Shown: positions 1-61,479 of the stretch, in pieces
Position numbering within the stretch: position 1 is the stretch's first letter
Layout of the letters: each line of letters begins with the position of its first letter
From: Lachnospiraceae bacterium
GTDB lineage: Bacteria > Bacillota > Clostridia > Lachnospirales > Lachnospiraceae
DNA: 61,479 bases
Direction of reading: 5' to 3'
Assembly: GCA_021205385.1 (NCBI GenBank)
Contig: JAJPXQ010000119.1
Location: 1-61,479 of the forward strand
Notes under the pieces: generated by a model
The model's database searches: none
What the model was told of the DNA's origin: nothing
What the model saw: the letters and a program-made list of their open reading frames with translations, nothing else
Position numbers and translations under genes: made by a program

Positions 1-51
1 CATCGGCTGTGCGTATTCCTTTACCGAACCGTCCTTCAGTGTGATTTTCAT
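1..51 (-). CDS. thrS: Threonyl-tRNA synthetase, N-terminal fragment (cut by window edge)
   Basis: Only the first 17 codons are inside the window, and they read [17 protein letters not shown]. That is how the TGS domain of many clostridial threonyl-tRNA synthetases begins. The enzyme charges tRNA-Thr in the cytoplasm. The ATG at 51-49 overlaps the TGA of the upstream SEC-C gene in an ATGA arrangement, so the two are probably translationally coupled. The identification rests on this short segment and the expected start; the catalytic domain is off the edge. Another TGS-domain protein is possible but less likely. Confidence 0.6.
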
Positions 52-557
52 GCTTTTTTCCTCCCGCAGCACTGCTTATACTTCTTTCCGCTGCCGCAGG
101 GGCAGGGATCATTTCTGCCAATCTTCTTTCCCTTTACGATCGTGCCGGACTTCTTCTGCTCGATGTAGAGCCGGTGCCTCGTCTCCTCGTCGAAGATGCT
201 CTCCCACTGAGGCAGCTCATAAAGCCAGTCCGCCTTCGCATCGACCATGTTCTTATAGAGCTTCTCTTTATCAAATTTCAGGCTGACAGGCGTGTCCTCC
301 TCCATCTCATCAATCGGATTCGGTTCCACCAGTCTGTCGTTGATGCCATCGAGAAAGCCTGTCATCTCCATGACGCTCAGATTATATTTTTCCGCAAGCT
401 CCTTCACCGTGCCCTTCACCTCGACATCCGGCTCGGCAAGCAGCTGCTCGTAAACACCTTTCTCCAGCAGAAAATAGTCATCCCAGAATTTCCGGAGCTG
501 ACCCTTGTCCTTCTTCTCATCGTAAGCGAGCTTCTGCCATTCCTTTAATAATGCCAT
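48..557 (-). CDS. SEC-C motif protein, probable metal-binding small protein
   Basis: The 169-residue protein ends in a clear SEC-C zinc-binding motif at about residues 147-165 ([19 protein letters not shown]), with the cysteine pattern CxC followed by CC. The remainder is charged, mostly helical and has no domain I can name. SEC-C motifs occur at the end of SecA and in many stand-alone bacterial proteins of unknown role, so the motif does not by itself imply secretion. It is the first gene of a unit with thrS, behind a promoter at 595-623, and the SD sequence AAGGAAGG lies just before its ATG. The leader is only about 30 nt, too short for a T-box. Confidence 0.8.
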
Positions 558-594
558 ATTTCAACCTTCCTTTCAGATCCTGTAAACTGACCCT

Positions 595-623
595 AATATA
601 TACCAGTTCTGTCTAATTTTCAA
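595..623 (-). promoter_or_regulatory. Sigma-A-type promoter for the SEC-C / thrS unit
   Basis: On the reverse strand TTGAAA (623-618) is followed after exactly 17 bases by TATATT (600-595). The predicted start of transcription lies about 30 nt before the SEC-C start codon. The -35 box overlaps the last codons of the preceding glycosyltransferase gene. I see no terminator between that gene and this promoter, so read-through from the glycan operon is possible. Confidence 0.6.
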
Positions 624-1602
624 GCCATTTCTGCATTGCGGCGCTCCAGGCCGACGCGTCAAAGACGGGCAGAAACTGCGCTCTTTCATAATCTCCTGCA
701 ATATCCCTCGCGTAGAGGCAGTCCGCCGCAAGAAGCGGCGCGCCGACGGACTGTGCTTCCAAAAGCGGCATCCCCACCGTCTCCACATAAGATGGGAATA
801 CCAGGATGGACGAGGCGTAGAGATCAAAGAGCTCACGGCGCGGCACCGGGCCCCGGAACGCAATCGGCAGCCGCTCCCGCTCCGCCGTTTTTTTCAGCTC
901 ACGGATCCCGTCATTTTCTTCTCCCGTCACTGTCCAGATCATATGATAATCGGTAAAGCCCCGCTCTTTCAGAAGTTCGCAGGCCGCAAGCAGCGTGCGG
1001 TGATTCTTGTAAGCCGAGGCGTTCGCCGGATAGAGAAAAACGGGACGCATATCGTCCATCTGCCAGGGTCCGGCCTGCAGCATCTCCACCGCCGGGAACT
1101 TCACTTCCACCTTTTCCTCCGGAATCCCACACTGCTGAACGATCGCCTCCTTCATCCAGCGGGTCTGCACCATGACCTTCTGCGCGTGACGGATCGAGTG
1201 CTTCATCATTCTGCCAAGCAGCTGCTGTGTCAGCCATGGCCGGTAGCCATCCCGCAGATGAAAACGATATTCTGAGAATGGAAGCGCATTGTGCTCGTAG
1301 AGCTCCTGCGGCACGCCGACGCACGGCAGGCCGATATTCTGGAGGGAAAGCACGCGGTCAATCCGGTATTTTTTTATAATACGCGGCGCTTTGACCCACT
1401 CGAAATACAGACGGTGCAGCGGGCTCTTTTTCACCCATGGATAGCGCAGCACCCGGATATTCGCCCGTCTCTGCAGCTCATAACGTCCCAGCACAAAGAC
1501 ATAACGATTCTTCGTATCCTTTGAAAACTCTTCATAGAAGCTTTCCAGTACCGTCGCCGCGCCGCCGCTGTCCGCCGCCGTATCATAGACCAGAATTCTC
1601 AT
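613..1602 (-). CDS. GT4-family glycosyltransferase
   Basis: This 329-residue protein has the two-Rossmann (GT-B) layout of family 4 glycosyltransferases. The N-terminus MRILVYDTAADSGGAATVLE is the acceptor-side start, and a donor-side region near residues 250-290 carries the FPSYVETVGMPLLEAQSVGAP signature with the usual EAxxxGxP core. It probably adds a sugar from a nucleotide donor to the lipid-linked glycan at the inner membrane face. It is the last gene of the reverse operon that starts at 10913, and its ATG overlaps the stop of the two-domain oxidoreductase (ATGA). Donor and acceptor cannot be told from sequence. Confidence 0.85.
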   Translation of the reverse strand: MRILVYDTAADSGGAATVLESFYEEFSKDTKNRYVFVLGRYELQRRANIRVLRYPWVKKSPLHRLYFEWVKAPRIIKKYRIDRVLSLQNIGLPCVGVPQELYEHNALPFSEYRFHLRDGYRPWLTQQLLGRMMKHSIRHAQKVMVQTRWMKEAIVQQCGIPEEKVEVKFPAVEMLQAGPWQMDDMRPVFLYPANASAYKNHRTLLAACELLKERGFTDYHMIWTVTGEENDGIRELKKTAERERLPIAFRGPVPRRELFDLYASSILVFPSYVETVGMPLLEAQSVGAPLLAADCLYARDIAGDYERAQFLPVFDASAWSAAMQKWLEN

Positions 1603-3719
1603 GCTTCCTTCACTTTCTGCATCGCACGGATCAGCAGCTCCTGAGCGCGGAAGGCATCCGCGAGCGCTGCGTTCTTTTTCTTCCCCTTCAGGACACGGTA
1701 CATATATTCGTACTCCGCTTTGATGCCCTTGTCCTGCTTCAGCTGGTGCGACGTGGTCTTCGAGGAGCCGAATTTCCGCAGGCGGATGAAGTTGTCCAGC
1801 TCACAGACTGTGCCGTTCGAGAGCACTCTGAGCTGCTCCTTCGGATAACGCTTCGAACCCATCGAGGAGTAGATGATATTTCCGACCGCGCCCGAGGCAA
1901 AGCGCAGCGTGATCAGCGCATTGTCATTCATCGGATAGGCGTCATTTTTTGCCGCCGTCACGGTGAGCTCCTGAAGCTCACTCCCGTCGAGATACTGAAT
2001 CAGATCGATGAAATGGCAGGCTTCGCCGAGAATTCTTCCGCCGCCCGCGGCCTCATCGTGAACCCAGTGCTTCTGCGGGATAAATCCCGCGTTCGCGATG
2101 AAATCATAGACCGCCGGAATCTGATCGGTCTTCATATCTTTCTTTAACTGCCGGGAGAGCGGCGCATAGCGGCGGTTCAGCCCGACAAAAAGTTCGCCTT
2201 TCGAATTCTCATAGGCCTTTCTTATCGCCCCGAGCTCGTCCAGCGTGAGGCAGAGCGGCTTCTCACAGTACACGTTTTTGCCCGCTTCCAGCGCCTCGAC
2301 GATAAATTTTGCATGGCTTCCATGCTGCGTGGAGACCGCAATCAGATCGATGTCCGGATCCTCCAGCAATTTTTTATAATTATTTGTCGTGTAGACGAAG
2401 GGCGTGCCGGCGTTCGCCTGGGCTGCTCCGACCCCACCGGTCGTGGCCAGACCGCGGAACGCATATTTCCCGCTCTCCTTCATGATCGGCAGCATCGTGC
2501 TGCGGGCGAAATTGCCTGCGCCAATCAGGCCGAGACGAATCTCGTCGCCGGACACGGCTTTCTTCGCCGTACTCCCGACGGTATCCTTCCATTTCTCCTG
2601 ATTTTCTTCATATTTCAGCAGGACGCCGATGTAGCGCTCATGGTTCGGGTTCTTTGTGATCATCTCATAGGCTCTCGCCGCGTCCGTAAAAGGAATCTCA
2701 TGCGTGATGAGATCGGACACGTCGACGCGCTTCTGCGCGAGCAGACGTACGAACTCCTCGATATTGCGCCCCTCCGTGAAACGCACATAACCGATCGGAT
2801 AGTCGATGCCCTGCTCCTCATAAGTAGAGTCGTAACGTCCGGCGCCATAGGAACGCGCAATCTTGAACGACAGCTCTCTCTCATAATATGGCCTGCGGTC
2901 GATATTCATCTGCGTCACACCGATCATGCAGATAATGCCGCGGTCTCTGGCGATCGCCGCTGCGAGATCCATCGGCGCATTGGAATCCGCCGCCGCCGTG
3001 ATGATCACCTTGTCCGCGCCGCGCCCACGTGTCAGCGATTTTGTCATATCCGCCGCGCTGTCATCATTGGAATTGATAAAGCCAAGAAGCCGTGTGCCCT
3101 CCATACTCTTGTCCACAACATCATAGCCGATCACGTCGCAGCCGTAGGCGTTTAAGATACGGCAGACAATCTGCCCGACGAGACCGAGGCCGATGACCGC
3201 CACCGTCTCTCCCGGCACGACCTCCGCCTGATGGATGCCCTCCAGCGCGATACCGCCGAGCGCGCAGAAGGCCGCCTGCCGGTAGTCGGTGAGCTCCTCC
3301 GGCAGCTTCGTCAGCATCGTCCGGCTGACCCGGTTGATCTCACAGTGATAAGCCGTCCCGACCATCGCGACCAGATCCCCGGCCTGCACCTCCGTCACGC
3401 CGCGTCCGCAGGCGACGACACGCCCGACGCCCGAGTATCCCATCGGCATCGGCTCCGCCAGCTTGTTGAACGTAGTCTCAAGAGCGGTCAGCGGCCCGTC
3501 CGAGACGACCTTGTCGAGCACCTTCTTCACCTGGTCCGGGCGCTCCAGCGCCTTCTGCACCAGATTCTTCCCTCCAAAGGAGGTCAGGCCGCGCTCCGTG
3601 CCCGCGCTGACGACCGTATAAAGGCTCTCGATCAGCGCCATATTTTCCTTTACCGTAGGCGTCGGCTGATCAAGCAGACTCACGCTCCCGTCATTCACAT
3701 TCAAAAATAATTGTTTCAT
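1599..3719 (-). CDS. Two-domain oxidoreductase: zinc-less alcohol dehydrogenase fold fused to Gfo/Idh/MocA
   Basis: The 706-residue protein is a fusion. Residues 1 to about 375 form a medium-chain dehydrogenase with a nucleotide-binding loop GLGLVG near 177-182 but without the usual catalytic zinc cysteines. Residues about 385-706 form a Gfo/Idh/MocA oxidoreductase starting LGLIGAGNFARS and containing the catalytic CEKPL motif. The open frame extends upstream, but the ATG at 3719 has an AGAAAGGA ribosome-binding site and starts the conserved fold, so I use it. Such fusions are repeatedly seen beside heparinase II/III-like proteins in exopolysaccharide loci, as here. A role in oxidising or epimerising a sugar nucleotide or polymer residue is inferred, not shown. 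Confidence 0.85.
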   Translation of the reverse strand: MKQLFLNVNDGSVSLLDQPTPTVKENMALIESLYTVVSAGTERGLTSFGGKNLVQKALERPDQVKKVLDKVVSDGPLTALETTFNKLAEPMPMGYSGVGRVVACGRGVTEVQAGDLVAMVGTAYHCEINRVSRTMLTKLPEELTDYRQAAFCALGGIALEGIHQAEVVPGETVAVIGLGLVGQIVCRILNAYGCDVIGYDVVDKSMEGTRLLGFINSNDDSAADMTKSLTRGRGADKVIITAAADSNAPMDLAAAIARDRGIICMIGVTQMNIDRRPYYERELSFKIARSYGAGRYDSTYEEQGIDYPIGYVRFTEGRNIEEFVRLLAQKRVDVSDLITHEIPFTDAARAYEMITKNPNHERYIGVLLKYEENQEKWKDTVGSTAKKAVSGDEIRLGLIGAGNFARSTMLPIMKESGKYAFRGLATTGGVGAAQANAGTPFVYTTNNYKKLLEDPDIDLIAVSTQHGSHAKFIVEALEAGKNVYCEKPLCLTLDELGAIRKAYENSKGELFVGLNRRYAPLSRQLKKDMKTDQIPAVYDFIANAGFIPQKHWVHDEAAGGGRILGEACHFIDLIQYLDGSELQELTVTAAKNDAYPMNDNALITLRFASGAVGNIIYSSMGSKRYPKEQLRVLSNGTVCELDNFIRLRKFGSSKTTSHQLKQDKGIKAEYEYMYRVLKGKKKNAALADAFRAQELLIRAMQKVKEA

Positions 3720-3735
3720 CAGAATTTCCTTTCTG

Positions 3736-5412
3736 TTATGATTCCTGCAGGTACAGCACGCTGCCGCCCCGCTCAAAGACTTCCCTTCTATAATGATATT
3801 CCTCACACCATGCGTCCCACTCTTCATCCGACCAGGTGCAGGAGGCCTCCACATCGATATAAATCACTTCCGGCTGTTTCTCCGGATGCAGTTCATAATA
3901 CCACTGATAGCGCTCCGCACGCTCGCCGGTCAGATTCTCCGCCTCCGCGAGCCAGGCGGAAAAGCAGCCGTTCCGCGCATTCTCCTCGATCAGATAGGCA
4001 CAGGGAAAATAGTTAAAGCACATAAAATATTTTCCGTCCAGATCTCCCAGCGATTGCAGATTCTCATAGTTGATATCGTAGATTTCCTTTTTCCTGGCCG
4101 TCGTATAGATTCCCTTCTGCGGCCCCTGTTCGATCAGCGCTGTCAGAGAAGATACGTCGTCCTCCCAGAAAACGGTGGTCATATTGATCCATACCTCCGC
4201 AAGAAGCTGCAGCACAATCAGCGACGCCAGCCACCACATCCGGTGATTCCATTCCTGCTCCTCATCCAGGTAATCCTTGATCAGGAACAGTGAAAACCCG
4301 CTGGAAACGGCGCAGGCATTGCAGATTACGTAAATGCCCTGGTTGCTGCTCAGATTCATACATACCGCATAGATGATTCCCACAAGCCATCCCTTGCAGA
4401 ATATGTCCCAGCTTTTGTTTTCCGTCAGCAGAAAAGCCATCAGTCCAAGCAGCGTGAGCGGCAGCATAATCGCATACTTTCCCACCCCATCCGACTTAAA
4501 CACACACAGAAGCACCCACAGTACAAGCTGCAGCAGCGCCATGAGCTGAAACAGCAGCCTCCGGAGCCCCAGAAATGTAAGCGAGGCCAGCAGCCCCACT
4601 ACAAATATCGCAAAATACGGCCAGAACCAGACGACAAACTTCACGATCGGGCTGAAAAAACTCTGCAGCGTCTTGGCCACATGAGACGGATCCCGGAACA
4701 GATAAGGCAGGTTCCTCATGATTTCCGCAGGCGACGTCCGGTACAGCAGGAATCCAAGGAACAGAACGCCCGGTACCGCGCAGCCCACCGTCACCCATCC
4801 AAGCGCCCGCAGGCCGAAAGCATCTTCTTTCTTTCGCTTCCAGATGCAGGCCGCCGCATAAAGCAGATACAGGCTCAGCATATAAGGATTGCAGAGCACG
4901 GACATCGCCAGCAGAACTCCCGCCATGGCATACCTGATCCGAAAGAAACGGGTATCAGTAAGCATGACCGCGCCAAACTGCCAGACCGTCAGAAGTCCGA
5001 CCTGATTGTAACCCATCGTTCTGAGTCCGAACGGGACAAAGAGGGCAATCATAATACTCGCCGCCATGGCCAGGACCTTATCCCTGCTGCGCAGCAGCCA
5101 ATAGGACAGGGAAGCTGCCACGGCCAGCGCCGCCAGATAAATATAGCGGAACGCCAGATAGATTCCCTCCGTATTTCTGAAAATCAGAAGATAGACCTTC
5201 ATAATCGGCAGCGTAAGGAAGGCCAGCAGCTGCGACAGATGCCACTCATCTACCAGAAAAGAATCCCCCTGCAGAATACGGTAAGGCACCGTCAGATAAA
5301 AACTTTCATCTATATCCGCATATCCGAGCCGGATTCTGGACAGATGAACCATCAGTGCTCCGATCAGCAGAATCAGAAAACACAGGTCGTATTTCGCACT
5401 CTCTCTTTTCAT
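3736..5412 (-). CDS. Polytopic membrane protein, probable GT-C-fold glycosyltransferase
   Basis: The 558-residue protein has about ten to twelve hydrophobic helices. A first outer loop contains DIDESFYLTVPYRILQGD, the acidic loop expected after helix 1 in GT-C enzymes that take sugars from polyprenyl phosphate. A soluble C-terminal stretch after about residue 430 is typical of the same fold. I cannot name a family. It sits between the two-domain oxidoreductase and the UDP-sugar dehydrogenase, with gaps of 16 bases on each side, so it belongs to the same transcript. It could add a side-branch sugar outside the membrane, or act in polymerisation. Sequence alone does not decide. Confidence 0.7.
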   Translation of the reverse strand: MKRESAKYDLCFLILLIGALMVHLSRIRLGYADIDESFYLTVPYRILQGDSFLVDEWHLSQLLAFLTLPIMKVYLLIFRNTEGIYLAFRYIYLAALAVAASLSYWLLRSRDKVLAMAASIMIALFVPFGLRTMGYNQVGLLTVWQFGAVMLTDTRFFRIRYAMAGVLLAMSVLCNPYMLSLYLLYAAACIWKRKKEDAFGLRALGWVTVGCAVPGVLFLGFLLYRTSPAEIMRNLPYLFRDPSHVAKTLQSFFSPIVKFVVWFWPYFAIFVVGLLASLTFLGLRRLLFQLMALLQLVLWVLLCVFKSDGVGKYAIMLPLTLLGLMAFLLTENKSWDIFCKGWLVGIIYAVCMNLSSNQGIYVICNACAVSSGFSLFLIKDYLDEEQEWNHRMWWLASLIVLQLLAEVWINMTTVFWEDDVSSLTALIEQGPQKGIYTTARKKEIYDINYENLQSLGDLDGKYFMCFNYFPCAYLIEENARNGCFSAWLAEAENLTGERAERYQWYYELHPEKQPEVIYIDVEASCTWSDEEWDAWCEEYHYRREVFERGGSVLYLQES

Positions 5413-5428
5413 CCCCCGAACCTTTTAC

Positions 5429-6652
5429 CTACAAACGATAAACTCCCTCAAGAAAACAGACATGTCTGGTATCCAGAATCACTTTTCCCCTCAGTTTTTC
5501 CATCTGCTCCTTTATCTCATCATGCCCCACCAGCAGCACAACCATGTCCACGTCCCGCAGAAATGTATCCAGATCATGATACTGGTTCGGAACAATATCT
5601 CTTATCACATAAGGGTCATAGACCTTGATCAGCCCTCCTGTAAGATGCCGCTCCATGCTTTCGAGCATCTGCAACGTCGGACTCTCGCGCGTATCATCGA
5701 CATTTTCCTTGTAGGTCAGTCCGTAGAGACCCACGCGGCGCACGTCGTCGATTCCGTTTTCCTTCATGATATCGTGAATCCGCTCCAGCACAAAATCCGG
5801 CATGGAATCATTGATTTTCCGTGCCGCCAGGATGATGTTGGAAAGTCCCGGATAATCCCCGACCAGGAACCAGGGATCGACCGAGATGCAATGCCCGCCC
5901 ACGCCGGGACCGGGCGTGAGAATGTTCACGCGCGGGTGCTTGTTCGCAATGCGGATGATCTCATAGACATCCATATTGTCAGAACGGCAGATCTTTGCCA
6001 GCTCGTTTGCGAAAGCAATATTGATATCACGGAAAGTATTTTCCACGACCTTCGTCATCTCCGCAGTGCGGATGTCCGTCACGACGATCTCGCCCTCGCA
6101 GAAGGAGGCATACAGCGCCTTTACCTTCTCCCCGACCTCGCGGCTGTCCGCGCCGATTGTGCGCGAATTGTGCTTCAGCTCATAGACCATATTCCCCGGG
6201 ATGATACGCTCCGGCGCATGGACGAGATGGACGTCCTCGCCGATCACAAAGCCCTGCGCCTCCACTACCGGCCGCACATGGCGGTCGATCGTCCCCGGAG
6301 AGATCGTGGACTCAATCACGATCACTGCTCCCTTCGGGCAGACCTCCATGACATTTTTTACCGCGCCAACCACAAAACTGGCGTCCACCTTTTTGCTCGC
6401 CTTGTCGTAGGGCGTCGGTACCGACACGATATACATGTCCGTGCTCTGATATTCGTGGGAAAAACGGATGCCTTTTTTCACCGCCTCCTCAAAGAGTTCG
6501 TCAAGACCGTCCTCCTCAAAGGTTGTCCTTCCCGCCTTAAGCGTATCGACCAGCTCCCGGTTATAATCCGTACCGATTACCTCCACACCATGCGCGGCAA
6601 ACATCAGAGCTGTCGGCAGGCCAATATAGCCGAGTCCCACTACATTGATCAT
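5429..6652 (-). CDS. wecC: Nucleotide-sugar dehydrogenase, UDP-ManNAc 6-dehydrogenase type
   Basis: The 407-residue protein has the NAD-binding start VVGLGYIGLPTAL (4-16), the STISPGT loop near 115-121, and the catalytic cysteine at about residue 255 in PGPGVGGHCISVDPWF. This last block closely matches WecC-type enzymes, which oxidise UDP-N-acetylmannosamine to the uronic acid in two NAD-dependent steps. UDP-GlcNAc or UDP-Glc as substrate cannot be excluded. A WecB-type epimerase that would supply UDP-ManNAc lies in the other operon (18745-19842). The ATG overlaps the heparinase-like stop (ATGA). Confidence 0.85.
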   Translation of the reverse strand: MINVVGLGYIGLPTALMFAAHGVEVIGTDYNRELVDTLKAGRTTFEEDGLDELFEEAVKKGIRFSHEYQSTDMYIVSVPTPYDKASKKVDASFVVGAVKNVMEVCPKGAVIVIESTISPGTIDRHVRPVVEAQGFVIGEDVHLVHAPERIIPGNMVYELKHNSRTIGADSREVGEKVKALYASFCEGEIVVTDIRTAEMTKVVENTFRDINIAFANELAKICRSDNMDVYEIIRIANKHPRVNILTPGPGVGGHCISVDPWFLVGDYPGLSNIILAARKINDSMPDFVLERIHDIMKENGIDDVRRVGLYGLTYKENVDDTRESPTLQMLESMERHLTGGLIKVYDPYVIRDIVPNQYHDLDTFLRDVDMVVLLVGHDEIKEQMEKLRGKVILDTRHVCFLEGVYRL

Positions 6653-8322
6653 CGTTCCTCTCTCCTTGTAAAATCGATCTTTATCTCGTGCGCCGTCCCG
6701 TCTCCCTCCCAGGAGATCTCCAGCGTCTCAATACGCTCTATCCGGCCAAACTCCGGCGCATAGAGCGCCAGATTGCCATCCCGGTGAAGCTGTACGGTAT
6801 CACCTTCCTGTACGCTGAGTATACAGGACATTTCCGCTTCCGCTGTACTCCCCGGGCGCCTTTGCAGCAGGATCCGCTGTCCCTGCAGGACATATTCCCA
6901 CTCCGGCGCCAGATGCAGATACGCCTGCGCATGACCGCACACCGTATCAAGAATACGAACCGTCTCTCCTTCCAGCTCGATGCGTCTTTTCTGCGATTTT
7001 TCCGCGGCAGTCGTAAGTCGGCCCTCTGTCCAGCCGTCTGAGCACTCGCCCGAGACATCCCGGATCCGCCGTGCCACGCGATGCTCGCCCCAGCACACAG
7101 ACTGCTCCTGCCCGTCGATCACAACCGTGTTGTGCGCCGCGGTGCTTCGAAACCAGGGCCGCAGCTCTCCCTGATACAGTCCCGTTCCGGCATTGACAAA
7201 CAGCGGTCTTCCCTTTACGGAGAGTTCAAAACTCAGGGCGTCGCAGTGTCCGTGCCCCACGGCAAAGTCGGGGCCAATCTCCCCTGCGTCCATCAGAATC
7301 CTGATACCGCCGCTTCTGAGGCAGTAATATCCGGCGTCCGGGAAGGCCGTCTTCACCGGCTGCCCGGGCGTGATATCCAGTCTGCCCGCAAGAGCGCACA
7401 GGAGACTGTCCATCGGCCGCGCCACATTGTCGCCCGCGTCGTTGAAGAGCGGCGTGCGCCCCATTCCGTCCTCCAGCGCATACATGGCGTCTGCCATGCG
7501 CTGTATCGTTCCCCGCAGCTCCTCAGAGAAGGCTTTATCGCGATCAGCCACGGCAGACGTCACCCGCAACAGGTCCTCCAGAATAATCTTGTGATACATG
7601 AGGCTGCGCTCATAATGCAGACCGTCCGGCAGAATCTGTTCTGCAATTTCATGTTTCAAAAGCGCCTTATATTTACTATAGGTGTTTTCCTCCTGAAAGT
7701 AAAGGCTTCCCAGGAGAACCGCCTTCAGATTTTCAAAGTAATGATTCGCGAGGAGATGGCGTTCCAGATTCTGTTGCAGATACAGATACTGCGCGTACAT
7801 GCTGTCCGCAAGCTCCCGCACAAATTCACGGTCCCGCTCCAGAATTTCGCCGAAACCGTCCATGCAGATCAGAAGATTCGTCAGGCGAAGCGAGATCGTA
7901 TAGGGGTGCCAGCCGTCCCCCCTGCCGGAGCGGTTGTCTCTGATCCAGTCCAGGCAATAACTTTTAAAACAGGTGTACCAGCGCTCCTCACCGCTTCTGC
8001 GGTACTCCGCCGCGAGCGGAATCAGATATTCCAGATAATGCAGGTTAAAGTTCCAGAGGTGGGAGCGTTCTCCCTCCGCATCCTGCGCTTCATGCAGCAG
8101 CGTCACTTTCCCCTGAAAGATCTCCTCCGCATCAAAGCGCTGAAGATACGCCGGATCCTCATCCAGCTCCTCCCACCACAGCGGCAGGGGATTTCGCCCC
8201 GGCGCATGTGCCGTCGTCACGGCGGCCTTTCCGCGCAACAGCCGGTTTTTCAGCAGATACGCGATCTGACTCTTTTTTAAATATTTTAACGTATCGTAAT
8301 ATTTTCTGATTTTACCAGACAC
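6649..8322 (-). CDS. Heparinase II/III-family polysaccharide lyase-like protein
   Basis: The 557-residue protein has an alpha-helical N-terminal half and then the heparinase II/III signature around residues 350-400, with GHCDALSFEL, FVNAGTGLYQG and RSTAAHNTVVIDG. Family members cleave uronic-acid-containing polymers by beta-elimination. No signal peptide is visible, so it may act inside the cell or on a lipid-linked or misdirected polymer. Translation starts at a GTG at 8322 that overlaps the end of the preceding gene by 11 bases. Its place beside a uronic-acid-forming dehydrogenase suggests it edits the glycan made by this same operon. That link is inference. Confidence 0.85.
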   Translation of the reverse strand: MSGKIRKYYDTLKYLKKSQIAYLLKNRLLRGKAAVTTAHAPGRNPLPLWWEELDEDPAYLQRFDAEEIFQGKVTLLHEAQDAEGERSHLWNFNLHYLEYLIPLAAEYRRSGEERWYTCFKSYCLDWIRDNRSGRGDGWHPYTISLRLTNLLICMDGFGEILERDREFVRELADSMYAQYLYLQQNLERHLLANHYFENLKAVLLGSLYFQEENTYSKYKALLKHEIAEQILPDGLHYERSLMYHKIILEDLLRVTSAVADRDKAFSEELRGTIQRMADAMYALEDGMGRTPLFNDAGDNVARPMDSLLCALAGRLDITPGQPVKTAFPDAGYYCLRSGGIRILMDAGEIGPDFAVGHGHCDALSFELSVKGRPLFVNAGTGLYQGELRPWFRSTAAHNTVVIDGQEQSVCWGEHRVARRIRDVSGECSDGWTEGRLTTAAEKSQKRRIELEGETVRILDTVCGHAQAYLHLAPEWEYVLQGQRILLQRRPGSTAEAEMSCILSVQEGDTVQLHRDGNLALYAPEFGRIERIETLEISWEGDGTAHEIKIDFTRREER

Positions 8323-9568
8323 TCTCGATCACCTGATACAGTCTCCTGGTCAGGACGGGGAAGTCAAAATCCTTCGCACCCTCCCGCGCGTTCGCAGCCA
8401 TCTGCGCATAAGCCTCCTCCGGCATATCGTGGATCCGCAGAATCTCCCGCGCCAGCGCCTGCGGCGTGCACTCGTCGAGCGAGAGTCCGCACTCGTAGCG
8501 ATCGAGAATGCTGTAACCCATCCGCACCGTGGAGATCAGCGGCTTGCCGCTGGCCATGTACTCGAACAGCTTGTTGGAACTGTTTCCGCGCGACCAGTTG
8601 TAGTTGGACTGCGAATAGTTCAGCACATTGACCGAGGAACGGCTTAAGATATAGGGAATATACTTCTTCTCGACAAAGCCCTTGAAGACCACGTTGTCGA
8701 TCTGCTCGTCCGCCGCGCGCTTTTTCAGCGTCTCGAGCTCGCTGCCGCCGCCGAAGATGAGGAAGCGGATGTCCTCATGCTCTTTCAGAAGCTTCGCCGT
8801 GTCGAGCAGGTTGCCCACATTGTTGACCGGCCGCACGGTACCGGTATAGGTCACGCGGAAGCCTGGATCCGTGAGATCCGGATCGGGCAGAATGTCGCGC
8901 TCGATACTCGTATAAAATTCAGAGAGATTGACGCCGTTATTGACATAATGGCATTTTTCAAGATCAATCTTTCCGCCGTGCTCCTTATCCCAGCCCATCT
9001 CTTTGATGTGGTCAACGTCTCCCTCTTTTGTGAAGACAATCGCGTCCGCATGGACATACATCCACTTTTCGCCGGCACTCAAAAGCCGCCCCGGGAGGCT
9101 TTCCATCTTCAGCTTCCCGACGGAAAAGATCGCCTCCGGCCAGAGATCGCGCACCTCCACAATCACCGGGACGCGGAACTTCCGCGCGATCAGAATGCCG
9201 GCGATGCTTGTCAGCGGATGAGCGCTCGAGCCCATAATCACGTCCGGTTTTCCGTACTGCTTCGCATATTTTCCGCTGATGCGCAGCAGACCGAAAAAGA
9301 AGGACAGCATGTTGCGCACGCGGGAAAGGCCGTTGCCCTGATATTTGCTCGTATGAACGAAGACGAAGGGGACGCCTTCCTCTTCCGTCCTTAGATACGG
9401 CGCGCCCTTCGTGTCGACCGTCCCGCCGGTCTGATGCAGCTCATTGGCCGCAAAGACCGTCGTCTCGATCTCCTCCTCCTTCAGATACTCTGCAAAATAA
9501 AAGTGGCGAAGCAGGGGGCCTGTCTTCGGCGTCGTCGCGTAATGATTGAAAATCCAGAATCTACGCAT
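8312..9568 (-). CDS. WbuB-like GT4 glycosyltransferase
   Basis: The 418-residue GT-B protein starts MRRFWIFNHYATTP and has the WbuB-type block SSAHPLTSIAGILIARKF followed by VIVEVRDLWPEAI near residues 120-150. The donor-side motif is FEYMASGKPLISTV near 335-350. WbuB-like enzymes move N-acetyl-fucosamine or related amino sugars onto lipid-linked glycans. The exact donor here is unknown. It follows the initiating sugar transferase with an 8-base overlap, which fits a role in adding the second sugar. A related protein (28609-29853) lies in the second operon and shares the same N-terminal arrangement. Confidence 0.87.
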   Translation of the reverse strand: MRRFWIFNHYATTPKTGPLLRHFYFAEYLKEEEIETTVFAANELHQTGGTVDTKGAPYLRTEEEGVPFVFVHTSKYQGNGLSRVRNMLSFFFGLLRISGKYAKQYGKPDVIMGSSAHPLTSIAGILIARKFRVPVIVEVRDLWPEAIFSVGKLKMESLPGRLLSAGEKWMYVHADAIVFTKEGDVDHIKEMGWDKEHGGKIDLEKCHYVNNGVNLSEFYTSIERDILPDPDLTDPGFRVTYTGTVRPVNNVGNLLDTAKLLKEHEDIRFLIFGGGSELETLKKRAADEQIDNVVFKGFVEKKYIPYILSRSSVNVLNYSQSNYNWSRGNSSNKLFEYMASGKPLISTVRMGYSILDRYECGLSLDECTPQALAREILRIHDMPEEAYAQMAANAREGAKDFDFPVLTRRLYQVIESVW

Positions 9569-10913
9569 GGTTCTGTCCGTCCTCCACTCCCTCCGTACTC
9601 TCTTTCGTAAACATGATCTTCAGCGTCAGGAAGATCAGCCGGATATCCAGAAGGATCGAATAACTCTCGATGTACATCAGATCCAGCTTTAGCTTGTCCA
9701 GCGGAGTCGTGTTGTATTTTCCGTAAATCTGCGCATAGCCGGTCAGCCCCGCCTTCACCTTCAGCCGATAGATGAATTCCGGCGTCTCGCGGCAGAACTC
9801 CTCGATGTACTGCTGGCGTTCCGGACGCGGCCCGACGATGCTCATGTCGCCCTTCAGAATATTCAGAAGCTGCGGCAGCTCGTCCAGCCTGGTCGCACGG
9901 ATGAAGTGACCGACCTTCGTGATGCGGCTGTCGTTCTTCGTAGAAAACTGCGCGCCATATTTCTCCGCATCCACAACCATACTGCGAAATTTATAGATAA
10001 AGAATTTTCTGCCTCCGATCGTCACGCGCTCCTGCTTATAGAGCGCAGGGCCGCCGTCCTCCAGCCGGATCGCAATCGCGGTCAACAGCATAAAGGGGGA
10101 GGCGATCACGAGAAGAATCGCAGAAATCACAATATCCATCGCGCGTTTTGCGATGCGCTGCTCGAAGGAGAGCCCCGCATTGCGCAGCAGCAGAAAAGGA
10201 GTATCAAAGGAATGCACACGATCTGCTCCGCGCAGCAGAATATCGGAAATCTCCGGCGCGATGTAGACGCGGATGGACTGTTCATAGCAGAATTTGACCA
10301 GAATATTGCGCTTGGACTCGTCGAGGCCATAGAGCATCATCGCGTCGCAGTTCTGAATCTCCCGCTGCAGATTTGCCAGAGGCTCCGAGGTCGGAACACA
10401 GCGGGAAATCTCGTACAGGTCTTTCCGCACGGAAAGCTTCTGCTCAAGATCAGCCCGATACTGCTGATCGCAGACCAGCAACAGCCGCTTGGGTGGAAAC
10501 AGCCGGCGGAGCATGCCGTCAGAGAGCTGGTTCACGATCGCCGCAACCACCAGATCCGCCACACACAGCGCGACCATCGGCCAGGCGGTCGGAAAGGGGA
10601 AGCGGCCAAATACCATGATGATCTGAATATACATCACCGCATTCGCGAACAGCGAACCCAGCGTCTGGGACAGGATGAGCTGTCCCTTGGTATAGTACGC
10701 GTATTTTGTGCCGCCGTACATATAAATAAAAATGACCAGATAAAACAGATAGAATCCGATCATCATCAGATTCCCTTTGTTTTCAAAAGCCGCCCATCGG
10801 CGCTCATTATAAATAATATACCAGACAGCCGAGAAAAGGGCGGTCTCTATCAGTATCTCCAGTCCCGCGATGCCAAGACGGAGCAGGCGCTTGAACTGAT
10901 CATATTTATCCAT
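9561..10913 (-). CDS. Initiating polyprenyl glycosylphosphotransferase (WbaP/WcaJ-like)
   Basis: This 450-residue protein has four or five N-terminal membrane helices, a central Rossmann-like region, and a C-terminal bacterial sugar transferase domain from about residue 245. The catalytic part shows KFRSM, the acidic pair in [18 protein letters not shown], and IVGPRPER. It moves a sugar phosphate from a UDP-sugar to undecaprenyl phosphate, the first step of a repeat unit. It is the first gene of the reverse operon down to 613. Its promoter (10947-10975) mirrors the promoter of the forward gene at 11058. A second, short initiating enzyme is at 32012-32635. Confidence 0.92.
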   Translation of the reverse strand: MDKYDQFKRLLRLGIAGLEILIETALFSAVWYIIYNERRWAAFENKGNLMMIGFYLFYLVIFIYMYGGTKYAYYTKGQLILSQTLGSLFANAVMYIQIIMVFGRFPFPTAWPMVALCVADLVVAAIVNQLSDGMLRRLFPPKRLLLVCDQQYRADLEQKLSVRKDLYEISRCVPTSEPLANLQREIQNCDAMMLYGLDESKRNILVKFCYEQSIRVYIAPEISDILLRGADRVHSFDTPFLLLRNAGLSFEQRIAKRAMDIVISAILLVIASPFMLLTAIAIRLEDGGPALYKQERVTIGGRKFFIYKFRSMVVDAEKYGAQFSTKNDSRITKVGHFIRATRLDELPQLLNILKGDMSIVGPRPERQQYIEEFCRETPEFIYRLKVKAGLTGYAQIYGKYNTTPLDKLKLDLMYIESYSILLDIRLIFLTLKIMFTKESTEGVEDGQNHA

Positions 10914-10946
10914 GGAAATCGCTACCTCATAAACATAGTCTATTGT

Positions 10947-10975
10947 ATTTTACCACTTCCGGCATGTTTTTACAA
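10947..10975 (-). promoter_or_regulatory. Promoter of the first glycan operon
   Basis: On the reverse strand TTGTAA (10975-10970) and TAAAAT (10952-10947) are separated by exactly 17 bases. The box sits in the 144-base gap between the divergent genes at 10913 and 11058. The -35 is part of a perfect palindrome shared with the divergent promoter. The upstream sequence GTCTTGTAAAA is also found at the promoter of the 35653 operon. Confidence 0.7.
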
Positions 10976-10988
10976 GACAGCTTGTAAA
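10969..10988. promoter_or_regulatory. Perfect palindrome covering both -35 boxes of divergent promoters (candidate operator)
   Basis: The sequence TTTACAAG ACAG CTTGTAAA has two 8-base arms that are exact reverse complements with a 4-base spacer. Each arm contains one of the two -35 boxes, and both -10 boxes lie at mirror positions around the centre at 10978/10979. A symmetric protein bound here would cover both promoters. Alternatively the symmetry follows simply from two identical -35 sites placed back to back. Confidence 0.6.
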
Positions 10989-11010
10989 TCCGCCCTTTTT
11001 CCCTTATAAT
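10982..11010 (+). promoter_or_regulatory. Promoter of the forward GT2 gene
   Basis: TTGTAA at 10982-10987 and TATAAT at 11005-11010 are 17 bases apart, near the sigma-A consensus. Transcription would begin near 11017, followed by a strong SD sequence AGAGGAGG at 11027-11034. Confidence 0.7.
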
Positions 11011-11057
11011 GAGCCCTAGAAAACAGAGAGGAGGCGGTCGTTCTGGCTGCTCTGACA

Positions 11058-11831
11058 TTGTCGGTCATCACAGTCTGCAGGAATGCGAAAGCAGCGCTGC
11101 AGACTACCATAGAAAGTGTATTGTCACAGGATTTTACGGATTTTGAATATCTGATCATCGACGGCGCTTCCGACGACGGGACAGCGACATTCCTCGATGA
11201 GGCAAAGCGTACATTCGACAGAAAAAAGATTCCCTTCCGCTATCTTTCCGAGGCGGATCAGGGCATCTACGACGCCATGAACAAAGGAACCCGGATGGCG
11301 GCGGGCGAGTGGCTCCTGTTCTTAAACGCGGGAGATCGCCTTGCTTCCGCTCATATTCTCCAGGATCTTTTCCCCGCTGAAAAGGACGCGCAGATCCTCT
11401 ACGGAGACACGATCTGCATCTACCAGGGCGGACAGAAGCTCTATCCCGCGCTGCCGCTTTCTCGCCTGACGGAGGAGATGGCCTTCTGCCACCAGTCAGC
11501 TTTTATAAGACGCGGACTGCTGCTGGAGACCCCCTACGATCTCTCCTACCGCGTCTGTGCTGATCACCATTTCTTTCTGCGCATGTACCTGGCCGGCAAG
11601 GTCTTTGTATATCGGCAGACGCCGATCGCAGTCTATGAGATCGCCGGATATTCCGACAACAACAAGCTGCGCGCCCACAGCGAGCAGCTGCGCATGCAGC
11701 GGGAGCTCGGCGTCTTTCATCTCAGCCCTTCGCGTCTTTTACGCGAGTGTGTATTCTACCTGAAGCTGGGCGTCAAGCGCATCTTCGGTCAGCGGCTCAT
11801 CGATCAGGTGCGGAGACGGCGCCTTCGGTAA
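11058..11831 (+). CDS. GT2-family glycosyltransferase (start codon uncertain)
   Basis: The protein of about 257 residues has the GT-A start SVITVCRNAKAALQTTIESV, the DGASDDGT loop near residue 37, and a C-terminal part in which CADHHFFLRMYLAG marks the acceptor side. It resembles the WcaA/EpsH-type enzymes of capsule loci. The TTG at 11058 is the first conventional start, but it lies 23 bases after the SD sequence. A CTG at 11043, in the same frame and 8 bases after the SD, would add LAALT and looks better placed. Its last 35 bases overlap the end of the opposing gene. It is the only forward gene before 36711. Confidence 0.85.
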   Translation: MSVITVCRNAKAALQTTIESVLSQDFTDFEYLIIDGASDDGTATFLDEAKRTFDRKKIPFRYLSEADQGIYDAMNKGTRMAAGEWLLFLNAGDRLASAHILQDLFPAEKDAQILYGDTICIYQGGQKLYPALPLSRLTEEMAFCHQSAFIRRGLLLETPYDLSYRVCADHHFFLRMYLAGKVFVYRQTPIAVYEIAGYSDNNKLRAHSEQLRMQRELGVFHLSPSRLLRECVFYLKLGVKRIFGQRLIDQVRRRRLR

Positions 11832-13404
11832 ACGACGGCGCTTCTTTTATCAGCGCGAAGACGGTCAGCACCGGTGCAAGCAAAAAGGTCACATAGAAGA
11901 AACGGTCGTCCCGGCCCGTGAGGAACAGCATCGTTCCAAAGTTATAAGTAAAGACGGAGACGCAGGCAAGGAGCCTCTTCCAGTCATCCGGATTGCGAAG
12001 ATTCAGCTTTCCGCACATACAGACCAGAACGACCAGATCCATGATTCCGATATAGCAGAAGAAATATTTCAGGAAACTGTTGTAGAATACCTTGCAATAG
12101 GCTTCCAGACCATTCAGCAGCGCCCGGTTTCCCGCGTACTCGACCTCAAACTCCTCCGGTCCTTCCAGAATTTCGTAAAAATAGCTGTTTCCATCCAGAG
12201 AATAGACCATCCTCGTCAGAGTGAGGAAAGACTCCGCCGCGGACGCCGGCGCCCTGAGCGTGCAGCGCAGCGTCATGCGCAGGATCGAGAGCACATCGGT
12301 CTCCTCAATCACCGTCAGATCCGCATATCCGCTTCGTTTCAGATTGTTAAAACTTCCACAGGTGTAATAAGTCTCCCAGGTCTCCTGATCCGCGATCGCA
12401 TAGACGAATTCCTGCGTCTCCTCGTCCAGCACCTCCGGGTGCGTGACCACCACGTTCCCGATGATTGTCATCGGGCAGCCCAGCGTCTCCATATGTCGCG
12501 CGCCCGGCGCGCTCACATCAAAGGCGCTGTACAGGGGGCCTCTGACGCCCCAGGTGAGAAGAGCGATCAGCACAAGCACTTTCAGATTTCCCCTGAGGTT
12601 TTTCACACACAGGAGCACACAGACCAGGATCGGCAGCGTCAGCAGGATCGCGTTGTGCCGCACCAGCGTGGCAATCACAAAGACGACTGCGAACAGAAGC
12701 TTGCGCCAGATACTTCTCAACCACTCTCCATGGGAATAGTAGATCTGCATGGCAAAAAGGAGGAGCAGAGTCCCCCACAGGGCCAGCGAGGTATCCTTCA
12801 GGGGATGCACACTCATCTTGCCGGTAATCGGATTCAGAAGGATAAATACAAGAATCCCGATCACGATCCGGTGATGAATCACCCGCGAAAGCACGGCACT
12901 GGCATAACACAGCACCGACGCAAACAGCAGGATCTGAAAGAAAACCACGGAGCCCGCCCAGCCGTTCGTCAGTTTCAAGGGCAGAGTAAAGCTCAGGAGC
13001 GTATGCAGCGCGGGATGCCAGTCACTGTAGCTTCCGCTGACTGCCTGCTGCCACTGCTCTGCCGTATCAAAAATAATGGCGCCCGGATAGAATCCGATAT
13101 ACCACAAAAGCAGTACCAGAAAGGAGACAAGCCAGACCCCGCACAAAAAGCAGTTCCGCTTTTTCCGGCTCATGGAGACCGGACGGAGCGCCTGCAGCGG
13201 AATTTTCTGTATCCCGCGGATGATCCACGGAGCCGCCAGGACAGCCAGCACGCAGCCGGCCGCGAGCAGCAGCAGTTTGATCTTTCCTGGCATTCCGGAG
13301 ACGCCCGCCAGCGCATAATAAAGGCTGATGGCCACCACCACAGCCAGATAGATACACAGGATGACTCCATTGAGACCCTGCATCTTTTTCCATATCCTGC
13401 TCAT
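11797..13404 (-). CDS. DUF6020-like polytopic membrane protein, GT-C candidate
   Basis: About 535 residues with ten or more hydrophobic helices. The outer-loop block GFYPGAIIFDTAEQWQQAV followed by YSDWHPALHTLL is shared with the paralogue at 40093-41631, as is a soluble region with MTIIGNVVVTHPE and LDEETQEFVYAIADQETWE. I recognise this as the DUF6020 type found in Firmicutes glycan loci. Activity is not known to me, and a lipid-linked sugar transferase is a guess from topology. The frame opens at a GTG at 13431, but the ATG at 13404 has a perfect AAGGAGGG site 8 bases upstream, so I start there. It is the last gene of the long reverse operon. Confidence 0.8.
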   Translation of the reverse strand: MSRIWKKMQGLNGVILCIYLAVVVAISLYYALAGVSGMPGKIKLLLLAAGCVLAVLAAPWIIRGIQKIPLQALRPVSMSRKKRNCFLCGVWLVSFLVLLLWYIGFYPGAIIFDTAEQWQQAVSGSYSDWHPALHTLLSFTLPLKLTNGWAGSVVFFQILLFASVLCYASAVLSRVIHHRIVIGILVFILLNPITGKMSVHPLKDTSLALWGTLLLLFAMQIYYSHGEWLRSIWRKLLFAVVFVIATLVRHNAILLTLPILVCVLLCVKNLRGNLKVLVLIALLTWGVRGPLYSAFDVSAPGARHMETLGCPMTIIGNVVVTHPEVLDEETQEFVYAIADQETWETYYTCGSFNNLKRSGYADLTVIEETDVLSILRMTLRCTLRAPASAAESFLTLTRMVYSLDGNSYFYEILEGPEEFEVEYAGNRALLNGLEAYCKVFYNSFLKYFFCYIGIMDLVVLVCMCGKLNLRNPDDWKRLLACVSVFTYNFGTMLFLTGRDDRFFYVTFLLAPVLTVFALIKEAPSFTEGAVSAPDR

Positions 13405-13427
13405 ATTTTCTTTCCCTCCTTGTCCGC

Positions 13428-15701
13428 TCACTCTGTCTTCTCAAAAACAGCCTCGAGCTGCGCGCCGCCATCCGACAGATCCACCGTGATCGTCTCTTCA
13501 GAGCTCTCCACGCTGCCCGTCCAGCCGACAAAGCGATATCCATCCGCAGCCACCGCGGTCAGCGTGAGCGGATAATCGCTGTAATATTTTCCGGTCCATG
13601 TGCCTTCCGAAAGATCCGGCGTACAGGTATTCAGCTGCACGCTTCCGCCATCCGGATCGCTGGTGGAAAGCGTCAGCTCCTCCAGCGTGCCGTTCAGTGA
13701 AAATTCCTCCGCCAGATACTCTGCCGCGTAGTCGAATCGGAGCAGGAAAAAGTCGTCATGCCAGTGGACATCCTCGCCCCACTTTTCGAGTACCCGCGTG
13801 ACATTTTCCACCGAGAAACAGGTATTTGCCATATCCAGGAAGGAAGTGACAAACTGCTCCCGGAAACTCTCATTCTCACGCAGCGCGCTGAAAATAATCA
13901 TCTCATCCATCGACGAGCCGTTTACGTCGAAGCGGATCGGCGCTGTGAAGGAGTTCAGCTCCGCCATATTGTCGACGCCGTAGAAATCCAGATGGCTCGT
14001 CTCTACATAGTCCATATCGTAGATGAGCCAGCGGAATTTCCCATCCCCGTATTCCGTTCCCTCATCCTCATAAGTCCTCCAGGTCAGCTGGTTGTAGCGG
14101 TCGGACATATCCATATTGCACAGATAAATATTCGTGACCATAAAGTCGATGTAGCTCTGCATGTCGATCTTCTCACAGGCTTCCTCGAAGGCCTCTGCCG
14201 TGGAGAAATCTCCGTTCTGAAAATATTCCATCAGCTCAGCAAATTCGGCCTCCACAGAACTGTCCCCGCCGCCGGTCACGGAATAATTCCGCAGGATCGC
14301 CACACCCTCCATATCGACGCCATACTTTTCACTGAGATAATATTTGCTGTATTTTTCCTGGATGTAGGTCGTGTACCAGTATTCCCCGTTCAGAAAGACG
14401 ACAACCTCCCGCGCGGACTGCGTACCGACGCTCCGCTCCTCCACCAGCTCCTGCATCGCCACATTCGCGAAGCCCGAACGCAGCGCAAAGGAGTGAAGCT
14501 TCTTTCCCTCCAGAATCTCATAGTCAAAATAATCGCTGCCGCTGTACTCCTCGCGCGCGTAGACGCTGAAGCGCTTCTTCGCCGATGCTCTGGAGGAGCC
14601 GCCCTGTATCCGCAGGCCGACCGCCTGATTCAGCACACTGTCTCCCGACTCAAACATTTCCAGATTGCTGTCGATCTCCCACAGCGATCCCTTCTGCTCA
14701 TAGTTCGGCGTCGGTTCCTCCTCTTCAGAACCCGAGAGATACCATTCGTCGTATTCCTTTCCGGTGACATAGATGCCCTCCTCACCGAAGAGGTCCTCCG
14801 GATCCGCCACCAGGGACAGCACGTCCGCATCCTCATAGGCCGTGAGACCCACAAAGTAGGTTGCCGTCGCGATCTCGCTGAAGTTTCCCTCTTCATCCAC
14901 TGCGATCGCGCGCACGACCGTGCCTTTATCCACATTTTCCTCTGTCGGCGTGTAATTCATCCAGTCTGTCGTCACGTTCTGAATGGCATTGTATACGTTG
15001 GGATTTGCACTGGCATCCTCGATAAAAATGCTTCCCGTATAAACTTCAGACTCCTCCGTCGGCTCGCTGCCGTCCAGCGTATAGTAGATCGTCTCGCCTT
15101 CGCCCGCCACAATCGTCAGATAGAAAGCCTCGCTGTAGAAGCCTCCCTCCGCGGAGAAGAGCGGCGTATCGAGCGTCGCCTCCCGCACTGCCACGCTCCC
15201 ATTGTTCGAAATACCGGGGGATGCTTCCAGGACCGCCCAGGTATCGGCGCCGTCCGCGCTCCTCGCATAGACCGTATCCGCTTTCAGCTCCGGCACTGCC
15301 ACAGAGTCCACGGTATTACCCTCTGCGTCCGTCAGCAGGATCGTCTCTCCTCCGGCGGCGCTGATTCTAAAGGGAAGCGAGTCCTCGCTGTCATCCTGCC
15401 CGTTGGCAAAGAAGACGAAGTACCCTCCTGCCTCGATCGTGACATCCGGCAGCGCAGCCTTGTTCGTCTCCTCCGCGTCGTCCGTGAGATACCAGCCGGA
15501 CAGCGACACGGGCTCTTTCGAGGCATTGTAGAGCTCGATATAATCGCTGCACTCGCCGCCGGAATCTTCGATCACCCGCTTGTTGCTGCTGCAGATCTCA
15601 TTGATACAGACCGTCTGTCCCGGCTCTTCGTATTGACTGAGGACCGCTCCGACCGACAGGCTGCAGACCACAATGATAAGGAGCAGCGCCGCTTTTTTCA
15701 T
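13428..15701 (-). CDS. Secreted CotH-type kinase with N-terminal lamin-tail domain
   Basis: This protein of about 757 residues begins with a signal peptide or anchor helix (about 4-22). A lamin-tail domain follows (about 30-150, with NEICSSNKRVIEDSGGECSDYIELYN). Next come a chitobiase C-terminal-like segment (about 180-270, IYYTLDGSEPTEES) and the CotH kinase domain (about 290-660). The kinase domain shows RIQGGSSRASAKKRF, VVFLNGEYWYTTYIQEKY and a DMD pair in RWLIYDMDYVETS. The end resembles a bacterial surface repeat (FVGWTGSVESSEETI). CotH proteins phosphorylate surface proteins in spores. The substrate here is unknown. The ATG overlaps the preceding stop (ATGA). Confidence 0.85.
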   Translation of the reverse strand: MKKAALLLIIVVCSLSVGAVLSQYEEPGQTVCINEICSSNKRVIEDSGGECSDYIELYNASKEPVSLSGWYLTDDAEETNKAALPDVTIEAGGYFVFFANGQDDSEDSLPFRISAAGGETILLTDAEGNTVDSVAVPELKADTVYARSADGADTWAVLEASPGISNNGSVAVREATLDTPLFSAEGGFYSEAFYLTIVAGEGETIYYTLDGSEPTEESEVYTGSIFIEDASANPNVYNAIQNVTTDWMNYTPTEENVDKGTVVRAIAVDEEGNFSEIATATYFVGLTAYEDADVLSLVADPEDLFGEEGIYVTGKEYDEWYLSGSEEEEPTPNYEQKGSLWEIDSNLEMFESGDSVLNQAVGLRIQGGSSRASAKKRFSVYAREEYSGSDYFDYEILEGKKLHSFALRSGFANVAMQELVEERSVGTQSAREVVVFLNGEYWYTTYIQEKYSKYYLSEKYGVDMEGVAILRNYSVTGGGDSSVEAEFAELMEYFQNGDFSTAEAFEEACEKIDMQSYIDFMVTNIYLCNMDMSDRYNQLTWRTYEDEGTEYGDGKFRWLIYDMDYVETSHLDFYGVDNMAELNSFTAPIRFDVNGSSMDEMIIFSALRENESFREQFVTSFLDMANTCFSVENVTRVLEKWGEDVHWHDDFFLLRFDYAAEYLAEEFSLNGTLEELTLSTSDPDGGSVQLNTCTPDLSEGTWTGKYYSDYPLTLTAVAADGYRFVGWTGSVESSEETITVDLSDGGAQLEAVFEKTE

Positions 15702-16495
15702 TCCTCCCACTTTCTCGTATCCTGTCCTTCCTCATAGTCCATATCTACAAAGATATCAAACTCATCCGTCGAAGCGTATTTGGTATATCCGTAATCTTCC
15801 CATTCTCCTATATACGTACGGGTATTGGAAAAAACCAGAAAGGTGCAGCCCTCGGCCTTCGCCGTCGGGGCAAGCACCGACAGATCAATCTCTGACTCCT
15901 GCGCCTCCAGATACATCTGACCGACCTCGTCGTCGGCCTCGCCCGGATTCAGATAGCGGTAATCATTGCGGCCAAACTCCAGCGTGATGCTCGTGTCATA
16001 CTGCCGGATATAGGGCATAAGCCGATTGGAGACCATCGCGTGGATGTTCTCCGGCAGCAGCTCACAGACATCGATCACATACTGCGGTATCTTATATTCA
16101 TTTGTAGAATCCAGAAATTCCTCCGAGGCGAGCAGCGGAGTCCCGCACAGCACAATCAGGGCAAGGCAGAGCAGGAAGGCCGCCTGTCTGCGCAGCCCGC
16201 TGCACCTGCGAAGAAGCAGGCACAGCGCATAGGGAATAATCACCGCAATCAGAATCAGCCAGAGAATGCGCCAGTATACATTCTCACCCAGCAGCTTCAT
16301 AAACAGCATGCCCGTGGGCGGAAACCAGTAGACAAAAATCGCCGCCAGCGGAAGGACGCCGAGCAGAATTTTCCTCGTCCGGTCGGGCTCCTTCCACAGG
16401 ATCAGGCCCACGCCAAGCAGCAGAAGCGGAAGCATCCACGCTCCTTCAAAGGTCGCTGCAAAATCGGTTGTCGCAATTTCAAAAAATTCCTGCAT
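15698..16495 (-). CDS. Membrane protein with soluble C-terminus; may be the second half of a DUF6077 protein
   Basis: The 265-residue product has about four hydrophobic segments (about 18-130) and a soluble C-terminal part containing YVIDVCELLPENIHAMVSNR and LEFGRNDYRYLNPGE, which resembles the soluble tail of GT-C proteins. Its ATG is in the same reading frame as the upstream DUF6077 gene, separated only by TGA and four codons. A GGGAGG site 6 bases before the ATG supports independent initiation. The two pieces add to about 613 residues, so this may be one gene split by a nonsense mutation, or a genuine two-gene form. I know of no function for this piece alone. Confidence 0.65.
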   Translation of the reverse strand: MQEFFEIATTDFAATFEGAWMLPLLLLGVGLILWKEPDRTRKILLGVLPLAAIFVYWFPPTGMLFMKLLGENVYWRILWLILIAVIIPYALCLLLRRCSGLRRQAAFLLCLALIVLCGTPLLASEEFLDSTNEYKIPQYVIDVCELLPENIHAMVSNRLMPYIRQYDTSITLEFGRNDYRYLNPGEADDEVGQMYLEAQESEIDLSVLAPTAKAEGCTFLVFSNTRTYIGEWEDYGYTKYASTDEFDIFVDMDYEEGQDTRKWEE

Positions 16496-16507
16496 CCGAT
16501 ACCTCCC

Positions 16508-17539
16508 TCAGTGTGTCAGACGGATATAATAAAGTCCGAGCAGAATACAGGGCAGACAGGAAAGAATGCCATACACCAGGTAACGAAGGTCCTTCTTCTG
16601 CAGCGCGAGCAGGAGCACCGTCAGGCCGACAAAGAGCGGCGTGAGCATAATGCCCATGGAAGAGGTCAGGCAACCCGCCAGACCTGTAAGGCCCAGCAGA
16701 ATCCAGTTTTTCGCTCCTCCGTCGCAGACTGCACGCAGGATCCAGTAAAACAGCGTCGGTATCACGATCGCCGCCAGCACGCCCTTTCCGACCCAGGGCG
16801 TGATGGTGAGGAAGGTGAGACCCGTCGTGTGCTCCCCGCTCATAAAGAGGTGGATCAGGATCGCGAACGCGAGGAACATCCCCTGCAGCTGCGTATCGTC
16901 CTCAAACAGCCTTTTCCCAATCAGTACGTAGACCATGTAGGCGAGAGGGATCATCAACCAGGGCAGGATCGTGTGCGCCATGACCGTCGCCGCAACGCCG
17001 AAAATTTTCGAGAGCCAGGCATAAAAAATGGGCCAGAGCGAGAGCACATAGCGCTTGTCGAAGTCAGCCAGCGTGCCGGTCTCCGGATACACCCAGTAGA
17101 TCCGGTCCGAGGAGATCGCCACATTCGCCAGATTCACATAATAGGTATCGTCCCACTCCAGATACATGTGATGATGAAGGAACCACAACTCAAATACGAT
17201 CAACAGGAGAGCCACCAGATGCCCCAGCGTCAGATACTGCCTCCAGTTTCCGATCAGCGCCCGCAGATCCTCCCGTATCTCCCGCCAGCAGGTAAGTCCC
17301 GGCAGGGACAGCGCCGCCACGGCCGCGCTGTAAATGGTCACAAAGCTGCTGAAGCTGGCGAACTTCATGGTCATCGGCACAAGGATCAGCTCCATCAGCG
17401 CCCACCAGCACATTGCCCCGAGCACAATGGAGAAAAGGATTCCTTCTTTTTTCAGTTTTAACAGACGCCGCACTGTGTAGCCCGTCAGACATGTCCCGCC
17501 GAAAAACAACAGGGCGGTCAGTAAAATTTCAAGCCGCAT
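16508..17539 (-). CDS. DUF6077-like polytopic membrane protein
   Basis: The 343-residue protein is almost entirely membrane helices, about ten, with an outer loop HHHMYLEWDDTYYVNLANVA after an early helix. This carries the acidic DD pair expected of GT-C sugar transferases. The arrangement matches what I recall of DUF6077 proteins in clostridial glycan loci. It lacks a soluble C-terminal domain, which the in-frame downstream gene 15698-16495 would supply. The stop is a TGA at 16510-16508. It lies between the EpsG-like polymerase and the CotH kinase in the long operon. Confidence 0.7.
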   Translation of the reverse strand: MRLEILLTALLFFGGTCLTGYTVRRLLKLKKEGILFSIVLGAMCWWALMELILVPMTMKFASFSSFVTIYSAAVAALSLPGLTCWREIREDLRALIGNWRQYLTLGHLVALLLIVFELWFLHHHMYLEWDDTYYVNLANVAISSDRIYWVYPETGTLADFDKRYVLSLWPIFYAWLSKIFGVAATVMAHTILPWLMIPLAYMVYVLIGKRLFEDDTQLQGMFLAFAILIHLFMSGEHTTGLTFLTITPWVGKGVLAAIVIPTLFYWILRAVCDGGAKNWILLGLTGLAGCLTSSMGIMLTPLFVGLTVLLLALQKKDLRYLVYGILSCLPCILLGLYYIRLTH

Positions 17540-17545
17540 CGCTGT

Positions 17546-18748
17546 TCACTCCGTCCCGTCCTCCAGTATCCAGAGCTCCTGATCCTCGATCTGATTTTCC
17601 AGAATTCCCGGATACTTTTCCCCATAGGCAGTGTAATCATTGATCTGCTCCTGCCGGAATATCGATACATACGGGAAATTCAGGAGATTCACTTGGGAGG
17701 AATCGTAAAAACCCTCCCGTATCATCGCGTTCATATTTTTCAGTCCCATGAGCAGCGTAAGCCCCAGGAAAAAGACTGCCGCCGCCCTCGCCGCGCGCTG
17801 TTCTTTTACGACCAGACGCAGCACCAGCACGCATTCCAGCACCTTGAATACAACCGCGTAACGGCTGGCATAATAGCTGTTCTGCATCAGCAGCATGTAG
17901 AGGCATATGCCGCACAGATAAGCCTTCAACAGCAGCTCTGTCTCCGCCTCAATCTCCTCTCCCGCTCTGCGCAGCAGAAAAAAGAGCAGAACCAGAACGG
18001 CGCAGCTGACCAGCCTTTCCGCCAGTGCAAACCAGCTGATTTCCCCCTCATGCAGAAACTGCCACAGATGATAGGACGGAAATATTTCCATCACCTTATT
18101 TTCCACAAAAGGAATCTGCAGGATCAGTCCTCCCGCTGCGGACAGAGCTGCCAGAGCCAGCATGATTTTCGTCGAGAGATAGTATACAAACGGCAAAATC
18201 AGCCAGATATACCCCGTTTTGTGAAAACCGGACGCGATGAGAACGCTCACCAGGTAGGGGATCCACTTCTTTTCCAGATAAAAGGGCAGCGCAATACCCA
18301 GGAACAGGCACATCGCCAGACCCTGCCGCAGCCCGGAGAGCATATAGACAAGGAAAAGCACGGGGTAAGCGAGAAAAAGTCCCGCCGTCCGGTGACCTGT
18401 GTATTTCGTCAGTACGCGGTGCAAAAGCAGCATCTCGACGAGACCCAGCGCGGCCGTGAATACCCAGAACGGCGCATGAAACGCGCGAAACAGCGCGCAG
18501 ATCAGCCGCCAGCCGATCTCCGGATAAACACCAAAAATATAGGAACGGGAGAAATCGACAGTCAGAGGAATCGAATTGTAAATCGCCTCGTAGGTGATAT
18601 AATCCGTCCCCTGCCCATAGCGCAGGCAGAGCAGCGCAGTCATCAGCAGCCAGCACACTCTGTAAATATTGTTTTTATACTGAGGACGGAACCATTCCAG
18701 CACAGATCCCGCCGCCAGCACCAAGAATACCAGCAGATATAAATTCAT
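17546..18748 (-). CDS. EpsG-family polysaccharide polymerase
   Basis: The 400-residue protein has about ten helices and the EpsG hallmark near the start: RVCWLLMTALLCLRYGQGTD followed by YITYEAIYN. A later motif FLVYMLSGLRQGLAMCLFLG is the usual SxxRQxxA block of this family. EpsG/Wzy-type proteins join lipid-linked repeat units outside the membrane. It overlaps the upstream UDP-GlcNAc 2-epimerase by 4 bases. A second polymerase-like protein (41655-42824) is encoded in a separate unit. Confidence 0.85.
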   Translation of the reverse strand: MNLYLLVFLVLAAGSVLEWFRPQYKNNIYRVCWLLMTALLCLRYGQGTDYITYEAIYNSIPLTVDFSRSYIFGVYPEIGWRLICALFRAFHAPFWVFTAALGLVEMLLLHRVLTKYTGHRTAGLFLAYPVLFLVYMLSGLRQGLAMCLFLGIALPFYLEKKWIPYLVSVLIASGFHKTGYIWLILPFVYYLSTKIMLALAALSAAGGLILQIPFVENKVMEIFPSYHLWQFLHEGEISWFALAERLVSCAVLVLLFFLLRRAGEEIEAETELLLKAYLCGICLYMLLMQNSYYASRYAVVFKVLECVLVLRLVVKEQRAARAAAVFFLGLTLLMGLKNMNAMIREGFYDSSQVNLLNFPYVSIFRQEQINDYTAYGEKYPGILENQIEDQELWILEDGTE

Positions 18749-19842
18749 GCGTTTCCTTCCAGAATATCGGCAATCCGCCTGCTCGCGAAGCCGTCGCCGT
18801 AGGGGTTGCTCGCAGTGCTCATGGCCTCATAGGCCGCTTTATCTTCGAGCAGAAGCTTAAAATTATCATAGATAACCTTCTCGTCCGTGCCGACCAGCTT
18901 CAGCGTGCCGGCCTTGATTCCTTCCGGACGCTCTGTCGTGTCACGCATGACGAGCACCGGCTTTCCAAGGGAGGGCGCCTCCTCCTGTATCCCGCCGCTG
19001 TCCGTCAGGACAAGATAGCTTCGCGCCAGGAAATTGTGAAAATCAAGCACATCGAGCGGCTCGATGATACGGATCCGCTCGTCGTCCCCGAGAATTTCGC
19101 GCGCCGTCTCCCGCACGACCGGATTCATATGAATCGGATAGATCGCACGGATGTCCGGATGCTCGTCGCATACGCGGCGGATCGCACGGAACATATGCCG
19201 CATCGGCTCGCCCAGATTCTCGCGGCGGTGCGCCGTGATCAGGATCAGGCGGCTGCCGGCTGCCCAGTCGAGCTCCGGGTGTGTATAGTCCTCCCGCACC
19301 GTCGTCTTCAGGGCGTCGATCGCCGTATTGCCGGTCACATAGATCGTATCCGGATTTTTCCCTTCCCGCAGGAGGTTCTGCCTCGAGAGCTCGGTCGGCG
19401 CAAAATTATACTGCGAAATAATACTGACAGCCTGTCTGTTAAATTCCTCCGGATAGGGCGAATAGAGATTGTAGGTGCGCAGTCCCGCCTCCACATGTCC
19501 GACCGGAATCTGCAGATAAAAGCAGGCGAGCGCGGTCACAAAGGTCGTGGAGGTATCGCCGTGGACGAGCACCACATCGGGCGCGACCTTTTCGAGCACC
19601 TCCCGGATGCGGTTCAGAATATTCGTTGTCACGTCGAAGAGCGTCTGCCGCTCCTTCATGATCGACAGGTCATAGTCCGGCACGACCGAGAAAGCCTCCA
19701 GCACCTGATCCAGCATCTGCCGGTGCTGACCGGTCACACAGACGACCGTCTCGATCCCCGGGCGCGTCTTCAGCTCGTTCACCAGCGGGCACATTTTGAT
19801 GGCCTCCGGCCTGGTGCCGAACACCAGCATTACTTTTCTCAT
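18745..19842 (-). CDS. wecB: UDP-N-acetylglucosamine 2-epimerase, non-hydrolysing
   Basis: This 365-residue protein contains the family blocks FGTRPEAIKMCPLVNEL at the start, VHGDTSTTF near 94-102, GHVEAGLRTYNLYSPYPEE near 115-133, and LTDSGGIQEEAPSLGKPVL near 282-300. It interconverts UDP-GlcNAc and UDP-ManNAc in the cytoplasm. With the WecC-type dehydrogenase of the other operon it could make UDP-ManNAcA. The similar enzyme WlbD acts on UDP-2,3-diacetamido-glucuronate, so a diamino-uronic substrate is an alternative given the amino-sugar genes nearby. Confidence 0.93.
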   Translation of the reverse strand: MRKVMLVFGTRPEAIKMCPLVNELKTRPGIETVVCVTGQHRQMLDQVLEAFSVVPDYDLSIMKERQTLFDVTTNILNRIREVLEKVAPDVVLVHGDTSTTFVTALACFYLQIPVGHVEAGLRTYNLYSPYPEEFNRQAVSIISQYNFAPTELSRQNLLREGKNPDTIYVTGNTAIDALKTTVREDYTHPELDWAAGSRLILITAHRRENLGEPMRHMFRAIRRVCDEHPDIRAIYPIHMNPVVRETAREILGDDERIRIIEPLDVLDFHNFLARSYLVLTDSGGIQEEAPSLGKPVLVMRDTTERPEGIKAGTLKLVGTDEKVIYDNFKLLLEDKAAYEAMSTASNPYGDGFASRRIADILEGNA

Positions 19843-20933
19843 CGTGTCTTCTCCTTCAGGCGCTCCCGAATCTGCTCCGCCAGCCTGTGATTGTTCCGCT
19901 CCACATCCGTGCGGCTCACAAAGCGCTCGACCGCAGCCGTCCAGCGACCATAGTTTCCGGCGACCTCACGGATCGCGGCCTCATAATCGTCAGAAGCGCG
20001 TCCCACCTTATATTTCTCACAGAAATCCTTAAGCGGCGGATTCGTGGATGTCACGACCGGAATTCCTTCAAACAGGAACTCGTAAATCTTCCCGCTCGCA
20101 CAGTATTTATTGTTCAGATCGCGCTGATGATAGGTCACCATGCCCACCTGAGAGTGTCCGATAAAATATTTCAGATGATCCTGGTCCATGCGCGGGAAGA
20201 TCTTCACATTGGTGAGCCCGAGCTCCTGAATCATGCCGCGGGCGATCTGCTCGTCTTCCTCCTCGCTCTCCCCGATGAGAAGCAGCTCATAGTCCTCCCC
20301 GAGACCCTTCATCGCCTCAATCATTCTGCCGGTCGTGCGGCTCATATCACAGCCCGCTGTGGAGATAATGCGGAATTTTTCCTCTTTGAAAAAGTCCGCA
20401 CACTCGGCCTCCACCTGCTCGCGCCGCTTCTGCGAGGTATAGCGAAGACTGCGAATATTTTCATAGTTCAACGGCTCCTCTTTCAGCCGGAATTTCTTCA
20501 CCATGATCTTCGCGCGGTAGGCGTTCGCCGCGATGACCACGTCCGAGCGCCGCGTAAAAAGCTTTTCCACCATGCAGCCGAGCCGCCCGGAAAGTCCGAC
20601 CGCGCTTTTACGGTCATAGAGCTCCCGGCAGTCCTGCACCATATAGCGCGCGCCCGTCATCTTTTTGGCGATCACACCCGGAATGATACCTTTGCGGTTG
20701 TCCACAAAGATCACATCCTGCGCGCCGACTCTCTGAACCTGCTGCATCACGAAGAGGATAAAATTGCTGTAGCCGTGATCCTGATAGAGAATGTGCGTCG
20801 CCTCCTGCGGCTCCTCCCCCTCCGATGCACGGGTGATATACCATACTTTTCCGAGCTCCTTCGCCGCCCGGACCAGCTCGCGCAGTCGCCCGTCATATGC
20901 GTAATAATCGTAAGATATCAGCAGTATTTTCAT
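19839..20933 (-). CDS. GT4-like glycosyltransferase
   Basis: The 364-residue protein begins MKILLISYDYYAYDGRLREL and has a GT-B layout, with RIISTAGCDMSRTTGRMIEA at the start of the second domain and a donor region KIYEFLFEGIPVVTSTNPPL near 275-295. The pattern places it in the large GT4 group. It overlaps both neighbours by ATGA junctions, between the aminotransferase and the UDP-GlcNAc 2-epimerase. Substrates are unknown. It could transfer the amino sugar made by the enzymes immediately upstream. Confidence 0.82.
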   Translation of the reverse strand: MKILLISYDYYAYDGRLRELVRAAKELGKVWYITRASEGEEPQEATHILYQDHGYSNFILFVMQQVQRVGAQDVIFVDNRKGIIPGVIAKKMTGARYMVQDCRELYDRKSAVGLSGRLGCMVEKLFTRRSDVVIAANAYRAKIMVKKFRLKEEPLNYENIRSLRYTSQKRREQVEAECADFFKEEKFRIISTAGCDMSRTTGRMIEAMKGLGEDYELLLIGESEEEDEQIARGMIQELGLTNVKIFPRMDQDHLKYFIGHSQVGMVTYHQRDLNNKYCASGKIYEFLFEGIPVVTSTNPPLKDFCEKYKVGRASDDYEAAIREVAGNYGRWTAAVERFVSRTDVERNNHRLAEQIRERLKEKTR

Positions 20934-22066
20934 GCTTCCGCCCCTGTCTTTTCCCGGATCAGACGAATAATGCGATCCTGATCCTCTGTCGATAGATACG
21001 GCGACACCGGTATCGCCAGCGTGCGTCTGCAGATATCCGTCGTCACCGCGAGGCTCTCGCCGTACAGGCAGACGTCCTCAAAGACCTTCTGCTGATGCAG
21101 CCCCTTCGGGTAATAAATCATCGTCGGCACGTCATTCTCCTGCAGGTATGCGCGTACCGCGTCACGCTGCGCCTCGTCCTTCAGAAGGATATTGTAGGAA
21201 GCCCAGCTGGAATAATAGCCCTCCGGCACGCGCGGGACCTTCACACAGTCCTGCAGCGCTTCCGTATAGCGCGCCGCTACCTTATTTACATCCTCCAGCT
21301 CATATTCCTGAAAGGCCTTCAGCTTCACCTGCAGCACCGCAGCCTGGATCGTGTCGAGGCGGGAATTCATACCAATGCGGACATTGTCGTACTTGCTGCT
21401 GCCCTTGCCGTGCACCCGCATCGAACGGATCAGCGCCGCCCACTCGTCATTGTCCGTAAACACCGCGCCGCCGTCGCCATAGCAGCCCAGCGGTTTCGCC
21501 GGAAAAAAAGAAGTCGTGGAAATATCGCCGAAGCTTCCCGCCCGTTTTCCATGGTAGACGCCGCCGAAGCCCTGCGCACAGTCCTCCAGAATGTAGAGAC
21601 CGTAACGGTCTGCGATCGCGCGAAGCCGCTCGTAATCCGCCGGAAGGCCGAAGAGATCGACCACGACGATCGCCCGCGGCTTTAATTTTCCCTCCGCTAC
21701 GACCGCCTCGATCACGCGCGTGAGGCTCTCCGGGTCGATCGTGAAAGTATCCTCCGACACGTCCGCGAAGACCGGCGTCGCACCGACGAAGGCTGCGGAC
21801 TCTGCAGAGGAGAAGAAGGTGTGGTCCGGCACAAAGACTGCGTCGCCGCTGCCAATGCCCCAGGCCTTCAGCGCCAGCACGAGCGCGTCTGTCCCGTTTC
21901 CGCAGCTGACACAGTTGCGCACTCCGATATAATCTGCCAGCTCCCGCTCAAGCTCATCGATCTGGTCTCCCGCGATATAATCTGAAGAGTCAAGGACGAC
22001 TTCAATCGCCGCGTCCATCTCCTTCTTTAATGCCCGATACTGGCTCTTCAAGTCCCGAAACTGCAT
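20930..22066 (-). CDS. DegT/DnrJ/EryC1-family sugar aminotransferase
   Basis: The 378-residue PLP enzyme has NCVSCGNGTDALVLALKAW near residue 57, the conserved DCAQGFGG block, and the PLP lysine in SFFPAKPLGCYGDGGA near 185-200. These enzymes aminate a keto-sugar nucleotide using glutamate or glutamine. The closest logical partner is the Gfo/Idh oxidoreductase at 27533, as in the GnnA/GnnB and WlbA/WlbC pairs that place an amino group at carbon 3. Assignment to C3 rather than C4 is inferred from that partner. It lies next to the acyl carrier protein, 3 bases downstream of its stop. Confidence 0.87.
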   Translation of the reverse strand: MQFRDLKSQYRALKKEMDAAIEVVLDSSDYIAGDQIDELERELADYIGVRNCVSCGNGTDALVLALKAWGIGSGDAVFVPDHTFFSSAESAAFVGATPVFADVSEDTFTIDPESLTRVIEAVVAEGKLKPRAIVVVDLFGLPADYERLRAIADRYGLYILEDCAQGFGGVYHGKRAGSFGDISTTSFFPAKPLGCYGDGGAVFTDNDEWAALIRSMRVHGKGSSKYDNVRIGMNSRLDTIQAAVLQVKLKAFQEYELEDVNKVAARYTEALQDCVKVPRVPEGYYSSWASYNILLKDEAQRDAVRAYLQENDVPTMIYYPKGLHQQKVFEDVCLYGESLAVTTDICRRTLAIPVSPYLSTEDQDRIIRLIREKTGAEA

Positions 22067-22069
22067 AAC

Positions 22070-22300
22070 TTACGCTTCCTCCTTTAACCGCTCGATAAGC
22101 TTTAAGATACCCTCCGCCGAATTGAAATTCTCCGGCACGATCTCCTCCGCCGGGATCTCCAGGGCATAACGCTCCTCCAGTTCCGCAATCAGCGTGATCA
22201 CATCAAAGGATGTAAAGACGCCGCCGTCGATCAGCTCCTTCTCATTTTCAAAATCAATTTCCGGCTTCAGCTGCGCCAGAAGCTCCCTTAATTCTTCCAT
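22070..22300 (-). CDS. Stand-alone acyl carrier protein
   Basis: The 76-residue acidic protein has the four-helix ACP pattern with the phosphopantetheine-accepting serine at about residue 31 in GVFTSFDVITLIAELEERY. The usual DSL is replaced by TSF. It probably carries an acyl or aminoacyl group as a thioester. In this operon it is accompanied by a DltA-like adenylating enzyme, a PLP decarboxylase and an LpxD-like acyltransferase, which is what one expects of a dedicated carrier system and not fatty-acid synthesis. No phosphopantetheinyl transferase is in the window. Confidence 0.87.
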   Translation of the reverse strand: MEELRELLAQLKPEIDFENEKELIDGGVFTSFDVITLIAELEERYALEIPAEEIVPENFNSAEGILKLIERLKEEA

Positions 22301-22319
22301 CTCATACTCCTTCTCTTAT

Positions 22320-23867
22320 CTAAAACTTGACCACAATGACGCCGTCGAGCATCTGAATGGATCCCGAATCCGGGTAGGACGGCATCTCCTGGACTTCCGG
22401 CAGCTCTGCATAGGCCGACGCGTCGAGCGTCTCCGGATCAAAGTTACACCAGATCTTCATCGTGATGCGCCACGCGTAGTTATTCAGAATACTGCTGCTG
22501 TCGTAAGGTATCAGCTCAATCTCCTTAAACTCCGGCAGACCGATGCTGCCGGAAGTATAATCATACTTTGCAAATTCATTCACATACACAACCGGCGTCT
22601 CATCGGTGAAGCCCTCTACGCTCTTGATCTGCGTGGCCAGCATGGTAAAGTAGCTGATCCCCTCAGACTGCATGACCTCCGCCTTGAGGTAGCAGATATT
22701 GTCAAAGCGCACGTACATTACATTCAGCAGCAGGAGCAGTCCGATACTGAGCACGGGCAGAGCGCGCCGCGCCTTCCCGCCGATTTTCTCCGCGGAAAAT
22801 TCTGGCAGAAAGCCGGCCTCCAGAAGCCACGCAAAATAAACATAAAACATCGCCTGCCCATAGACCATGAGCGAATCCACCGTGTCCGCCTCACACATCA
22901 CATAGATAAAATTCACCGCCAGCGGAATACAGAGCACAAACACCAGCGCCTGCAGGCAGAGCATCCGGTTCTTCCGGAAACAGCAATACAGCAGATTTGC
23001 GGTCCCGATCAGCGCCAGAATCAGAATCAGCCGGTATACGACATCGCTGGAGAAGGGATACATATTCGCGCTCACCGCATCGGTGGGACAAAAAAACTCC
23101 CGGTAAGCGACGAGCACTCTCTTAATGTAGCCTTTCAGGGAGGTCGAGCCCAGCGTGCTGATTCCCTGATAATCGGAGAGCGTATTACCTGTGAGTGTCA
23201 GCGACAGCTTCATGATCACAAAGTAAATCGCCATGAAACCCCCGCAGGAAAGCACGCTCCTGCAGGCTATATAAAAGAAATCCTTCCACTGCGCCGCTTC
23301 TTTTTTCACCGTCTGCATCAGCGCATAGAACAGGATGATACTGACAAATACCGGTATCATGGCCTGATAGGTGCCGACGCCGCAGGCCATAAGAAGCAGT
23401 CCCGCAAGATAGAGATACCATTTCCCTGTCCTGCAGCTAAGACAGGCGCCTGCAACACCCAGCAGAGTGCCGAAGAAATAATAGGGCATGGTAAACATAT
23501 AGCCGAAACCGCTGGTGATCATGGGAAAGACGACCAGCACGCCGGTCAACGCCGCCATCAGCCACCGATTCCTGATTTCAAAGAGATCGATCAGCAGCAT
23601 CGCGGACAGCGCGATAAACAGGATGGTCAGGATCCCGTTGAAGAGCGGCAGACTGTAGTAGGTACTCCCGAAAAGCCAGGTGTTCAGATCGCCGAGTATC
23701 CCCAGCATCCACCGGCCCAGATAGTACGTGCCGCCCAGGGTAAACAGCGACGCATCGTCATGAAAAGAGTACTTATTAAAAAACGCCATTCCATGCGCAC
23801 AGAGCCCCCACATAAGGGCGCTCAGCAAAATGAATTTATATCTCTCCAGACGTTCTTTTTCCAACAT
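22320..23867 (-). CDS. GtrII-like membrane glucosyltransferase-domain protein
   Basis: The 515-residue protein has about ten helices. The first outer loop FFNKYSFHDDASLFTLGGTY carries the acidic DD pair, and GRWMLGILGD follows, a pattern I associate with GtrII-type O-antigen glucosyltransferases. A soluble C-terminal domain starts near residue 390. Such proteins add side-branch sugars from polyprenyl-phosphate sugars outside the membrane. No GtrA flippase or GtrB synthase is in the window, so the donor source is unclear. It separates the ACP gene from the decarboxylase gene. Confidence 0.75.
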   Translation of the reverse strand: MLEKERLERYKFILLSALMWGLCAHGMAFFNKYSFHDDASLFTLGGTYYLGRWMLGILGDLNTWLFGSTYYSLPLFNGILTILFIALSAMLLIDLFEIRNRWLMAALTGVLVVFPMITSGFGYMFTMPYYFFGTLLGVAGACLSCRTGKWYLYLAGLLLMACGVGTYQAMIPVFVSIILFYALMQTVKKEAAQWKDFFYIACRSVLSCGGFMAIYFVIMKLSLTLTGNTLSDYQGISTLGSTSLKGYIKRVLVAYREFFCPTDAVSANMYPFSSDVVYRLILILALIGTANLLYCCFRKNRMLCLQALVFVLCIPLAVNFIYVMCEADTVDSLMVYGQAMFYVYFAWLLEAGFLPEFSAEKIGGKARRALPVLSIGLLLLLNVMYVRFDNICYLKAEVMQSEGISYFTMLATQIKSVEGFTDETPVVYVNEFAKYDYTSGSIGLPEFKEIELIPYDSSSILNNYAWRITMKIWCNFDPETLDASAYAELPEVQEMPSYPDSGSIQMLDGVIVVKF

Positions 23868-23885
23868 CTCTTTTGTATCCTTTTC

Positions 23886-25052
23886 CTATGAATTGAGCTT
23901 CCAGGTCGCAAGCACATCCCGGACCAGAACCGGACCGGCCGCCTCACTGTACAGATATATCGCCGGCATATCGCGGCTCAGGAAGAGGTACATTCCCTCC
24001 GTCACCGAGTAGGCGCCGATATTGTGGAAGACCAGGTAATCGCCGACCCTCACATCCGTGAGCGGCAGGCGTTTCAGCAGAATATCCGCCGTCGTACAGA
24101 GGGAGCCGTACACGGTCCACTCTTCCTCCCCGGCGCATTCCAGCGGATGCTGCGGGAAATACGACAGAACCGGCGTCTTCATCGCCATATTCTGCCCATA
24201 ATAATTGACATGATGGATACCGCCGTCCACGATCAGGACGTTCACCGCCTCGTTCCGCTTCTGGTCGACAATCTGCGTCATATAGTAGCCGCAGGAAGCG
24301 ACGAGGTAACGCCCCATCTCGAAGACCAGCTCATAGGGCCGCTCCTCCCGGGTGAGCGCCGCGAACTCGTCCAGCAGCCGCGCGTCCTCCTCAAAATCAT
24401 CCTTCGTAAAGTAGGGCACGCCGAGCCCCGGTCCATACTCCAGCGTCTGTGCGACGAAGTCCTCCTCCGTCTCAAGCCGCCGGATAAAATCCTCGATATA
24501 CTGAAGCTCCGTCGCGATCTTTTTGATCTGCTTTTTTTGCGTACCGGTGAAATACTGAAATCCTGCAATCTCTATACAGGGATACTGCTCCCGCTCCCGG
24601 AGCAGCGAGCGGACATCGTCCTCGCTCATGCCAAACTGGCTTCCGCTCGTCACGCGCAGCAGAATGTCCACTTTTCTGCCAAGCTCGTCCGCGCAGCGCT
24701 GCACGAGCTGAAACTGGCGCACGGACTCCGCGGTATAATGCCGGACGCCCTGCTCCATCGCGTAGCGGACATCTTCCGCCGCCTTATAGACGCCGGACAG
24801 CACGATCTTCTCCATGTCCAGCTCATTTTTCACACAGATATGGAACTCGCCCGGAGAACAGACCTCATAGCGATCCACTGAGGCGTCCATCGCCTTTATG
24901 AGAAAGGGATTGGCCTTGATCGCGTAGCACAGCTTCGCCGGAGCGAGCTTCTGCGCAATGCGCTGTACGCGCTCCTGCAGCATGTCCGTGTCGAACACAT
25001 AGGAGGGCGTTCCGAGCGTCTTTACCAGTTCCAAAAGCTTTTTCCCGTCCAT
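23886..25052 (-). CDS. PLP decarboxylase of the alanine-racemase fold (ornithine/DAP decarboxylase family)
   Basis: About 388 residues. The PLP lysine is K47 in CYAIKANPF, followed by YEVCSPGEF. The family EPGR block appears as FEMGRYLVA (R248), the catalytic cysteine is C319 in GSLCTTADIL, and NIGAYSV lies near 344-350. The usual HxGS loop reads FQYFTGTQ, with the histidine lost. ATG at 25052 has an AAGGAG site 6 bases upstream and is preferred over the longer frame. Its gene is next to a DltA-like ligase and near an ACP. In butirosin synthesis BtrK, of this family, decarboxylates an ACP-bound amino acid, so an ACP-tethered substrate is plausible here. Confidence 0.87.
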   Translation of the reverse strand: MDGKKLLELVKTLGTPSYVFDTDMLQERVQRIAQKLAPAKLCYAIKANPFLIKAMDASVDRYEVCSPGEFHICVKNELDMEKIVLSGVYKAAEDVRYAMEQGVRHYTAESVRQFQLVQRCADELGRKVDILLRVTSGSQFGMSEDDVRSLLREREQYPCIEIAGFQYFTGTQKKQIKKIATELQYIEDFIRRLETEEDFVAQTLEYGPGLGVPYFTKDDFEEDARLLDEFAALTREERPYELVFEMGRYLVASCGYYMTQIVDQKRNEAVNVLIVDGGIHHVNYYGQNMAMKTPVLSYFPQHPLECAGEEEWTVYGSLCTTADILLKRLPLTDVRVGDYLVFHNIGAYSVTEGMYLFLSRDMPAIYLYSEAAGPVLVRDVLATWKLNS

Positions 25053-25080
25053 CGTAAGCTCCTTTTTCATCCGAGTTGTA

Positions 25081-26586
25081 TCATAATTCCGCCATCAGCG
25101 CTTTCCGGTCAATCTTGCCGTTCTTCGTGAGCGGCATCTCCTCCACGCGCCGGAATACACTGGGAATCATAAACCGCGGGAGCCGTTCTGTCAACTGCGT
25201 GATAACCTCCTTTGCGTCCGGTTCTCCGACGTAAAAGGCAACAATCCGCGTATTCGGCTCATCGTAGACACAGCAGGCCCGCGCGATCCCGGGAAGTGCC
25301 TGCAGCGCCGTCTCGATCTCCCCGAGCTCGATCCGGTGCCCCATATGCTTGATCTGGAAATCCTTGCGCGTCACATAGTAGAGCTCCCCGTCCCCGCCGT
25401 AGCGCCCGAGGTCGCCGGTGCGGTAGATCAGCTCCCGGTAGCGCGTATGCAGCGGATTCTGCACGAAGGCCGCGGCCGTCTTCTCCTGCTCCCGATAGTA
25501 GCCGAGTGCCAGCGCCGTGCCGGACACGCAGATTTCGCCGAGCTTCCCGGCCTCTGTCACGAGAGCATCCTCCTCGTCCAGCAGGAAGACCCGCTCGTTC
25601 GGGAAAGCCCGCCCGATCGGGATGCTTTCCTCCTCCGAGAACTCCCGGTTTATCACGTAATACGTACAGTTGCAGGTGATCTCCGTCGGCCCGTAGAGAT
25701 TCACATAGAGTGCGTCCGGCAGATAAGTCCGCCAGTAATTCAGCTGCTTCACCGGCATGACCTCGCCGCTGAACAGCACCCGGCGAATGCTCCCCGGCAC
25801 CTTATAGCGAAAACCCTTCAGCATTGAGATGACACACAGCGCAGACACCGCCCAGGTGAGGTTTGTCACCTGCCGCTCATCGAGGAAATCGATCAGTTTT
25901 TTGGGGATCGAGAAATATTTTTTCGGAATCACCTCGAGCGTCGCTCCGGTCTTCAGCGCGCTGTAGATATCCTTGACCGACACATCGAAGTCAAAGGGCG
26001 CCTGGTTTCCGATCACATCTTCACGGTCAAAACCAAACATGCGGGTAAAATGCTCCGTAAAATCAATCACAGAGCGGTGCGATACCACGACACCTTTTGG
26101 CACGCCGGTCGAACCGGAGGTGAAGTTTGTATACAGTGGATCGACATCGCAGAAATTCTGTCTGCGCTCCGCGAGCAGCGCCTCGTCTGGCTCAGCGGCC
26201 AGGAGCTCCTCCGCGAGCAGAATCTTTCCCTCAAATCCGATTTTTTCAATCTTCACAAGAAGCTTCCGGTCGGTGACGAGCAGTCCCGCCTCCAGCGTCC
26301 GCAGAATCGACAGAATCCGTTCTGCCGGCTGCTCCGGTTCCACCAAAGTATAAAAGCAGCCCGCACAGACTGCCCCCAGAAATACGTTCAGCGTAAAGGC
26401 TTCCTTCTCCATCAGCACCGGCACCGGCGCGTTCTGCGGCAGCTCGCGCGCGAGTGCGCTGCCGATTCTCCGCGCGTCCGCCAGTACCTGCGCGTAGGTG
26501 AAACTCCGCTCCGCATCCTCAAACGCGATTTTCTCCGGGCAGTCTGCCGCACTGTTCTCGAGGTATTCCAGTACATTCTGAACCAT
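25081..26586 (-). CDS. DltA-like amino-acid adenylating enzyme (AMP-binding)
   Basis: The protein of about 501 residues has the core adenylation motifs: FTSGSTGVPKGV near 140-151, NQAPFDFDVSVKDIY near 185-200, NLYGPTEITCNCTYY near 285-300, YRTGDLGR near 385-392 and the C-terminal lysine in PLTKNGKIDRKAL. The aspartate in FDFDVS corresponds to the residue that binds the amino group in amino-acid activating domains, including DltA. It therefore probably activates an amino acid and loads the nearby ACP. The frame opens at a GTG at 26628, but the ATG at 26586 with a GGGAG site fits the family start. No DltB/DltD export genes are present. Confidence 0.88.
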   Translation of the reverse strand: MVQNVLEYLENSAADCPEKIAFEDAERSFTYAQVLADARRIGSALARELPQNAPVPVLMEKEAFTLNVFLGAVCAGCFYTLVEPEQPAERILSILRTLEAGLLVTDRKLLVKIEKIGFEGKILLAEELLAAEPDEALLAERRQNFCDVDPLYTNFTSGSTGVPKGVVVSHRSVIDFTEHFTRMFGFDREDVIGNQAPFDFDVSVKDIYSALKTGATLEVIPKKYFSIPKKLIDFLDERQVTNLTWAVSALCVISMLKGFRYKVPGSIRRVLFSGEVMPVKQLNYWRTYLPDALYVNLYGPTEITCNCTYYVINREFSEEESIPIGRAFPNERVFLLDEEDALVTEAGKLGEICVSGTALALGYYREQEKTAAAFVQNPLHTRYRELIYRTGDLGRYGGDGELYYVTRKDFQIKHMGHRIELGEIETALQALPGIARACCVYDEPNTRIVAFYVGEPDAKEVITQLTERLPRFMIPSVFRRVEEMPLTKNGKIDRKALMAEL

Positions 26587-26631
26587 AAAATCTGTCTCCC
26601 GCTTTCCTGTCTTTCCGACCGAGCCCACAAC

Positions 26632-27540
26632 TCACTGCTTCTTCTCCAGCACTCTTCGCGCGGGGTTCCCGAACTGCTTCTCATCCGCGGGAATGTCCCG
26701 GATCGCGGTCGCGCCGATCCCGAGGTAAGCGCGGTCTCCCACGCGCATCCGGTTCGTCGTCACCGCCATCGGCGCGACGTAGACATGCTCCCCGAGGTCG
26801 CAGTGCCCGGAGATACTCGACTTGCCGCCGATCGAGCTGTGCTCTCCGATCACACAGTTGTGCCCGACGTCGCCAAGGAGTCCGATCACCGAGCTTCTGC
26901 CAAGCACGGTCGTCCGTGAATCGCCCGCGGCCAGCACCGCCCCTGCCAGCAGGAGGCAGCCGTCCCCGATGACGGTCCCCGCCAGATGCGGCAGGTCGCG
27001 GCACACATCGTCGTCCAGGCGATACGTGTCGAGGTCGTCCACACCGATCAGACAGTGTTCCTGAATCTCCACGTTGTTTCCAATGCGCACGTGATCCTTG
27101 ATCACCGTTCCCGCGCCGATCCGGCAGTTGTCACCGATCACGACGTCCGCACCGATCACACAGAAGGGCGCGATCGTCACATTCGCGCCGAGCTTCAGGT
27201 CTTCGCTTACGAAGCTGCCGTCCCGCTGCTGTAATGCAGTTTTGGGCAACAGCGCGCGGAAACGCGTGAGGAGCACGCCGTACACGCTCTTCTGCATCGC
27301 GGCACGAAGCTGCACGCAGGATTCATGCAGACCCGGCAGCTCCACCTCCGCCTTCGTCACGAAGATGCTTTCCCGCACGCCCGCATAGTCTCCGCTCACA
27401 TCGGTCCGCGCGTAGATGATGCTGTTGCTCTCCGGCGCTTCCGGATCGGAGACACCGAATATTTTAAATTCCCGCCCGGCGAGTTCGGGGAACTCCTCCC
27501 CTGCCAGCTCGCAGGCGCTTACTTCTCCAACTTTAAACAT
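26632..27540 (-). CDS. LpxD-like hexapeptide-repeat acyltransferase
   Basis: The 302-residue protein has an N-terminal domain of about 105 residues and then a left-handed beta-helix of hexapeptide repeats (IGADVVIGDNCRIGAGTVI and onwards to about residue 285). This is the layout of LpxD, which transfers acyl chains from ACP to an amino group on a sugar nucleotide. This organism appears Gram-positive and would not make lipid A, so a role in glycan tailoring is likelier. Neighbours are the 3-dehydrogenase-like enzyme (8-base overlap) and the ACP-loading enzyme. A simple N-acetyltransferase using acetyl-CoA is the main alternative. Confidence 0.82.
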   Translation of the reverse strand: MFKVGEVSACELAGEEFPELAGREFKIFGVSDPEAPESNSIIYARTDVSGDYAGVRESIFVTKAEVELPGLHESCVQLRAAMQKSVYGVLLTRFRALLPKTALQQRDGSFVSEDLKLGANVTIAPFCVIGADVVIGDNCRIGAGTVIKDHVRIGNNVEIQEHCLIGVDDLDTYRLDDDVCRDLPHLAGTVIGDGCLLLAGAVLAAGDSRTTVLGRSSVIGLLGDVGHNCVIGEHSSIGGKSSISGHCDLGEHVYVAPMAVTTNRMRVGDRAYLGIGATAIRDIPADEKQFGNPARRVLEKKQ

Positions 27541-28612
27541 CGAATTCCCCCGCCATATCCGTGCTCCGGAAGCCCTTAAGCGGCAGCTTCACCGGCACGC
27601 CCTCCTTCTGGCTCTTGTAGATCGCGAGCACCATCTCAAGTGCGTTCCGTCCCGCCACGGCGTCCACATAGGGCTTCCGGTCCTTCCGGATCGCATCGAT
27701 CACGTCCGCATAGAGGCTCGTGTGACCGTTTCCGTAGACATTGCTCGTCTCTTCCTGCAAATGCTTATTTTCTGCGTCCCCGGCCTCCTCGTCCGCGAAT
27801 TCCCAGACGTCGATATTATTCGTGGACTTCCCGCCGAGCTTCACCGTGCCGTTTTCCCCGAAGAGATAGAGCGTCTCCTCCAGATTCTGCGGGTAGACGT
27901 TCGTCGTCCCCTCGATCGTCGCGACCGCGCCGTTCTTGAACTTTACGACCGCCAGGCCGACATCCTCCGCCTCAAGGTAGTGATGGAACTGCTGCCGCGT
28001 CACGCCGTAGACCTCCTCCACCTCGTCACCGAGCATCCAGCGCAGCAGGTCAATGCCGTGGATACACTGGTTCATGAGCGCGCCGCCGTCCGAAGCCCAT
28101 TTCCCGCGCCACGGCGCCTGATCATAGTAGGATTGGTTCCGGTTCCAGCGCACATGAACCGAGCCGTGAGACAGCTTCCCAAATCGTCCGGCTTCGAGCG
28201 CCCGGCGTGTCTGCTGCACCGCCAGATTGAAGCGGTTCTGATGGCAGGCAGAGACCTTCACGCCCTTTTCCGCCGCACAGCGGACGATCTCGTCCGCGTC
28301 CTCCATGTTCATCGCGATCGGCTTCTCGACGATGCAGTTCACACCATGATCGATGCAGAACAGCGCGATCTCGGCGTGAACACCGCTCTCCGTCGCGATG
28401 CCGACGAGCTCCGGCTTCACTTCCTCCACCATTTTCCGGTAATCCGTGTAACGCGCGATGCTCTCATCCTTTTCGAGACCATGCTTCGCGAGCAGCGCCT
28501 CCATCTGTGCGGGCTCCACATCGCAGACCGCCGCAAACGTGAGACCGTTGTTCCGTACCGCTTTGATATGGTTTGTTGCGATTCGGCCGCAGCCGATCAG
28601 TGCGTATCTCAT
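27533..28612 (-). CDS. Gfo/Idh/MocA-family sugar-nucleotide oxidoreductase
   Basis: The 359-residue protein starts RYALIGCGRIATNHIKAV, carries the catalytic CIVEKPIAM near 96-104, the ACHQNRFN block near 121-128, and DGGALMNQCIHGIDLLRW near 174-191. Enzymes of this kind, such as WlbA and GnnA, oxidise carbon 3 of a UDP-GlcNAc-type sugar so that an aminotransferase can act. The matching aminotransferase and an LpxD-like acyltransferase are in the same operon. Oxidation at C3 is inferred from these companions. It overlaps the WbuB-like transferase by an ATGA junction. Confidence 0.85.
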   Translation of the reverse strand: MRYALIGCGRIATNHIKAVRNNGLTFAAVCDVEPAQMEALLAKHGLEKDESIARYTDYRKMVEEVKPELVGIATESGVHAEIALFCIDHGVNCIVEKPIAMNMEDADEIVRCAAEKGVKVSACHQNRFNLAVQQTRRALEAGRFGKLSHGSVHVRWNRNQSYYDQAPWRGKWASDGGALMNQCIHGIDLLRWMLGDEVEEVYGVTRQQFHHYLEAEDVGLAVVKFKNGAVATIEGTTNVYPQNLEETLYLFGENGTVKLGGKSTNNIDVWEFADEEAGDAENKHLQEETSNVYGNGHTSLYADVIDAIRKDRKPYVDAVAGRNALEMVLAIYKSQKEGVPVKLPLKGFRSTDMAGEFDV

Positions 28613-29853
28613 CCCTCTACCTCTTTAAAAATATCCATATATTGTCTCGCGAGCAGCGAATAGCTGTACTTCTCGCGAATCTCACGCTTTCCTCTCTCCC
28701 CCATCGCCCGACGCTCCTCGTCCGTCATCCGGTAAACCCGCTGCAGCGCCTCCGCGTAGGCCTTCACATCCCCCGGCGGGACAACGATTCCGCCGCCCGA
28801 CTGGCCGACCACATTGACCGAGCCGCAGGCGAACACCGTCGGATTTCCAGAGTACAGATAATCGTTCAGCTTATTGAGGCTCAGACCCAGGTCGTTCAGC
28901 ACCCGGTCGTCCCGCAGCGCCGCGATACAGACCTTTGCCTTCGAGAGCGCGACCGCGACCTGGCTTTTCTGGATGCGCGGGAAAATCCGTACATTTTTCA
29001 GTGCATCCTCCTGCACGCGGCGCTTCACGTCCTCCTCCAGATAGCCGTTGCCGATGAAGGCAAATTTGATCTTATCATCTCCCTGCTCCTGCAGCCATTT
29101 TGCCGCGTCCAGCATATCAAAAAGCCGCTCCGAGTCGACAAAGCTGCCGGTGTAGACCGCGCACCAGTTTTCGCTGAGATAGCGATCCAGCTCCTCAGGC
29201 AGTTCCACCTCGCCCCTTGCCAGCACCTCGTCGATCTCCTCCGTATGGTAACCGTTCGGAATCCAGTAAATCCGGTCGCGCCTCACATAGGGAAACTGTC
29301 CCAGATAGCGATAGCCGAATTCCATCGTCGAGACGATCGCGTCCGCATGGCGATATGCGCGGCGCTCGAGCAGGGAAAACATCAGACAGGCCGGGTGATA
29401 TTTTGGTGTCCCGAAGATCTCCGTCAGGGACAGCGGCCAGTAGTCGCGAATCTCACAGATAAACGGAATCCGGTTTTTCTTCGCGATCGACCAGGCACTC
29501 TCCCAGGCAAAGGGATGCACCGACGAGCCGATCACCAGATCCGGAACGCCGAACTTTTTATAGAAGGCTTTCTCATATTTTTTCATGAGACGGCAGTAAT
29601 CCATCATATTCAGGATGCGGTTCAGGGAAATCCCGTGGTAGGCCGGCGCCGTGTGCAGGAAAACGTAGGTAATGCCCGGCTTCACCTTCCGGATCTTTAC
29701 TTCCTCATCGTAAGCGTAGGTCTCCCTCCCGTGCGTAAAGGAAGACATAAACACAACGACCTCCATACCGAGGGGCACCAGCTCCTTCGCCAGCTCGTAG
29801 TGGCGGTCTCCCTCCAGCCCCGAGTGATGGTTCAGTATCCACAGCTTTTTCAT
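28609..29853 (-). CDS. WbuB-like GT4 glycosyltransferase (second copy type)
   Basis: The 414-residue protein begins MKKLWILNHHSGLEGDRHYE and contains SSVHPFAWESAWSIAKKN followed by FICEIRDYWPLSLTEIFG, the same arrangement as in the protein at 8312-9568. The donor-side motif is NKLNDYLYSGNPTVFACG near 318-335. It probably transfers an amino sugar to the lipid-linked glycan. It follows the ATP-grasp gene with an ATGA overlap and precedes the Gfo/Idh gene. The two WbuB-like proteins are clearly diverged, so they are not a recent duplication. Confidence 0.85.
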   Translation of the reverse strand: MKKLWILNHHSGLEGDRHYELAKELVPLGMEVVVFMSSFTHGRETYAYDEEVKIRKVKPGITYVFLHTAPAYHGISLNRILNMMDYCRLMKKYEKAFYKKFGVPDLVIGSSVHPFAWESAWSIAKKNRIPFICEIRDYWPLSLTEIFGTPKYHPACLMFSLLERRAYRHADAIVSTMEFGYRYLGQFPYVRRDRIYWIPNGYHTEEIDEVLARGEVELPEELDRYLSENWCAVYTGSFVDSERLFDMLDAAKWLQEQGDDKIKFAFIGNGYLEEDVKRRVQEDALKNVRIFPRIQKSQVAVALSKAKVCIAALRDDRVLNDLGLSLNKLNDYLYSGNPTVFACGSVNVVGQSGGGIVVPPGDVKAYAEALQRVYRMTDEERRAMGERGKREIREKYSYSLLARQYMDIFKEVEG

Positions 29854-30824
29854 TCGTCCTGTTCCTCTCTTCGCAGCATGATCTCGCAGTATTTCATCAT
29901 CACGAGGCCGTCCTCATAGTCCCCGATCTGCGGCTCGTTCGCCTGCCCCGCGAGATTCTGCACGATGTATTTCATATGGTTGACGCCCGCCTCGTACGCA
30001 TGTGGATAACCCCCGCCGAATCTCGGATTGACCTCCGAGATATAGTAGACGCCGTCACAGTCAAAGAGGTCGATGTCGATCTGTCCGGTAAAACCGCTCT
30101 CCCGCACAAAGCGCTCCACGAGCGCGAAGAGCGCCGGATCCTTGAAGGAGACACCCTTGTCCGTCTCTCCCGCCCGCATGACGAGCTTCTTTTTCGAGAA
30201 GACCGAGATCAGATCACGGCTCTGCATATCGATATAGCAGTCCACGCCGATCTCCTGCCCGCGCAGATATTCCTGGATCATCAGTCCCTCCGTGTGGTCA
30301 AACAGAAGATCGACTGTCTCCCGGTCCTGCGCCACGGAGATCGCGATGCTCGCGCTCCCCCGCACCGGCTTGACAAAGACCGGATAAGAAATAAGCCCCT
30401 GCTCCACATCTCGGTAAAATTCCTCCCGCCCGATATAGCTCTTCGCGCAGGGATAACCGTGCTCACTCAGCCAGCGGTACATCTGCCACTTGTCAAGCGT
30501 GCGCTCGCACAGCTCATAGGAGGAGCCGATGACCGTGACGCCGAGCGCACGGAACTCCGCCTCGTGCTGCGCCAGCAGCGAGAGCTCCGGGTCGATCAGG
30601 GAAAAGACGCCCGTGATCCGCTCTTTCCTGCAGATATCATAGATAACGTCAAGATATCCGGGCGTGGTCATACGCGGCACGATATAGTGCCGGTCAGCCT
30701 CGTAGAGAGCCGGGGCGTTCGGACTCATGTCCGTCGCGACGACGAGTCCTCTCCCCTTCAGCTCTTTTTTCATATACTGTATGATTTTATTACGCGTACC
30801 ACAGCTCAGTATCAGAACATTCAT
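29850..30824 (-). CDS. ATP-grasp ligase
   Basis: The protein of about 324 residues has an N-terminal pre-ATP-grasp domain (NVLILSCGTRNKIIQYMKKE), the nucleotide-binding segment SYPVFVKPVRGSASI near 147-161, and the metal-binding end DIDLFDCDGVYYISEVNPRF near 252-271. ATP-grasp enzymes join a carboxylate to an amine or thiol through an acyl-phosphate. The ATG at 30824 overlaps the decarboxylase stop and has a GGAGGG site; the upstream frame extension is not used. In Neisseria, PglB2 carries an ATP-grasp domain thought to acylate the 4-amino group of the bacillosamine-type sugar. A similar job would explain why no PglD acetyltransferase is visible. Confidence 0.82.
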   Translation of the reverse strand: MNVLILSCGTRNKIIQYMKKELKGRGLVVATDMSPNAPALYEADRHYIVPRMTTPGYLDVIYDICRKERITGVFSLIDPELSLLAQHEAEFRALGVTVIGSSYELCERTLDKWQMYRWLSEHGYPCAKSYIGREEFYRDVEQGLISYPVFVKPVRGSASIAISVAQDRETVDLLFDHTEGLMIQEYLRGQEIGVDCYIDMQSRDLISVFSKKKLVMRAGETDKGVSFKDPALFALVERFVRESGFTGQIDIDLFDCDGVYYISEVNPRFGGGYPHAYEAGVNHMKYIVQNLAGQANEPQIGDYEDGLVMMKYCEIMLRREEQDE

Positions 30825-32011
30825 GTTTCCTTTTCCCTCCAGAGAGAACCCTGCGCGTACTCGCGCGCGCTCCACTTTTCGCGCACGAGGCGAAGTGCTC
30901 CGTTTTCCTCAAGCCAGACCGCCGGGAACCAGCTGATGAACAGAGGCGACAGGCACATCGTGTAGGCGCCGACCTTCTCGTAGACGATACGGTCCCCCTC
31001 GCACAGCGCCGATCCGTCCGCGATCTCGAAGAGACGGTCATTTTCCATACAGGTAAAGCCGGAGACCACCTGCTTTTTCAGGCATTCTCTCCCTTCTTCC
31101 CCATCCGCATACTCTATATGATGGAAATAACTCTTTTTCGTCATCAGCGGATCGACATGGATCCGGCTCCCGTCCGTCACCACGAAATGGTTGCGGTTCG
31201 TCTCCTTTGCGTCGATCACGGAAGTGACATATTCAATCGGCGGACAGATAAGGGAGGTCCCCGGCTCGACGATCAGCATCGTCTCCGCGGGATCATATTC
31301 CTCATGAAGAATCTCCGACATCTCGCGCAGATAGTCGGCATACTGCGGCTTATTCGCAAGACCGCCGAAGTAGCCGCCGCCCACGTCGATGTAGGACAGC
31401 TTCAGATCATATTCTCTGCGGAGCCTGCAGGCCGTCTGCGCGATCGCGCGGTAAATGGCAAGGCTGCGCGTTCTGGAGCTGCAGTGCAGATGAATTCCCG
31501 CGACCGTCGCGCCCGGTATCCCGCTCAGCGCCTCGAGCGCGCGGGCAAAATCCCCATTCTCATAGCTGAAGCCGAAGCGTCCGCCCTCCTCGCCGCCGGA
31601 CGCTTCGCCGGGGCACAGCGCCTCCAGGTCAAAATTCACGCGGATGCCGACCTGCACAGTCTGCCCGGACGCACAGGCCTCACGGAGCCAGCCGAGCTCC
31701 CGCTTCGCGTCCAGATTGACGATCTGTCCCGCCGCGCAGGCGCGCAGGAAGCTCTCCTTCCCCTTGACCGGCCCATTATAAATCATCCGCTCATAGCCCA
31801 TATACTCCGCGAGCTCGTACTCGTCCTGCGACACGACCTCCGCGCGGCAGCCCTGCTCCTTCATATACTGCAGCACCCAGGGCAGCGCGTTTGTCTTGAA
31901 CGAATACCCGATCGCCGCGTTCGGCCAGTAATCTTCCAGCGCTTTTTTCAGTTTTTCCATTCCCTCATCCAGCATGTCCTTATGGATCAGGTAATACGGA
32001 GTCTCCATCAT
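30821..32011 (-). CDS. Second PLP decarboxylase-fold protein (ornithine/DAP decarboxylase family), atypical
   Basis: The 396-residue protein has the PLP lysine K39 in GYSFKTNALP, the histidine loop GIHLHCSS near 172-179, the PLP-phosphate loop DVGGGYFGG near 209-217, a cysteine C321 in FTCMENDRL, and VGAYTM near 347-352. The family EPGR motif reads EPGTS (249-253), so the arginine that normally holds the substrate carboxylate is missing. The substrate is probably not ornithine, lysine or diaminopimelate. It starts directly after the stop of the PglC-like gene (TAG then ATG) and overlaps the ATP-grasp gene, suggesting the pair act together. Confidence 0.83.
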   Translation of the reverse strand: MMETPYYLIHKDMLDEGMEKLKKALEDYWPNAAIGYSFKTNALPWVLQYMKEQGCRAEVVSQDEYELAEYMGYERMIYNGPVKGKESFLRACAAGQIVNLDAKRELGWLREACASGQTVQVGIRVNFDLEALCPGEASGGEEGGRFGFSYENGDFARALEALSGIPGATVAGIHLHCSSRTRSLAIYRAIAQTACRLRREYDLKLSYIDVGGGYFGGLANKPQYADYLREMSEILHEEYDPAETMLIVEPGTSLICPPIEYVTSVIDAKETNRNHFVVTDGSRIHVDPLMTKKSYFHHIEYADGEEGRECLKKQVVSGFTCMENDRLFEIADGSALCEGDRIVYEKVGAYTMCLSPLFISWFPAVWLEENGALRLVREKWSAREYAQGSLWREKET

Positions 32012-32635
32012 CTATGCCTCTTCCTCCGGCGTTCCCATGAAATCCTCCATCGTGGCGGAGTTCTCGCTGTTGATCCCCTCTCGTTTCAGCACCTTGAAGA
32101 CTGTCTCAAAGAGAATGCGCACATCCTCTTTAAAGGAAAGGTTCTCGACATACTGCACGTCATACTCGAACTTCTGCTCCCAGGTAATGCTGTTGCGGCC
32201 GCGCACCTGCGCGAGACCGGTGACGCCGGGTTTCACATCATGCCGCCGATGCTGCCGCTTATTGTAGAGCGGAAGGTATTGCACGAGCAGCGGCCGCGGC
32301 CCCACCAGGCTCATATCACCCTTCAGAATATTCAGAAGCTCCGGCAGTTCATCGAGACTCGTACTGCGCAGCTTCTCCCCGAAGGGTGTCAGCCGCGCCT
32401 CGTCCGGCAGCAGCTCCCCCTGCTCATCCCGCTCATCCGTCATCGAGCGGAACTTGTACATACGAAAAATCCGCTCCTTATAGCCGGGCCGCTTCTGCGT
32501 GAACAGCACCGGGCGTCCAAGCTTCACAGCGACCAGCAGCGCCGTCACCCCCATCACGGGACTCAAGATAATCGTCGCCGGAATGGTCAGGCAGAGGTCA
32601 AATATTCGCTTTCCATACCGCCTGTAAAAACTCAT
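32012..32635 (-). CDS. PglC-like initiating sugar-phosphate transferase
   Basis: The 207-residue protein is the short monotopic form of the bacterial sugar transferase family. It has one N-terminal membrane helix ([18 protein letters not shown]), then KFRSM, the acidic pair in [17 protein letters not shown], and LVGPRPLL. PglC moves phospho-diacetylbacillosamine or a relative to undecaprenyl phosphate. The adjacent upstream genes are PglE- and PglF-like, so the substrate is likely a UDP-4-acylamido-trideoxy sugar. It abuts both neighbours without a gap. The operon therefore has its own starter enzyme, distinct from the one at 9561. Confidence 0.9.
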
Positions 32636-33769
32636 CTACTTCCACAGTCCTCTGATAATCTCACAGATACGTTCCAGATCCGCATCGCTCATCTTCGTGT
32701 CGCTCGGCAGGCATATGCCGTGCGTGAAGAGCGACTCCGCCACGCCGCCGTTGTCAAAATAATCGCTGCCCGCGAACACCGGCTGCAGGTGCAGCGGCTT
32801 CCAGACCGGACGGCTCTCGATATCGCCGCGCTCGAGCGCGAGAATTACGTCGAGCGGCTTCACCGGGCAGTCGTCGGAGAGCTGCATGACGCTGAGCCAG
32901 CAGATCGCGCGCTCCCCCTCGTGCTGCGGCATGAAGGACACACCCGCAAGATCGCCCAGATGCTCCTGATAATACGCGAAAATATGACGCTTCTGCTCAA
33001 TCCTCCGCTCGATCACCTGAAGCTGACCGCGGCCGATCCCCGCGCAGATATTGCTCATACGGTAATTATACCCGATTTCCTTATGCTCATAATGGCGGGC
33101 CGGTTCCCGCGACTGCGTCGCCCAGAAGCGCACCTTCGCCATACGCTCTTTTGCCTGTTCTTCCGGCAGACTGCACACGAGCATGCCGCCGCCGGAGGTC
33201 GTGACGATCTTATTGCCGTTGAAGGAAAAGACGCCGTAATCGCCGAAGGTGCCGGTATACTGCCCGTGATAGAGCGTTCCCAGGCTCTCTGCCGCGTCCT
33301 CGATGACCGGCACGCCGTGCCTCCTGCAGATCTCCATGATCGCGTCCATATTGGCCGGAAGACCATAAAGGTGCACCGGGAGCACAGCCTTTACTTCCGG
33401 ATACTTCTCAAATGCCCGCTCAAGCGCCTCCGGGGACATATTCCAGGTCTCCCGGTCGCTGTCGATGAAAACCGGCACTGCCTTCTCATAGGCGATCGGG
33501 TTCGCCGTCGCGGAGAAGGTCAGCGACTGACAGAACACAATGTCGCCCTCTCCCACGCCCACAGCCTTCAGCGCGAGATGCATCGCTGCGGTACCCGCCG
33601 AGAGCGCCGCTGCGTCCTGCGCGTGTATATAGGCACTCAGCTCCTTCTCGAACTCGTTGACATTTTTGCCAAGCGGCGCGATCCAGTTCGTATCGAACGC
33701 CTCTTTCACGTATTCCTGCTCGTAGCCCTCCTCGCTCATGTGCGGGGAAGCCAGATAAATATGTGCCAT
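32636..33769 (-). CDS. PglE-like UDP-4-keto sugar aminotransferase (DegT family)
   Basis: The 377-residue protein has LSAGTAAMHLALKAVGVGEG near 56-75, VIEDAAESLGTLY near 155-167, and the PLP lysine in FSFNGNKIVTTSGGGML near 182-198, the form seen in PglE and related aminotransferases. It would convert the 4-keto product of the neighbouring dehydratase to a 4-amino sugar using glutamate. It lies 21 bases after the dehydratase gene and directly before the PglC-like gene. Assignment to C4 rests on this pairing. Confidence 0.88.
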   Translation of the reverse strand: MAHIYLASPHMSEEGYEQEYVKEAFDTNWIAPLGKNVNEFEKELSAYIHAQDAAALSAGTAAMHLALKAVGVGEGDIVFCQSLTFSATANPIAYEKAVPVFIDSDRETWNMSPEALERAFEKYPEVKAVLPVHLYGLPANMDAIMEICRRHGVPVIEDAAESLGTLYHGQYTGTFGDYGVFSFNGNKIVTTSGGGMLVCSLPEEQAKERMAKVRFWATQSREPARHYEHKEIGYNYRMSNICAGIGRGQLQVIERRIEQKRHIFAYYQEHLGDLAGVSFMPQHEGERAICWLSVMQLSDDCPVKPLDVILALERGDIESRPVWKPLHLQPVFAGSDYFDNGGVAESLFTHGICLPSDTKMSDADLERICEIIRGLWK

Positions 33770-33790
33770 CTTTGCAATGCCTCTTTTCTT

Positions 33791-35653
33791 TTATTGTTGT
33801 GTCGTCATGTGATAAGTCGGGACAATCTCCATCACTTTTTCCTTGATCAGCGGGCTGTCCTGCTTCGAGAGCTCGTCCAGCTCGGCGAGCTGCCGCATAA
33901 ACTCTTCTTCGTCGAACTCGATCGGCTTTCCGATATGGATCAGCGCGTTCTCCGTGCCCTTCAGGCCCTCCTCGCTCATCAGCAGCTCCTCGTAGAGCTT
34001 CTCACCGGGCCGCAGCCCGGTAAACTTGATATCAATATCCTCATAGGGCTTCAGACCCGACAGACGGATCAGATTCAGCGCGAGATCGAGGATCTTCACC
34101 GGCTTGCCCATATCGAGCACAAAGATCTCCCCGCCCTTCGCCTGTGCGCCGGCCTGCAGCACGAGCGAGACCGCCTCGGGTATCGTCATAAAGTAGCGGA
34201 TAATATCGGGATGCGTCACTGTCACCGGTCCGCCCTCCTCGATCTGCTTCTTGAAGAGCGGGATCACGCTGCCATTGCTGCCAAGCACATTTCCGAAACG
34301 CACCGCGACAAATTCTGTCCGGGACTGATCATTCATCATCTGGATCACCATCTCACAGAGGCGCTTCGACGCACCCATGATGTTCGTCGGGTTCACTGCC
34401 TTATCCGTCGAGATCAGCACAAAGCGCCGTGTGCCGTAGCGGTCCGCCGCCTGCGCGGTCTTCCAGGTGCCCATCACATTATTCTTGATCGCCTCGTTCG
34501 GGCTGTCCTCCATCAGCGGCACGTGCTTGTGCGCCGCCGCATGGTAGACAATCTCCGGACGGTACTGCTCAAACACACTGTTAATCCGATGCGTATTGCG
34601 CACCGAGCCGATCAGCACGACAAGATCCAGTTCCGGATAATCATGCTGCAGCTCCTGCTGGATATCATACGCGTTATTCTCATAAATATCAAAGATGATG
34701 AGCTGCTTTGGCTCATGCCGCGCGATCTGGCGGCAGAGCTCGCTGCCGATCGAGCCGCCCCCGCCGGTCACAAGCACCGTCTTGCCCGACACATAGCCCA
34801 TGATGCTGTCCACCTGCGTGTCCACCGGCTCGCGCCCGAGCAGATCCTCGATCTCCACATTGCGCAGCTTGGAAACGCTGACCTCCTCATTCACGAGCTG
34901 ATAGAGTCCGGGCAATACCTTCAGCTTGCAGCTTGTCTGGCTGCAGATATCCAGGATCTCCTGCACCGCGGCGTGGGACGCGCTCGGAAGCGCGATCATG
35001 ATCTCGTCAATGTCATATTCCTCCGCCAGACGACAGATATCCTGACGGGTGCCCGCTACCTGCACACCGCGCAGATACTTGCCCTGCTTACCCGGATCAT
35101 CATCCACCAGGCAGCAGACGTTCTGTTCGATATAACGGCTGCTCTGCAGTTCCTTCAGCAGCGTGTAGCCCGCCTCGCCGGCGCCCACGATCATCGTATT
35201 TTTCTTGCCCGCGTGCACCGTGATGCGCTGCCGCTGCTGCAGATAGCCCAGGATCCGGTACATAAAACGGAACACGGAAATCCCCATGACCAGAACTGCA
35301 AAATACATAAAAGGATAGCTGCGGGGGACATGCAGCCCCATGAGCGCCATCCCGATGGCCTGCGTGATGGTCGATATCAGACAGGCTACGATAATATTGG
35401 CCAGGTCGGACGCACTGGCATACTTCCAGATGCCCTGGTAAAGCCGACATGCATAAAAAGCCGCCAGTGTGATCACCAGATTCACCGGCAGATAATGAAA
35501 AATATTTTCGATAAACTCGATGGCCTGTGGCTCAAAGAAGAGATTGTAACGGATATAGATTGCCAGCGGTCCCGCAGCGGTGATGATCAGGGCATCCGCA
35601 AGGACCTGCAGAAAAATCCGGTACGCCATCTTTTTGTTTCGTATTTTCAACAT
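33791..35653 (-). CDS. PglF/CapD-like membrane UDP-GlcNAc 4,6-dehydratase
   Basis: The 620-residue protein has about four to five N-terminal membrane helices, a first Rossmann-like domain (NTMIVGAGEAGYTLL near 150-165), and a C-terminal dehydratase domain from about residue 290 with LVTGGGGSIGSELCRQIA. The active-site region STDKAVNPTNIMGASKR has Met where short-chain enzymes have the catalytic Tyr, as in PglF and WbpM. It makes UDP-4-keto-6-deoxy-GlcNAc, the entry to bacillosamine-type sugars. It is the first gene of the long reverse operon, with a promoter at 35690-35718 and a leader of only about 30 nt. Confidence 0.92.
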   Translation of the reverse strand: MLKIRNKKMAYRIFLQVLADALIITAAGPLAIYIRYNLFFEPQAIEFIENIFHYLPVNLVITLAAFYACRLYQGIWKYASASDLANIIVACLISTITQAIGMALMGLHVPRSYPFMYFAVLVMGISVFRFMYRILGYLQQRQRITVHAGKKNTMIVGAGEAGYTLLKELQSSRYIEQNVCCLVDDDPGKQGKYLRGVQVAGTRQDICRLAEEYDIDEIMIALPSASHAAVQEILDICSQTSCKLKVLPGLYQLVNEEVSVSKLRNVEIEDLLGREPVDTQVDSIMGYVSGKTVLVTGGGGSIGSELCRQIARHEPKQLIIFDIYENNAYDIQQELQHDYPELDLVVLIGSVRNTHRINSVFEQYRPEIVYHAAAHKHVPLMEDSPNEAIKNNVMGTWKTAQAADRYGTRRFVLISTDKAVNPTNIMGASKRLCEMVIQMMNDQSRTEFVAVRFGNVLGSNGSVIPLFKKQIEEGGPVTVTHPDIIRYFMTIPEAVSLVLQAGAQAKGGEIFVLDMGKPVKILDLALNLIRLSGLKPYEDIDIKFTGLRPGEKLYEELLMSEEGLKGTENALIHIGKPIEFDEEEFMRQLAELDELSKQDSPLIKEKVMEIVPTYHMTTQQ

Positions 35654-35689
35654 AGAACGCTCCCGGCGTATTTACACGCACTCTATGGT

Positions 35690-35718
35690 AGTTTACCATC
35701 TTTACCCTTATTTTACAA
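35690..35718 (-). promoter_or_regulatory. Promoter of the long glycan operon (pglF-like gene onward)
   Basis: On the reverse strand TTGTAA (35718-35713) and TAAACT (35695-35690) are 17 bases apart. The upstream bases GTCTTGTAAAA match the promoter at 10947-10975 over 11 positions. The -35 overlaps the last codons of the preceding glycosyltransferase gene. No other convincing promoter is seen downstream to 11797, so this one may serve about 24 kb. Confidence 0.6.
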
Positions 35719-36607
35719 GACTCCCGAATCTTCGGAAAAGCCGCGTAAGCTTTGACGGCGGATTCAGTCCGCGATCGTAACGGTCAAATTTCCTGTCGCG
35801 TGCGACTTCCTCCGGATAATCGAGCGGGAACTCCATCTCGCAGGTCTCCATACGATAATCCTCCCGCCCCTGCGTATGCGTCGCATCCTCGCCAAAACCT
35901 TCATTGCTGATCAGATTCACCTTCGGGACCACGCACAGCCCCCCTTCTCCCAGACAGGAAATCCACCACAGATAGTCCCAGGGGCATTTCCCTCTCTGAA
36001 AATAATAACCGAACTCTTTCTTCAGGTAATACCTTGTCCGCGCCGGATAGGCGGCCGCAAAGCTGCCGTCACGCTGGATTTCCTCCCATCGGGAAGCGTC
36101 CGCACAGTAATACTTCCACGCGCGCCGCCAGGTCGCCCAGCCCCAGGTATAGACCCTGGCGGTAAAACAGCAGCTCTTTTCCATCTGATATTTCGGGCAG
36201 GGATTGGATCCGGAAACCATCATCACCTGCGAACAGTTCTCATAGTGCTCCAGCATTTCTTCCGCATAGGCGAAAAAATCTTCCCCCGGAATGCAGTCAT
36301 CCTCCAGAATCACCGCGCGTTCCACCTGCGCAAACACCTGATCAAGGCCCGTCGGGATCCGCTCGTCGCAGCCCATATTCGTCTCCGCGTAAATCCGCGT
36401 GAGCTCACAGGGCCAGTTCAGATGCTCAAACAGGGCGCGGACGCGCTCCACCTTTTCCTGCTCGCCGCTCTTTTCCTTACGCGGCCCGTCCGAAACGACA
36501 AACAACCGTCCCGGGCGGAGTTTCTCAAGACAGTCCAGCATTTTTTTCGCAAGCTCATACCGGTTGAATACAATGACCACAACCGGCACATCATACTGCT
36601 GTTTCAT
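35708..36607 (-). CDS. GT2-like (GT-A) glycosyltransferase
   Basis: The protein of about 299 residues has PVVVIVFNRYELAKKMLDCL at the start, FVVSDGPRKEK near 37-47, the metal-binding ILEDDCIPGEDFF near 93-105 and the characteristic WGWATWRRAW near 150-159. These features place it in a GT-A group related to family 2 transferases of lipopolysaccharide loci. ATG at 36607 has GCAGGAG 7 bases upstream and is preferred to the ATG five codons earlier, which lies in that site. It has its own promoter (36631-36659) and precedes the pglF-like operon. Confidence 0.8.
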   Translation of the reverse strand: MKQQYDVPVVVIVFNRYELAKKMLDCLEKLRPGRLFVVSDGPRKEKSGEQEKVERVRALFEHLNWPCELTRIYAETNMGCDERIPTGLDQVFAQVERAVILEDDCIPGEDFFAYAEEMLEHYENCSQVMMVSGSNPCPKYQMEKSCCFTARVYTWGWATWRRAWKYYCADASRWEEIQRDGSFAAAYPARTRYYLKKEFGYYFQRGKCPWDYLWWISCLGEGGLCVVPKVNLISNEGFGEDATHTQGREDYRMETCEMEFPLDYPEEVARDRKFDRYDRGLNPPSKLTRLFRRFGSLVK

Positions 36608-36630
36608 CTCATTCTCCTGCATTTTTTTTC

Positions 36631-36659
36631 ATTGTAACATCTGCCCTTCTTTTTTACAA
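36631..36659 (-). promoter_or_regulatory. Promoter of the 36607 glycosyltransferase
   Basis: On the reverse strand TTGTAA (36659-36654) and TACAAT (36636-36631) are 17 bases apart, with the shared CTTGTAAA form at the -35. Transcription would begin near 36624, about 17 bases before the chosen ATG. The divergent promoter at 36676-36704 is 16 bases away. Confidence 0.65.
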
Positions 36660-36675
36660 GGAGGGCTGTTTTTAG

Positions 36676-36704
36676 TTGCAGTCTTTCGTTTGCGCGGATA
36701 TAAT
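36676..36704 (+). promoter_or_regulatory. Promoter of the forward GT4 gene, placing transcription start at the ATG
   Basis: TTGCAG at 36676-36681 and TATAAT at 36699-36704 are exactly 17 bases apart. The expected transcription start, six to seven bases after the -10, coincides with the ATG at 36711, so the message would be almost leaderless. Confidence 0.65.
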
Positions 36705-36710
36705 CAGGAT

Positions 36711-37961
36711 ATGAAGATTCTGTTTTTAAACACAACTTACCTCTGCGGCGGTGCGGAGGCGGTAACGCTCCGGATTTTTCAGGGCATGAAGGAGCGCGGG
36801 CACGACGTATACGAGATTGTCAGCTACCATAAGCGTCCGGAGAAACTGCCGGAGGATGTCCACGTTCTCTACCACGGAGCGCCTCTGCTCGTCCTGAACC
36901 GCGTCCTCACGCGCGGGCACAGCAATGAAAACCTGACGATTCCTTACAGTCGACAATATATCCTGCGTTTTATCCGGGAGCGACAGATCGACGTCGTCCA
37001 TCTTCACAATGCCCACGGCAATTTTCTCGGCATCGATGACATCCGTGCGATCGCGGAGGTCTGCCCGGTCGTGTGGACGGTTCATGACTTCTGGCCGCTG
37101 ACCGGACACTGCACGTCCCCTGTCGACTGCCCGGAGCGCTGGGAAAATGGATGCGCGCACTGCCCGCATCCCGAGCATTATCCGCCGGTCCGTGCCGAAC
37201 GCGTCCCCACGCTTCTCGAGGCCAAAAAGGACGCCTTTCATGGCGTCAATATCCGTTTCACGGTCCCGTCCGAATGGATGAGAAGGCAGGTGCTGGAATC
37301 CCATCTCAAAGAGGAGCGCTGCGTGTGTATTCCAAACGCTCTGGACACCGCGCGCTGGACGCCCTGTGAAAAATCAGAACTGCGAAAAGCTTACTGCATA
37401 CCGGAGGACAAACACATCGTCGGTTTCGTGGCAGCCGATCCGCAGATAAAAGCAAAGGGAATGAACTATCTGTTCGAAGCGCTGCCCCGGCTTTCTTCCC
37501 CGCAGGACTATCTGCTGCTGATTGCCGGAAAGGACAATGGCCTCACCGTGCTCAGCGACGCCGGCTTCCAGACCCGGCGCTTCGGATATATCACCGACCA
37601 GAAAGAGATGAATCGGTTTTACTCGCTCTGCGATATTCTGGTCAACCCGTCTGTCTATGAGACCTTCGGCCTGACCACGATCGAAGCGATGGCATCCGGT
37701 ACGCCAGTCATTGTCTTTCCCATCTGCGCCATGCCGGAAATTGTCCCGCCCGGGGTCGGGTGGTGCCTGCCCGAGGTGAGCAGCGCTGCGCTGGCACGCG
37801 CCATGGAAAGTGCGTTTTCTGAACCGGAGCGACTCGCCGCAAAAGGCGCCGCCGCCCGGGAGCATGTTTTAGAGAATTATTCGGAAACTAAGATGCTGGA
37901 CGCCTTTGAAGCCCTGTACCAGGAGGCCGTCAACGCAGCCTCTTGTAGAGATCATTCATAA
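36711..37961 (+). CDS. GT4-family glycosyltransferase
   Basis: The protein of about 416 residues starts MKILFLNTTYLCGGAEAVTL and has VVHLHNAHGNFLG near 87-99, TVHDFWPLTGHC near 122-133, a second domain beginning IVGFVAADPQIKAKGMNYL, and the donor motif NPSVYETFGLTTIEAMASGT near 312-331. This is a canonical GT4 enzyme. The open frame runs upstream, but this ATG starts the conserved fold and follows a consensus promoter by six bases, with only a weak AGGA before it. Its last 32 bases overlap the end of the opposing gene. It is the only forward glycan gene besides the one at 11058. Confidence 0.87.
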   Translation: MKILFLNTTYLCGGAEAVTLRIFQGMKERGHDVYEIVSYHKRPEKLPEDVHVLYHGAPLLVLNRVLTRGHSNENLTIPYSRQYILRFIRERQIDVVHLHNAHGNFLGIDDIRAIAEVCPVVWTVHDFWPLTGHCTSPVDCPERWENGCAHCPHPEHYPPVRAERVPTLLEAKKDAFHGVNIRFTVPSEWMRRQVLESHLKEERCVCIPNALDTARWTPCEKSELRKAYCIPEDKHIVGFVAADPQIKAKGMNYLFEALPRLSSPQDYLLLIAGKDNGLTVLSDAGFQTRRFGYITDQKEMNRFYSLCDILVNPSVYETFGLTTIEAMASGTPVIVFPICAMPEIVPPGVGWCLPEVSSAALARAMESAFSEPERLAAKGAAAREHVLENYSETKMLDAFEALYQEAVNAASCRDHS

Positions 37962-38877
37962 GGCAATAGAGACGCGGACTGAGCATGCATAAAGCCGCCC
38001 GGAAGTGATTCCAGAGCGTCGCTGCCTTTCCGCGCAAAAAAGATTTCTCAATATAATGCCGATACTGCGGCCGATACATGCGCGCGTCGTAGATCATGTT
38101 GAGGTAGCTGTCCAGGATCGCATTCTTCATCCATCTGCAAAGCTCCGGCTCCTGCTGCTCAGCCAGTGCGCACTGCTCCCCCAGCGTGGCAAACAGATCC
38201 TCGATATTCTTCGTCCTGCTCCTGCCGGTGCTGATCGAGCCCTCCCGGATCATATAGTGATAAAAGCCGTCCGGGATCGTCAGCACCTTCTTCGCTTTCA
38301 GAAGCGCCCGCGGCGTAAACTCCACATCCTCATGCAGAATCCCCTCCCGGAAGAGGAGCGACTCTTCCCGCAGGAAATCCATCCGGAAAGCATAGAGACA
38401 GGCCTCTACATTCAGATTCCGATTCCTATAGTTTCGGAGAAGATACGCGGAGCCGCTCTCCACAAGCGCTTCCTCCACCGGTATCCTGCGCATGGACGAA
38501 CGCTCTTTTTCCGTCTCTTCCCAGCCATCGTAGGACACCATGTCTGCGCCGCAAGCTTCCTGTATGCGGCTCTCCAGTACCCGGCACATCTCTTTATCAA
38601 CATAATCGTCGGAATCAACGAAGACCACATAGTCCCCCGAAGCGTTCCGAAGTCCATAGTTTCTCGCAGAGGAAAGCCCTCCGTTTACCTTGTGAAATGC
38701 ACGCACCCTCGCCTCGCTCGCCGCGTAGCGATCGCAGAGCGCGCCGCTCTCATCCGTACTCCCATCGTCCACCAGCAGAATCTCCACATCCGAAGCGTCC
38801 TGCCCGAGCAGAGATTCCATACAGCGTGGAAGATATGCGCTCACGTTGTATACCGGCACAATCACGGAAATCCTCAT
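37930..38877 (-). CDS. GT2-family glycosyltransferase (EpsH-like)
   Basis: The 315-residue protein has the standard GT-A start ISVIVPVYNVSAYLPRCMES, LLVDDGSTDESGALCDRYA near 35-53, and the metal-binding VFVDSDDYVDKEM near 87-99. The C-terminal part is helical and basic. EpsH-like enzymes add sugars during exopolysaccharide assembly. Its ATG overlaps the stop of the upstream membrane gene (ATGA), so it is the last gene of the unit starting at 42824. Donor unknown. Confidence 0.88.
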   Translation of the reverse strand: MRISVIVPVYNVSAYLPRCMESLLGQDASDVEILLVDDGSTDESGALCDRYAASEARVRAFHKVNGGLSSARNYGLRNASGDYVVFVDSDDYVDKEMCRVLESRIQEACGADMVSYDGWEETEKERSSMRRIPVEEALVESGSAYLLRNYRNRNLNVEACLYAFRMDFLREESLLFREGILHEDVEFTPRALLKAKKVLTIPDGFYHYMIREGSISTGRSRTKNIEDLFATLGEQCALAEQQEPELCRWMKNAILDSYLNMIYDARMYRPQYRHYIEKSFLRGKAATLWNHFRAALCMLSPRLYCLMNDLYKRLR

Positions 38878-40109
38878 GTTCTGACCGCCTTTCCCTGCAG
38901 AAATTCAGGAATCAGGCTGATCGCAAACACGGAAAACGCGAGATCCCGGAAGGTATACCAGTAATGAATATAAGAGTGATTGGCCGCCAGCACATACCAG
39001 AGCAGCGGCAGGCAGGCCACCGCAACCAGCCGCCAGATCTGCGGCAGGAGGCTCTTCAGCTTCTGCCCGCGCAGACTGCAGCACAGCCACACGATCACAG
39101 CCACCGTGAGCAGAATGCCCCAGATATTGGCATACATATAGAAGTTTCTCAGCACAGTCATGATACGGCTAATCTTCTCGTCATAGGCCTCGAGCGCCGT
39201 CCGCGCCGAAACGCTCACCAGCGCATCCGTGAAAATATTTTCTTCGGTAAGCAGCGTAGCCATGCACCATTTTCCGGCCCACATTCCCAGATAGCCCGCA
39301 CACCAGGCGACGCCGCTCCGGATAAGAAACCGGAGCTCTCCGCGCGCACTGTCTTTTCGCAGCGCCATGCACAGTACAAAAGCCATGCCAAAGGTGTACA
39401 GAGGATAGGTCAGGAAGTCCACAAAACTGGTGCACATCCCTGTAATCAGGAAGAAATATGGCCAGGCGTCACGCTCTTCCCACCTTTCAAAATAAAGAAG
39501 CGCCAGCAGCAACGCTGCATTCCCGACATAAAAGCAGGTGGAAAATTGCAGCGAATAAGGGATCGTCATCGGATACAGCGCCAGCAAAGACAATACATAA
39601 GCCACCATCACGCGCCACAGGCCGCGTCGCCACAGCTGCCACAGGATTGCGGCCATAAGAATTACCATGATCACACCGTTCAGGATACGAATCTGACCAA
39701 AATTCAGAAACAGAAGCAGCGGTTTCAGAAGGACAAGATAACCATGCCAGTAACGGGGATAGCACGATTCTCCTTCTGTATTTCCCTCCGTCAGGTATTC
39801 CTCAAGGGCGTCCATCGACTCCAGATCATTCAGGTGCCAGGCGACCAGCATGGCCGACTGATAAAAGGGGCGGTCCGACTGATAGACCGCCGTCCCCAGC
39901 ATGATCGCGTCAGTCGTGTTATCAAGCGAACTTCCCTTGAGTCCCTCTATCAGAAAAGGGTTGTCTCCCTCCTCCATAAAGGATTCGAGAGATTCCGTCA
40001 TATGCTCCTGCATCGGCTGAACCGGCAGCAAATATACAAGACACATCGCAAGCGTTCCCAGCAGAATGCCCGCGATCAGCATTCCTGCACATTTAAGCAA
40101 TCTCTTCAT
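38874..40109 (-). CDS. Polytopic membrane protein of unknown family, GT-C candidate
   Basis: I do not recognise this 411-residue protein. It has an N-terminal helix (about 5-30), an external region with SSLDNTTDAIMLGTAVYQSD and ESCYPRYWHGYLVLLKPLL, and about eight further helices. The early acidic external loop and the polytopic body recall GT-C sugar transferases, but no family motif is certain. The ATG at 40109 lies 17 bases inside the end of the preceding DUF6020-like gene and has an AGGGGG site; a longer start is possible. It sits between a DUF6020-like protein and an EpsH-like transferase. Confidence 0.65.
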   Translation of the reverse strand: MKRLLKCAGMLIAGILLGTLAMCLVYLLPVQPMQEHMTESLESFMEEGDNPFLIEGLKGSSLDNTTDAIMLGTAVYQSDRPFYQSAMLVAWHLNDLESMDALEEYLTEGNTEGESCYPRYWHGYLVLLKPLLLFLNFGQIRILNGVIMVILMAAILWQLWRRGLWRVMVAYVLSLLALYPMTIPYSLQFSTCFYVGNAALLLALLYFERWEERDAWPYFFLITGMCTSFVDFLTYPLYTFGMAFVLCMALRKDSARGELRFLIRSGVAWCAGYLGMWAGKWCMATLLTEENIFTDALVSVSARTALEAYDEKISRIMTVLRNFYMYANIWGILLTVAVIVWLCCSLRGQKLKSLLPQIWRLVAVACLPLLWYVLAANHSYIHYWYTFRDLAFSVFAISLIPEFLQGKAVRT

Positions 40110-41631
40110 CCGCGTCCCCCTTCTTCTGGCAGAGCATGGCAAGTACCAGTGCAAAAGTCAGAACTGTATTGAAGCAGAAAAACCGGAAATCCGGGCCGCA
40201 CAGAAGCAGCGCTGTTCCAAAATTGTAGCAGATCGCCGGTATCCAGAGCAGCGTCTTTTTCAGCCCCGCTCCAAGACGGCTGACGCCAAAAAACAACAGC
40301 AGCAGGGTAAAGAAACCGATGTGCCAGCTCCATGTCGTGAAAACGCTGCCCTGAATCGAAAGCTGATTCCATTTCCCAAGGATGTCCCGCAGCCAGGCAA
40401 TCCCTGTCATCTCGTAGCCATAGGAATTGGAACCCACGTTGACCGTGTAGCTCCACGTCACGCTCGTCCCGGCAGGCTTCCATACAACCTCAAAGAGCTT
40501 CACGACCGCCCGATAGCTCAAATAAGGGGCATTCTGAATCGCGTGCCAGGTGTAGAGCAGCACCTTCGCGGCTCCTTCTTCCTCGATCACATCATTGGAA
40601 ATATCATCGCCCATCCACTTGGCACTGTTCCAGTTGCCTTCTTCGTAGGTGCTCTCCCACAGTTCCTGGTCGCCGATCCGGTAGAGGAACTCCCTCGCCT
40701 CCTCGTCCAGCTTCTCAGGATCGTTTACCAGAACGTTTGCCAGAATCGTCATCGGGACGCCGAGCATCTCCGCAGCCACCTGGGGATGGCTCTGCACATG
40801 CAGAACCTTGTACACAGGCCCTTTGATTCCTGCCATGAAGATCAGCGTCCAGATTCCTCCCATCAGCGCGTAGCGCCTGAACTGCCGCCAATAAAGCAGC
40901 GCTACCAGAATCATCAGCGGCGCCACCAGCAAGATCGCATTGTGGCGCATCAGCGCCGCCAGAGCTCCGCACAGACCAAAAGCCATGGCATTACGCCAGT
41001 TTTTCAGCCAGACTCCATTTGAAAACAGAATCTCGATCGTCTGGCCGGCCAGCACAATCATAAACAGCGTCATCGCTGTATCTTTCCACAAAAAAGAAAG
41101 CACAATCGCAGAAGCCGGAGTGACGACTCCCAGGGCCAACGCCAGAATACACCACCTCTTCTTAATTCCCCAGCGCTCCAGAACCATGCCCAGGTAGCCC
41201 ACTGCCAGGCCCAGCCAGACAATCTGCATAAAACATGCAAAAGCAAGATTATTACAGATCATGGAAGGCAGCTTCATAAAGAGCAGGGTATGAATCGCCG
41301 GATGCCAGTCCAGCAGATAGCCTTCCTGCACCTGATACCACTGGTTAAACGTATCGGTAATCAGCCCTCCCGGATAGTAGGCTGCATAATAAATGCCCAG
41401 CACCGCCCACGTAAGAGCGGCAGATGCAAGACCAAATTTCCAGTTCAGAGGTCCCGGCTCATCCGCAATCGTAATTTTCAGCTTCTGCAGGAAATGACAG
41501 ACTACATGAACGCAGGCATAAATCACGATCAGGCGAAGCGGAGCATCCCAGGATATCGGAACCGACAGGGTATAAAAATAGCTGATCAGATACAGATAAA
41601 GCGTAAGTACAATTTTTGCAAACAAGAACAT
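40093..41631 (-). CDS. DUF6020-like polytopic membrane protein (paralogue of 11797-13404)
   Basis: The 512-residue protein shares several blocks with the product of 11797-13404: the outer loop YYPGGLITDTFNQWYQVQEG with LLDWHPAIHTLLF, the soluble segment VPMTILANVLVNDPEKLDEE, and FLYRIGDQELWESTYEEGNW. About twelve helices are expected. The two genes are far apart and diverged, which suggests two transferases with different sugars, not a copy error. A GT-C activity is inferred from topology. It lies 23 bases after the Wzy-like gene. Confidence 0.8.
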   Translation of the reverse strand: MFLFAKIVLTLYLYLISYFYTLSVPISWDAPLRLIVIYACVHVVCHFLQKLKITIADEPGPLNWKFGLASAALTWAVLGIYYAAYYPGGLITDTFNQWYQVQEGYLLDWHPAIHTLLFMKLPSMICNNLAFACFMQIVWLGLAVGYLGMVLERWGIKKRWCILALALGVVTPASAIVLSFLWKDTAMTLFMIVLAGQTIEILFSNGVWLKNWRNAMAFGLCGALAALMRHNAILLVAPLMILVALLYWRQFRRYALMGGIWTLIFMAGIKGPVYKVLHVQSHPQVAAEMLGVPMTILANVLVNDPEKLDEEAREFLYRIGDQELWESTYEEGNWNSAKWMGDDISNDVIEEEGAAKVLLYTWHAIQNAPYLSYRAVVKLFEVVWKPAGTSVTWSYTVNVGSNSYGYEMTGIAWLRDILGKWNQLSIQGSVFTTWSWHIGFFTLLLLFFGVSRLGAGLKKTLLWIPAICYNFGTALLLCGPDFRFFCFNTVLTFALVLAMLCQKKGDADEEIA

Positions 41632-41654
41632 GGCTCTTATCCTCCCACAGATCC

Positions 41655-42824
41655 TCAGGCCTTATCAGGCATCGGCTTTCTTACCTTCTGTTCCAGCCAC
41701 TTCGCGATCTCTCCTGCCGTTGGCCACAGGGAGTACCCCAGAAGCAGCGGATAAAAACTGTAAATAATCTTGAAATGCTCGTGCTCCATCAGGCCATACG
41801 CCTGAAACGCGATCAGCACGATCAAAAGTCCCTCATTTCCGTCTTTTCCCGCACGCCAGGCAGTCAGCACGTTCAGGAACAATACGCCGATCATAACCAG
41901 AATTCCCATATTCAGACTCAGATAGGCATACAGCATATCCAGATAACCATAAGCACCGGAATCGAAAACCTGCCCCAGAAGCGAAAAGCCCTGCTCGCTC
42001 CAGAAACGATGCGCCAGGTAAAATCTGCCTCTCATCGTTGAAGGGATATACTGAAAAATGGTGATTTCATCGCTGTAACCAATAAACAAAACAAAAGACA
42101 GAATACAGACGCCCAATATAGAAAGCAGCCCCAGCGTCTTCCACAGTCTGAGCCGTGCCCCGTCATCAGGCACTCTCCTTTTCAGAAAGCTGCTGAAATT
42201 CACCAGGACAAGCAGAAGCAGAATGCTGATCTCCGAAGTCCGGCTATTCGGCAGACAATCAAGAAATACCAGCAGAAGCAGCATGACCGCATTATCTTTC
42301 CAGCACCATTTTTTATATCGCAGGTAGACCCAGGACACGCACAACATCAGAAAAAACAGTCCCATCTCATTCGGATGGCTCCAGCCAAAACTGTAGCGGA
42401 CACGGTCGCCTCCCCAGTCTTTGATATAGAGAGGATAAAGTCCGCTCAGAGGCAGCACAAGCAGCGCGGCCGCCATCACGATTCTTGTCAGAAGATCTGT
42501 CTTTAACACTCTGGCAAGATCGATGTCCTTCGCAATCAGCAGTCCGGCGGCAAACCAGAGCACCGCGTTGGTCTGCGTCGTGATCCTTGTCAGCTCCACA
42601 AACCCCAACAGGCCCGCTGTCACCAGCCATTCCAGCCAGTTCTTCTTCTGTATCACGACCTTGATCAGCACAAGCAGATACATAAAATATAACCAGTATT
42701 CCAGATAATTTCCCAATACCGGCCAGGTCTCCGAAACTGCTGTTGTCGTCTCGCCGTACAGCAGAAATCCCTCCAGAATAATGCAGGTAAGCCACAACTC
42801 CAGTCTGTTTTTTTTCTCAATCAT
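41655..42824 (-). CDS. Wzy/O-antigen ligase-like polymerase
   Basis: The protein of about 389 residues has around eleven helices and a large outer loop. The block YSFGWSHPNEMGLFFLMLC near 155-175 has the HPNxxG pattern common to Wzy and WaaL-type polymerases, and LDCLPNSRTSEISILLLL near 195-212 is the usual second motif. It probably polymerises lipid-linked units or links glycan to an acceptor outside the membrane. ATG at 42824 with GGAGGGAG 7 bases upstream is preferred over the longer frame. It heads the reverse unit to 37930 and has its own promoter. Confidence 0.8.
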   Translation of the reverse strand: MIEKKNRLELWLTCIILEGFLLYGETTTAVSETWPVLGNYLEYWLYFMYLLVLIKVVIQKKNWLEWLVTAGLLGFVELTRITTQTNAVLWFAAGLLIAKDIDLARVLKTDLLTRIVMAAALLVLPLSGLYPLYIKDWGGDRVRYSFGWSHPNEMGLFFLMLCVSWVYLRYKKWCWKDNAVMLLLLVFLDCLPNSRTSEISILLLLVLVNFSSFLKRRVPDDGARLRLWKTLGLLSILGVCILSFVLFIGYSDEITIFQYIPSTMRGRFYLAHRFWSEQGFSLLGQVFDSGAYGYLDMLYAYLSLNMGILVMIGVLFLNVLTAWRAGKDGNEGLLIVLIAFQAYGLMEHEHFKIIYSFYPLLLGYSLWPTAGEIAKWLEQKVRKPMPDKA

Positions 42825-42880
42825 GCATGCTCCCTCCGAAGACCCGATGTTCTGGTACAATGCCTGGAAACGCTGGGCTC

Positions 42881-42909
42881 ATTGTATCATACTTGTCGGG
42901 CATTGGCAA
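42881..42909 (-). promoter_or_regulatory. Promoter of the wzy-like unit
   Basis: On the reverse strand TTGCCA (42909-42904) and TACAAT (42886-42881) are 17 bases apart. It begins directly after the terminator of the GH25 gene, so the polymerase unit is transcribed independently. Confidence 0.65.
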
Positions 42910-42918
42910 ACACGGAGT

Positions 42919-42958
42919 AAAAAAACAGGACCGCAGCCGTAAAAAGGCTGCAGCCCTG
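42919..42958 (-). terminator. Intrinsic terminator of the GH25 gene
   Basis: On the reverse strand a 13-base-pair stem (42958-42946 with 42938-42926, two G-U pairs) with a 7-base loop is followed by seven T residues. It begins 16 bases after the lysozyme stop codon. Confidence 0.85.
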
Positions 42959-42973
42959 CTGCCACACACAATG

Positions 42974-45127
42974 TTAATAGCCGAGATAGCTGATATTCAT
43001 ATCCACATTCCCGCTGATACCGGAAACACTCCCCTTGGAAGAATACTGCCACAGATTATACTTTCCGGAATAAGTACAGCTGGAGTTGTACTGCGCCACC
43101 CAGATGCAATAGCTGCTGAGTGACGAAGCATTCAGCTTGCTGTTAAACCAGCTCTTGCTCGCATAAACGCCTGCCGTATAACCGCCATTCTTGATCGTCT
43201 TACAGAATGCACTGACGATCGCCGTCCGCTCGCTCACGCCCAGGCCGTTTGCACGCCCGTTCGTAGCGCTCTCCGTATCGATAAAGATCGGATAGGTGAT
43301 CTTGTAGCCGGACACCAGTGAGAGTACCATACTGGCCTCCTCCACAGCTTCGGCCTCCGTAATGGCCTGCGTGAAGAAGTAAACGCCTACCTTGATCCCC
43401 GCGGCGGTCGCACCCTTGATATTGGTCCTGAAATACGGATCTTCCACCAGCACGCCCGTGGATGAACCGCGATACCCGGCACGGATGATTGCAAAGCTGA
43501 TACCCGATGCAGCCACCGCGCTCCAGTCTATGGAACCCTGATATTTCGAGACATCGATGCCGCGATTTCCGGAGCTCTGCGACAGACTTCCGTCGGAAGC
43601 GAAGGTATAGGTCACGCCTCCGATGACCTGACTGCCGGTCACCTTATTGTGATTCGCGTCGTAATAGTAGACCTTTCCGTCCTGCGTCTGCCAGCCGGTG
43701 TACTGCGGCGATGTGTAGAAGGTCGTATACTTCATATAATCCTTGACCTTTGCAGTGGTCGTCGCATTCGAGTCGACATATAAGGTATTGCCGGATGTAT
43801 CCTTCAGCACAGTCTCGGAATCGCTGAGCTCATCCACAAGCACCTTGCAAAGAAGATCTACGCTCGTCGTACTGCCATTGCCATCCGTATAATAGGTGAC
43901 CTTCGCCCGCACATTCGCGACGCCGGTGCTCTTCATCGTCACCGTCGTCGAGCTGCCGCTCGTCTCAGAGACTGTGCAGACGGTTGTATCCTGCGAATTC
44001 CAGGAAATACTCTTGATAATTCCATAAGGATCATCCGACGTCAGCGTCAGCTTTATGCTGTTGGACGCGGACACATCACAATTGTACAAAGTTGCCGAAG
44101 CAGGAATGGACACGGTCGCTTTATAGGTGTATGTGACATCCTGATACGTTACTGCAACAAAACGTCCGGAGCTGGAAGTCAGCGTTTCTGTTTCACCGGA
44201 GCCTTCAGAGCCCTCCGTATTCGTATTGGTGTCGGTATCGACATCCTCGCTTTCTGTTATTTCTTCTGTTTCCTCTGTTTCGTCCGTTTCCTTTGTTTCT
44301 TCTGTTTCGTTCGTGCCTTCAGTATTCTCTTCCGTTGTGTCGGTGGTATCCGTATCGTCCTCCACCAGCACCTGCTCTGTCGTCGTCTTCTGCAATGTCG
44401 ATGAACTCTTATCACTGCCTGTTGAGGCCTTCGTGATCAGGGAAGTGTCCACCTCCGAACGAGCGACCTTCGATGTTGTCACAGTACTCTCGAGAAGCTC
44501 AATCGTATCCGTCAGACTCCCCTCTTCCTCGACACTGTTGACAGCCGTATCCTCAACCGCCACATTGACCTCAGACTCTGTCTTGATCTCATCGGTGACA
44601 TCCACCTTCTTGTACTCGATCTGGCCCTTCACTGCTGCCGTGATGGAACCTTCCACGATCTCATATCCCTCGATCTCCTCGAGTTCTACCGCGTAATCCC
44701 CCTCTTCCAGATCGTCTATGTAAATAATACCGTCCTTGTCCTCATCTGTGTACTCCGTCGCCTTCGCGCCGCTTTTGTCTTCTTTTACCTTTACGGTAAA
44801 TTCTTCGCCCGTCACGACCTTCGAATCTGCATTCACGATCTTGATCTTCAGATCCTTCTCAATCGAAGTAGTAGTCAGATACAGCTGTACAACTGTCTCC
44901 TCTTCCTCTTCTTCTTCGACCTCGACAATCTCCTCCACGGTCTCCGTCGGTGTCTCTGTCTCCACGACCTGAGCCACCATCGTCTCTTCTGAATCATAAT
45001 CGTAATCTGACATGCTGTATGAGCTGATCCCCATACTGCCGGTCGCGAGCACCACGGCCATGACCCCTGCGCCAATCTGCTTCAGCGGCAGCCCGCACAG
45101 CTTCATCAGTATCTTCTTCCAGTCCAT
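42974..45127 (-). CDS. Secreted multidomain GH25 lysozyme with Cna-B-like and Ig-like modules
   Basis: About 717 residues. A signal/anchor helix (about 15-35) is followed by an acidic stretch, a Cna-B/SpaA-like module (about 65-150, YIDDLEEGDYAVELEEIEGY), and a Thr/Glu-rich linker (about 170-320). Next come a bacterial Ig-like region (about 325-450), a cell-wall-binding repeat (GKVYYYDANHNKVTGSQVI) and the GH25 domain (522-717). The active-site acids are in RGIDVSKYQG (D524) and IFIDTES (D617, E619). It would cut peptidoglycan glycan strands. ATG at 45127 follows an AGGGGA site. It is transcribed divergently from the MerR-methyltransferase gene. Confidence 0.88.
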   Translation of the reverse strand: MDWKKILMKLCGLPLKQIGAGVMAVVLATGSMGISSYSMSDYDYDSEETMVAQVVETETPTETVEEIVEVEEEEEEETVVQLYLTTTSIEKDLKIKIVNADSKVVTGEEFTVKVKEDKSGAKATEYTDEDKDGIIYIDDLEEGDYAVELEEIEGYEIVEGSITAAVKGQIEYKKVDVTDEIKTESEVNVAVEDTAVNSVEEEGSLTDTIELLESTVTTSKVARSEVDTSLITKASTGSDKSSSTLQKTTTEQVLVEDDTDTTDTTEENTEGTNETEETKETDETEETEEITESEDVDTDTNTNTEGSEGSGETETLTSSSGRFVAVTYQDVTYTYKATVSIPASATLYNCDVSASNSIKLTLTSDDPYGIIKSISWNSQDTTVCTVSETSGSSTTVTMKSTGVANVRAKVTYYTDGNGSTTSVDLLCKVLVDELSDSETVLKDTSGNTLYVDSNATTTAKVKDYMKYTTFYTSPQYTGWQTQDGKVYYYDANHNKVTGSQVIGGVTYTFASDGSLSQSSGNRGIDVSKYQGSIDWSAVAASGISFAIIRAGYRGSSTGVLVEDPYFRTNIKGATAAGIKVGVYFFTQAITEAEAVEEASMVLSLVSGYKITYPIFIDTESATNGRANGLGVSERTAIVSAFCKTIKNGGYTAGVYASKSWFNSKLNASSLSSYCIWVAQYNSSCTYSGKYNLWQYSSKGSVSGISGNVDMNISYLGY

Positions 45128-45185
45128 ATCTATTCCCCTCCAGGCTTTTTCTGCCATCATACCGTACTTTCATCGTGATTTTTTC

Positions 45186-45214
45186 ATTATAACGCGTTCT
45201 TTTCCTTATGTAAA
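45186..45214 (-). promoter_or_regulatory. Promoter of the GH25 lysozyme gene
   Basis: On the reverse strand TTTACA (45214-45209) and TATAAT (45191-45186) are 17 bases apart. Transcription would start near 45179, giving a leader of about 52 nt. Confidence 0.65.
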
Positions 45215-45254
45215 CGGAAAATTTGTCCATTTCATACATTTTTCACACTTTTCA

Positions 45255-45283
45255 TTGTCGAAAAAGCCGTTTTTCGCTATAAT
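45255..45283 (+). promoter_or_regulatory. Promoter of the MerR-methyltransferase gene with a dyad in the spacer
   Basis: TTGTCG at 45255-45260 and TATAAT at 45278-45283 are 17 bases apart. Between them lies a perfect inverted repeat CGAAAAA GCCG TTTTTCG at 45259-45276. MerR-family proteins bind dyads in exactly this position, so autoregulation is plausible. MerR promoters usually have 19-20 bp spacers, so the 17 bp here is not typical. Confidence 0.6.
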
Positions 45284-45308
45284 GTGCCTGACAGGAGAGA
45301 TTTTCAGG

Positions 45309-46496
45309 ATGAAAAAAGAGGGCTACTATTCCTCCGGCGAGTTTGCTAAGCTCGCGCGGGTGACACTGCGGACGATCCGCTACTATGACAAACAGAATAT
45401 TCTGAAGCCGTCGCTCGTGACGGAATCCGGGGCGCGCTTCTACACGAAGGAGGATCTCGCCAGACTTCAACAGATCCTGCTTTTAAAATATCTCGGTTTT
45501 TCCCTCGACGACATCCGTGAGATGACCGTGGCGGATACGGACTATCATCTGATGCTCGATTCCCTGCACGTCCAGCTGAAACTGGTCCGGGACCGGATTG
45601 AACAGATGCAGCTCGTGGAGAATGCGATCCGCAGCACCGCCGCAGCCATTCAGGACGAACAGTCCGTAGACTGGAGCCGGATGCTTGAGCTCATTCATCT
45701 GACCGGTATGGAAAAGAGCCTGAAAAATCAGTATCAGGACGCGTCCAATATTTCCGCACGCATCAATCTGCACAGTCTCTGCTCGCAGAATCCCGAGGGC
45801 TGGTTCCCATGGGTTTTTCGCATGTGCGACATCCGGCCGGGCATGCGGATTCTGGAGCTCGGCTGCGGAGACGGAACACTCTGGATGAAGAATCTTTCCC
45901 GCCTGCCTGAATCCATATCCATTACCCTCTCCGACCTCTCAGAGGGCATGCTCCGCGATGCCCGGCGCACACTTGGCGCAGAAGATGAGCGTTTCTCCTT
46001 CGCCGCCTTCGACTGCGCCGACATTCCTTATGAAAAGGAAAGTTTCGATCTGGTTATCGCAAACCATGTACTCTTCTACTGTGAGAATATTCCCCGCGTA
46101 TGCGCGGAAGTTCTCCGTGTACTGCGTCCGGACGGCCACTTTGTCTGCAGCGCCTACGGTTCCAGCCATATGAAAGAGGTCAGCCAGCTTGTACAGGATT
46201 TTGATGAACGGATTATTTTGTCCGCAGAAAAACTCTATGAAAAATTCGGCCGCGAAAACGGAGAGGCGATTCTGCGTCCTTTCTTCGAAAAGATCGTCTG
46301 GTGTTCCTACGAGGATTCCCTGTCAGTCGGTTCGCCCGAACCGCTGATCTCCTACATTCTCTCCTGTCACGGCAATCAGAATCAATATATTCTTGACCGC
46401 TATAATGACTTCCGCGCCTTTGTCAAAAAGAAGACAGACCGGGGATTTCCCATCACCAAAGACGCCGGTCTGTTTCTCTGCCGGAAAAAATTATAA
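45309..46496 (+). CDS. MerR-family regulator fused to a SAM-dependent methyltransferase
   Basis: The protein of about 395 residues begins with a MerR winged helix (8-75: SSGEFAKLARVTLRTIRYYD), then a dimerisation coiled coil (about 76-118). A class I methyltransferase domain follows from about residue 145, with the SAM loop ILELGCGDGT (181-190) and a later DLVIANHVLFYCENIP segment. ATG at 45309 is preceded by AGGAGA, and the family start supports it over the longer frame. The fused domain may sense or modify a small ligand; this is a guess. rfbA follows 81 bases later behind a MerR-type promoter. Confidence 0.87.
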   Translation: MKKEGYYSSGEFAKLARVTLRTIRYYDKQNILKPSLVTESGARFYTKEDLARLQQILLLKYLGFSLDDIREMTVADTDYHLMLDSLHVQLKLVRDRIEQMQLVENAIRSTAAAIQDEQSVDWSRMLELIHLTGMEKSLKNQYQDASNISARINLHSLCSQNPEGWFPWVFRMCDIRPGMRILELGCGDGTLWMKNLSRLPESISITLSDLSEGMLRDARRTLGAEDERFSFAAFDCADIPYEKESFDLVIANHVLFYCENIPRVCAEVLRVLRPDGHFVCSAYGSSHMKEVSQLVQDFDERIILSAEKLYEKFGRENGEAILRPFFEKIVWCSYEDSLSVGSPEPLISYILSCHGNQNQYILDRYNDFRAFVKKKTDRGFPITKDAGLFLCRKKL

Positions 46497-46513
46497 AATT
46501 TTCATAAAAGCCC

Positions 46514-46544
46514 TTGAAGGTGACCATGCGTCACCTTTTATACT
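46514..46544 (+). promoter_or_regulatory. MerR-type promoter with 19-bp spacer and operator dyad ahead of rfbA
   Basis: TTGAAG at 46514-46519 and TATACT at 46539-46544 are 19 bases apart, the over-long spacing typical of MerR-controlled promoters. A perfect 8-base inverted repeat AAGGTGAC CATGC GTCACCTT spans 46517-46537. MerR proteins activate such promoters by untwisting the spacer. The same hairpin followed by TTTTAT could also act as a weak terminator for the upstream gene. Confidence 0.65.
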
Positions 46545-46577
46545 GTAGATAATTAAAATGAAGGGGGATATTCTTTT

Positions 46578-47477
46578 ATGAAAGGTATCATTCTGGCAGG
46601 CGGCTCCGGCACGCGGCTCTATCCGCTCACCATGGTCACGTCAAAGCAGCTGCTTCCCATCTACGACAAGCCGATGATCTATTATCCGATGTCTGTACTC
46701 ATGAGCGCCGGCATCCGGGATATCCTGATCATCTCGACGCCCCAGGACACCCCGCGCTTCCAGGAGCTTCTCGGCGATGGCCGCCATTTTGGCGTCGAAC
46801 TCTCCTACGCAGTACAGCCGAGCCCGGACGGACTGGCCCAGGCATTTATCATCGGCGCTGACTTCATTGGTCCGGACACCGTCGCGATGGTGCTCGGCGA
46901 CAACATCTTCGCCGGGCACGGTCTGAAGAAGCGCCTGCGCGCCGCTGTACAGAATGCCGAATCCGGCAAAGGCGCGACGGTCTTCGGCTACTATGTGGAC
47001 GACCCGGAGCGCTTCGGCATCGTAGAATTCAATGCGGAGGGCAAGGCCATCTCGATTGAAGAGAAGCCCGCGAAACCGAAGAGCAATTACTGCGTCACCG
47101 GCCTTTATTTCTATGATAACCGCGTCGTCGATTACGCAAAGAACCTGAAGCCGAGCGCGCGCGGTGAGCTCGAGATCACCGACCTGAACCGCATCTATCT
47201 CGAGAACGGCGAGCTGAACGTTGAGCTGCTCGGACAGGGCTTTACCTGGCTCGACACCGGCACGCACGAGAGCCTCGTCGACGCCACGAATTTCGTGAAG
47301 ACGATGGAGACGCACCAGCACAGGAAGATCGCCTGTCTCGAGGAGATCGCATACCTGAACGGCTGGATCACGCGCGAGGACGTTCTGAAGGTCTATGAAG
47401 TGATGAAGAAAAATCAGTACGGCCAGTACCTGAAGGACGTACTCGACGGCAAATACGTGGATATACTGCATTCATAA
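46578..47477 (+). CDS. rfbA: Glucose-1-phosphate thymidylyltransferase
   Basis: The 299-residue protein has the signature start [20 protein letters not shown], then [17 protein letters not shown] and the later [15 protein letters not shown]. These are diagnostic of RmlA/RfbA, which makes dTDP-glucose from dTTP and glucose 1-phosphate, the first step of dTDP-L-rhamnose synthesis. A GAAGGGGG site precedes the ATG. It is the first of three forward genes (rfbA, rfbB, rfbD), 13 bases ahead of rfbB. Confidence 0.96.
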
Positions 47478-47490
47478 GGAGGAAACGATT

Positions 47491-48522
47491 TTGAACATCA
47501 TTGTCACCGGCGGAGCCGGATTCATCGGGAGCAATTTTATTTTCCATATGCTAAAGAAATATCCGGACTACCGGATCATCTGCCTTGACTGCCTGACCTA
47601 CGCAGGCAATCTCTCAACACTTGCGCCGGTCATGGATAAGCCAAATTTTCGATTTGTGAAGGAGAGCATCACCGACCGCGAGGCCGTCTACCGGCTTTTT
47701 GAGGAGGAGCATCCCGACATCGTCGTGAACTTCGCGGCGGAGAGCCACGTAGACCGCTCAATCGAAAATCCACAGGTCTTCCTCGACACGAACATCATCG
47801 GAACGAGCGTCCTCATGGACGCCTGCCGCAAATACGGCATTACGCGCTACCACCAGGTCTCGACCGACGAGGTCTACGGCGACCTGCCGCTCGACCGGCC
47901 CGATCTCTTCTTCACCGAGGAGACGCCGATCCACACGAGCAGCCCCTACAGCTCCTCGAAGGCCGGCGCCGACCTGCTCGTGCTCGCCTACTACCGCACC
48001 TACGGCCTGCCGGTCACGATCAGCCGCTGTTCAAACAACTACGGCCCCTATCATTTCCCGGAGAAGCTGATCCCGCTCATGATCGCGAACGCGCTGAACG
48101 ACAAACCGCTGCCCGTCTACGGCAAGGGCGAAAACGTCCGCGACTGGCTCTACGTCGAAGATCACTGCAAGGCGATCGACCTCATTATCCATAAGGGGCG
48201 CGTCGGCGAGGTCTACAATATCGGCGGACACAACGAGATGCGCAATATTGACATTGTGAAAATCATCTGCAAAGAACTCGGCAAACCCGAGAGCCTGATC
48301 ACCTATGTCACCGACCGCAAGGGCCACGACATGCGCTATGCGATCGACCCGACGAAGATCCATAATGAGCTCGGCTGGCTACCAGAGACGAAGTTTGCAG
48401 ACGGTATCAAAAAAACAATTCGCTGGTATCTCGACAACCGCGAGTGGTGGGAGACCATCATTTCCGGTGAGTACCAGAACTATTATGAGAAAATGTATGG
48501 AAACAGGGGGAAAGCAGAATGA
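47491..48522 (+). CDS. rfbB: dTDP-glucose 4,6-dehydratase
   Basis: The 343-residue short-chain enzyme has the NAD loop VTGGAGFIGSNFIF at the start, STDEVYGDLPLD near 128-139, and the catalytic tyrosine and lysine in SPYSSSKAGAD near 151-161. It converts dTDP-glucose to the 4-keto-6-deoxy sugar. It starts with TTG at 47491, supported by an AAGGAGGAAA site 8 bases upstream. It overlaps rfbD by an ATGA junction. Confidence 0.96.
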   Translation: MNIIVTGGAGFIGSNFIFHMLKKYPDYRIICLDCLTYAGNLSTLAPVMDKPNFRFVKESITDREAVYRLFEEEHPDIVVNFAAESHVDRSIENPQVFLDTNIIGTSVLMDACRKYGITRYHQVSTDEVYGDLPLDRPDLFFTEETPIHTSSPYSSSKAGADLLVLAYYRTYGLPVTISRCSNNYGPYHFPEKLIPLMIANALNDKPLPVYGKGENVRDWLYVEDHCKAIDLIIHKGRVGEVYNIGGHNEMRNIDIVKIICKELGKPESLITYVTDRKGHDMRYAIDPTKIHNELGWLPETKFADGIKKTIRWYLDNREWWETIISGEYQNYYEKMYGNRGKAE

Positions 48523-49460
48523 AGGTATTTGTCACCGGTGTGGGCGGACAGCTCGGCCACGACGTCATGAATGAACTGGCAAAGAGAGGGTACGAGGGTG
48601 TCGGTTCCGACATCGCGCCTGCGTACAGCGGCGTCGCAGACGGCACTGCCGTCACAGGCATGCCCTATGTACAGCTTGATATCACGGACAAGGGAGCTGT
48701 GGAGAAGACGCTGTCCGATGTACGGCCGGACGTCATCGTGCACTGTGCAGCCTGGACCGCCGTCGATCTGGCCGAGGACGACGACAAGGTCGAAAAAGTT
48801 CGCCTCGTCAACGTCTGCGGCACGGAAAATATCGCGCTCGCCGCAAAAAAGCTGGACTGCAAGATGGTCTACCTTTCGACCGACTATGTCTTCGACGGAC
48901 AGGGAACGGATCCCTGGCAGCCGGACTGCAAGGATTACAAGCCGCTGAACGTCTACGGCCAGACCAAGCTGGACGGCGAGCTCGCCGTGGCGGGCAATCT
49001 GGAGAAATACTTCATCGTCCGCATCGCCTGGGTCTTCGGCGTCAATGGAAAGAATTTTATCAAAACGATGCTGAACATCGGAAAGACGCACGAGCGGCTC
49101 ACCGTCGTGAACGACCAGATCGGCACGCCGACCTACACTTTTGATCTCGCACGGCTGCTGGTCGACATGATTGAGACAGAGAAGTATGGTTATTATCACG
49201 CGACAAATGAGGGCGGCTACATCAGCTGGTATGAGTTCGCCTGCGAGATCTTCCGGCAGGCCGCCGCGCTCGGGCATGCGGAGTATGACGCGGAGCATCT
49301 GACAGTGGCGCCGGTCACGACCGCGGAATACGGGGTGTCAAAAGCCGCACGGCCTTTCAACAGCAGGCTGGATAAGAGGAAGCTGGTGGAGAACGGGTTC
49401 ACGCCGCTGCCGACGTGGCAGGACGCGCTGGAGAGGTATCTGAAGGTAGTGGAGTTTTAG
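48519..49460 (+). CDS. rfbD: dTDP-4-dehydrorhamnose reductase
   Basis: The 313-residue protein begins KVFVTGVGGQLGHDVMNEL, has CAAWTAVDLAEDD near 72-84 and the catalytic NVYGQTKLDGE near 145-155, all typical of RmlD/RfbD. It reduces dTDP-4-dehydro-L-rhamnose to dTDP-L-rhamnose with NAD(P)H. The 3,5-epimerase RmlC that must act before it is not encoded in the window. It ends 126 bases before a terminator. Confidence 0.94.
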   Translation: MKVFVTGVGGQLGHDVMNELAKRGYEGVGSDIAPAYSGVADGTAVTGMPYVQLDITDKGAVEKTLSDVRPDVIVHCAAWTAVDLAEDDDKVEKVRLVNVCGTENIALAAKKLDCKMVYLSTDYVFDGQGTDPWQPDCKDYKPLNVYGQTKLDGELAVAGNLEKYFIVRIAWVFGVNGKNFIKTMLNIGKTHERLTVVNDQIGTPTYTFDLARLLVDMIETEKYGYYHATNEGGYISWYEFACEIFRQAAALGHAEYDAEHLTVAPVTTAEYGVSKAARPFNSRLDKRKLVENGFTPLPTWQDALERYLKVVEF

Positions 49461-49490
49461 TTTCCGGGTGGCGAAGGGATACTAAGTTCA

Positions 49491-49578
49491 GAGCCGCAGG
49501 CCGCAGACCGCCTGCTTCGCCGGCTATATGCCGCCTTCGGCGTCCTATGTCTGCGGCTCGATGGGCGTTCCGCCCATC
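49491..49578. repeat. Intergenic palindromic element downstream of rfbD
   Basis: Arms GAGCCGCAG (49491-49499) and CTGCGGCTC (49551-49559) are exact reverse complements enclosing smaller GC-rich inverted repeats. A second perfect hairpin GATGGGCG TTC CGCCCATC follows at 49560-49578. I see no open frame or transposase. It could be a dispersed palindromic repeat or a folded 3' end of the rfb transcript. Confidence 0.45.
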
Positions 49579-49585
49579 ACAGACC

Positions 49586-49629
49586 AAAAAAATAGCCCCT
49601 TGCAGATAAATCTGCAGGGGCCCTTTTTT
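49586..49629. terminator. Bidirectional intrinsic terminator between rfbD and glnN
   Basis: An 11-base-pair stem (49597-49607 with 49610-49620, one G-U pair) is followed by TTTTTT at 49624-49629 on the forward strand. Seven A residues at 49586-49592 give a T run on the reverse strand. It can serve both convergent genes. Confidence 0.85.
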
Positions 49630-49651
49630 CGTTCTGCTGCTGCTCTGAACT

Positions 49652-51736
49652 TTAGACTTCGAACATCATCTCCCCATAGGTCGGGACCGGCCAGTGCTCA
49701 CGGTCCACGATGGTCTCGAGTTCATCGACCGGGGCGCGCAGCGCCTCCATCGCCGGAAGGATGATATCGTGATATTCCTTTGCGGTGCTGACCTGCTCGA
49801 CTTTCTCCTTCAGATCATCGAGCGCTTTCTGCGTCTCGGCCAGCAGGGAACTCGCCCTCACGAGAATCTCCTGCTGCGCGGAAGTATCGGCCTGAGCATA
49901 GGCGCCCTTGACCGTGCTCATCGAAGAGGCCACGCTGTTGACAAAGGAGATCACAGCCGGGATATAGAGCTTGGAAGCCATATCGATCATCGTCCGTGCC
50001 TCGATATTGATCAGACCGGCGTATTCTTCCAGCTTGATCTCGCGGCGGGCGGTCAGCTCACGCTCGGTCATAACGCCAAGCTTTTCAAACATCTCTATCG
50101 TGCTCGGGCTCGTGTAGGCCGGGATCGCATCCACGATCGTCTTCATGTTCGGCAGACCTCTCTTCTCCGCCTCGGCAACCCACTCATCCGAATAGCCGTC
50201 ACCGTTGAACACGATGTCTTTATTTTCCTTCATCACTTTATAAATGTAGTCGATCGTCGCCTTCTCGAAGTCCTCGGCTCCTTCCAACGCGTCGCAGGCC
50301 TTATTGAAAGCTTCCGCCATCATCGAATTCATGACCGTGTTCGCGTCGCCGATGGATACGGACGAAGCCACCATACGGAACTCGAAGCGGTTGCCCGTAA
50401 AGGCAAAGGGTGAGGTACGGTTCCGGTCGGTCGGATCCTTCGGCAGTACCGGCAGCGTGCTGACGCCAAGATCAAGCGTACCCACATGCGAGCAGGGCAG
50501 CTCATCGAAGGGGACGCCCGCCACGATCGCATCCACAATCTCGCCGAGCTGGTCGCCCATGTAGATCGAGATGATCGCGGGCGGAGCCTCGTTCGCGCCA
50601 AGACGATGATCGTTTCCGGTGTTGGAAGCCGCCGCGCGCAGGAGCAGCGAATGTTTCTTCACCGCCTCCATCAGGCAGGCGAGCACCAGTAGGAACTGCA
50701 GATTCTTGTTCGGCTCCTTGCCGGGCTTGAAGAGGTTCACGCCATTGTCAGTGCCGAGCGACCAGTTGTTGTGCTTGCCGGAGCCGTTGACGCCCGCGAA
50801 AGGCTTCTCATGCAGCAGGCAGGCAAGGCCATGCTCCGTCGCCGTGCTCTTCAGCACATCCATCACGAGGAAGTTGCTGTCAAGCGCCGCATCGGAGGGC
50901 GCGAAAATCGGAGCGATCTCGTGCTGTCCCGGAGCGACCTCATTGTGCTGGGTCTTTACCGTAATGCCGAGCTTCCAGAGCTGCTCATCGACGTCAGCCA
51001 TAAACTCCGCAATATTTGTCTTCAGCGGTCCAAAATACTGGTCCTCCATCTCCTGCCCCTTCGGAGCCGGAGCGCCGAACAGCGTACGTCCTGCGTACAC
51101 CAGATCCGGTCTGCGCAGGTAGTTCTCTCTGTTTATGATAAAGTACTCCTGCTCCGGTCCCACATAAGAGCGAACCTTCTTCGCCTCCATATTGCCGAAC
51201 ATTCTCACAAAGCGGACACCCGCCTTGCTCACCGCGTCGCAGGACTTCAGAAGCGGCGTCTTCGTGTCAAGCGAATCACCGGTGTAGGAACAGAATGCGG
51301 TCGGAATGCACAGGATCCCGTCCTTCACATAGGCCGGCGATGCCACGTCCCATGCCGTGTAACCTCTCGCCGCGCAGGTAGCACGCAGGCCGCCTGACGG
51401 GAAGGAAGACGCATCCGGCTCGCCCATCATCAGATCCTTTCCGGAAAAGCTGTTCTCAATCTTGCCGCCCTCCGGGATATCCGCGAAGGAGTCGTGCTTC
51501 TCCGCGCCGATGCTGACGATATACGGCTGGAAGATGTGCGTATAGTGCGTCGCGCCCTTCTCAATCGCCCATTCCTTCATCGCCTTCGCCACAATGTCCG
51601 CGAGCTCGAGCGTGACCTCGCCGCCCTCGTCCATCAACTTCAGCATCTGCTTATAGGTTACCTCCGGCAGCCGCTCCTTCATGACTGCCTCGTTAAATAC
51701 GTCCTGTCCAAATACTTCAGCAACGTTTACACTCAT
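49652..51736 (-). CDS. glnN: Glutamine synthetase type III
   Basis: The protein of about 694 residues has the length and motifs of GSIII: MGEPDASSFPSGGLRATCAA near 105-125, NHNxx-type metal block KTQHNEVAPGQHEIAP near 260-275, and SGKHNNWSLGTDNGVN near 318-333. It makes glutamine from glutamate, ammonia and ATP in the cytoplasm. The frame extends upstream into the leader, but the ATG at 51736 with GGAGAG close by starts the known family N-terminus (SVNVAEVFGQDVFNEAVM). The leader holds a terminator-like hairpin, suggesting control by attenuation. Confidence 0.95.
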   Translation of the reverse strand: MSVNVAEVFGQDVFNEAVMKERLPEVTYKQMLKLMDEGGEVTLELADIVAKAMKEWAIEKGATHYTHIFQPYIVSIGAEKHDSFADIPEGGKIENSFSGKDLMMGEPDASSFPSGGLRATCAARGYTAWDVASPAYVKDGILCIPTAFCSYTGDSLDTKTPLLKSCDAVSKAGVRFVRMFGNMEAKKVRSYVGPEQEYFIINRENYLRRPDLVYAGRTLFGAPAPKGQEMEDQYFGPLKTNIAEFMADVDEQLWKLGITVKTQHNEVAPGQHEIAPIFAPSDAALDSNFLVMDVLKSTATEHGLACLLHEKPFAGVNGSGKHNNWSLGTDNGVNLFKPGKEPNKNLQFLLVLACLMEAVKKHSLLLRAAASNTGNDHRLGANEAPPAIISIYMGDQLGEIVDAIVAGVPFDELPCSHVGTLDLGVSTLPVLPKDPTDRNRTSPFAFTGNRFEFRMVASSVSIGDANTVMNSMMAEAFNKACDALEGAEDFEKATIDYIYKVMKENKDIVFNGDGYSDEWVAEAEKRGLPNMKTIVDAIPAYTSPSTIEMFEKLGVMTERELTARREIKLEEYAGLINIEARTMIDMASKLYIPAVISFVNSVASSMSTVKGAYAQADTSAQQEILVRASSLLAETQKALDDLKEKVEQVSTAKEYHDIILPAMEALRAPVDELETIVDREHWPVPTYGEMMFEV

Positions 51737-51772
51737 ACTTCTCTCCATCCTTTCCCTTTTCTGCTGCGAAAT

Positions 51773-51806
51773 AAAAAAAGATGCTCCACTCCGTATGTGG
51801 AACATC
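51773..51806 (-). terminator. Intrinsic terminator in the glnN leader (attenuator candidate)
   Basis: On the reverse strand GATGTTCCAC pairs with GTGGAGCATC (one G-U) and is followed by seven T residues at 51779-51773. It lies between the glnN promoter and its start codon, with a smaller hairpin CAGTG/CACTG just upstream, so it can stop transcription before the gene. Confidence 0.75.
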
Positions 51807-51841
51807 CTCGTTCGCAACCAGTGCATATCACTGTTTCCTGT

Positions 51842-51870
51842 AGCATACACGATACACTTTAAAATTGCAA
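51842..51870 (-). promoter_or_regulatory. Promoter of glnN
   Basis: On the reverse strand TTGCAA (51870-51865) and TATGCT (51847-51842) are 17 bases apart. The leader from about 51835 to the ATG at 51736 is about 100 nt and contains the attenuator hairpin. Confidence 0.65.
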
Positions 51871-51940
51871 GTATTTTTTTATTTTTCGTGATTTTTTTCA
51901 GTTTTGCATCGATATACTGTATGGCTTTCGTGATTTTAAC

Positions 51941-52441
51941 TCAATGCAGAATCGCTCCGAGTACCCCGTAAGAGACCACCGACATGATCACCGCCGCGAG
52001 CGCGACACCGATGAGTGCCGCCGGGAAGGCCTTGCGGAACTTCATGCCGAGCAGCGCCGCAATCAGGCAGCCCGTCCATGCGCCGGTCCCCGGCAGCGGG
52101 ATACCAACAAAGAGCGCCAGTCCCCAGAACTGATATTTCTCGATCTGGTCCTTCTTGCTCATCGCCCGGTTCTCCAGCTTCTCCACAAGGGGCCGGAACA
52201 GCTTCGTCCTCTTCAGCCGGTCAAAGATCGGTGTGATGAGCAGCAGAATAAAGGGAATCGGCAGGATATTTCCGATCACACAGATAATAAGTGCACGCAC
52301 ATATTCCACGTTCAGCACGGAGGCCGCCAGCAGTCCGCCACGAAGCTCCAGAATCGGAAGCAGCGAAATAACAAATATGATCAGCTCCTTCGATGCCTTT
52401 CCGCTCAACAGGTTAATCACCCAGGTCATCAGTGTTTCCAT
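51941..52441 (-). CDS. Small multidrug export family membrane protein (COG2426)
   Basis: The 166-residue protein has about five helices and the motifs SLLPILELRGGLLAASVL near 25-42 and WGLALFVGIPLPGTGAWTG near 105-123, which mark the COG2426 family annotated as small multidrug export proteins. The transport role is family annotation with limited evidence. It is the last gene of the run from 59573, 3 bases after hisC. I see no convincing terminator in the roughly 70 bases between its stop and the glnN promoter. Confidence 0.85.
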   Translation of the reverse strand: METLMTWVINLLSGKASKELIIFVISLLPILELRGGLLAASVLNVEYVRALIICVIGNILPIPFILLLITPIFDRLKRTKLFRPLVEKLENRAMSKKDQIEKYQFWGLALFVGIPLPGTGAWTGCLIAALLGMKFRKAFPAALIGVALAAVIMSVVSYGVLGAILH

Positions 52442-52444
52442 CTG

Positions 52445-53509
52445 TTATTTTAATCCTTTCGTATAATCTCTCAGAAAGCGGTATAGCACCTCCATCTGAT
52501 CGTCCGTTCCGATCGTCACACGCAGATAATCGTCAATCCGCGGCTGCGCAAAATAGCGCACATAAATATCCGCCGCGCGCAGAGCCTCAAAGAGCTCCTT
52601 TGCGTCAAGCTCCGGATGCGTGATGAAGAGGAAATTTGCTCTGGAGTCCGGAAAGCAGAAGCCCATCTCCCCCAGCACCTTCTTCGCAGTCTCGCGCGTC
52701 TTTATAATCTTCTGCGTCGTCTCCTGAAAATACGCTCCATCCTCCAGAGCCGCTACGCCGCAGGCGAGTGCAGCGCGGTTCATTGTGTAAGAATTAAACG
52801 AGTATTTCACATCATTCAGGTAACGAATCAGCGCAGGATTCCCAATTGCAAAACCAATGCGCATGCCCGCCATGGAACGGGACTTGGAGAAGGTCTGCAC
52901 AACCAGCAGATTGTCATATTTCTCCACCAGAGGCAGCGCCGAATGCGCTCCAAAATCCACATAAGCCTCATCCACAATCACAACCACATCCGGATTTCGC
53001 CGGATGATCTCCTCCACGTCCTCCGCCGCCAGCTCCACTCCGGTCGGCGCGTTGGGATTTGGAAAAACAATACCGCCGCTTTCGCGGAAGTAGTCCTCTT
53101 TGCGAATACCAAAATCCGCATCGAGCGGCACGCGCTCATACGGGATACGAAACTCCTCCGCCCAGACCGGATAGAAGGAGTAGGTAATATCCGGAAACAG
53201 AATGGGCCTGTCCGAATTAAAGAACGTCATAAAGGCCATCGCCAGCACATCGTCAGAACCGACGCCGACAAAGACCTGCTCCGGGGCCACGCCATACTCC
53301 CGTGCCAGAGCGGCTGTCAGCGCGGACGCTGTCGGGTCAGGATAACGCAGCAGTTCGTCCCTTTCAAGCGCCCGCAGCGCCTCCGTCACACCCGGCGCGG
53401 GCGGATAGGGATTTTCATTTGTATTCAGCTTGACCATACCGGGCCTGTTCGGCTGCTCGCCCGGCGTATAAGGTGTCACACGCCGGATATTCTCTTCCCA
53501 TTTACTCAT
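52445..53509 (-). CDS. hisC: Histidinol-phosphate aminotransferase
   Basis: The 354-residue PLP enzyme of aminotransferase fold type I has KLNTNENPYPPAPGVTEAL near 27-45, PNPNAPTGVEL near 150-160, DEAYVDFG near 184-191 and the PLP lysine in VVQTFSKSRSMAGMRIGFA near 205-223. This set is typical of HisC, which converts imidazole acetol phosphate to histidinol phosphate. Other his genes are absent, so a broader role with aromatic amino acids is possible. It directly follows the DUF2156 gene with no gap. Confidence 0.88.
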   Translation of the reverse strand: MSKWEENIRRVTPYTPGEQPNRPGMVKLNTNENPYPPAPGVTEALRALERDELLRYPDPTASALTAALAREYGVAPEQVFVGVGSDDVLAMAFMTFFNSDRPILFPDITYSFYPVWAEEFRIPYERVPLDADFGIRKEDYFRESGGIVFPNPNAPTGVELAAEDVEEIIRRNPDVVVIVDEAYVDFGAHSALPLVEKYDNLLVVQTFSKSRSMAGMRIGFAIGNPALIRYLNDVKYSFNSYTMNRAALACGVAALEDGAYFQETTQKIIKTRETAKKVLGEMGFCFPDSRANFLFITHPELDAKELFEALRAADIYVRYFAQPRIDDYLRVTIGTDDQMEVLYRFLRDYTKGLK

Positions 53510-54418
53510 CTATATGTCCTTTCTCAGATGCGCATAGCCCTTCTCAACCAGAAAAGCAGGATGATAGGATTCCTTCGCCTTTCTGAGGCCCTCATCGCCG
53601 GTATCGTCTTCTCTGTTCACATAGCGGTAACCGGAAACTTCATGCTCCAGAAACTGCTGATTGATCATCGGATAAGCGCCGCGGACGTCCGCATAGGCTT
53701 TCTCGATATGCACGACGAAGGCGTCGCTTTTGCCGAGCGGTTCGCCGAGCGTAAAGGCCACGATACGGCCCTCAGCCCGCAGGAGCCCTCCCTTCAGGCC
53801 CAGCTCTTTGTAGAGACGCAGCGAATTCATCGTCACACACATTTCCTGATTCTTCTCCGGATCCGCCTCGCAGCCGTTCTCCACGCGCCAGTGCAGCGCC
53901 ATCTGGAAACATTCCTCCACATTATCGTCCGTAATCGGCTCATACGTCCAGTCCGGATACTGCGCTTTGAACTGGTTGATGTGATTTTTCTTCCCGTGAT
54001 ATTTTTTCCCGGAGAGCTGAATCAGTTTCTCCGTCTCATAAACGTAGTCTGCGTAATCCCGCAGCCATTCCACCTCGAACTGTCCCGGGAAATACTGTTC
54101 CAGCGCCTCCGCGTCTTCCCGGCCAAGGGAATGCATCCGAAACGGACAACCGGCAGACCGTGCCTCCGCCATCAGACGTTCCAACACCGCCCGATGATCT
54201 CCCTCGCCAATCGGGAACGTGTAAGAATAAGCATCCTCATAACCGCTCCGGAACACGAGCAAACCGTCGATCACTGCCCACATCGCATTGAAAAAACGTG
54301 ACCACAGATAAAAATTTGCAAAGGTCCACTCACAGCTGTAGCGCCCCAGCCTGTCGAAATAGCCCTCAATCAGCTCACGGTCCTCCAGCTGAGGCTTTTT
54401 AAATGAAATCTCTTCCAT
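53510..54418 (-). CDS. DUF2156 protein, aminoacyl-phospholipid transferase-like fold
   Basis: The 302-residue protein has EWTFANFYLW near 29-38, KKYHGKKNHINQFKAQYPDW near 137-156, and GAYPMINQQFLEHEV near 248-262. These match the stand-alone DUF2156 proteins, which share the GNAT-like fold of the C-terminal domain of lysyl-phosphatidylglycerol synthase. No membrane helices are present, so it is not a full MprF. The substrate is unknown. The start codon overlaps the stop of the nucleotidyltransferase gene by one base (TGATG). Confidence 0.82.
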   Translation of the reverse strand: MEEISFKKPQLEDRELIEGYFDRLGRYSCEWTFANFYLWSRFFNAMWAVIDGLLVFRSGYEDAYSYTFPIGEGDHRAVLERLMAEARSAGCPFRMHSLGREDAEALEQYFPGQFEVEWLRDYADYVYETEKLIQLSGKKYHGKKNHINQFKAQYPDWTYEPITDDNVEECFQMALHWRVENGCEADPEKNQEMCVTMNSLRLYKELGLKGGLLRAEGRIVAFTLGEPLGKSDAFVVHIEKAYADVRGAYPMINQQFLEHEVSGYRYVNREDDTGDEGLRKAKESYHPAFLVEKGYAHLRKDI

Positions 54419-55335
54419 CAGTCAAACAGCCTCTCCTTGTAGACTCCCTTATCGATCAGCTCACGGAAAGAGCGGACAACCAGCGGCTTGTCCTCCTTGT
54501 AGGTGACGCCGAACCACTTGTCGTTCGACGGGAGAACCGCCACATCCGCCTTCTTTTCCTGAATCAGCTGATCCACTACTGTGGGGATCAGGTATTCGCC
54601 CTTCATCGGATCGGAGAGATTTGCGAGATACTCCGCGAATCCATTCGCCAGCACTTCAAAAAGCTCCGGGGTAAAACCCCACATATTCATCGACACCAGA
54701 CGATCGCCGGCAAGCGGTGTCTGCGTGCCGTCCGCGTTCTGCACCGCCGCGCCGTCCGCCGTCTTCACGATATTTTTCGTCTCGTCAACGCCGATAAGCC
54801 GCCCGGCCTCGTCCTGACTGCAGATGCCCCTGGTTACGCCGCCGTTTTCGCTCAAGGTGTTTCCGAGCCGGAAGCCCGCCATACAGAAGTCCAGTCTGCC
54901 TGTAGCCGGCCGCTCCTGCGCCAGATAGTCGTGTACCTTCACGAAGGCCTCTTTTCCATAGTAATCATCTGCATTGATGACCGCAAAGGGCTCTTTCACA
55001 ATATCCCTGCAGCAGAGAATCGCCTGACCGGTGCCCCAGGGCTTCGTCCGGCCTTCCGGATTCGTAAAGCCCGCAGGAAGATCATCAACCTCCTGAAACA
55101 CATAGGCGGTCTCGACATATTTCTGTATCCGCGCGCCGATGATCTCCTGAAAATCCTTTTCAATATCCTTACGGATGATGAAAACTACCCTGTTAAATCC
55201 TGCCTCCAGCGCGTCGTGAATCGAATAATCCATAATAATCTCGCCGGACGGTCCCACCGGCTCCAACTGCTTGATACCACCCCCGAAGCGGCTCCCAATT
55301 CCCGCGGCCATCACGACCAAAGTTGTTTTTTTCAT
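54418..55335 (-). CDS. Sugar-nucleotidyltransferase family protein
   Basis: The 305-residue protein begins TTLVVMAAGIGSRFGGGIKQ, a variant of the pyrophosphorylase loop, and has the metal-binding FAVINADDYYGKEAF near 117-131. It belongs to the NTP-transferase superfamily. The sugar is not evident, and it is not a close match to RfbA or GlmU as I recall them. It lies 19 bases after glmM, so a link to amino-sugar or cell-wall precursor supply is possible but unproven. Confidence 0.82.
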   Translation of the reverse strand: MKKTTLVVMAAGIGSRFGGGIKQLEPVGPSGEIIMDYSIHDALEAGFNRVVFIIRKDIEKDFQEIIGARIQKYVETAYVFQEVDDLPAGFTNPEGRTKPWGTGQAILCCRDIVKEPFAVINADDYYGKEAFVKVHDYLAQERPATGRLDFCMAGFRLGNTLSENGGVTRGICSQDEAGRLIGVDETKNIVKTADGAAVQNADGTQTPLAGDRLVSMNMWGFTPELFEVLANGFAEYLANLSDPMKGEYLIPTVVDQLIQEKKADVAVLPSNDKWFGVTYKEDKPLVVRSFRELIDKGVYKERLFD

Positions 55336-55354
55336 AGCGCCCTCCTCCGCATTT

Positions 55355-56689
55355 TTACATGACGTTCTTCATCGCGTCGATGACTTTTCCGACATATTTT
55401 TCACAGAGATCCTGCGTCGTGGCTTCCACCATCACACGCAGCAACGGCTCTGTCCCGCTCTCTCTGACCAGAATCCGGCCATCGCTGCCAAGCGCCTGCT
55501 CTACCTCCCTGATGGAAGCCTGCACGGCGGGATGGGTGAGCACCGCCTGCTTGTCAGTCACGCGCAGATTCCGGAGCAGCTGCGGATAAATCTGTACCTC
55601 CGAGGCAAGTGAATAGAGCGTCGTCTTCTTCTCCAGCAGTACCTCCATGATCTTCAGGGAGGTCAGAATCCCGTCCCCGGTCGTCGCATGCTTGCTGAAA
55701 ATGATATGTCCGGACTGCTCGCCGCCGAGACGATAGCCATTCTCCATCATATTTTCGAACACGTACTTGTCGCCGACTTTCGTCTTCTGATATTTCAGGC
55801 CCACCCGGTCGCAGGCCTTGTAGAGTCCGATATTTGACATGACTGTCGTGACAATCATGTCGTCTTTCAGCTGTCCGCGCTCCTTCATGTAAGTTCCGCA
55901 GATATAGAGAATCAGATCGCCGTCCACCACATTGCCGCGCTCATCCACGGCAAGACAGCGGTCCGCATCGCCGTCATAGGCGAAGCCGACGTCCAGCCCT
56001 TTTTCTTTTACAAAAGCCTGCAGCGACTCAATATGTGTGGAGCCGCAGTCCTGATTGATATTCGTGCCATCCGGCTCATTGTGGATGACATAGGTCTTCG
56101 CACCGAGCGCGTCAAAAACGCTCTTCGCGATCGCCGAAGCACTGCCGTTCGAGCAGTCCAGACCGACGCGCATGGTCTTAAACGAGCGGGTCGGAAGCGA
56201 AATCAGATAGCCGATATAGCGATTGCGCCCTGCGGAGAAATCGACCGTCCGTCCGATATTTTCCCGCGTCGCCAGCGGGATGCCGCCGATGACACCGTCA
56301 ATATAATCCTCGATCTGCCGCTCCACGGAAGCCTCAAGCTTGTAACCGTTGCCATTGATGATCTTAATTCCATTGTCATAAAATGGATTGTGGCTCGCGG
56401 AAATCATGATGCCGCAGTCAAAGCCCTCCGTGCGCACAACGTAAGATACGCTCGGCGTCGTCGTCACGTGCAGCAGATAAACGTCCGCACCGGAAGCGGT
56501 CAGCCCCGCCACAAGAGAATACTCAAACATGTAGCTCGATCTGCGGGTATCCTTGCCGATAACAACCTGCGCCTTGTGCTGCTGGCCGAAATACCATCCC
56601 AGAAAGCGTCCCACCTTGTAGGCATGCTCCACCGTCAGTGTCACGTTGGCCTCACCGCGGAAGCCGTCTGTTCCAAAATATTTTCCCAT
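55355..56689 (-). CDS. glmM: Phosphoglucosamine mutase
   Basis: The protein of about 444 residues has FGTDGFRGEANV at the start, the phosphoserine loop ISASHNPFYDNGIKI near 97-111, the magnesium loop AYDGDADRCLAVDE near 238-251, and the sugar-phosphate binding VRESGTEPLLRVM near 407-419. GlmM interconverts glucosamine 6- and 1-phosphates on the way to UDP-GlcNAc, the precursor of peptidoglycan and of most amino sugars in this window. ATG at 56689 with AAGGAGA 8 bases upstream is preferred to the longer frame. Confidence 0.95.
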   Translation of the reverse strand: MGKYFGTDGFRGEANVTLTVEHAYKVGRFLGWYFGQQHKAQVVIGKDTRRSSYMFEYSLVAGLTASGADVYLLHVTTTPSVSYVVRTEGFDCGIMISASHNPFYDNGIKIINGNGYKLEASVERQIEDYIDGVIGGIPLATRENIGRTVDFSAGRNRYIGYLISLPTRSFKTMRVGLDCSNGSASAIAKSVFDALGAKTYVIHNEPDGTNINQDCGSTHIESLQAFVKEKGLDVGFAYDGDADRCLAVDERGNVVDGDLILYICGTYMKERGQLKDDMIVTTVMSNIGLYKACDRVGLKYQKTKVGDKYVFENMMENGYRLGGEQSGHIIFSKHATTGDGILTSLKIMEVLLEKKTTLYSLASEVQIYPQLLRNLRVTDKQAVLTHPAVQASIREVEQALGSDGRILVRESGTEPLLRVMVEATTQDLCEKYVGKVIDAMKNVM

Positions 56690-56702
56690 GAATCGATTCT
56701 CC

Positions 56703-57770
56703 TTATTCGAGATTAGCCAGTTTCTTCGCCTGATCGGCCGCAATACAGGCATCAATAATCTCCTGAATGTCGCCGTCCAGAATCTTGTCGAGCTTATACA
56801 GCGTCAGACCAATCCGATGATCCGTAACCCTTCCCTGCGGAAAATTATAAGTTCTGATCTTCTCCGAGCGGTCGCCGGTGCCGATCTGACTGCGCCGCGC
56901 TTCCGCCTCCGCGTCATGCGCCTTCTGACACTCGATGTCATAGAGCTTCGAGCGCAGCAGCGCGAAAGCCTTTGCCTTGTTCTGCAGCTGCGACTTCTCC
57001 GTCTGGCTGTAGACCACGATGCCGGTCGGATAGTGCGTCAGGCGCACCGCCGAGTCGGTCGTATTGACACACTGACCGCCATTGCCGGACGCGCGCATCA
57101 CATCGATACGGATATCCTTCTCATCGATCTGCACGTCGACCTCCTCGGCCTCCGGGATTACGGCCACCGTGACCGTCGACGTATGGATACGCCCGCCGGA
57201 CTCCGTCTCCGGCACGCGCTGTACGCGATGTACGCCGGACTCATATTTCATCATCGAATAAGCGCCCTTCCCCTTCAGCATGAAGGTCACACTCTTCATC
57301 CCGCCGATACCGATCTCATCAAAATCTACCAGATCCACATGCCAGCGCCTCGACTCCGCGTAATGGACATACATCCGGTAAATCTCCGCCGCGAACAGCG
57401 CGGCCTCATCACCGCCCGCACCGGCACGAATCTCCACAATCACGTCCTTGTCGTCGTTTTCATCCTTCGGAAGCAGCAGGATCTTCATCGTGTGTTCAAG
57501 CTCTTCCACACGTTTCCTGGCGTCGGACAACTCCTCTTTCAGCATCTGGCGCATCTCTTCGTCGTTCTCTTCCTCGAGCATCGAGAGACTGTCGGCTTCC
57601 GTCTCCTGACATTTCCTGTATTCCGTGTATGCCTCCACCAGAGGCTGCAGATCTGCCTGCTCCTTCATGAGCTTTCGAAAACGGTTCTGGTCGTTCACAA
57701 CCGCCGGCTCCGCCAGCTCATTCGTAATCTCCTCATAACGCCGGACCAGATCTTCCAGTCTGTCAAACAT
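56703..57770 (-). CDS. prfA: Peptide chain release factor 1
   Basis: The 355-residue protein has the stop-codon recognition region [19 protein letters not shown] near 179-197, where the PxT tripeptide marks RF1, and the catalytic GGQ in [16 protein letters not shown] near 223-238. RF1 reads UAA and UAG and releases the finished protein. The residue after GGQ is Cys here. It lies 19 bases after prmC, the gene for the enzyme that methylates the GGQ glutamine. Confidence 0.97.
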
Positions 57771-57789
57771 CGAAACTCCTCCATCCAGT

Positions 57790-58620
57790 CTATGTCCTGA
57801 CGGTCCCGTATATCACACGGTCAAGACCCGCCAGATCCTTCACAACGCGGACATCCGTAAAGTGTGCTTCCATAAGCACGCTCACCGCGTCCGCCTGATC
57901 ATATCCAATTTCCATAAAGAGCATTCCTTCATCCCGCAGATAGCGGGGGCTCTGCTCCGTGATTTTCCTGTAAAACACAAGACCATCAGTTCCGCCGTCC
58001 AGGGCCTCCGGCGGTTCGTGATCCCGCACCTCCGGCTCCAGTGTTTCAATAATCCCCCTGGGAATATAGGGCGGATTTGAGAGAATCCGGTCAAAACTTC
58101 CTGTGACGTTCTCAAAAAGATCCCCCTGCAGCCACGCAGCCTTTACACCGAGTCTCTCCCCATTTTGCCGCGCAACACAAAGCGCGCGCTCTGACAGATC
58201 CGTTCCAACGCCTTCCAGTCCCTCCGCAAGCTTCAGAACACTCAGCAGAATGCAGCCGCTGCCGGTACAGAGATCGAGTACACGCATGCCGGGACGCATG
58301 AATTTCAGGCTTTCCTCCACGAGAGTCTCCGTGTCCTGCCGCGGAATCAATGTGTCCGGACTGACACCAAAAGAAAGCCCCATGAATTCCTGGCAGCCGG
58401 TCAGATGCTGCAGCGGCACACGGCGGCTTCTCTTCTCTGTCAGATTCTCATATCGTGCTGACTCCTCCGACGTGGCCTGCCGTCCCCTTTCAAGCAGATA
58501 ATCCTTTCGGGAGATGGGGAGCGCATACTCGAAAAGCAGCCAGGCATCCGTTCTCCATTCACCCACGCCCGCGGCCTGGAGTCTGTCTTCACCGGACTTC
58601 AGAAGCTGAGCGAGCGTCAT
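57790..58620 (-). CDS. prmC: Release-factor glutamine methyltransferase
   Basis: The 276-residue protein has an N-terminal helical domain, the SAM loop [16 protein letters not shown] near 115-130, and the NPPY motif in [12 protein letters not shown] near 178-189 that binds the substrate glutamine. PrmC methylates the GGQ glutamine of RF1 and RF2. The neighbouring prfA supports this. Its start overlaps the end of the DUF1385 gene by 4 bases. Confidence 0.95.
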
Positions 58621-59573
58621 GCTTTCTCTTCCTCTTCTTCTTCGTCGTAAAGCGGATAACCCTGGAACTCCCGCCAGTCAAAAACCGCCTCCACCGCTGC
58701 GATCGCGACTTCGATCATGTCGTCGTCCGGCTCCTTCGTCGTCAGCATCTGCATGCCTTTTCCCGGAATGCTCAGGATTTTCACCAGCGGATTCTCACTG
58801 CGTCCGGCCAGACGGATAAACTCGTAAGATACACCCGCGATTACAGGAATCAGCAGCAACCGGTACGCGACCCGCAGAATCGGGGAATCTACCTGAATAA
58901 AAATAAAGAAGATAATGCTGATCACCATGACAATGAACATAAAACTGGTGCCGCAGCGCGGATGATAACGTGAACTCTTACGGACATTTTTTTCCGTCAG
59001 ATCCATGCCATGCTCGATGCAGTTGATACACTTATGCTCCGCTCCATGATACATATAGGTCCTCTTGATATCCTTCATGCAGGAAATCAGCCACACGTAA
59101 AGCGTAAAGATCAGGAGACGCAGCACTCCCTCCAGAATAGCCAGAAGGGTATTCGATACAATATAATTACGGAAAAAATTTGTCGCAAAATAAGGCAGCA
59201 GCATAAAAATCGCAACTGCCATGACGATCGAAAAGGCCACCGTCACACCCATGACGACCTTCTCCGCCTTATCTCCGAAGAGCTTTGTCAGCAGCTTCTC
59301 AAACGCGCCCGGCTCCTGTGAGTCCTCCTCATCATAAAAGGTAGAGGACCAGCCAAGCGTCTCCATACCAATCAGCAGGGATTCCACAAAGCTCACAACG
59401 CCGCGAACCAGCGGCAGCTTCGCCACGCCGTTTCTCGATGCAAGGCTGTGAAACTCATTGATACGAATCTCAATCTCCCCGTCCGGCTTGCGCACGGCCA
59501 CGGAATACTGATCCTTATTTCGCATCATAATACCCTCGAGTACCGCCTGCCCGCCTATTCCTGATGGTTTCAA
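58617..59573 (-). CDS. DUF1385 membrane protein
   Basis: The 318-residue protein has the DUF1385 opening KPSGIGGQAVLEGIMMRNKD, four or so helices (about 105-165 and 205-250), and HGAEHKCINCIEHG near 175-188 with conserved His and Cys residues that could bind metal. The function of the family is unknown to me. The start codon is TTG at 59573, supported by AAGGAAG 7 bases upstream. The order rpmE, DUF1385, prmC, prfA is common in Firmicutes. A terminator lies between rpmE and this gene. Confidence 0.9.
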   Translation of the reverse strand: MKPSGIGGQAVLEGIMMRNKDQYSVAVRKPDGEIEIRINEFHSLASRNGVAKLPLVRGVVSFVESLLIGMETLGWSSTFYDEEDSQEPGAFEKLLTKLFGDKAEKVVMGVTVAFSIVMAVAIFMLLPYFATNFFRNYIVSNTLLAILEGVLRLLIFTLYVWLISCMKDIKRTYMYHGAEHKCINCIEHGMDLTEKNVRKSSRYHPRCGTSFMFIVMVISIIFFIFIQVDSPILRVAYRLLLIPVIAGVSYEFIRLAGRSENPLVKILSIPGKGMQMLTTKEPDDDMIEVAIAAVEAVFDWREFQGYPLYDEEEEEEKA

Positions 59574-59593
59574 ATAATCACTTCCTTAAAAGC

Positions 59594-59625
59594 AAAAAAG
59601 GCTGAGATTTGCAACAACCTCAACC
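59594..59625 (-). terminator. Intrinsic terminator between rpmE and the DUF1385 gene
   Basis: On the reverse strand GGTTGAG pairs with CTCAGCC (one G-U pair, 12-base loop) and is followed by six T residues. The stem is short, so some read-through into the DUF1385-prmC-prfA genes is likely. I see no promoter in the 20 bases that follow. Confidence 0.7.
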
Positions 59626-59640
59626 CTGTTTTCTGCCAGC

Positions 59641-59841
59641 TTACTGAATGCCGTACTTACGATTGAACTTATCAATCCGTCCGCGGGCGGCTGCCGTCTT
59701 CTGCTGCCCCGTGTAGAACGGATGGCACTTCGCACAGATCTCGACGTGAATGTCCTCCTTCGTGGAGCCTGTCGTAAAGGTGTTGCCGCAGTTGCAGGTC
59801 ACCGTCGCCTGATAATACTTCGGATGAATTCCTTCCTTCAT
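59641..59841 (-). CDS. rpmE: 50S ribosomal protein L31 (zinc form)
   Basis: The 66-residue protein has the L31 start [20 protein letters not shown] and the zinc-binding cysteines in CNCG and [12 protein letters not shown]. This is the C+ type that carries zinc, as opposed to the cysteine-free paralogue used under zinc limitation. It sits at the subunit interface of the ribosome. ATG at 59841 with AGAGGGG upstream is the family start; the longer open frame is leader sequence. Confidence 0.97.
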
Positions 59842-59979
59842 GTGATTTCCCCTCTTTCCTTTATTCGTGAACTTCCAGCCGCAGCTGATTCCCGGCCAAT
59901 GCCGCTCCGATCCTTTCACGGCAAGATATCCCGGGCTGTCCCTGCAAGTCCCTGCAGGCATTGCTCTGATCGCTCAAGC
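59842..59979 (-). other. Long 5' leader of rpmE
   Basis: About 138 nt separate the predicted transcription start from the L31 start codon. The region holds several short inverted repeats (for example CTGCAGG and CCTGCAAG segments near 59941-59957) but no convincing separate gene. Ribosomal-protein leaders that bind L31 have been proposed in several bacterial groups, so autoregulation is possible. Confidence 0.4.
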
Positions 59980-59985
59980 CATATG

Positions 59986-60014
59986 ATTATAGCACAGGCT
60001 TTTCGCGGATGCAA
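59986..60014 (-). promoter_or_regulatory. Promoter of rpmE
   Basis: On the reverse strand TTGCAT (60014-60009) and TATAAT (59991-59986) are 17 bases apart, a near-consensus promoter. It begins 6 bases after the rho stop codon, and no terminator separates rho from it. Confidence 0.75.
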
Positions 60015-60020
60015 GGTCTT

Positions 60021-61361
60021 TTAGAAAAATCGCGTCCGTTTTACGTTCTGCACAAACTCCTCGTTCGTCCGCGTCCGCGTGAACAGATTCAGGATCGACT
60101 CCACCGCGTCGTCCGGCTTCATGCCGTTCAGCGCCTTGCGGATATTGTCCATGGCCTGCCGCTCCTCCGGATCAAGGAGCAGATCCTCCCGCCGGGTGCC
60201 GGACTTCGGAATGTCGATAGCCGGGAACACACGTTTCTCGGAGAGCTTCCGATCGAGCACAAGCTCCATATTGCCGGTGCTCTTGAATTCCTCGTAGACG
60301 ACATCGTCCATCTTACTGCCTGTATCCACAAGCGCGGTGGCAAGAATCGTCAGAGAGCCGCCCTCCCGCATGTTCCGGGCCGCGCCGAAGAAACGCTTCG
60401 GCATGTGCAGCGCCGCCGGGTCGAGACCGCCGGAGAGCGTACGGCCGCTGGGCGGAACGGTGAGATTGTAGGCACGCGCCAGGCGTGTGATGCTGTCGAG
60501 CAGGATCGCAACGTCGTTTCCCGCTTCCACCAGACGCTTTGCACGCTCAATCACCATCTCCGACACGCGCTTATGCCGCTCAGCCAGTTCATCAAAAGTG
60601 GACCACACGACCTCTACATTTTTTCCCTCGATCGCCTCGCGAACATCCGTCACCTCCTCGGGACGTTCGTCGATCAGCAGGATGATCAGGTACATCTCCG
60701 GATTATTAATCGTGATGGACTTCGCAATATCCTTCAAAAGTGTCGTCTTGCCGGCCTTGGGCGGGGAGACGATCATACCTCTCTGCCCCTTTCCGATCGG
60801 CGCGATCTCGTCGACAATGCGGACCGCCATACTGCCGCCCTTTCGCTCCAGGCGGATGCGCTCGTCCGGGAAAATCGGCGTCAGGTCTTCAAAACGGGGA
60901 CGCTTCGCATTGACTGCCGGCGCAAGCCCGTTGACACTCTTCAAGTACAGGAGCGCGCTGAACTTCTCCTTCTCTGTCTTAACCTTGGTATTGCCGGATA
61001 CGATATCACCGGTTCGAAGACTGAAGCGGCGAATCTGTGCCGGGGAGACGTACACATCGTTCTCACCCGGAAGATAGTGATCACTGCGGATGAAACCGAA
61101 GCCGTCCGCCATCACCTCCAGCACGCCGCAGACGGTCTGCCCGCTGTCGAGCTGCTCCATGTCCGCTACGCTCTTTCCTGTCTCCGCAGCCTGCGCCTTC
61201 AGATTTTCCGCCTTCTCCAGGCGTTCATCCTCTGCCAGCATGGCCTCGATCACGCCTTCCTTGCGCATCGTCGAAGTTCCTTTCAGTCCTCTGCTCTTCG
61301 CCAGGTCGCGCAGTATCGCCAGAGAAAGCGACTCGTATTTTTCTCTCATATTGCCTGCCAT
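60021..61361 (-). CDS. rho: Transcription termination factor Rho
   Basis: The 446-residue protein has an N-terminal helical domain ([20 protein letters not shown]), a cold-shock-like RNA-binding domain ([20 protein letters not shown] near 80-99), the Walker A loop [19 protein letters not shown] near 194-212, and Walker B in [15 protein letters not shown] near 223-237. It is the hexameric RNA helicase that ends transcription. A short extra linker (about 45-70) separates the N-terminal domains. AGGAGG 5 bases before the ATG supports the start. Confidence 0.97.
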
Positions 61362-61467
61362 AAAATCCTCCTGTAGGTTCCTTTTCTGTATCTTTCCGGG
61401 AAAGCGCTTCCCTGGATCCGGGAAAGCCGTCTTTGATATTATTAGAGCCTTTGATCCTGATATTTTC

Positions 61468-61473
61468 AGTATA
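61468..61473 (-). promoter_or_regulatory. Possible -10 box of the rho promoter
   Basis: TATACT on the reverse strand lies about 107 bases before the rho ATG. A matching -35 box would be outside the window. The leader between them carries two copies of CCGGGAAAGC on the forward strand, which can fold. Weak evidence on its own. Confidence 0.3.
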
Positions 61474-61479
61474 CTATCT

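Follow-up and report, generated by a model that had tools for sequence, protein, structure and literature searches.

A six-gene run in a surface-sugar gene cluster of a Lachnospiraceae bacterium probably encodes two joined modules, in which an acidic amino acid would be decarboxylated while bound to an acyl carrier protein (ACP) and then moved by a left-handed beta-helix (LbH) acyltransferase to a 3-amino UDP-sugar. Judging from sequence comparisons, we give this reading a probability of about 0.56. The window analysed is the whole stretch of 61,479 nucleotides in which the run lies.

In the first module, an adenylation (A) enzyme would activate the side-chain carboxylate of the amino acid and load the ACP, and a PLP decarboxylase (Dec2) would strip the alpha-carboxylate on the carrier. 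The product would be a decarboxylated aminoacyl thioester carrying an omega-amino acyl group, with beta-alanyl from Asp as first choice and 4-aminobutyryl from Glu as second. In the second module, a Gfo/Idh oxidoreductase and a DegT aminotransferase would oxidise and then aminate C3 of a UDP-sugar, and the LbH enzyme would pass the ACP-bound acyl group to the 3-amino group. Glycosyltransferases of the locus and an EpsG-type polymerase would polymerise and export the decorated sugar. The original prediction had proposed such a sequence of activation, loading, possible on-carrier decarboxylation and transfer; it stands as the most economical reading, supported by the likeness to BtrK, LpxA and LpxD and by gene co-occurrence in the genus. 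The substrate, the order of loading and decarboxylation, and the donor and acceptor of the acyltransferase are inferred.

Layout and conservation of the run

All six genes lie on the minus strand where they had been predicted, and Pfam and NCBIfam models support their family assignments (Table 1). Gene content, order, conservation, families and conserved catalytic residues can be read directly from the sequences. Neighboring genes of the run in the window are separated by −8 to 19 bases, and the order Gfo/Idh, LbH acyltransferase, A enzyme, Dec2, ACP, DegT is kept in all 16 other genomes of the genus, counting one in which the run is split over two contig fragments; genome G007 shows a Gfo/Idh match broken into two. 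Such tight packing and genus-wide conservation are far beyond chance, and the conservation within the genus may trace to one evolutionary event. A GtrII-type gene sits between Dec2 and ACP in the window species and in 5 of the 16 other genomes. Just upstream of the six, and absent from the original prediction, the same run holds genes for a second decarboxylase (Dec1; present in 6 of the 16), a PylC-like ligase, PglF-like and LegC-like enzymes and a sugar-phosphate transferase.

Table 1. Features of the surface-sugar gene cluster, with positions in the window
Feature	Position	Strand	Support
Surface-sugar gene cluster, six-gene run	20930..28612	-	All six genes on one strand
Cap5O-like nucleotide-sugar 6-dehydrogenase (proposed UDP-ManNAc)	5429..6652	-	Cap5O E 2.2e-110
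UDP-GlcNAc 2-epimerase (WecB)	18745..19842	-	TIGR00236 520.4 bits, cut-off 210.15
Glycosyltransferase candidate, downstream of DegT	19839..20933	-	Weak sub-cut-off Pfam glycosyltransferase matches; conserved in genus
DegT aminotransferase, proposed sugar 3-aminotransferase (WbpE-like)	20930..22066	-	PF01041 E 2e-102
Stand-alone carrier protein (ACP), motif FTSFDVI	22070..22300	-	PF00550 21.4 bits, gathering score 20.8
GtrII-family glucosyltransferase	22320..23867	-	PF14264 E 6.4e-59
BtrK-like fold-III PLP decarboxylase (Dec2)	23886..25070	-	PF02784 E 1.3e-23
Stand-alone adenylation (A) enzyme	25081..26628	-	TIGR01733 324.2 bits, cut-off 317.4
LbH acyltransferase, proposed acyl-ACP:UDP-3-amino-sugar N-acyltransferase	26632..27540	-	Hexapep
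Gfo/Idh oxidoreductase, proposed UDP-sugar 3-dehydrogenase (WlbA-like)	27533..28612	-	PF01408/PF02894
GT4-family glycosyltransferase, upstream of Gfo/Idh	28609..29853	-	Pfam
PylC-like ATP-grasp ligase, proposed partner of Dec1	29850..30875	-	NF009406 490.1 bits, cut-off 271
Second fold-III PLP decarboxylase (Dec1), LysA/FslC-like	30821..32011	-	Family matches
Sugar-phosphate transferase	32012..32635	-	PF02397 E 5.3e-62
DegT aminotransferase, LegC-like (proposed 4-amino sugar)	32636..33769	-	TIGR04181 362.7 bits, cut-off 420
PglF-like UDP-sugar 4,6-dehydratase	33791..35653	-	PF02719 E 3.9e-124, CoA_binding_3 at front

This setting makes it very improbable that the genes produce a small secreted molecule or peptide instead of decorating a polysaccharide. 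Small-molecule clusters commonly include A enzymes and stand-alone ACPs, and two loci with Dec2 relatives (L117 and L127) have more than one A-enzyme match each. Against this, the run sits among genes for nucleotide-sugar enzymes, glycosyltransferases and EpsG, and a Pfam scan of 43 frames of the window matched no condensation or ketosynthase family.

The A enzyme, carrier protein and decarboxylase

The pocket code of the window's A enzyme is D V K T L S L C N K. We compared 71 A enzymes, from the window and from 70 loci whose match spans 420 residues or more, and found the code DVK[ITV][LMI]S[LVI]CN in 66 of them; the pocket is nearly identical in the genus and in loci where an MBOAT protein accompanies these genes. 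An Asp that binds the amino group had been claimed for this enzyme, and an Asp does occupy position 235, as it does in 70 of the 71. V236 (66) and S301 (67), the larger residues expected at these positions of a VinN-type enzyme, are likewise frequent, and none of these residues is diagnostic alone. In VinN, Asp235 binds a beta-amino group (PMC11253843). Lys239 would be suited to an acidic group, and Asp appears a likelier substrate than Glu. That assignment and the sameness of the substrate across loci are both weak, since V236 and S301 also occur in Ser-type codes, the beta13-beta14 loop does not appear shortened when compared by hand with the GrsA motif, and at position 278 the genus has T where I or V prevails in other loci. 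The description of the enzyme as DltA-like holds as a likeness to the DltA model, with a score of 304 bits that falls below the curated cut-off of 559.85.

The carrier protein retains its Ser in 77 of 77 sequences (the window and the 76 of 80 examined loci that have an ACP match), and scores 30.1 bits against the DltC model (cut-off 68). A phosphopantetheinyl transferase exceeds its cut-off in 15 of the 17 genus genomes, but a search of the assembly that holds the window found none.

The predicted kinship of the decarboxylase with BtrK is borne out among solved structures, where BtrK is the best match to Dec2 (E 2.1e-32), ahead of the best LysA (E 1.8e-28). By eye, the two share the stretches TGTQ, VPYF, VDGGxHH and LCTxxD, and the PLP-binding Lys52 and catalytic Cys325 of Dec2 are invariant in 14 of 14 sequences. 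Dec2 is matched once in every genus genome, in G002 as two fragments, and the window genome has a separate LysA-type gene. In a tree of decarboxylases whose three references sit on long branches with unsure placements, BtrK pairs with this LysA and not with Dec2. BtrK acts on an ACP-bound glutamyl group, and fold-III decarboxylases also take large conjugates, as do FigC/FslC and MccE (both from PMC7857480).

These relationships bear on a reading in which the substrate of Dec2 is either the free amino acid or a late product already attached to the sugar, and the ACP is charged with an ordinary amino acid, for instance Ala, Ser or Gly, so that no decarboxylation takes place on the carrier. Dec2 is homologous to LysA (174.7 bits against TIGR01048, cut-off 297.9), the best PDB match of the A enzyme is LgrA, its code overlaps a Ser code, and the activity of fold-III enzymes on large conjugates would also fit. 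We nonetheless consider this reading unlikely, because Dec2 is accompanied by an A enzyme in 75 and an ACP in 76 of 80 loci, has BtrK as its nearest relative in the PDB, and is retained across different end enzymes.

The sugar genes and the acyltransferase

GnnA and GnnB had been offered as the model for the sugar half. The nearest solved relatives point instead to the Wbp/Wlb enzymes: Gfo/Idh best matches 3q2k (E 3.7e-76) and 3q2i, which we take to be WlbA, and DegT matches 4qgr (E 3e-112), which bears no specific name, followed by WbpE (E 4.3e-83). Of the 11 named genus loci that we examined, 7 (L061-L067) have a nucleotide-sugar 6-dehydrogenase, a candidate for WbpA (UDP-GlcNAc 6-dehydrogenase), directly before Gfo/Idh, and for those species Wbp/Wlb thus offers the nearer model. 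That route leads to UDP-ManNAc3NAcA (PMC10622841). Among curated models, the sister-species dehydrogenase exceeded the cut-off only of the general TIGR03026. A PF03721 search of the window genome did not find a dehydrogenase of this type; its three matches were the Cap5O-like protein, which is 31-32% identical to the sister species' enzyme, a 27% identical protein on C81 and a weak hit. The sugar in the window species may therefore not be a uronic acid, and its route may resemble that of GnnA/GnnB, in which UDP-GlcNAc and not the uronate is oxidised at C3.

The acyltransferase had been labeled LpxD-like. It does resemble LpxD (110.0 of 242.5 bits) and LpxA (94.0 of 226), but reaches neither curated cut-off, and NeuD (97.8 of 160.8) ranks between them. 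The best PDB matches are LpxA and LpxD (best E 3.5e-20), with the WlbB-type structure 3mqg at only 9.1e-7. QdtC, which works with acetyl-CoA on a 3-amino sugar, is also among the matches (7.2e-14 over 72 positions). The alignment of LbH residues 24-159 with 44-182 of LpxD 2iu8, which may point to an LpxD-type front domain, is weak (25.9 bits, i-E 4.6e-5) and partly covers helix repeats. All 12 genus sequences aligned keep H227, in the motif GHNC, and H246; the first of these lines up with a His of LpxA 5dem that we take to be catalytic. LpxA and LpxD contact ACP through C-terminal helices; the LbH protein ends 7 residues past its GNPAR motif and thus has no helices of that type. At locus L144, relatives of the LbH enzyme flank a gene for an AMP-forming ligase, a hint of non-acetyl donors.

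Distribution of the carrier triad and related systems

At a threshold of E 1e-3, at least 586 stretches encode Dec2 relatives, not all necessarily of this kind. We examined the neighborhoods of 80 of these loci (14 in the genus, 66 outside), up to 10 kb on each side. Distances between A enzymes and between Dec2 proteins are correlated (r 0.85, 71 loci). A DltB-like MBOAT gene lies beside the triad of A enzyme, Dec2 and ACP in 48 of the 80 loci and in 0 of the 14 from the genus, where no MBOAT of at least 450 aligned residues was found in the examined stretches; the MBOAT of locus L042 scores 160.7 bits against the DltB model (cut-off 375). Conversely, an LbH profile found no match in the 66 loci outside the genus, and three other genomes of the class carry the sugar half but no triad. 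The expectation that the genes travel together thus holds inside the genus; outside it the sugar half and the triad separate, and we read the run as two modules joined. The same carrier set is found with a different final enzyme in related bacteria, where the MBOAT probably puts a like group on an exported polymer.

All 17 genus genomes encode MBOAT homologues. The window genome has two, outside this locus (G000 C146 and C134), beside cl4-like genes; no A enzyme or ACP was found near them. The triad might accordingly feed such an MBOAT in a Dlt-like ester decoration, with the LbH protein carrying out routine N-acetylation from acetyl-CoA in a Wbp-type sugar pathway and the shared operon reflecting co-regulation only. 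MBOAT is the usual partner outside the genus, the two homologues could use the ACP, and both the missing C-terminal helices and the presence of QdtC among the relatives would suit an acetyltransferase. We regard this as rather improbable, if less so than the alternative of a free Dec2 substrate: throughout the genus the triad lies between LbH and DegT and Dec2 has a single match per genome, no MBOAT of at least 450 aligned residues adjoins the triad in the 14 genus loci examined, and the LbH enzyme is closer to acyl-ACP enzymes than to WlbB, with the ligase neighbor at L144 pointing the same way.

Transfer by the LbH enzyme to the 3-amino sugar remains our preferred reading; a broader, more tentative idea is somewhat less probable than not. 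The triad loci may represent a widespread counterpart of the Dlt system in Clostridia that decorates surfaces with ACP-decarboxylated beta-alanyl or 4-aminobutyryl groups. Its two end enzymes would be interchangeable: in most lineages a DltB-like MBOAT would O-acylate an exported polymer; in this genus an LpxD-like enzyme would N-acylate a cytoplasmic UDP-3-amino sugar, replacing a Wbp-like acetyltransferase step in a family without lipid A. Our literature search found no description of this Dlt-like relative. If correct, the idea would add a second route besides D-alanylation for placing free amines on surface glycans in these Clostridia, extend to such glycans a carrier-bound decarboxylation otherwise known from antibiotic synthesis (BtrK, VinO), pair an LpxD-like acyltransferase with a dedicated aminoacyl-ACP, and aid in reading many other loci with Dec2 relatives. 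The charge of surface polymers can affect cationic peptide resistance, phage adsorption and immune recognition of commensals. With two end enzymes to compare and an A-enzyme pocket that hardly differs between them, the idea lends itself to direct tests.

Several known systems share parts of this design. The Dlt system has a related A enzyme, ACP and, in the MBOAT loci, acyltransferase. However, DltA, DltC and DltB models all score below their curated cut-offs, the triad loci add a decarboxylase, and four cl4-type proteins that were scanned had no Pfam family match. The Wbp/Wlb pathway likewise combines WlbA-like, WbpE-like and hexapeptide N-acyltransferase proteins, with an LpxD-like enzyme and ACP cassette in the window in place of its acetyltransferase step; WecB may serve a ManNAcA route in the window species. 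In butirosin synthesis, BtrJ is an ATP-grasp ligase that loads the carrier BtrI for BtrK. Carrier-bound decarboxylation is proposed for the window as well, but loading would be by an A enzyme, and the ATP-grasp gene of the window is present in just 8 of the 16 other genus genomes. The VinN-VinL-VinO set of vicenistatin and FlvN-type macrolactam starter sets use the same kind of A enzyme with Asp235, a stand-alone ACP and a PLP decarboxylase, and in vicenistatin decarboxylation requires the ACP thioester (PMC11284099). Unlike that system, the run has no detected second A enzyme (VinM), VinK or PKS, the short loop and K330/R331 of VinN are not seen in its A enzyme, and the acyl group is proposed to go to a sugar or a surface polymer. 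The XrtA/exosortase-A set contains the same pair of families as the A enzyme and Dec2, at scores far below cut-off: 204.6 of 592.35 bits for the TIGR03098 ligase, and 190.7 of 478.45 for the TIGR03099 decarboxylase, which is the best NCBIfam match of Dec2.

Conservation of the gene set in the genus

The original prediction placed six genes in one run on a single strand, and they are indeed found at those coordinates, on the minus strand. Family matches likewise confirm the families proposed for them: a Gfo/Idh oxidoreductase, an LbH acyltransferase, an adenylating enzyme (the A enzyme), a BtrK-like fold-III PLP decarboxylase (Dec2), an ACP and a DegT aminotransferase. The six belong to a longer same-strand run, which begins at a PglF-like dehydratase (35653) and takes in EpsG and two more genes at its lower end (15698). 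From the LegC-like aminotransferase (33769) downward the gaps range from -55 to 19 bases, where the value of -55 applies if the ATP-grasp frame is read from an early alternative start. A promoter and terminator scan of positions 16500-36400 returned counts close to shuffled means (13 versus 9.2 and 16 versus 14.4). The window spans an entire contig. The genome it comes from measures 3.1 Mb at 97.8% completeness, and its closest named relatives among the matches listed in the named-genome scan are Lachnospiraceae records. Two further observations concern the contig itself. One protein within the polysaccharide locus combines lamin-tail, CotH-kinase, chitobiase-like and InlB B-repeat domains, and a 302-residue frame elsewhere bears an LPG_synthase_C domain (PF09924, E 1.2e-57).

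Coordinates of the features discussed
Feature	Sequence	Position (strand)	Remark
Gfo/Idh oxidoreductase	window	27533..28612 (-)	
LbH acyltransferase	window	26632..27540 (-)	
A enzyme	window	25081..26628 (-)	
Dec2	window	23886..25070 (-)	
ACP	window	22070..22300 (-)	
DegT aminotransferase	window	20930..22066 (-)	
ATP-grasp ligase and Dec1	window	29850-32011	
Lamin-tail/CotH-kinase protein	window	13428-15710	
LPG_synthase_C frame	window	53510-54418	
Nucleotide-sugar 6-dehydrogenase	L061-L067	about 5150-6500	88-97% identical among themselves
Asparagine-synthase-like protein and thioesterase	L050	4455-6356 and 709-1401	triad contig
LbH pair and AMP-forming ligase	L144	6842-9936 (-)	
Dec1 fusion	L151	1474-3402 (-)	also in L152-L155

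All six genes are genuine, and the set is conserved within the genus. A search of 98 genomes at E 1e-40 found Dec2 in each of the 17 genus members, counting the window's own. Of the 43 genomes from the family's remaining genera 11 have it, and of the 38 from the order's remaining families none does; a wider draw of one genome per genus, own included, recovered it in 56 of 299 family genomes (E 1e-60). The order Gfo/Idh-LbH-A-Dec2-ACP-DegT is retained in all 16 other genus genomes, being read across two fragments in G002 and with the Gfo/Idh match in two pieces in G007. Wherever the contig permits, the same glycosyltransferase, WecB, EpsG and DUF6077 genes follow downstream of the block in these genomes. 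More variable are the glucosyltransferase GtrII (5/16), a second decarboxylase, Dec1 (6/16), and the ATP-grasp gene (8/16), counts for which some contigs are too short to show presence. The expected co-occurrence of the six genes holds within the genus, but in the loci fetched from elsewhere the A enzyme, Dec2 and ACP mostly lie beside a DltB-like membrane acyltransferase (MBOAT), and no LbH match was found.

The carrier triad and its partner enzymes in other genomes

The Dec2 alignment, run against named genomes, yielded at least 595 stretches, at least 586 of them relatives. By title, the matches listed are mostly from Clostridia, Lachnospiraceae foremost; Treponema, Paenibacillaceae and Bacteroides are each named by one or a few MAG records. 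We fetched the best 80 of the at least 586 relatives, and tblastn detected the A enzyme in 75 of these loci, the ACP in 76 and the MBOAT in 49 (48 under a stricter rule of 450 aligned residues). By the stricter rule none of the 14 genus loci carries the MBOAT, and the LbH profile found no match in the 66 non-genus loci. An NCBIfam scan of one MBOAT showed it to be DltB-like, with a score short of the DltB cut-off. In the Treponema locus (L082) the triad is present and no MBOAT was matched. Because the A enzyme and ACP accompany Dec2, and outside the genus an MBOAT rather than LbH mostly adjoins them, the comparison indicates that the triad moves as a unit, mostly with an end enzyme other than LbH; the distance correlations do not tell common descent and co-transfer apart. 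What these loci add to the original prediction is that the carrier module is evidently common in Clostridia together with a Dlt-like MBOAT. No description of the gene combination was found in open-licence PMC literature, judged by titles and abstract starts; the S. pyogenes qim operon proved a false lead, with no match to the searched terms in that paper (PMC13059722).

Several loci depart from the common pattern. On the triad contig L050 an asparagine-synthase-like protein is encoded together with a thioesterase; no member of the MBOAT cluster was found there. In L070, L071, L078 and L085 the A-enzyme pocket differs (DAKCAV...) and Dec2 lies some kilobases away from the A gene. A second A enzyme of the window genome (contig C110) was considered as a dlt operon and dropped, as neither an MBOAT, an ACP nor a match to cl4, a protein type found beside two MBOAT homologues of the window genome, adjoins it.

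Proposed decarboxylation on the carrier

The proposed chain of activation, ACP loading, decarboxylation and transfer is plausible. BtrK is the closest PDB match of Dec2, whose PLP lysine and Cys are invariant (14/14). In 79 of the best 80 loci the Dec2 match covers 330 residues or more; among these the motif LCTxxD occurs in 79, DGG[IVM][HN] in 78 and [TS]GT[QL] in 74. In a tree with references, Dec2 (27 rows) and Dec1 (6 rows) each form one group, separate from the other; long branches lead to the three references, among which BtrK is paired with LysA. The possibility that Dec2 is the LysA of the genome was rejected, since a separate LysA-type match resides on contig C134; its 271.9 bits fall below the 297.9 cut-off yet far exceed the 170.6 of Dec2.

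PLP decarboxylases require a free carboxylate on the amine-bearing carbon. Action of Dec2 on the loaded carrier would therefore mean that the A enzyme had used the other carboxylate, presumably the beta carboxylate of Asp or the gamma carboxylate of Glu, and Dec2 would decarboxylate the amino acid while it is carrier-bound. The same course as that proposed for the A enzyme, ACP and Dec2 is described for VinN, VinL and VinO, where the amino acid is decarboxylated once loaded, with FlvN as the Asp-selective counterpart (PMC11284099). BtrK likewise decarboxylates glutamyl-BtrI (PMC7857480).

The A-enzyme pocket, read off hand-placed GrsA positions, conforms to DVK[ITV][LMI]S[LVI]CN in 66 of 71 enzymes; at position 278 the genus has T, where most other loci have I or V. 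In VinN, Asp235 holds the beta-amino group (PMC11253843). Asp235 of the A enzyme would bind a beta-amino group as that of VinN does, and Lys239 may hold the free carboxylate. Glu codes having Lys239 are known. V236 and S301 suit a Ser-like pocket as well, which makes the assignment to Asp weak. The ACP serine is retained in 77 of 77 sequences (the window plus the best-80 loci with an ACP match). Of the 17 genus genomes, 15 encode a phosphopantetheinyl transferase that scores above the cut-off; the search of the assembly to which the window belongs found none.

The sugar half and a possible second decorating pair

The closest solved structures are 3q2k and 3q2i for Gfo/Idh, both of which we take to be WlbA, and 4qgr and WbpE for DegT. 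A nucleotide-sugar 6-dehydrogenase (∼437 residues, WbpA-like by eye) directly precedes Gfo/Idh in seven of 11 named genus loci (L061-L067), and not in L056, L057, L059 or L068. This dehydrogenase and Gfo/Idh agree with the way in which the Wbp route begins (PMC10622841). Because of the PDB ranking and the adjoining 6-dehydrogenase in sister species, a Wbp/Wlb-type route is preferred over the GnnA/GnnB model originally advanced, which may apply to the window species. In the window genome no counterpart of the L061-L067 dehydrogenase was found: the dehydrogenase in the locus is Cap5O-like, and that on contig C81 is 27% identical to the L061-L067 type. WecB was not adopted as the WbpI step because the locus also carries the Cap5O-like dehydrogenase, and because an 80% identical WecB lies on the 12 kb contig L050 without an LbH, Gfo/Idh or DegT match.

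In profile searches LbH is closer to LpxA/LpxD than to the WlbB-type 3mqg; QdtC is also among its matches, and the match to the LpxD front domain is weak and partly over helix repeats. LbH shares with LpxA/LpxD the catalytic-type His, which is invariant, but lacks their C-terminal helices. Relatives of LbH occur in five of 390 other genomes of the class (E 1e-25). In three of these (L144-L146) the locus also has LegC-like and sugar-transferase genes, a DegT2-like gene (37-48% identity) and a dehydrogenase that shares 71-74% identity with its counterpart in L067 (Lachnoclostridium sp. An196); Gfo/Idh identity is 46% in L144 and only 23-24% in L145 and L146. No A, Dec2 or ACP match was found within the stretches taken. 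In the other two genomes flagellar genes, identified by eye, surround the LbH relative. Since the triad occurs elsewhere without LbH, and the sugar half without the triad, the arrangement in the genus looks like two modules joined. The Wbp-like locus of L144 has an AMP-forming ligase gene with an LbH acyltransferase on each side; no ACP match was found there, and the arrangement is possibly a CoA-based analogue.

Upstream of the six-gene set, a PylC-like ATP-grasp ligase and the LysA/FslC-like Dec1 adjoin 4-amino-sugar genes. We suppose that this pair might attach an amino acid to the 4-amino sugar and decarboxylate it there. In L059, L067 and L068 the place of the pair is occupied by a ∼300-residue protein, two of which were scanned and gave no Pfam match. 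A further genus of the family (five of 390 other class genomes searched) has Dec1 homologues (41-44% identical) as the C-terminal part of a ∼640-residue protein, the front of which resembles, by eye, a PseF/NeuA-type cytidylyltransferase.
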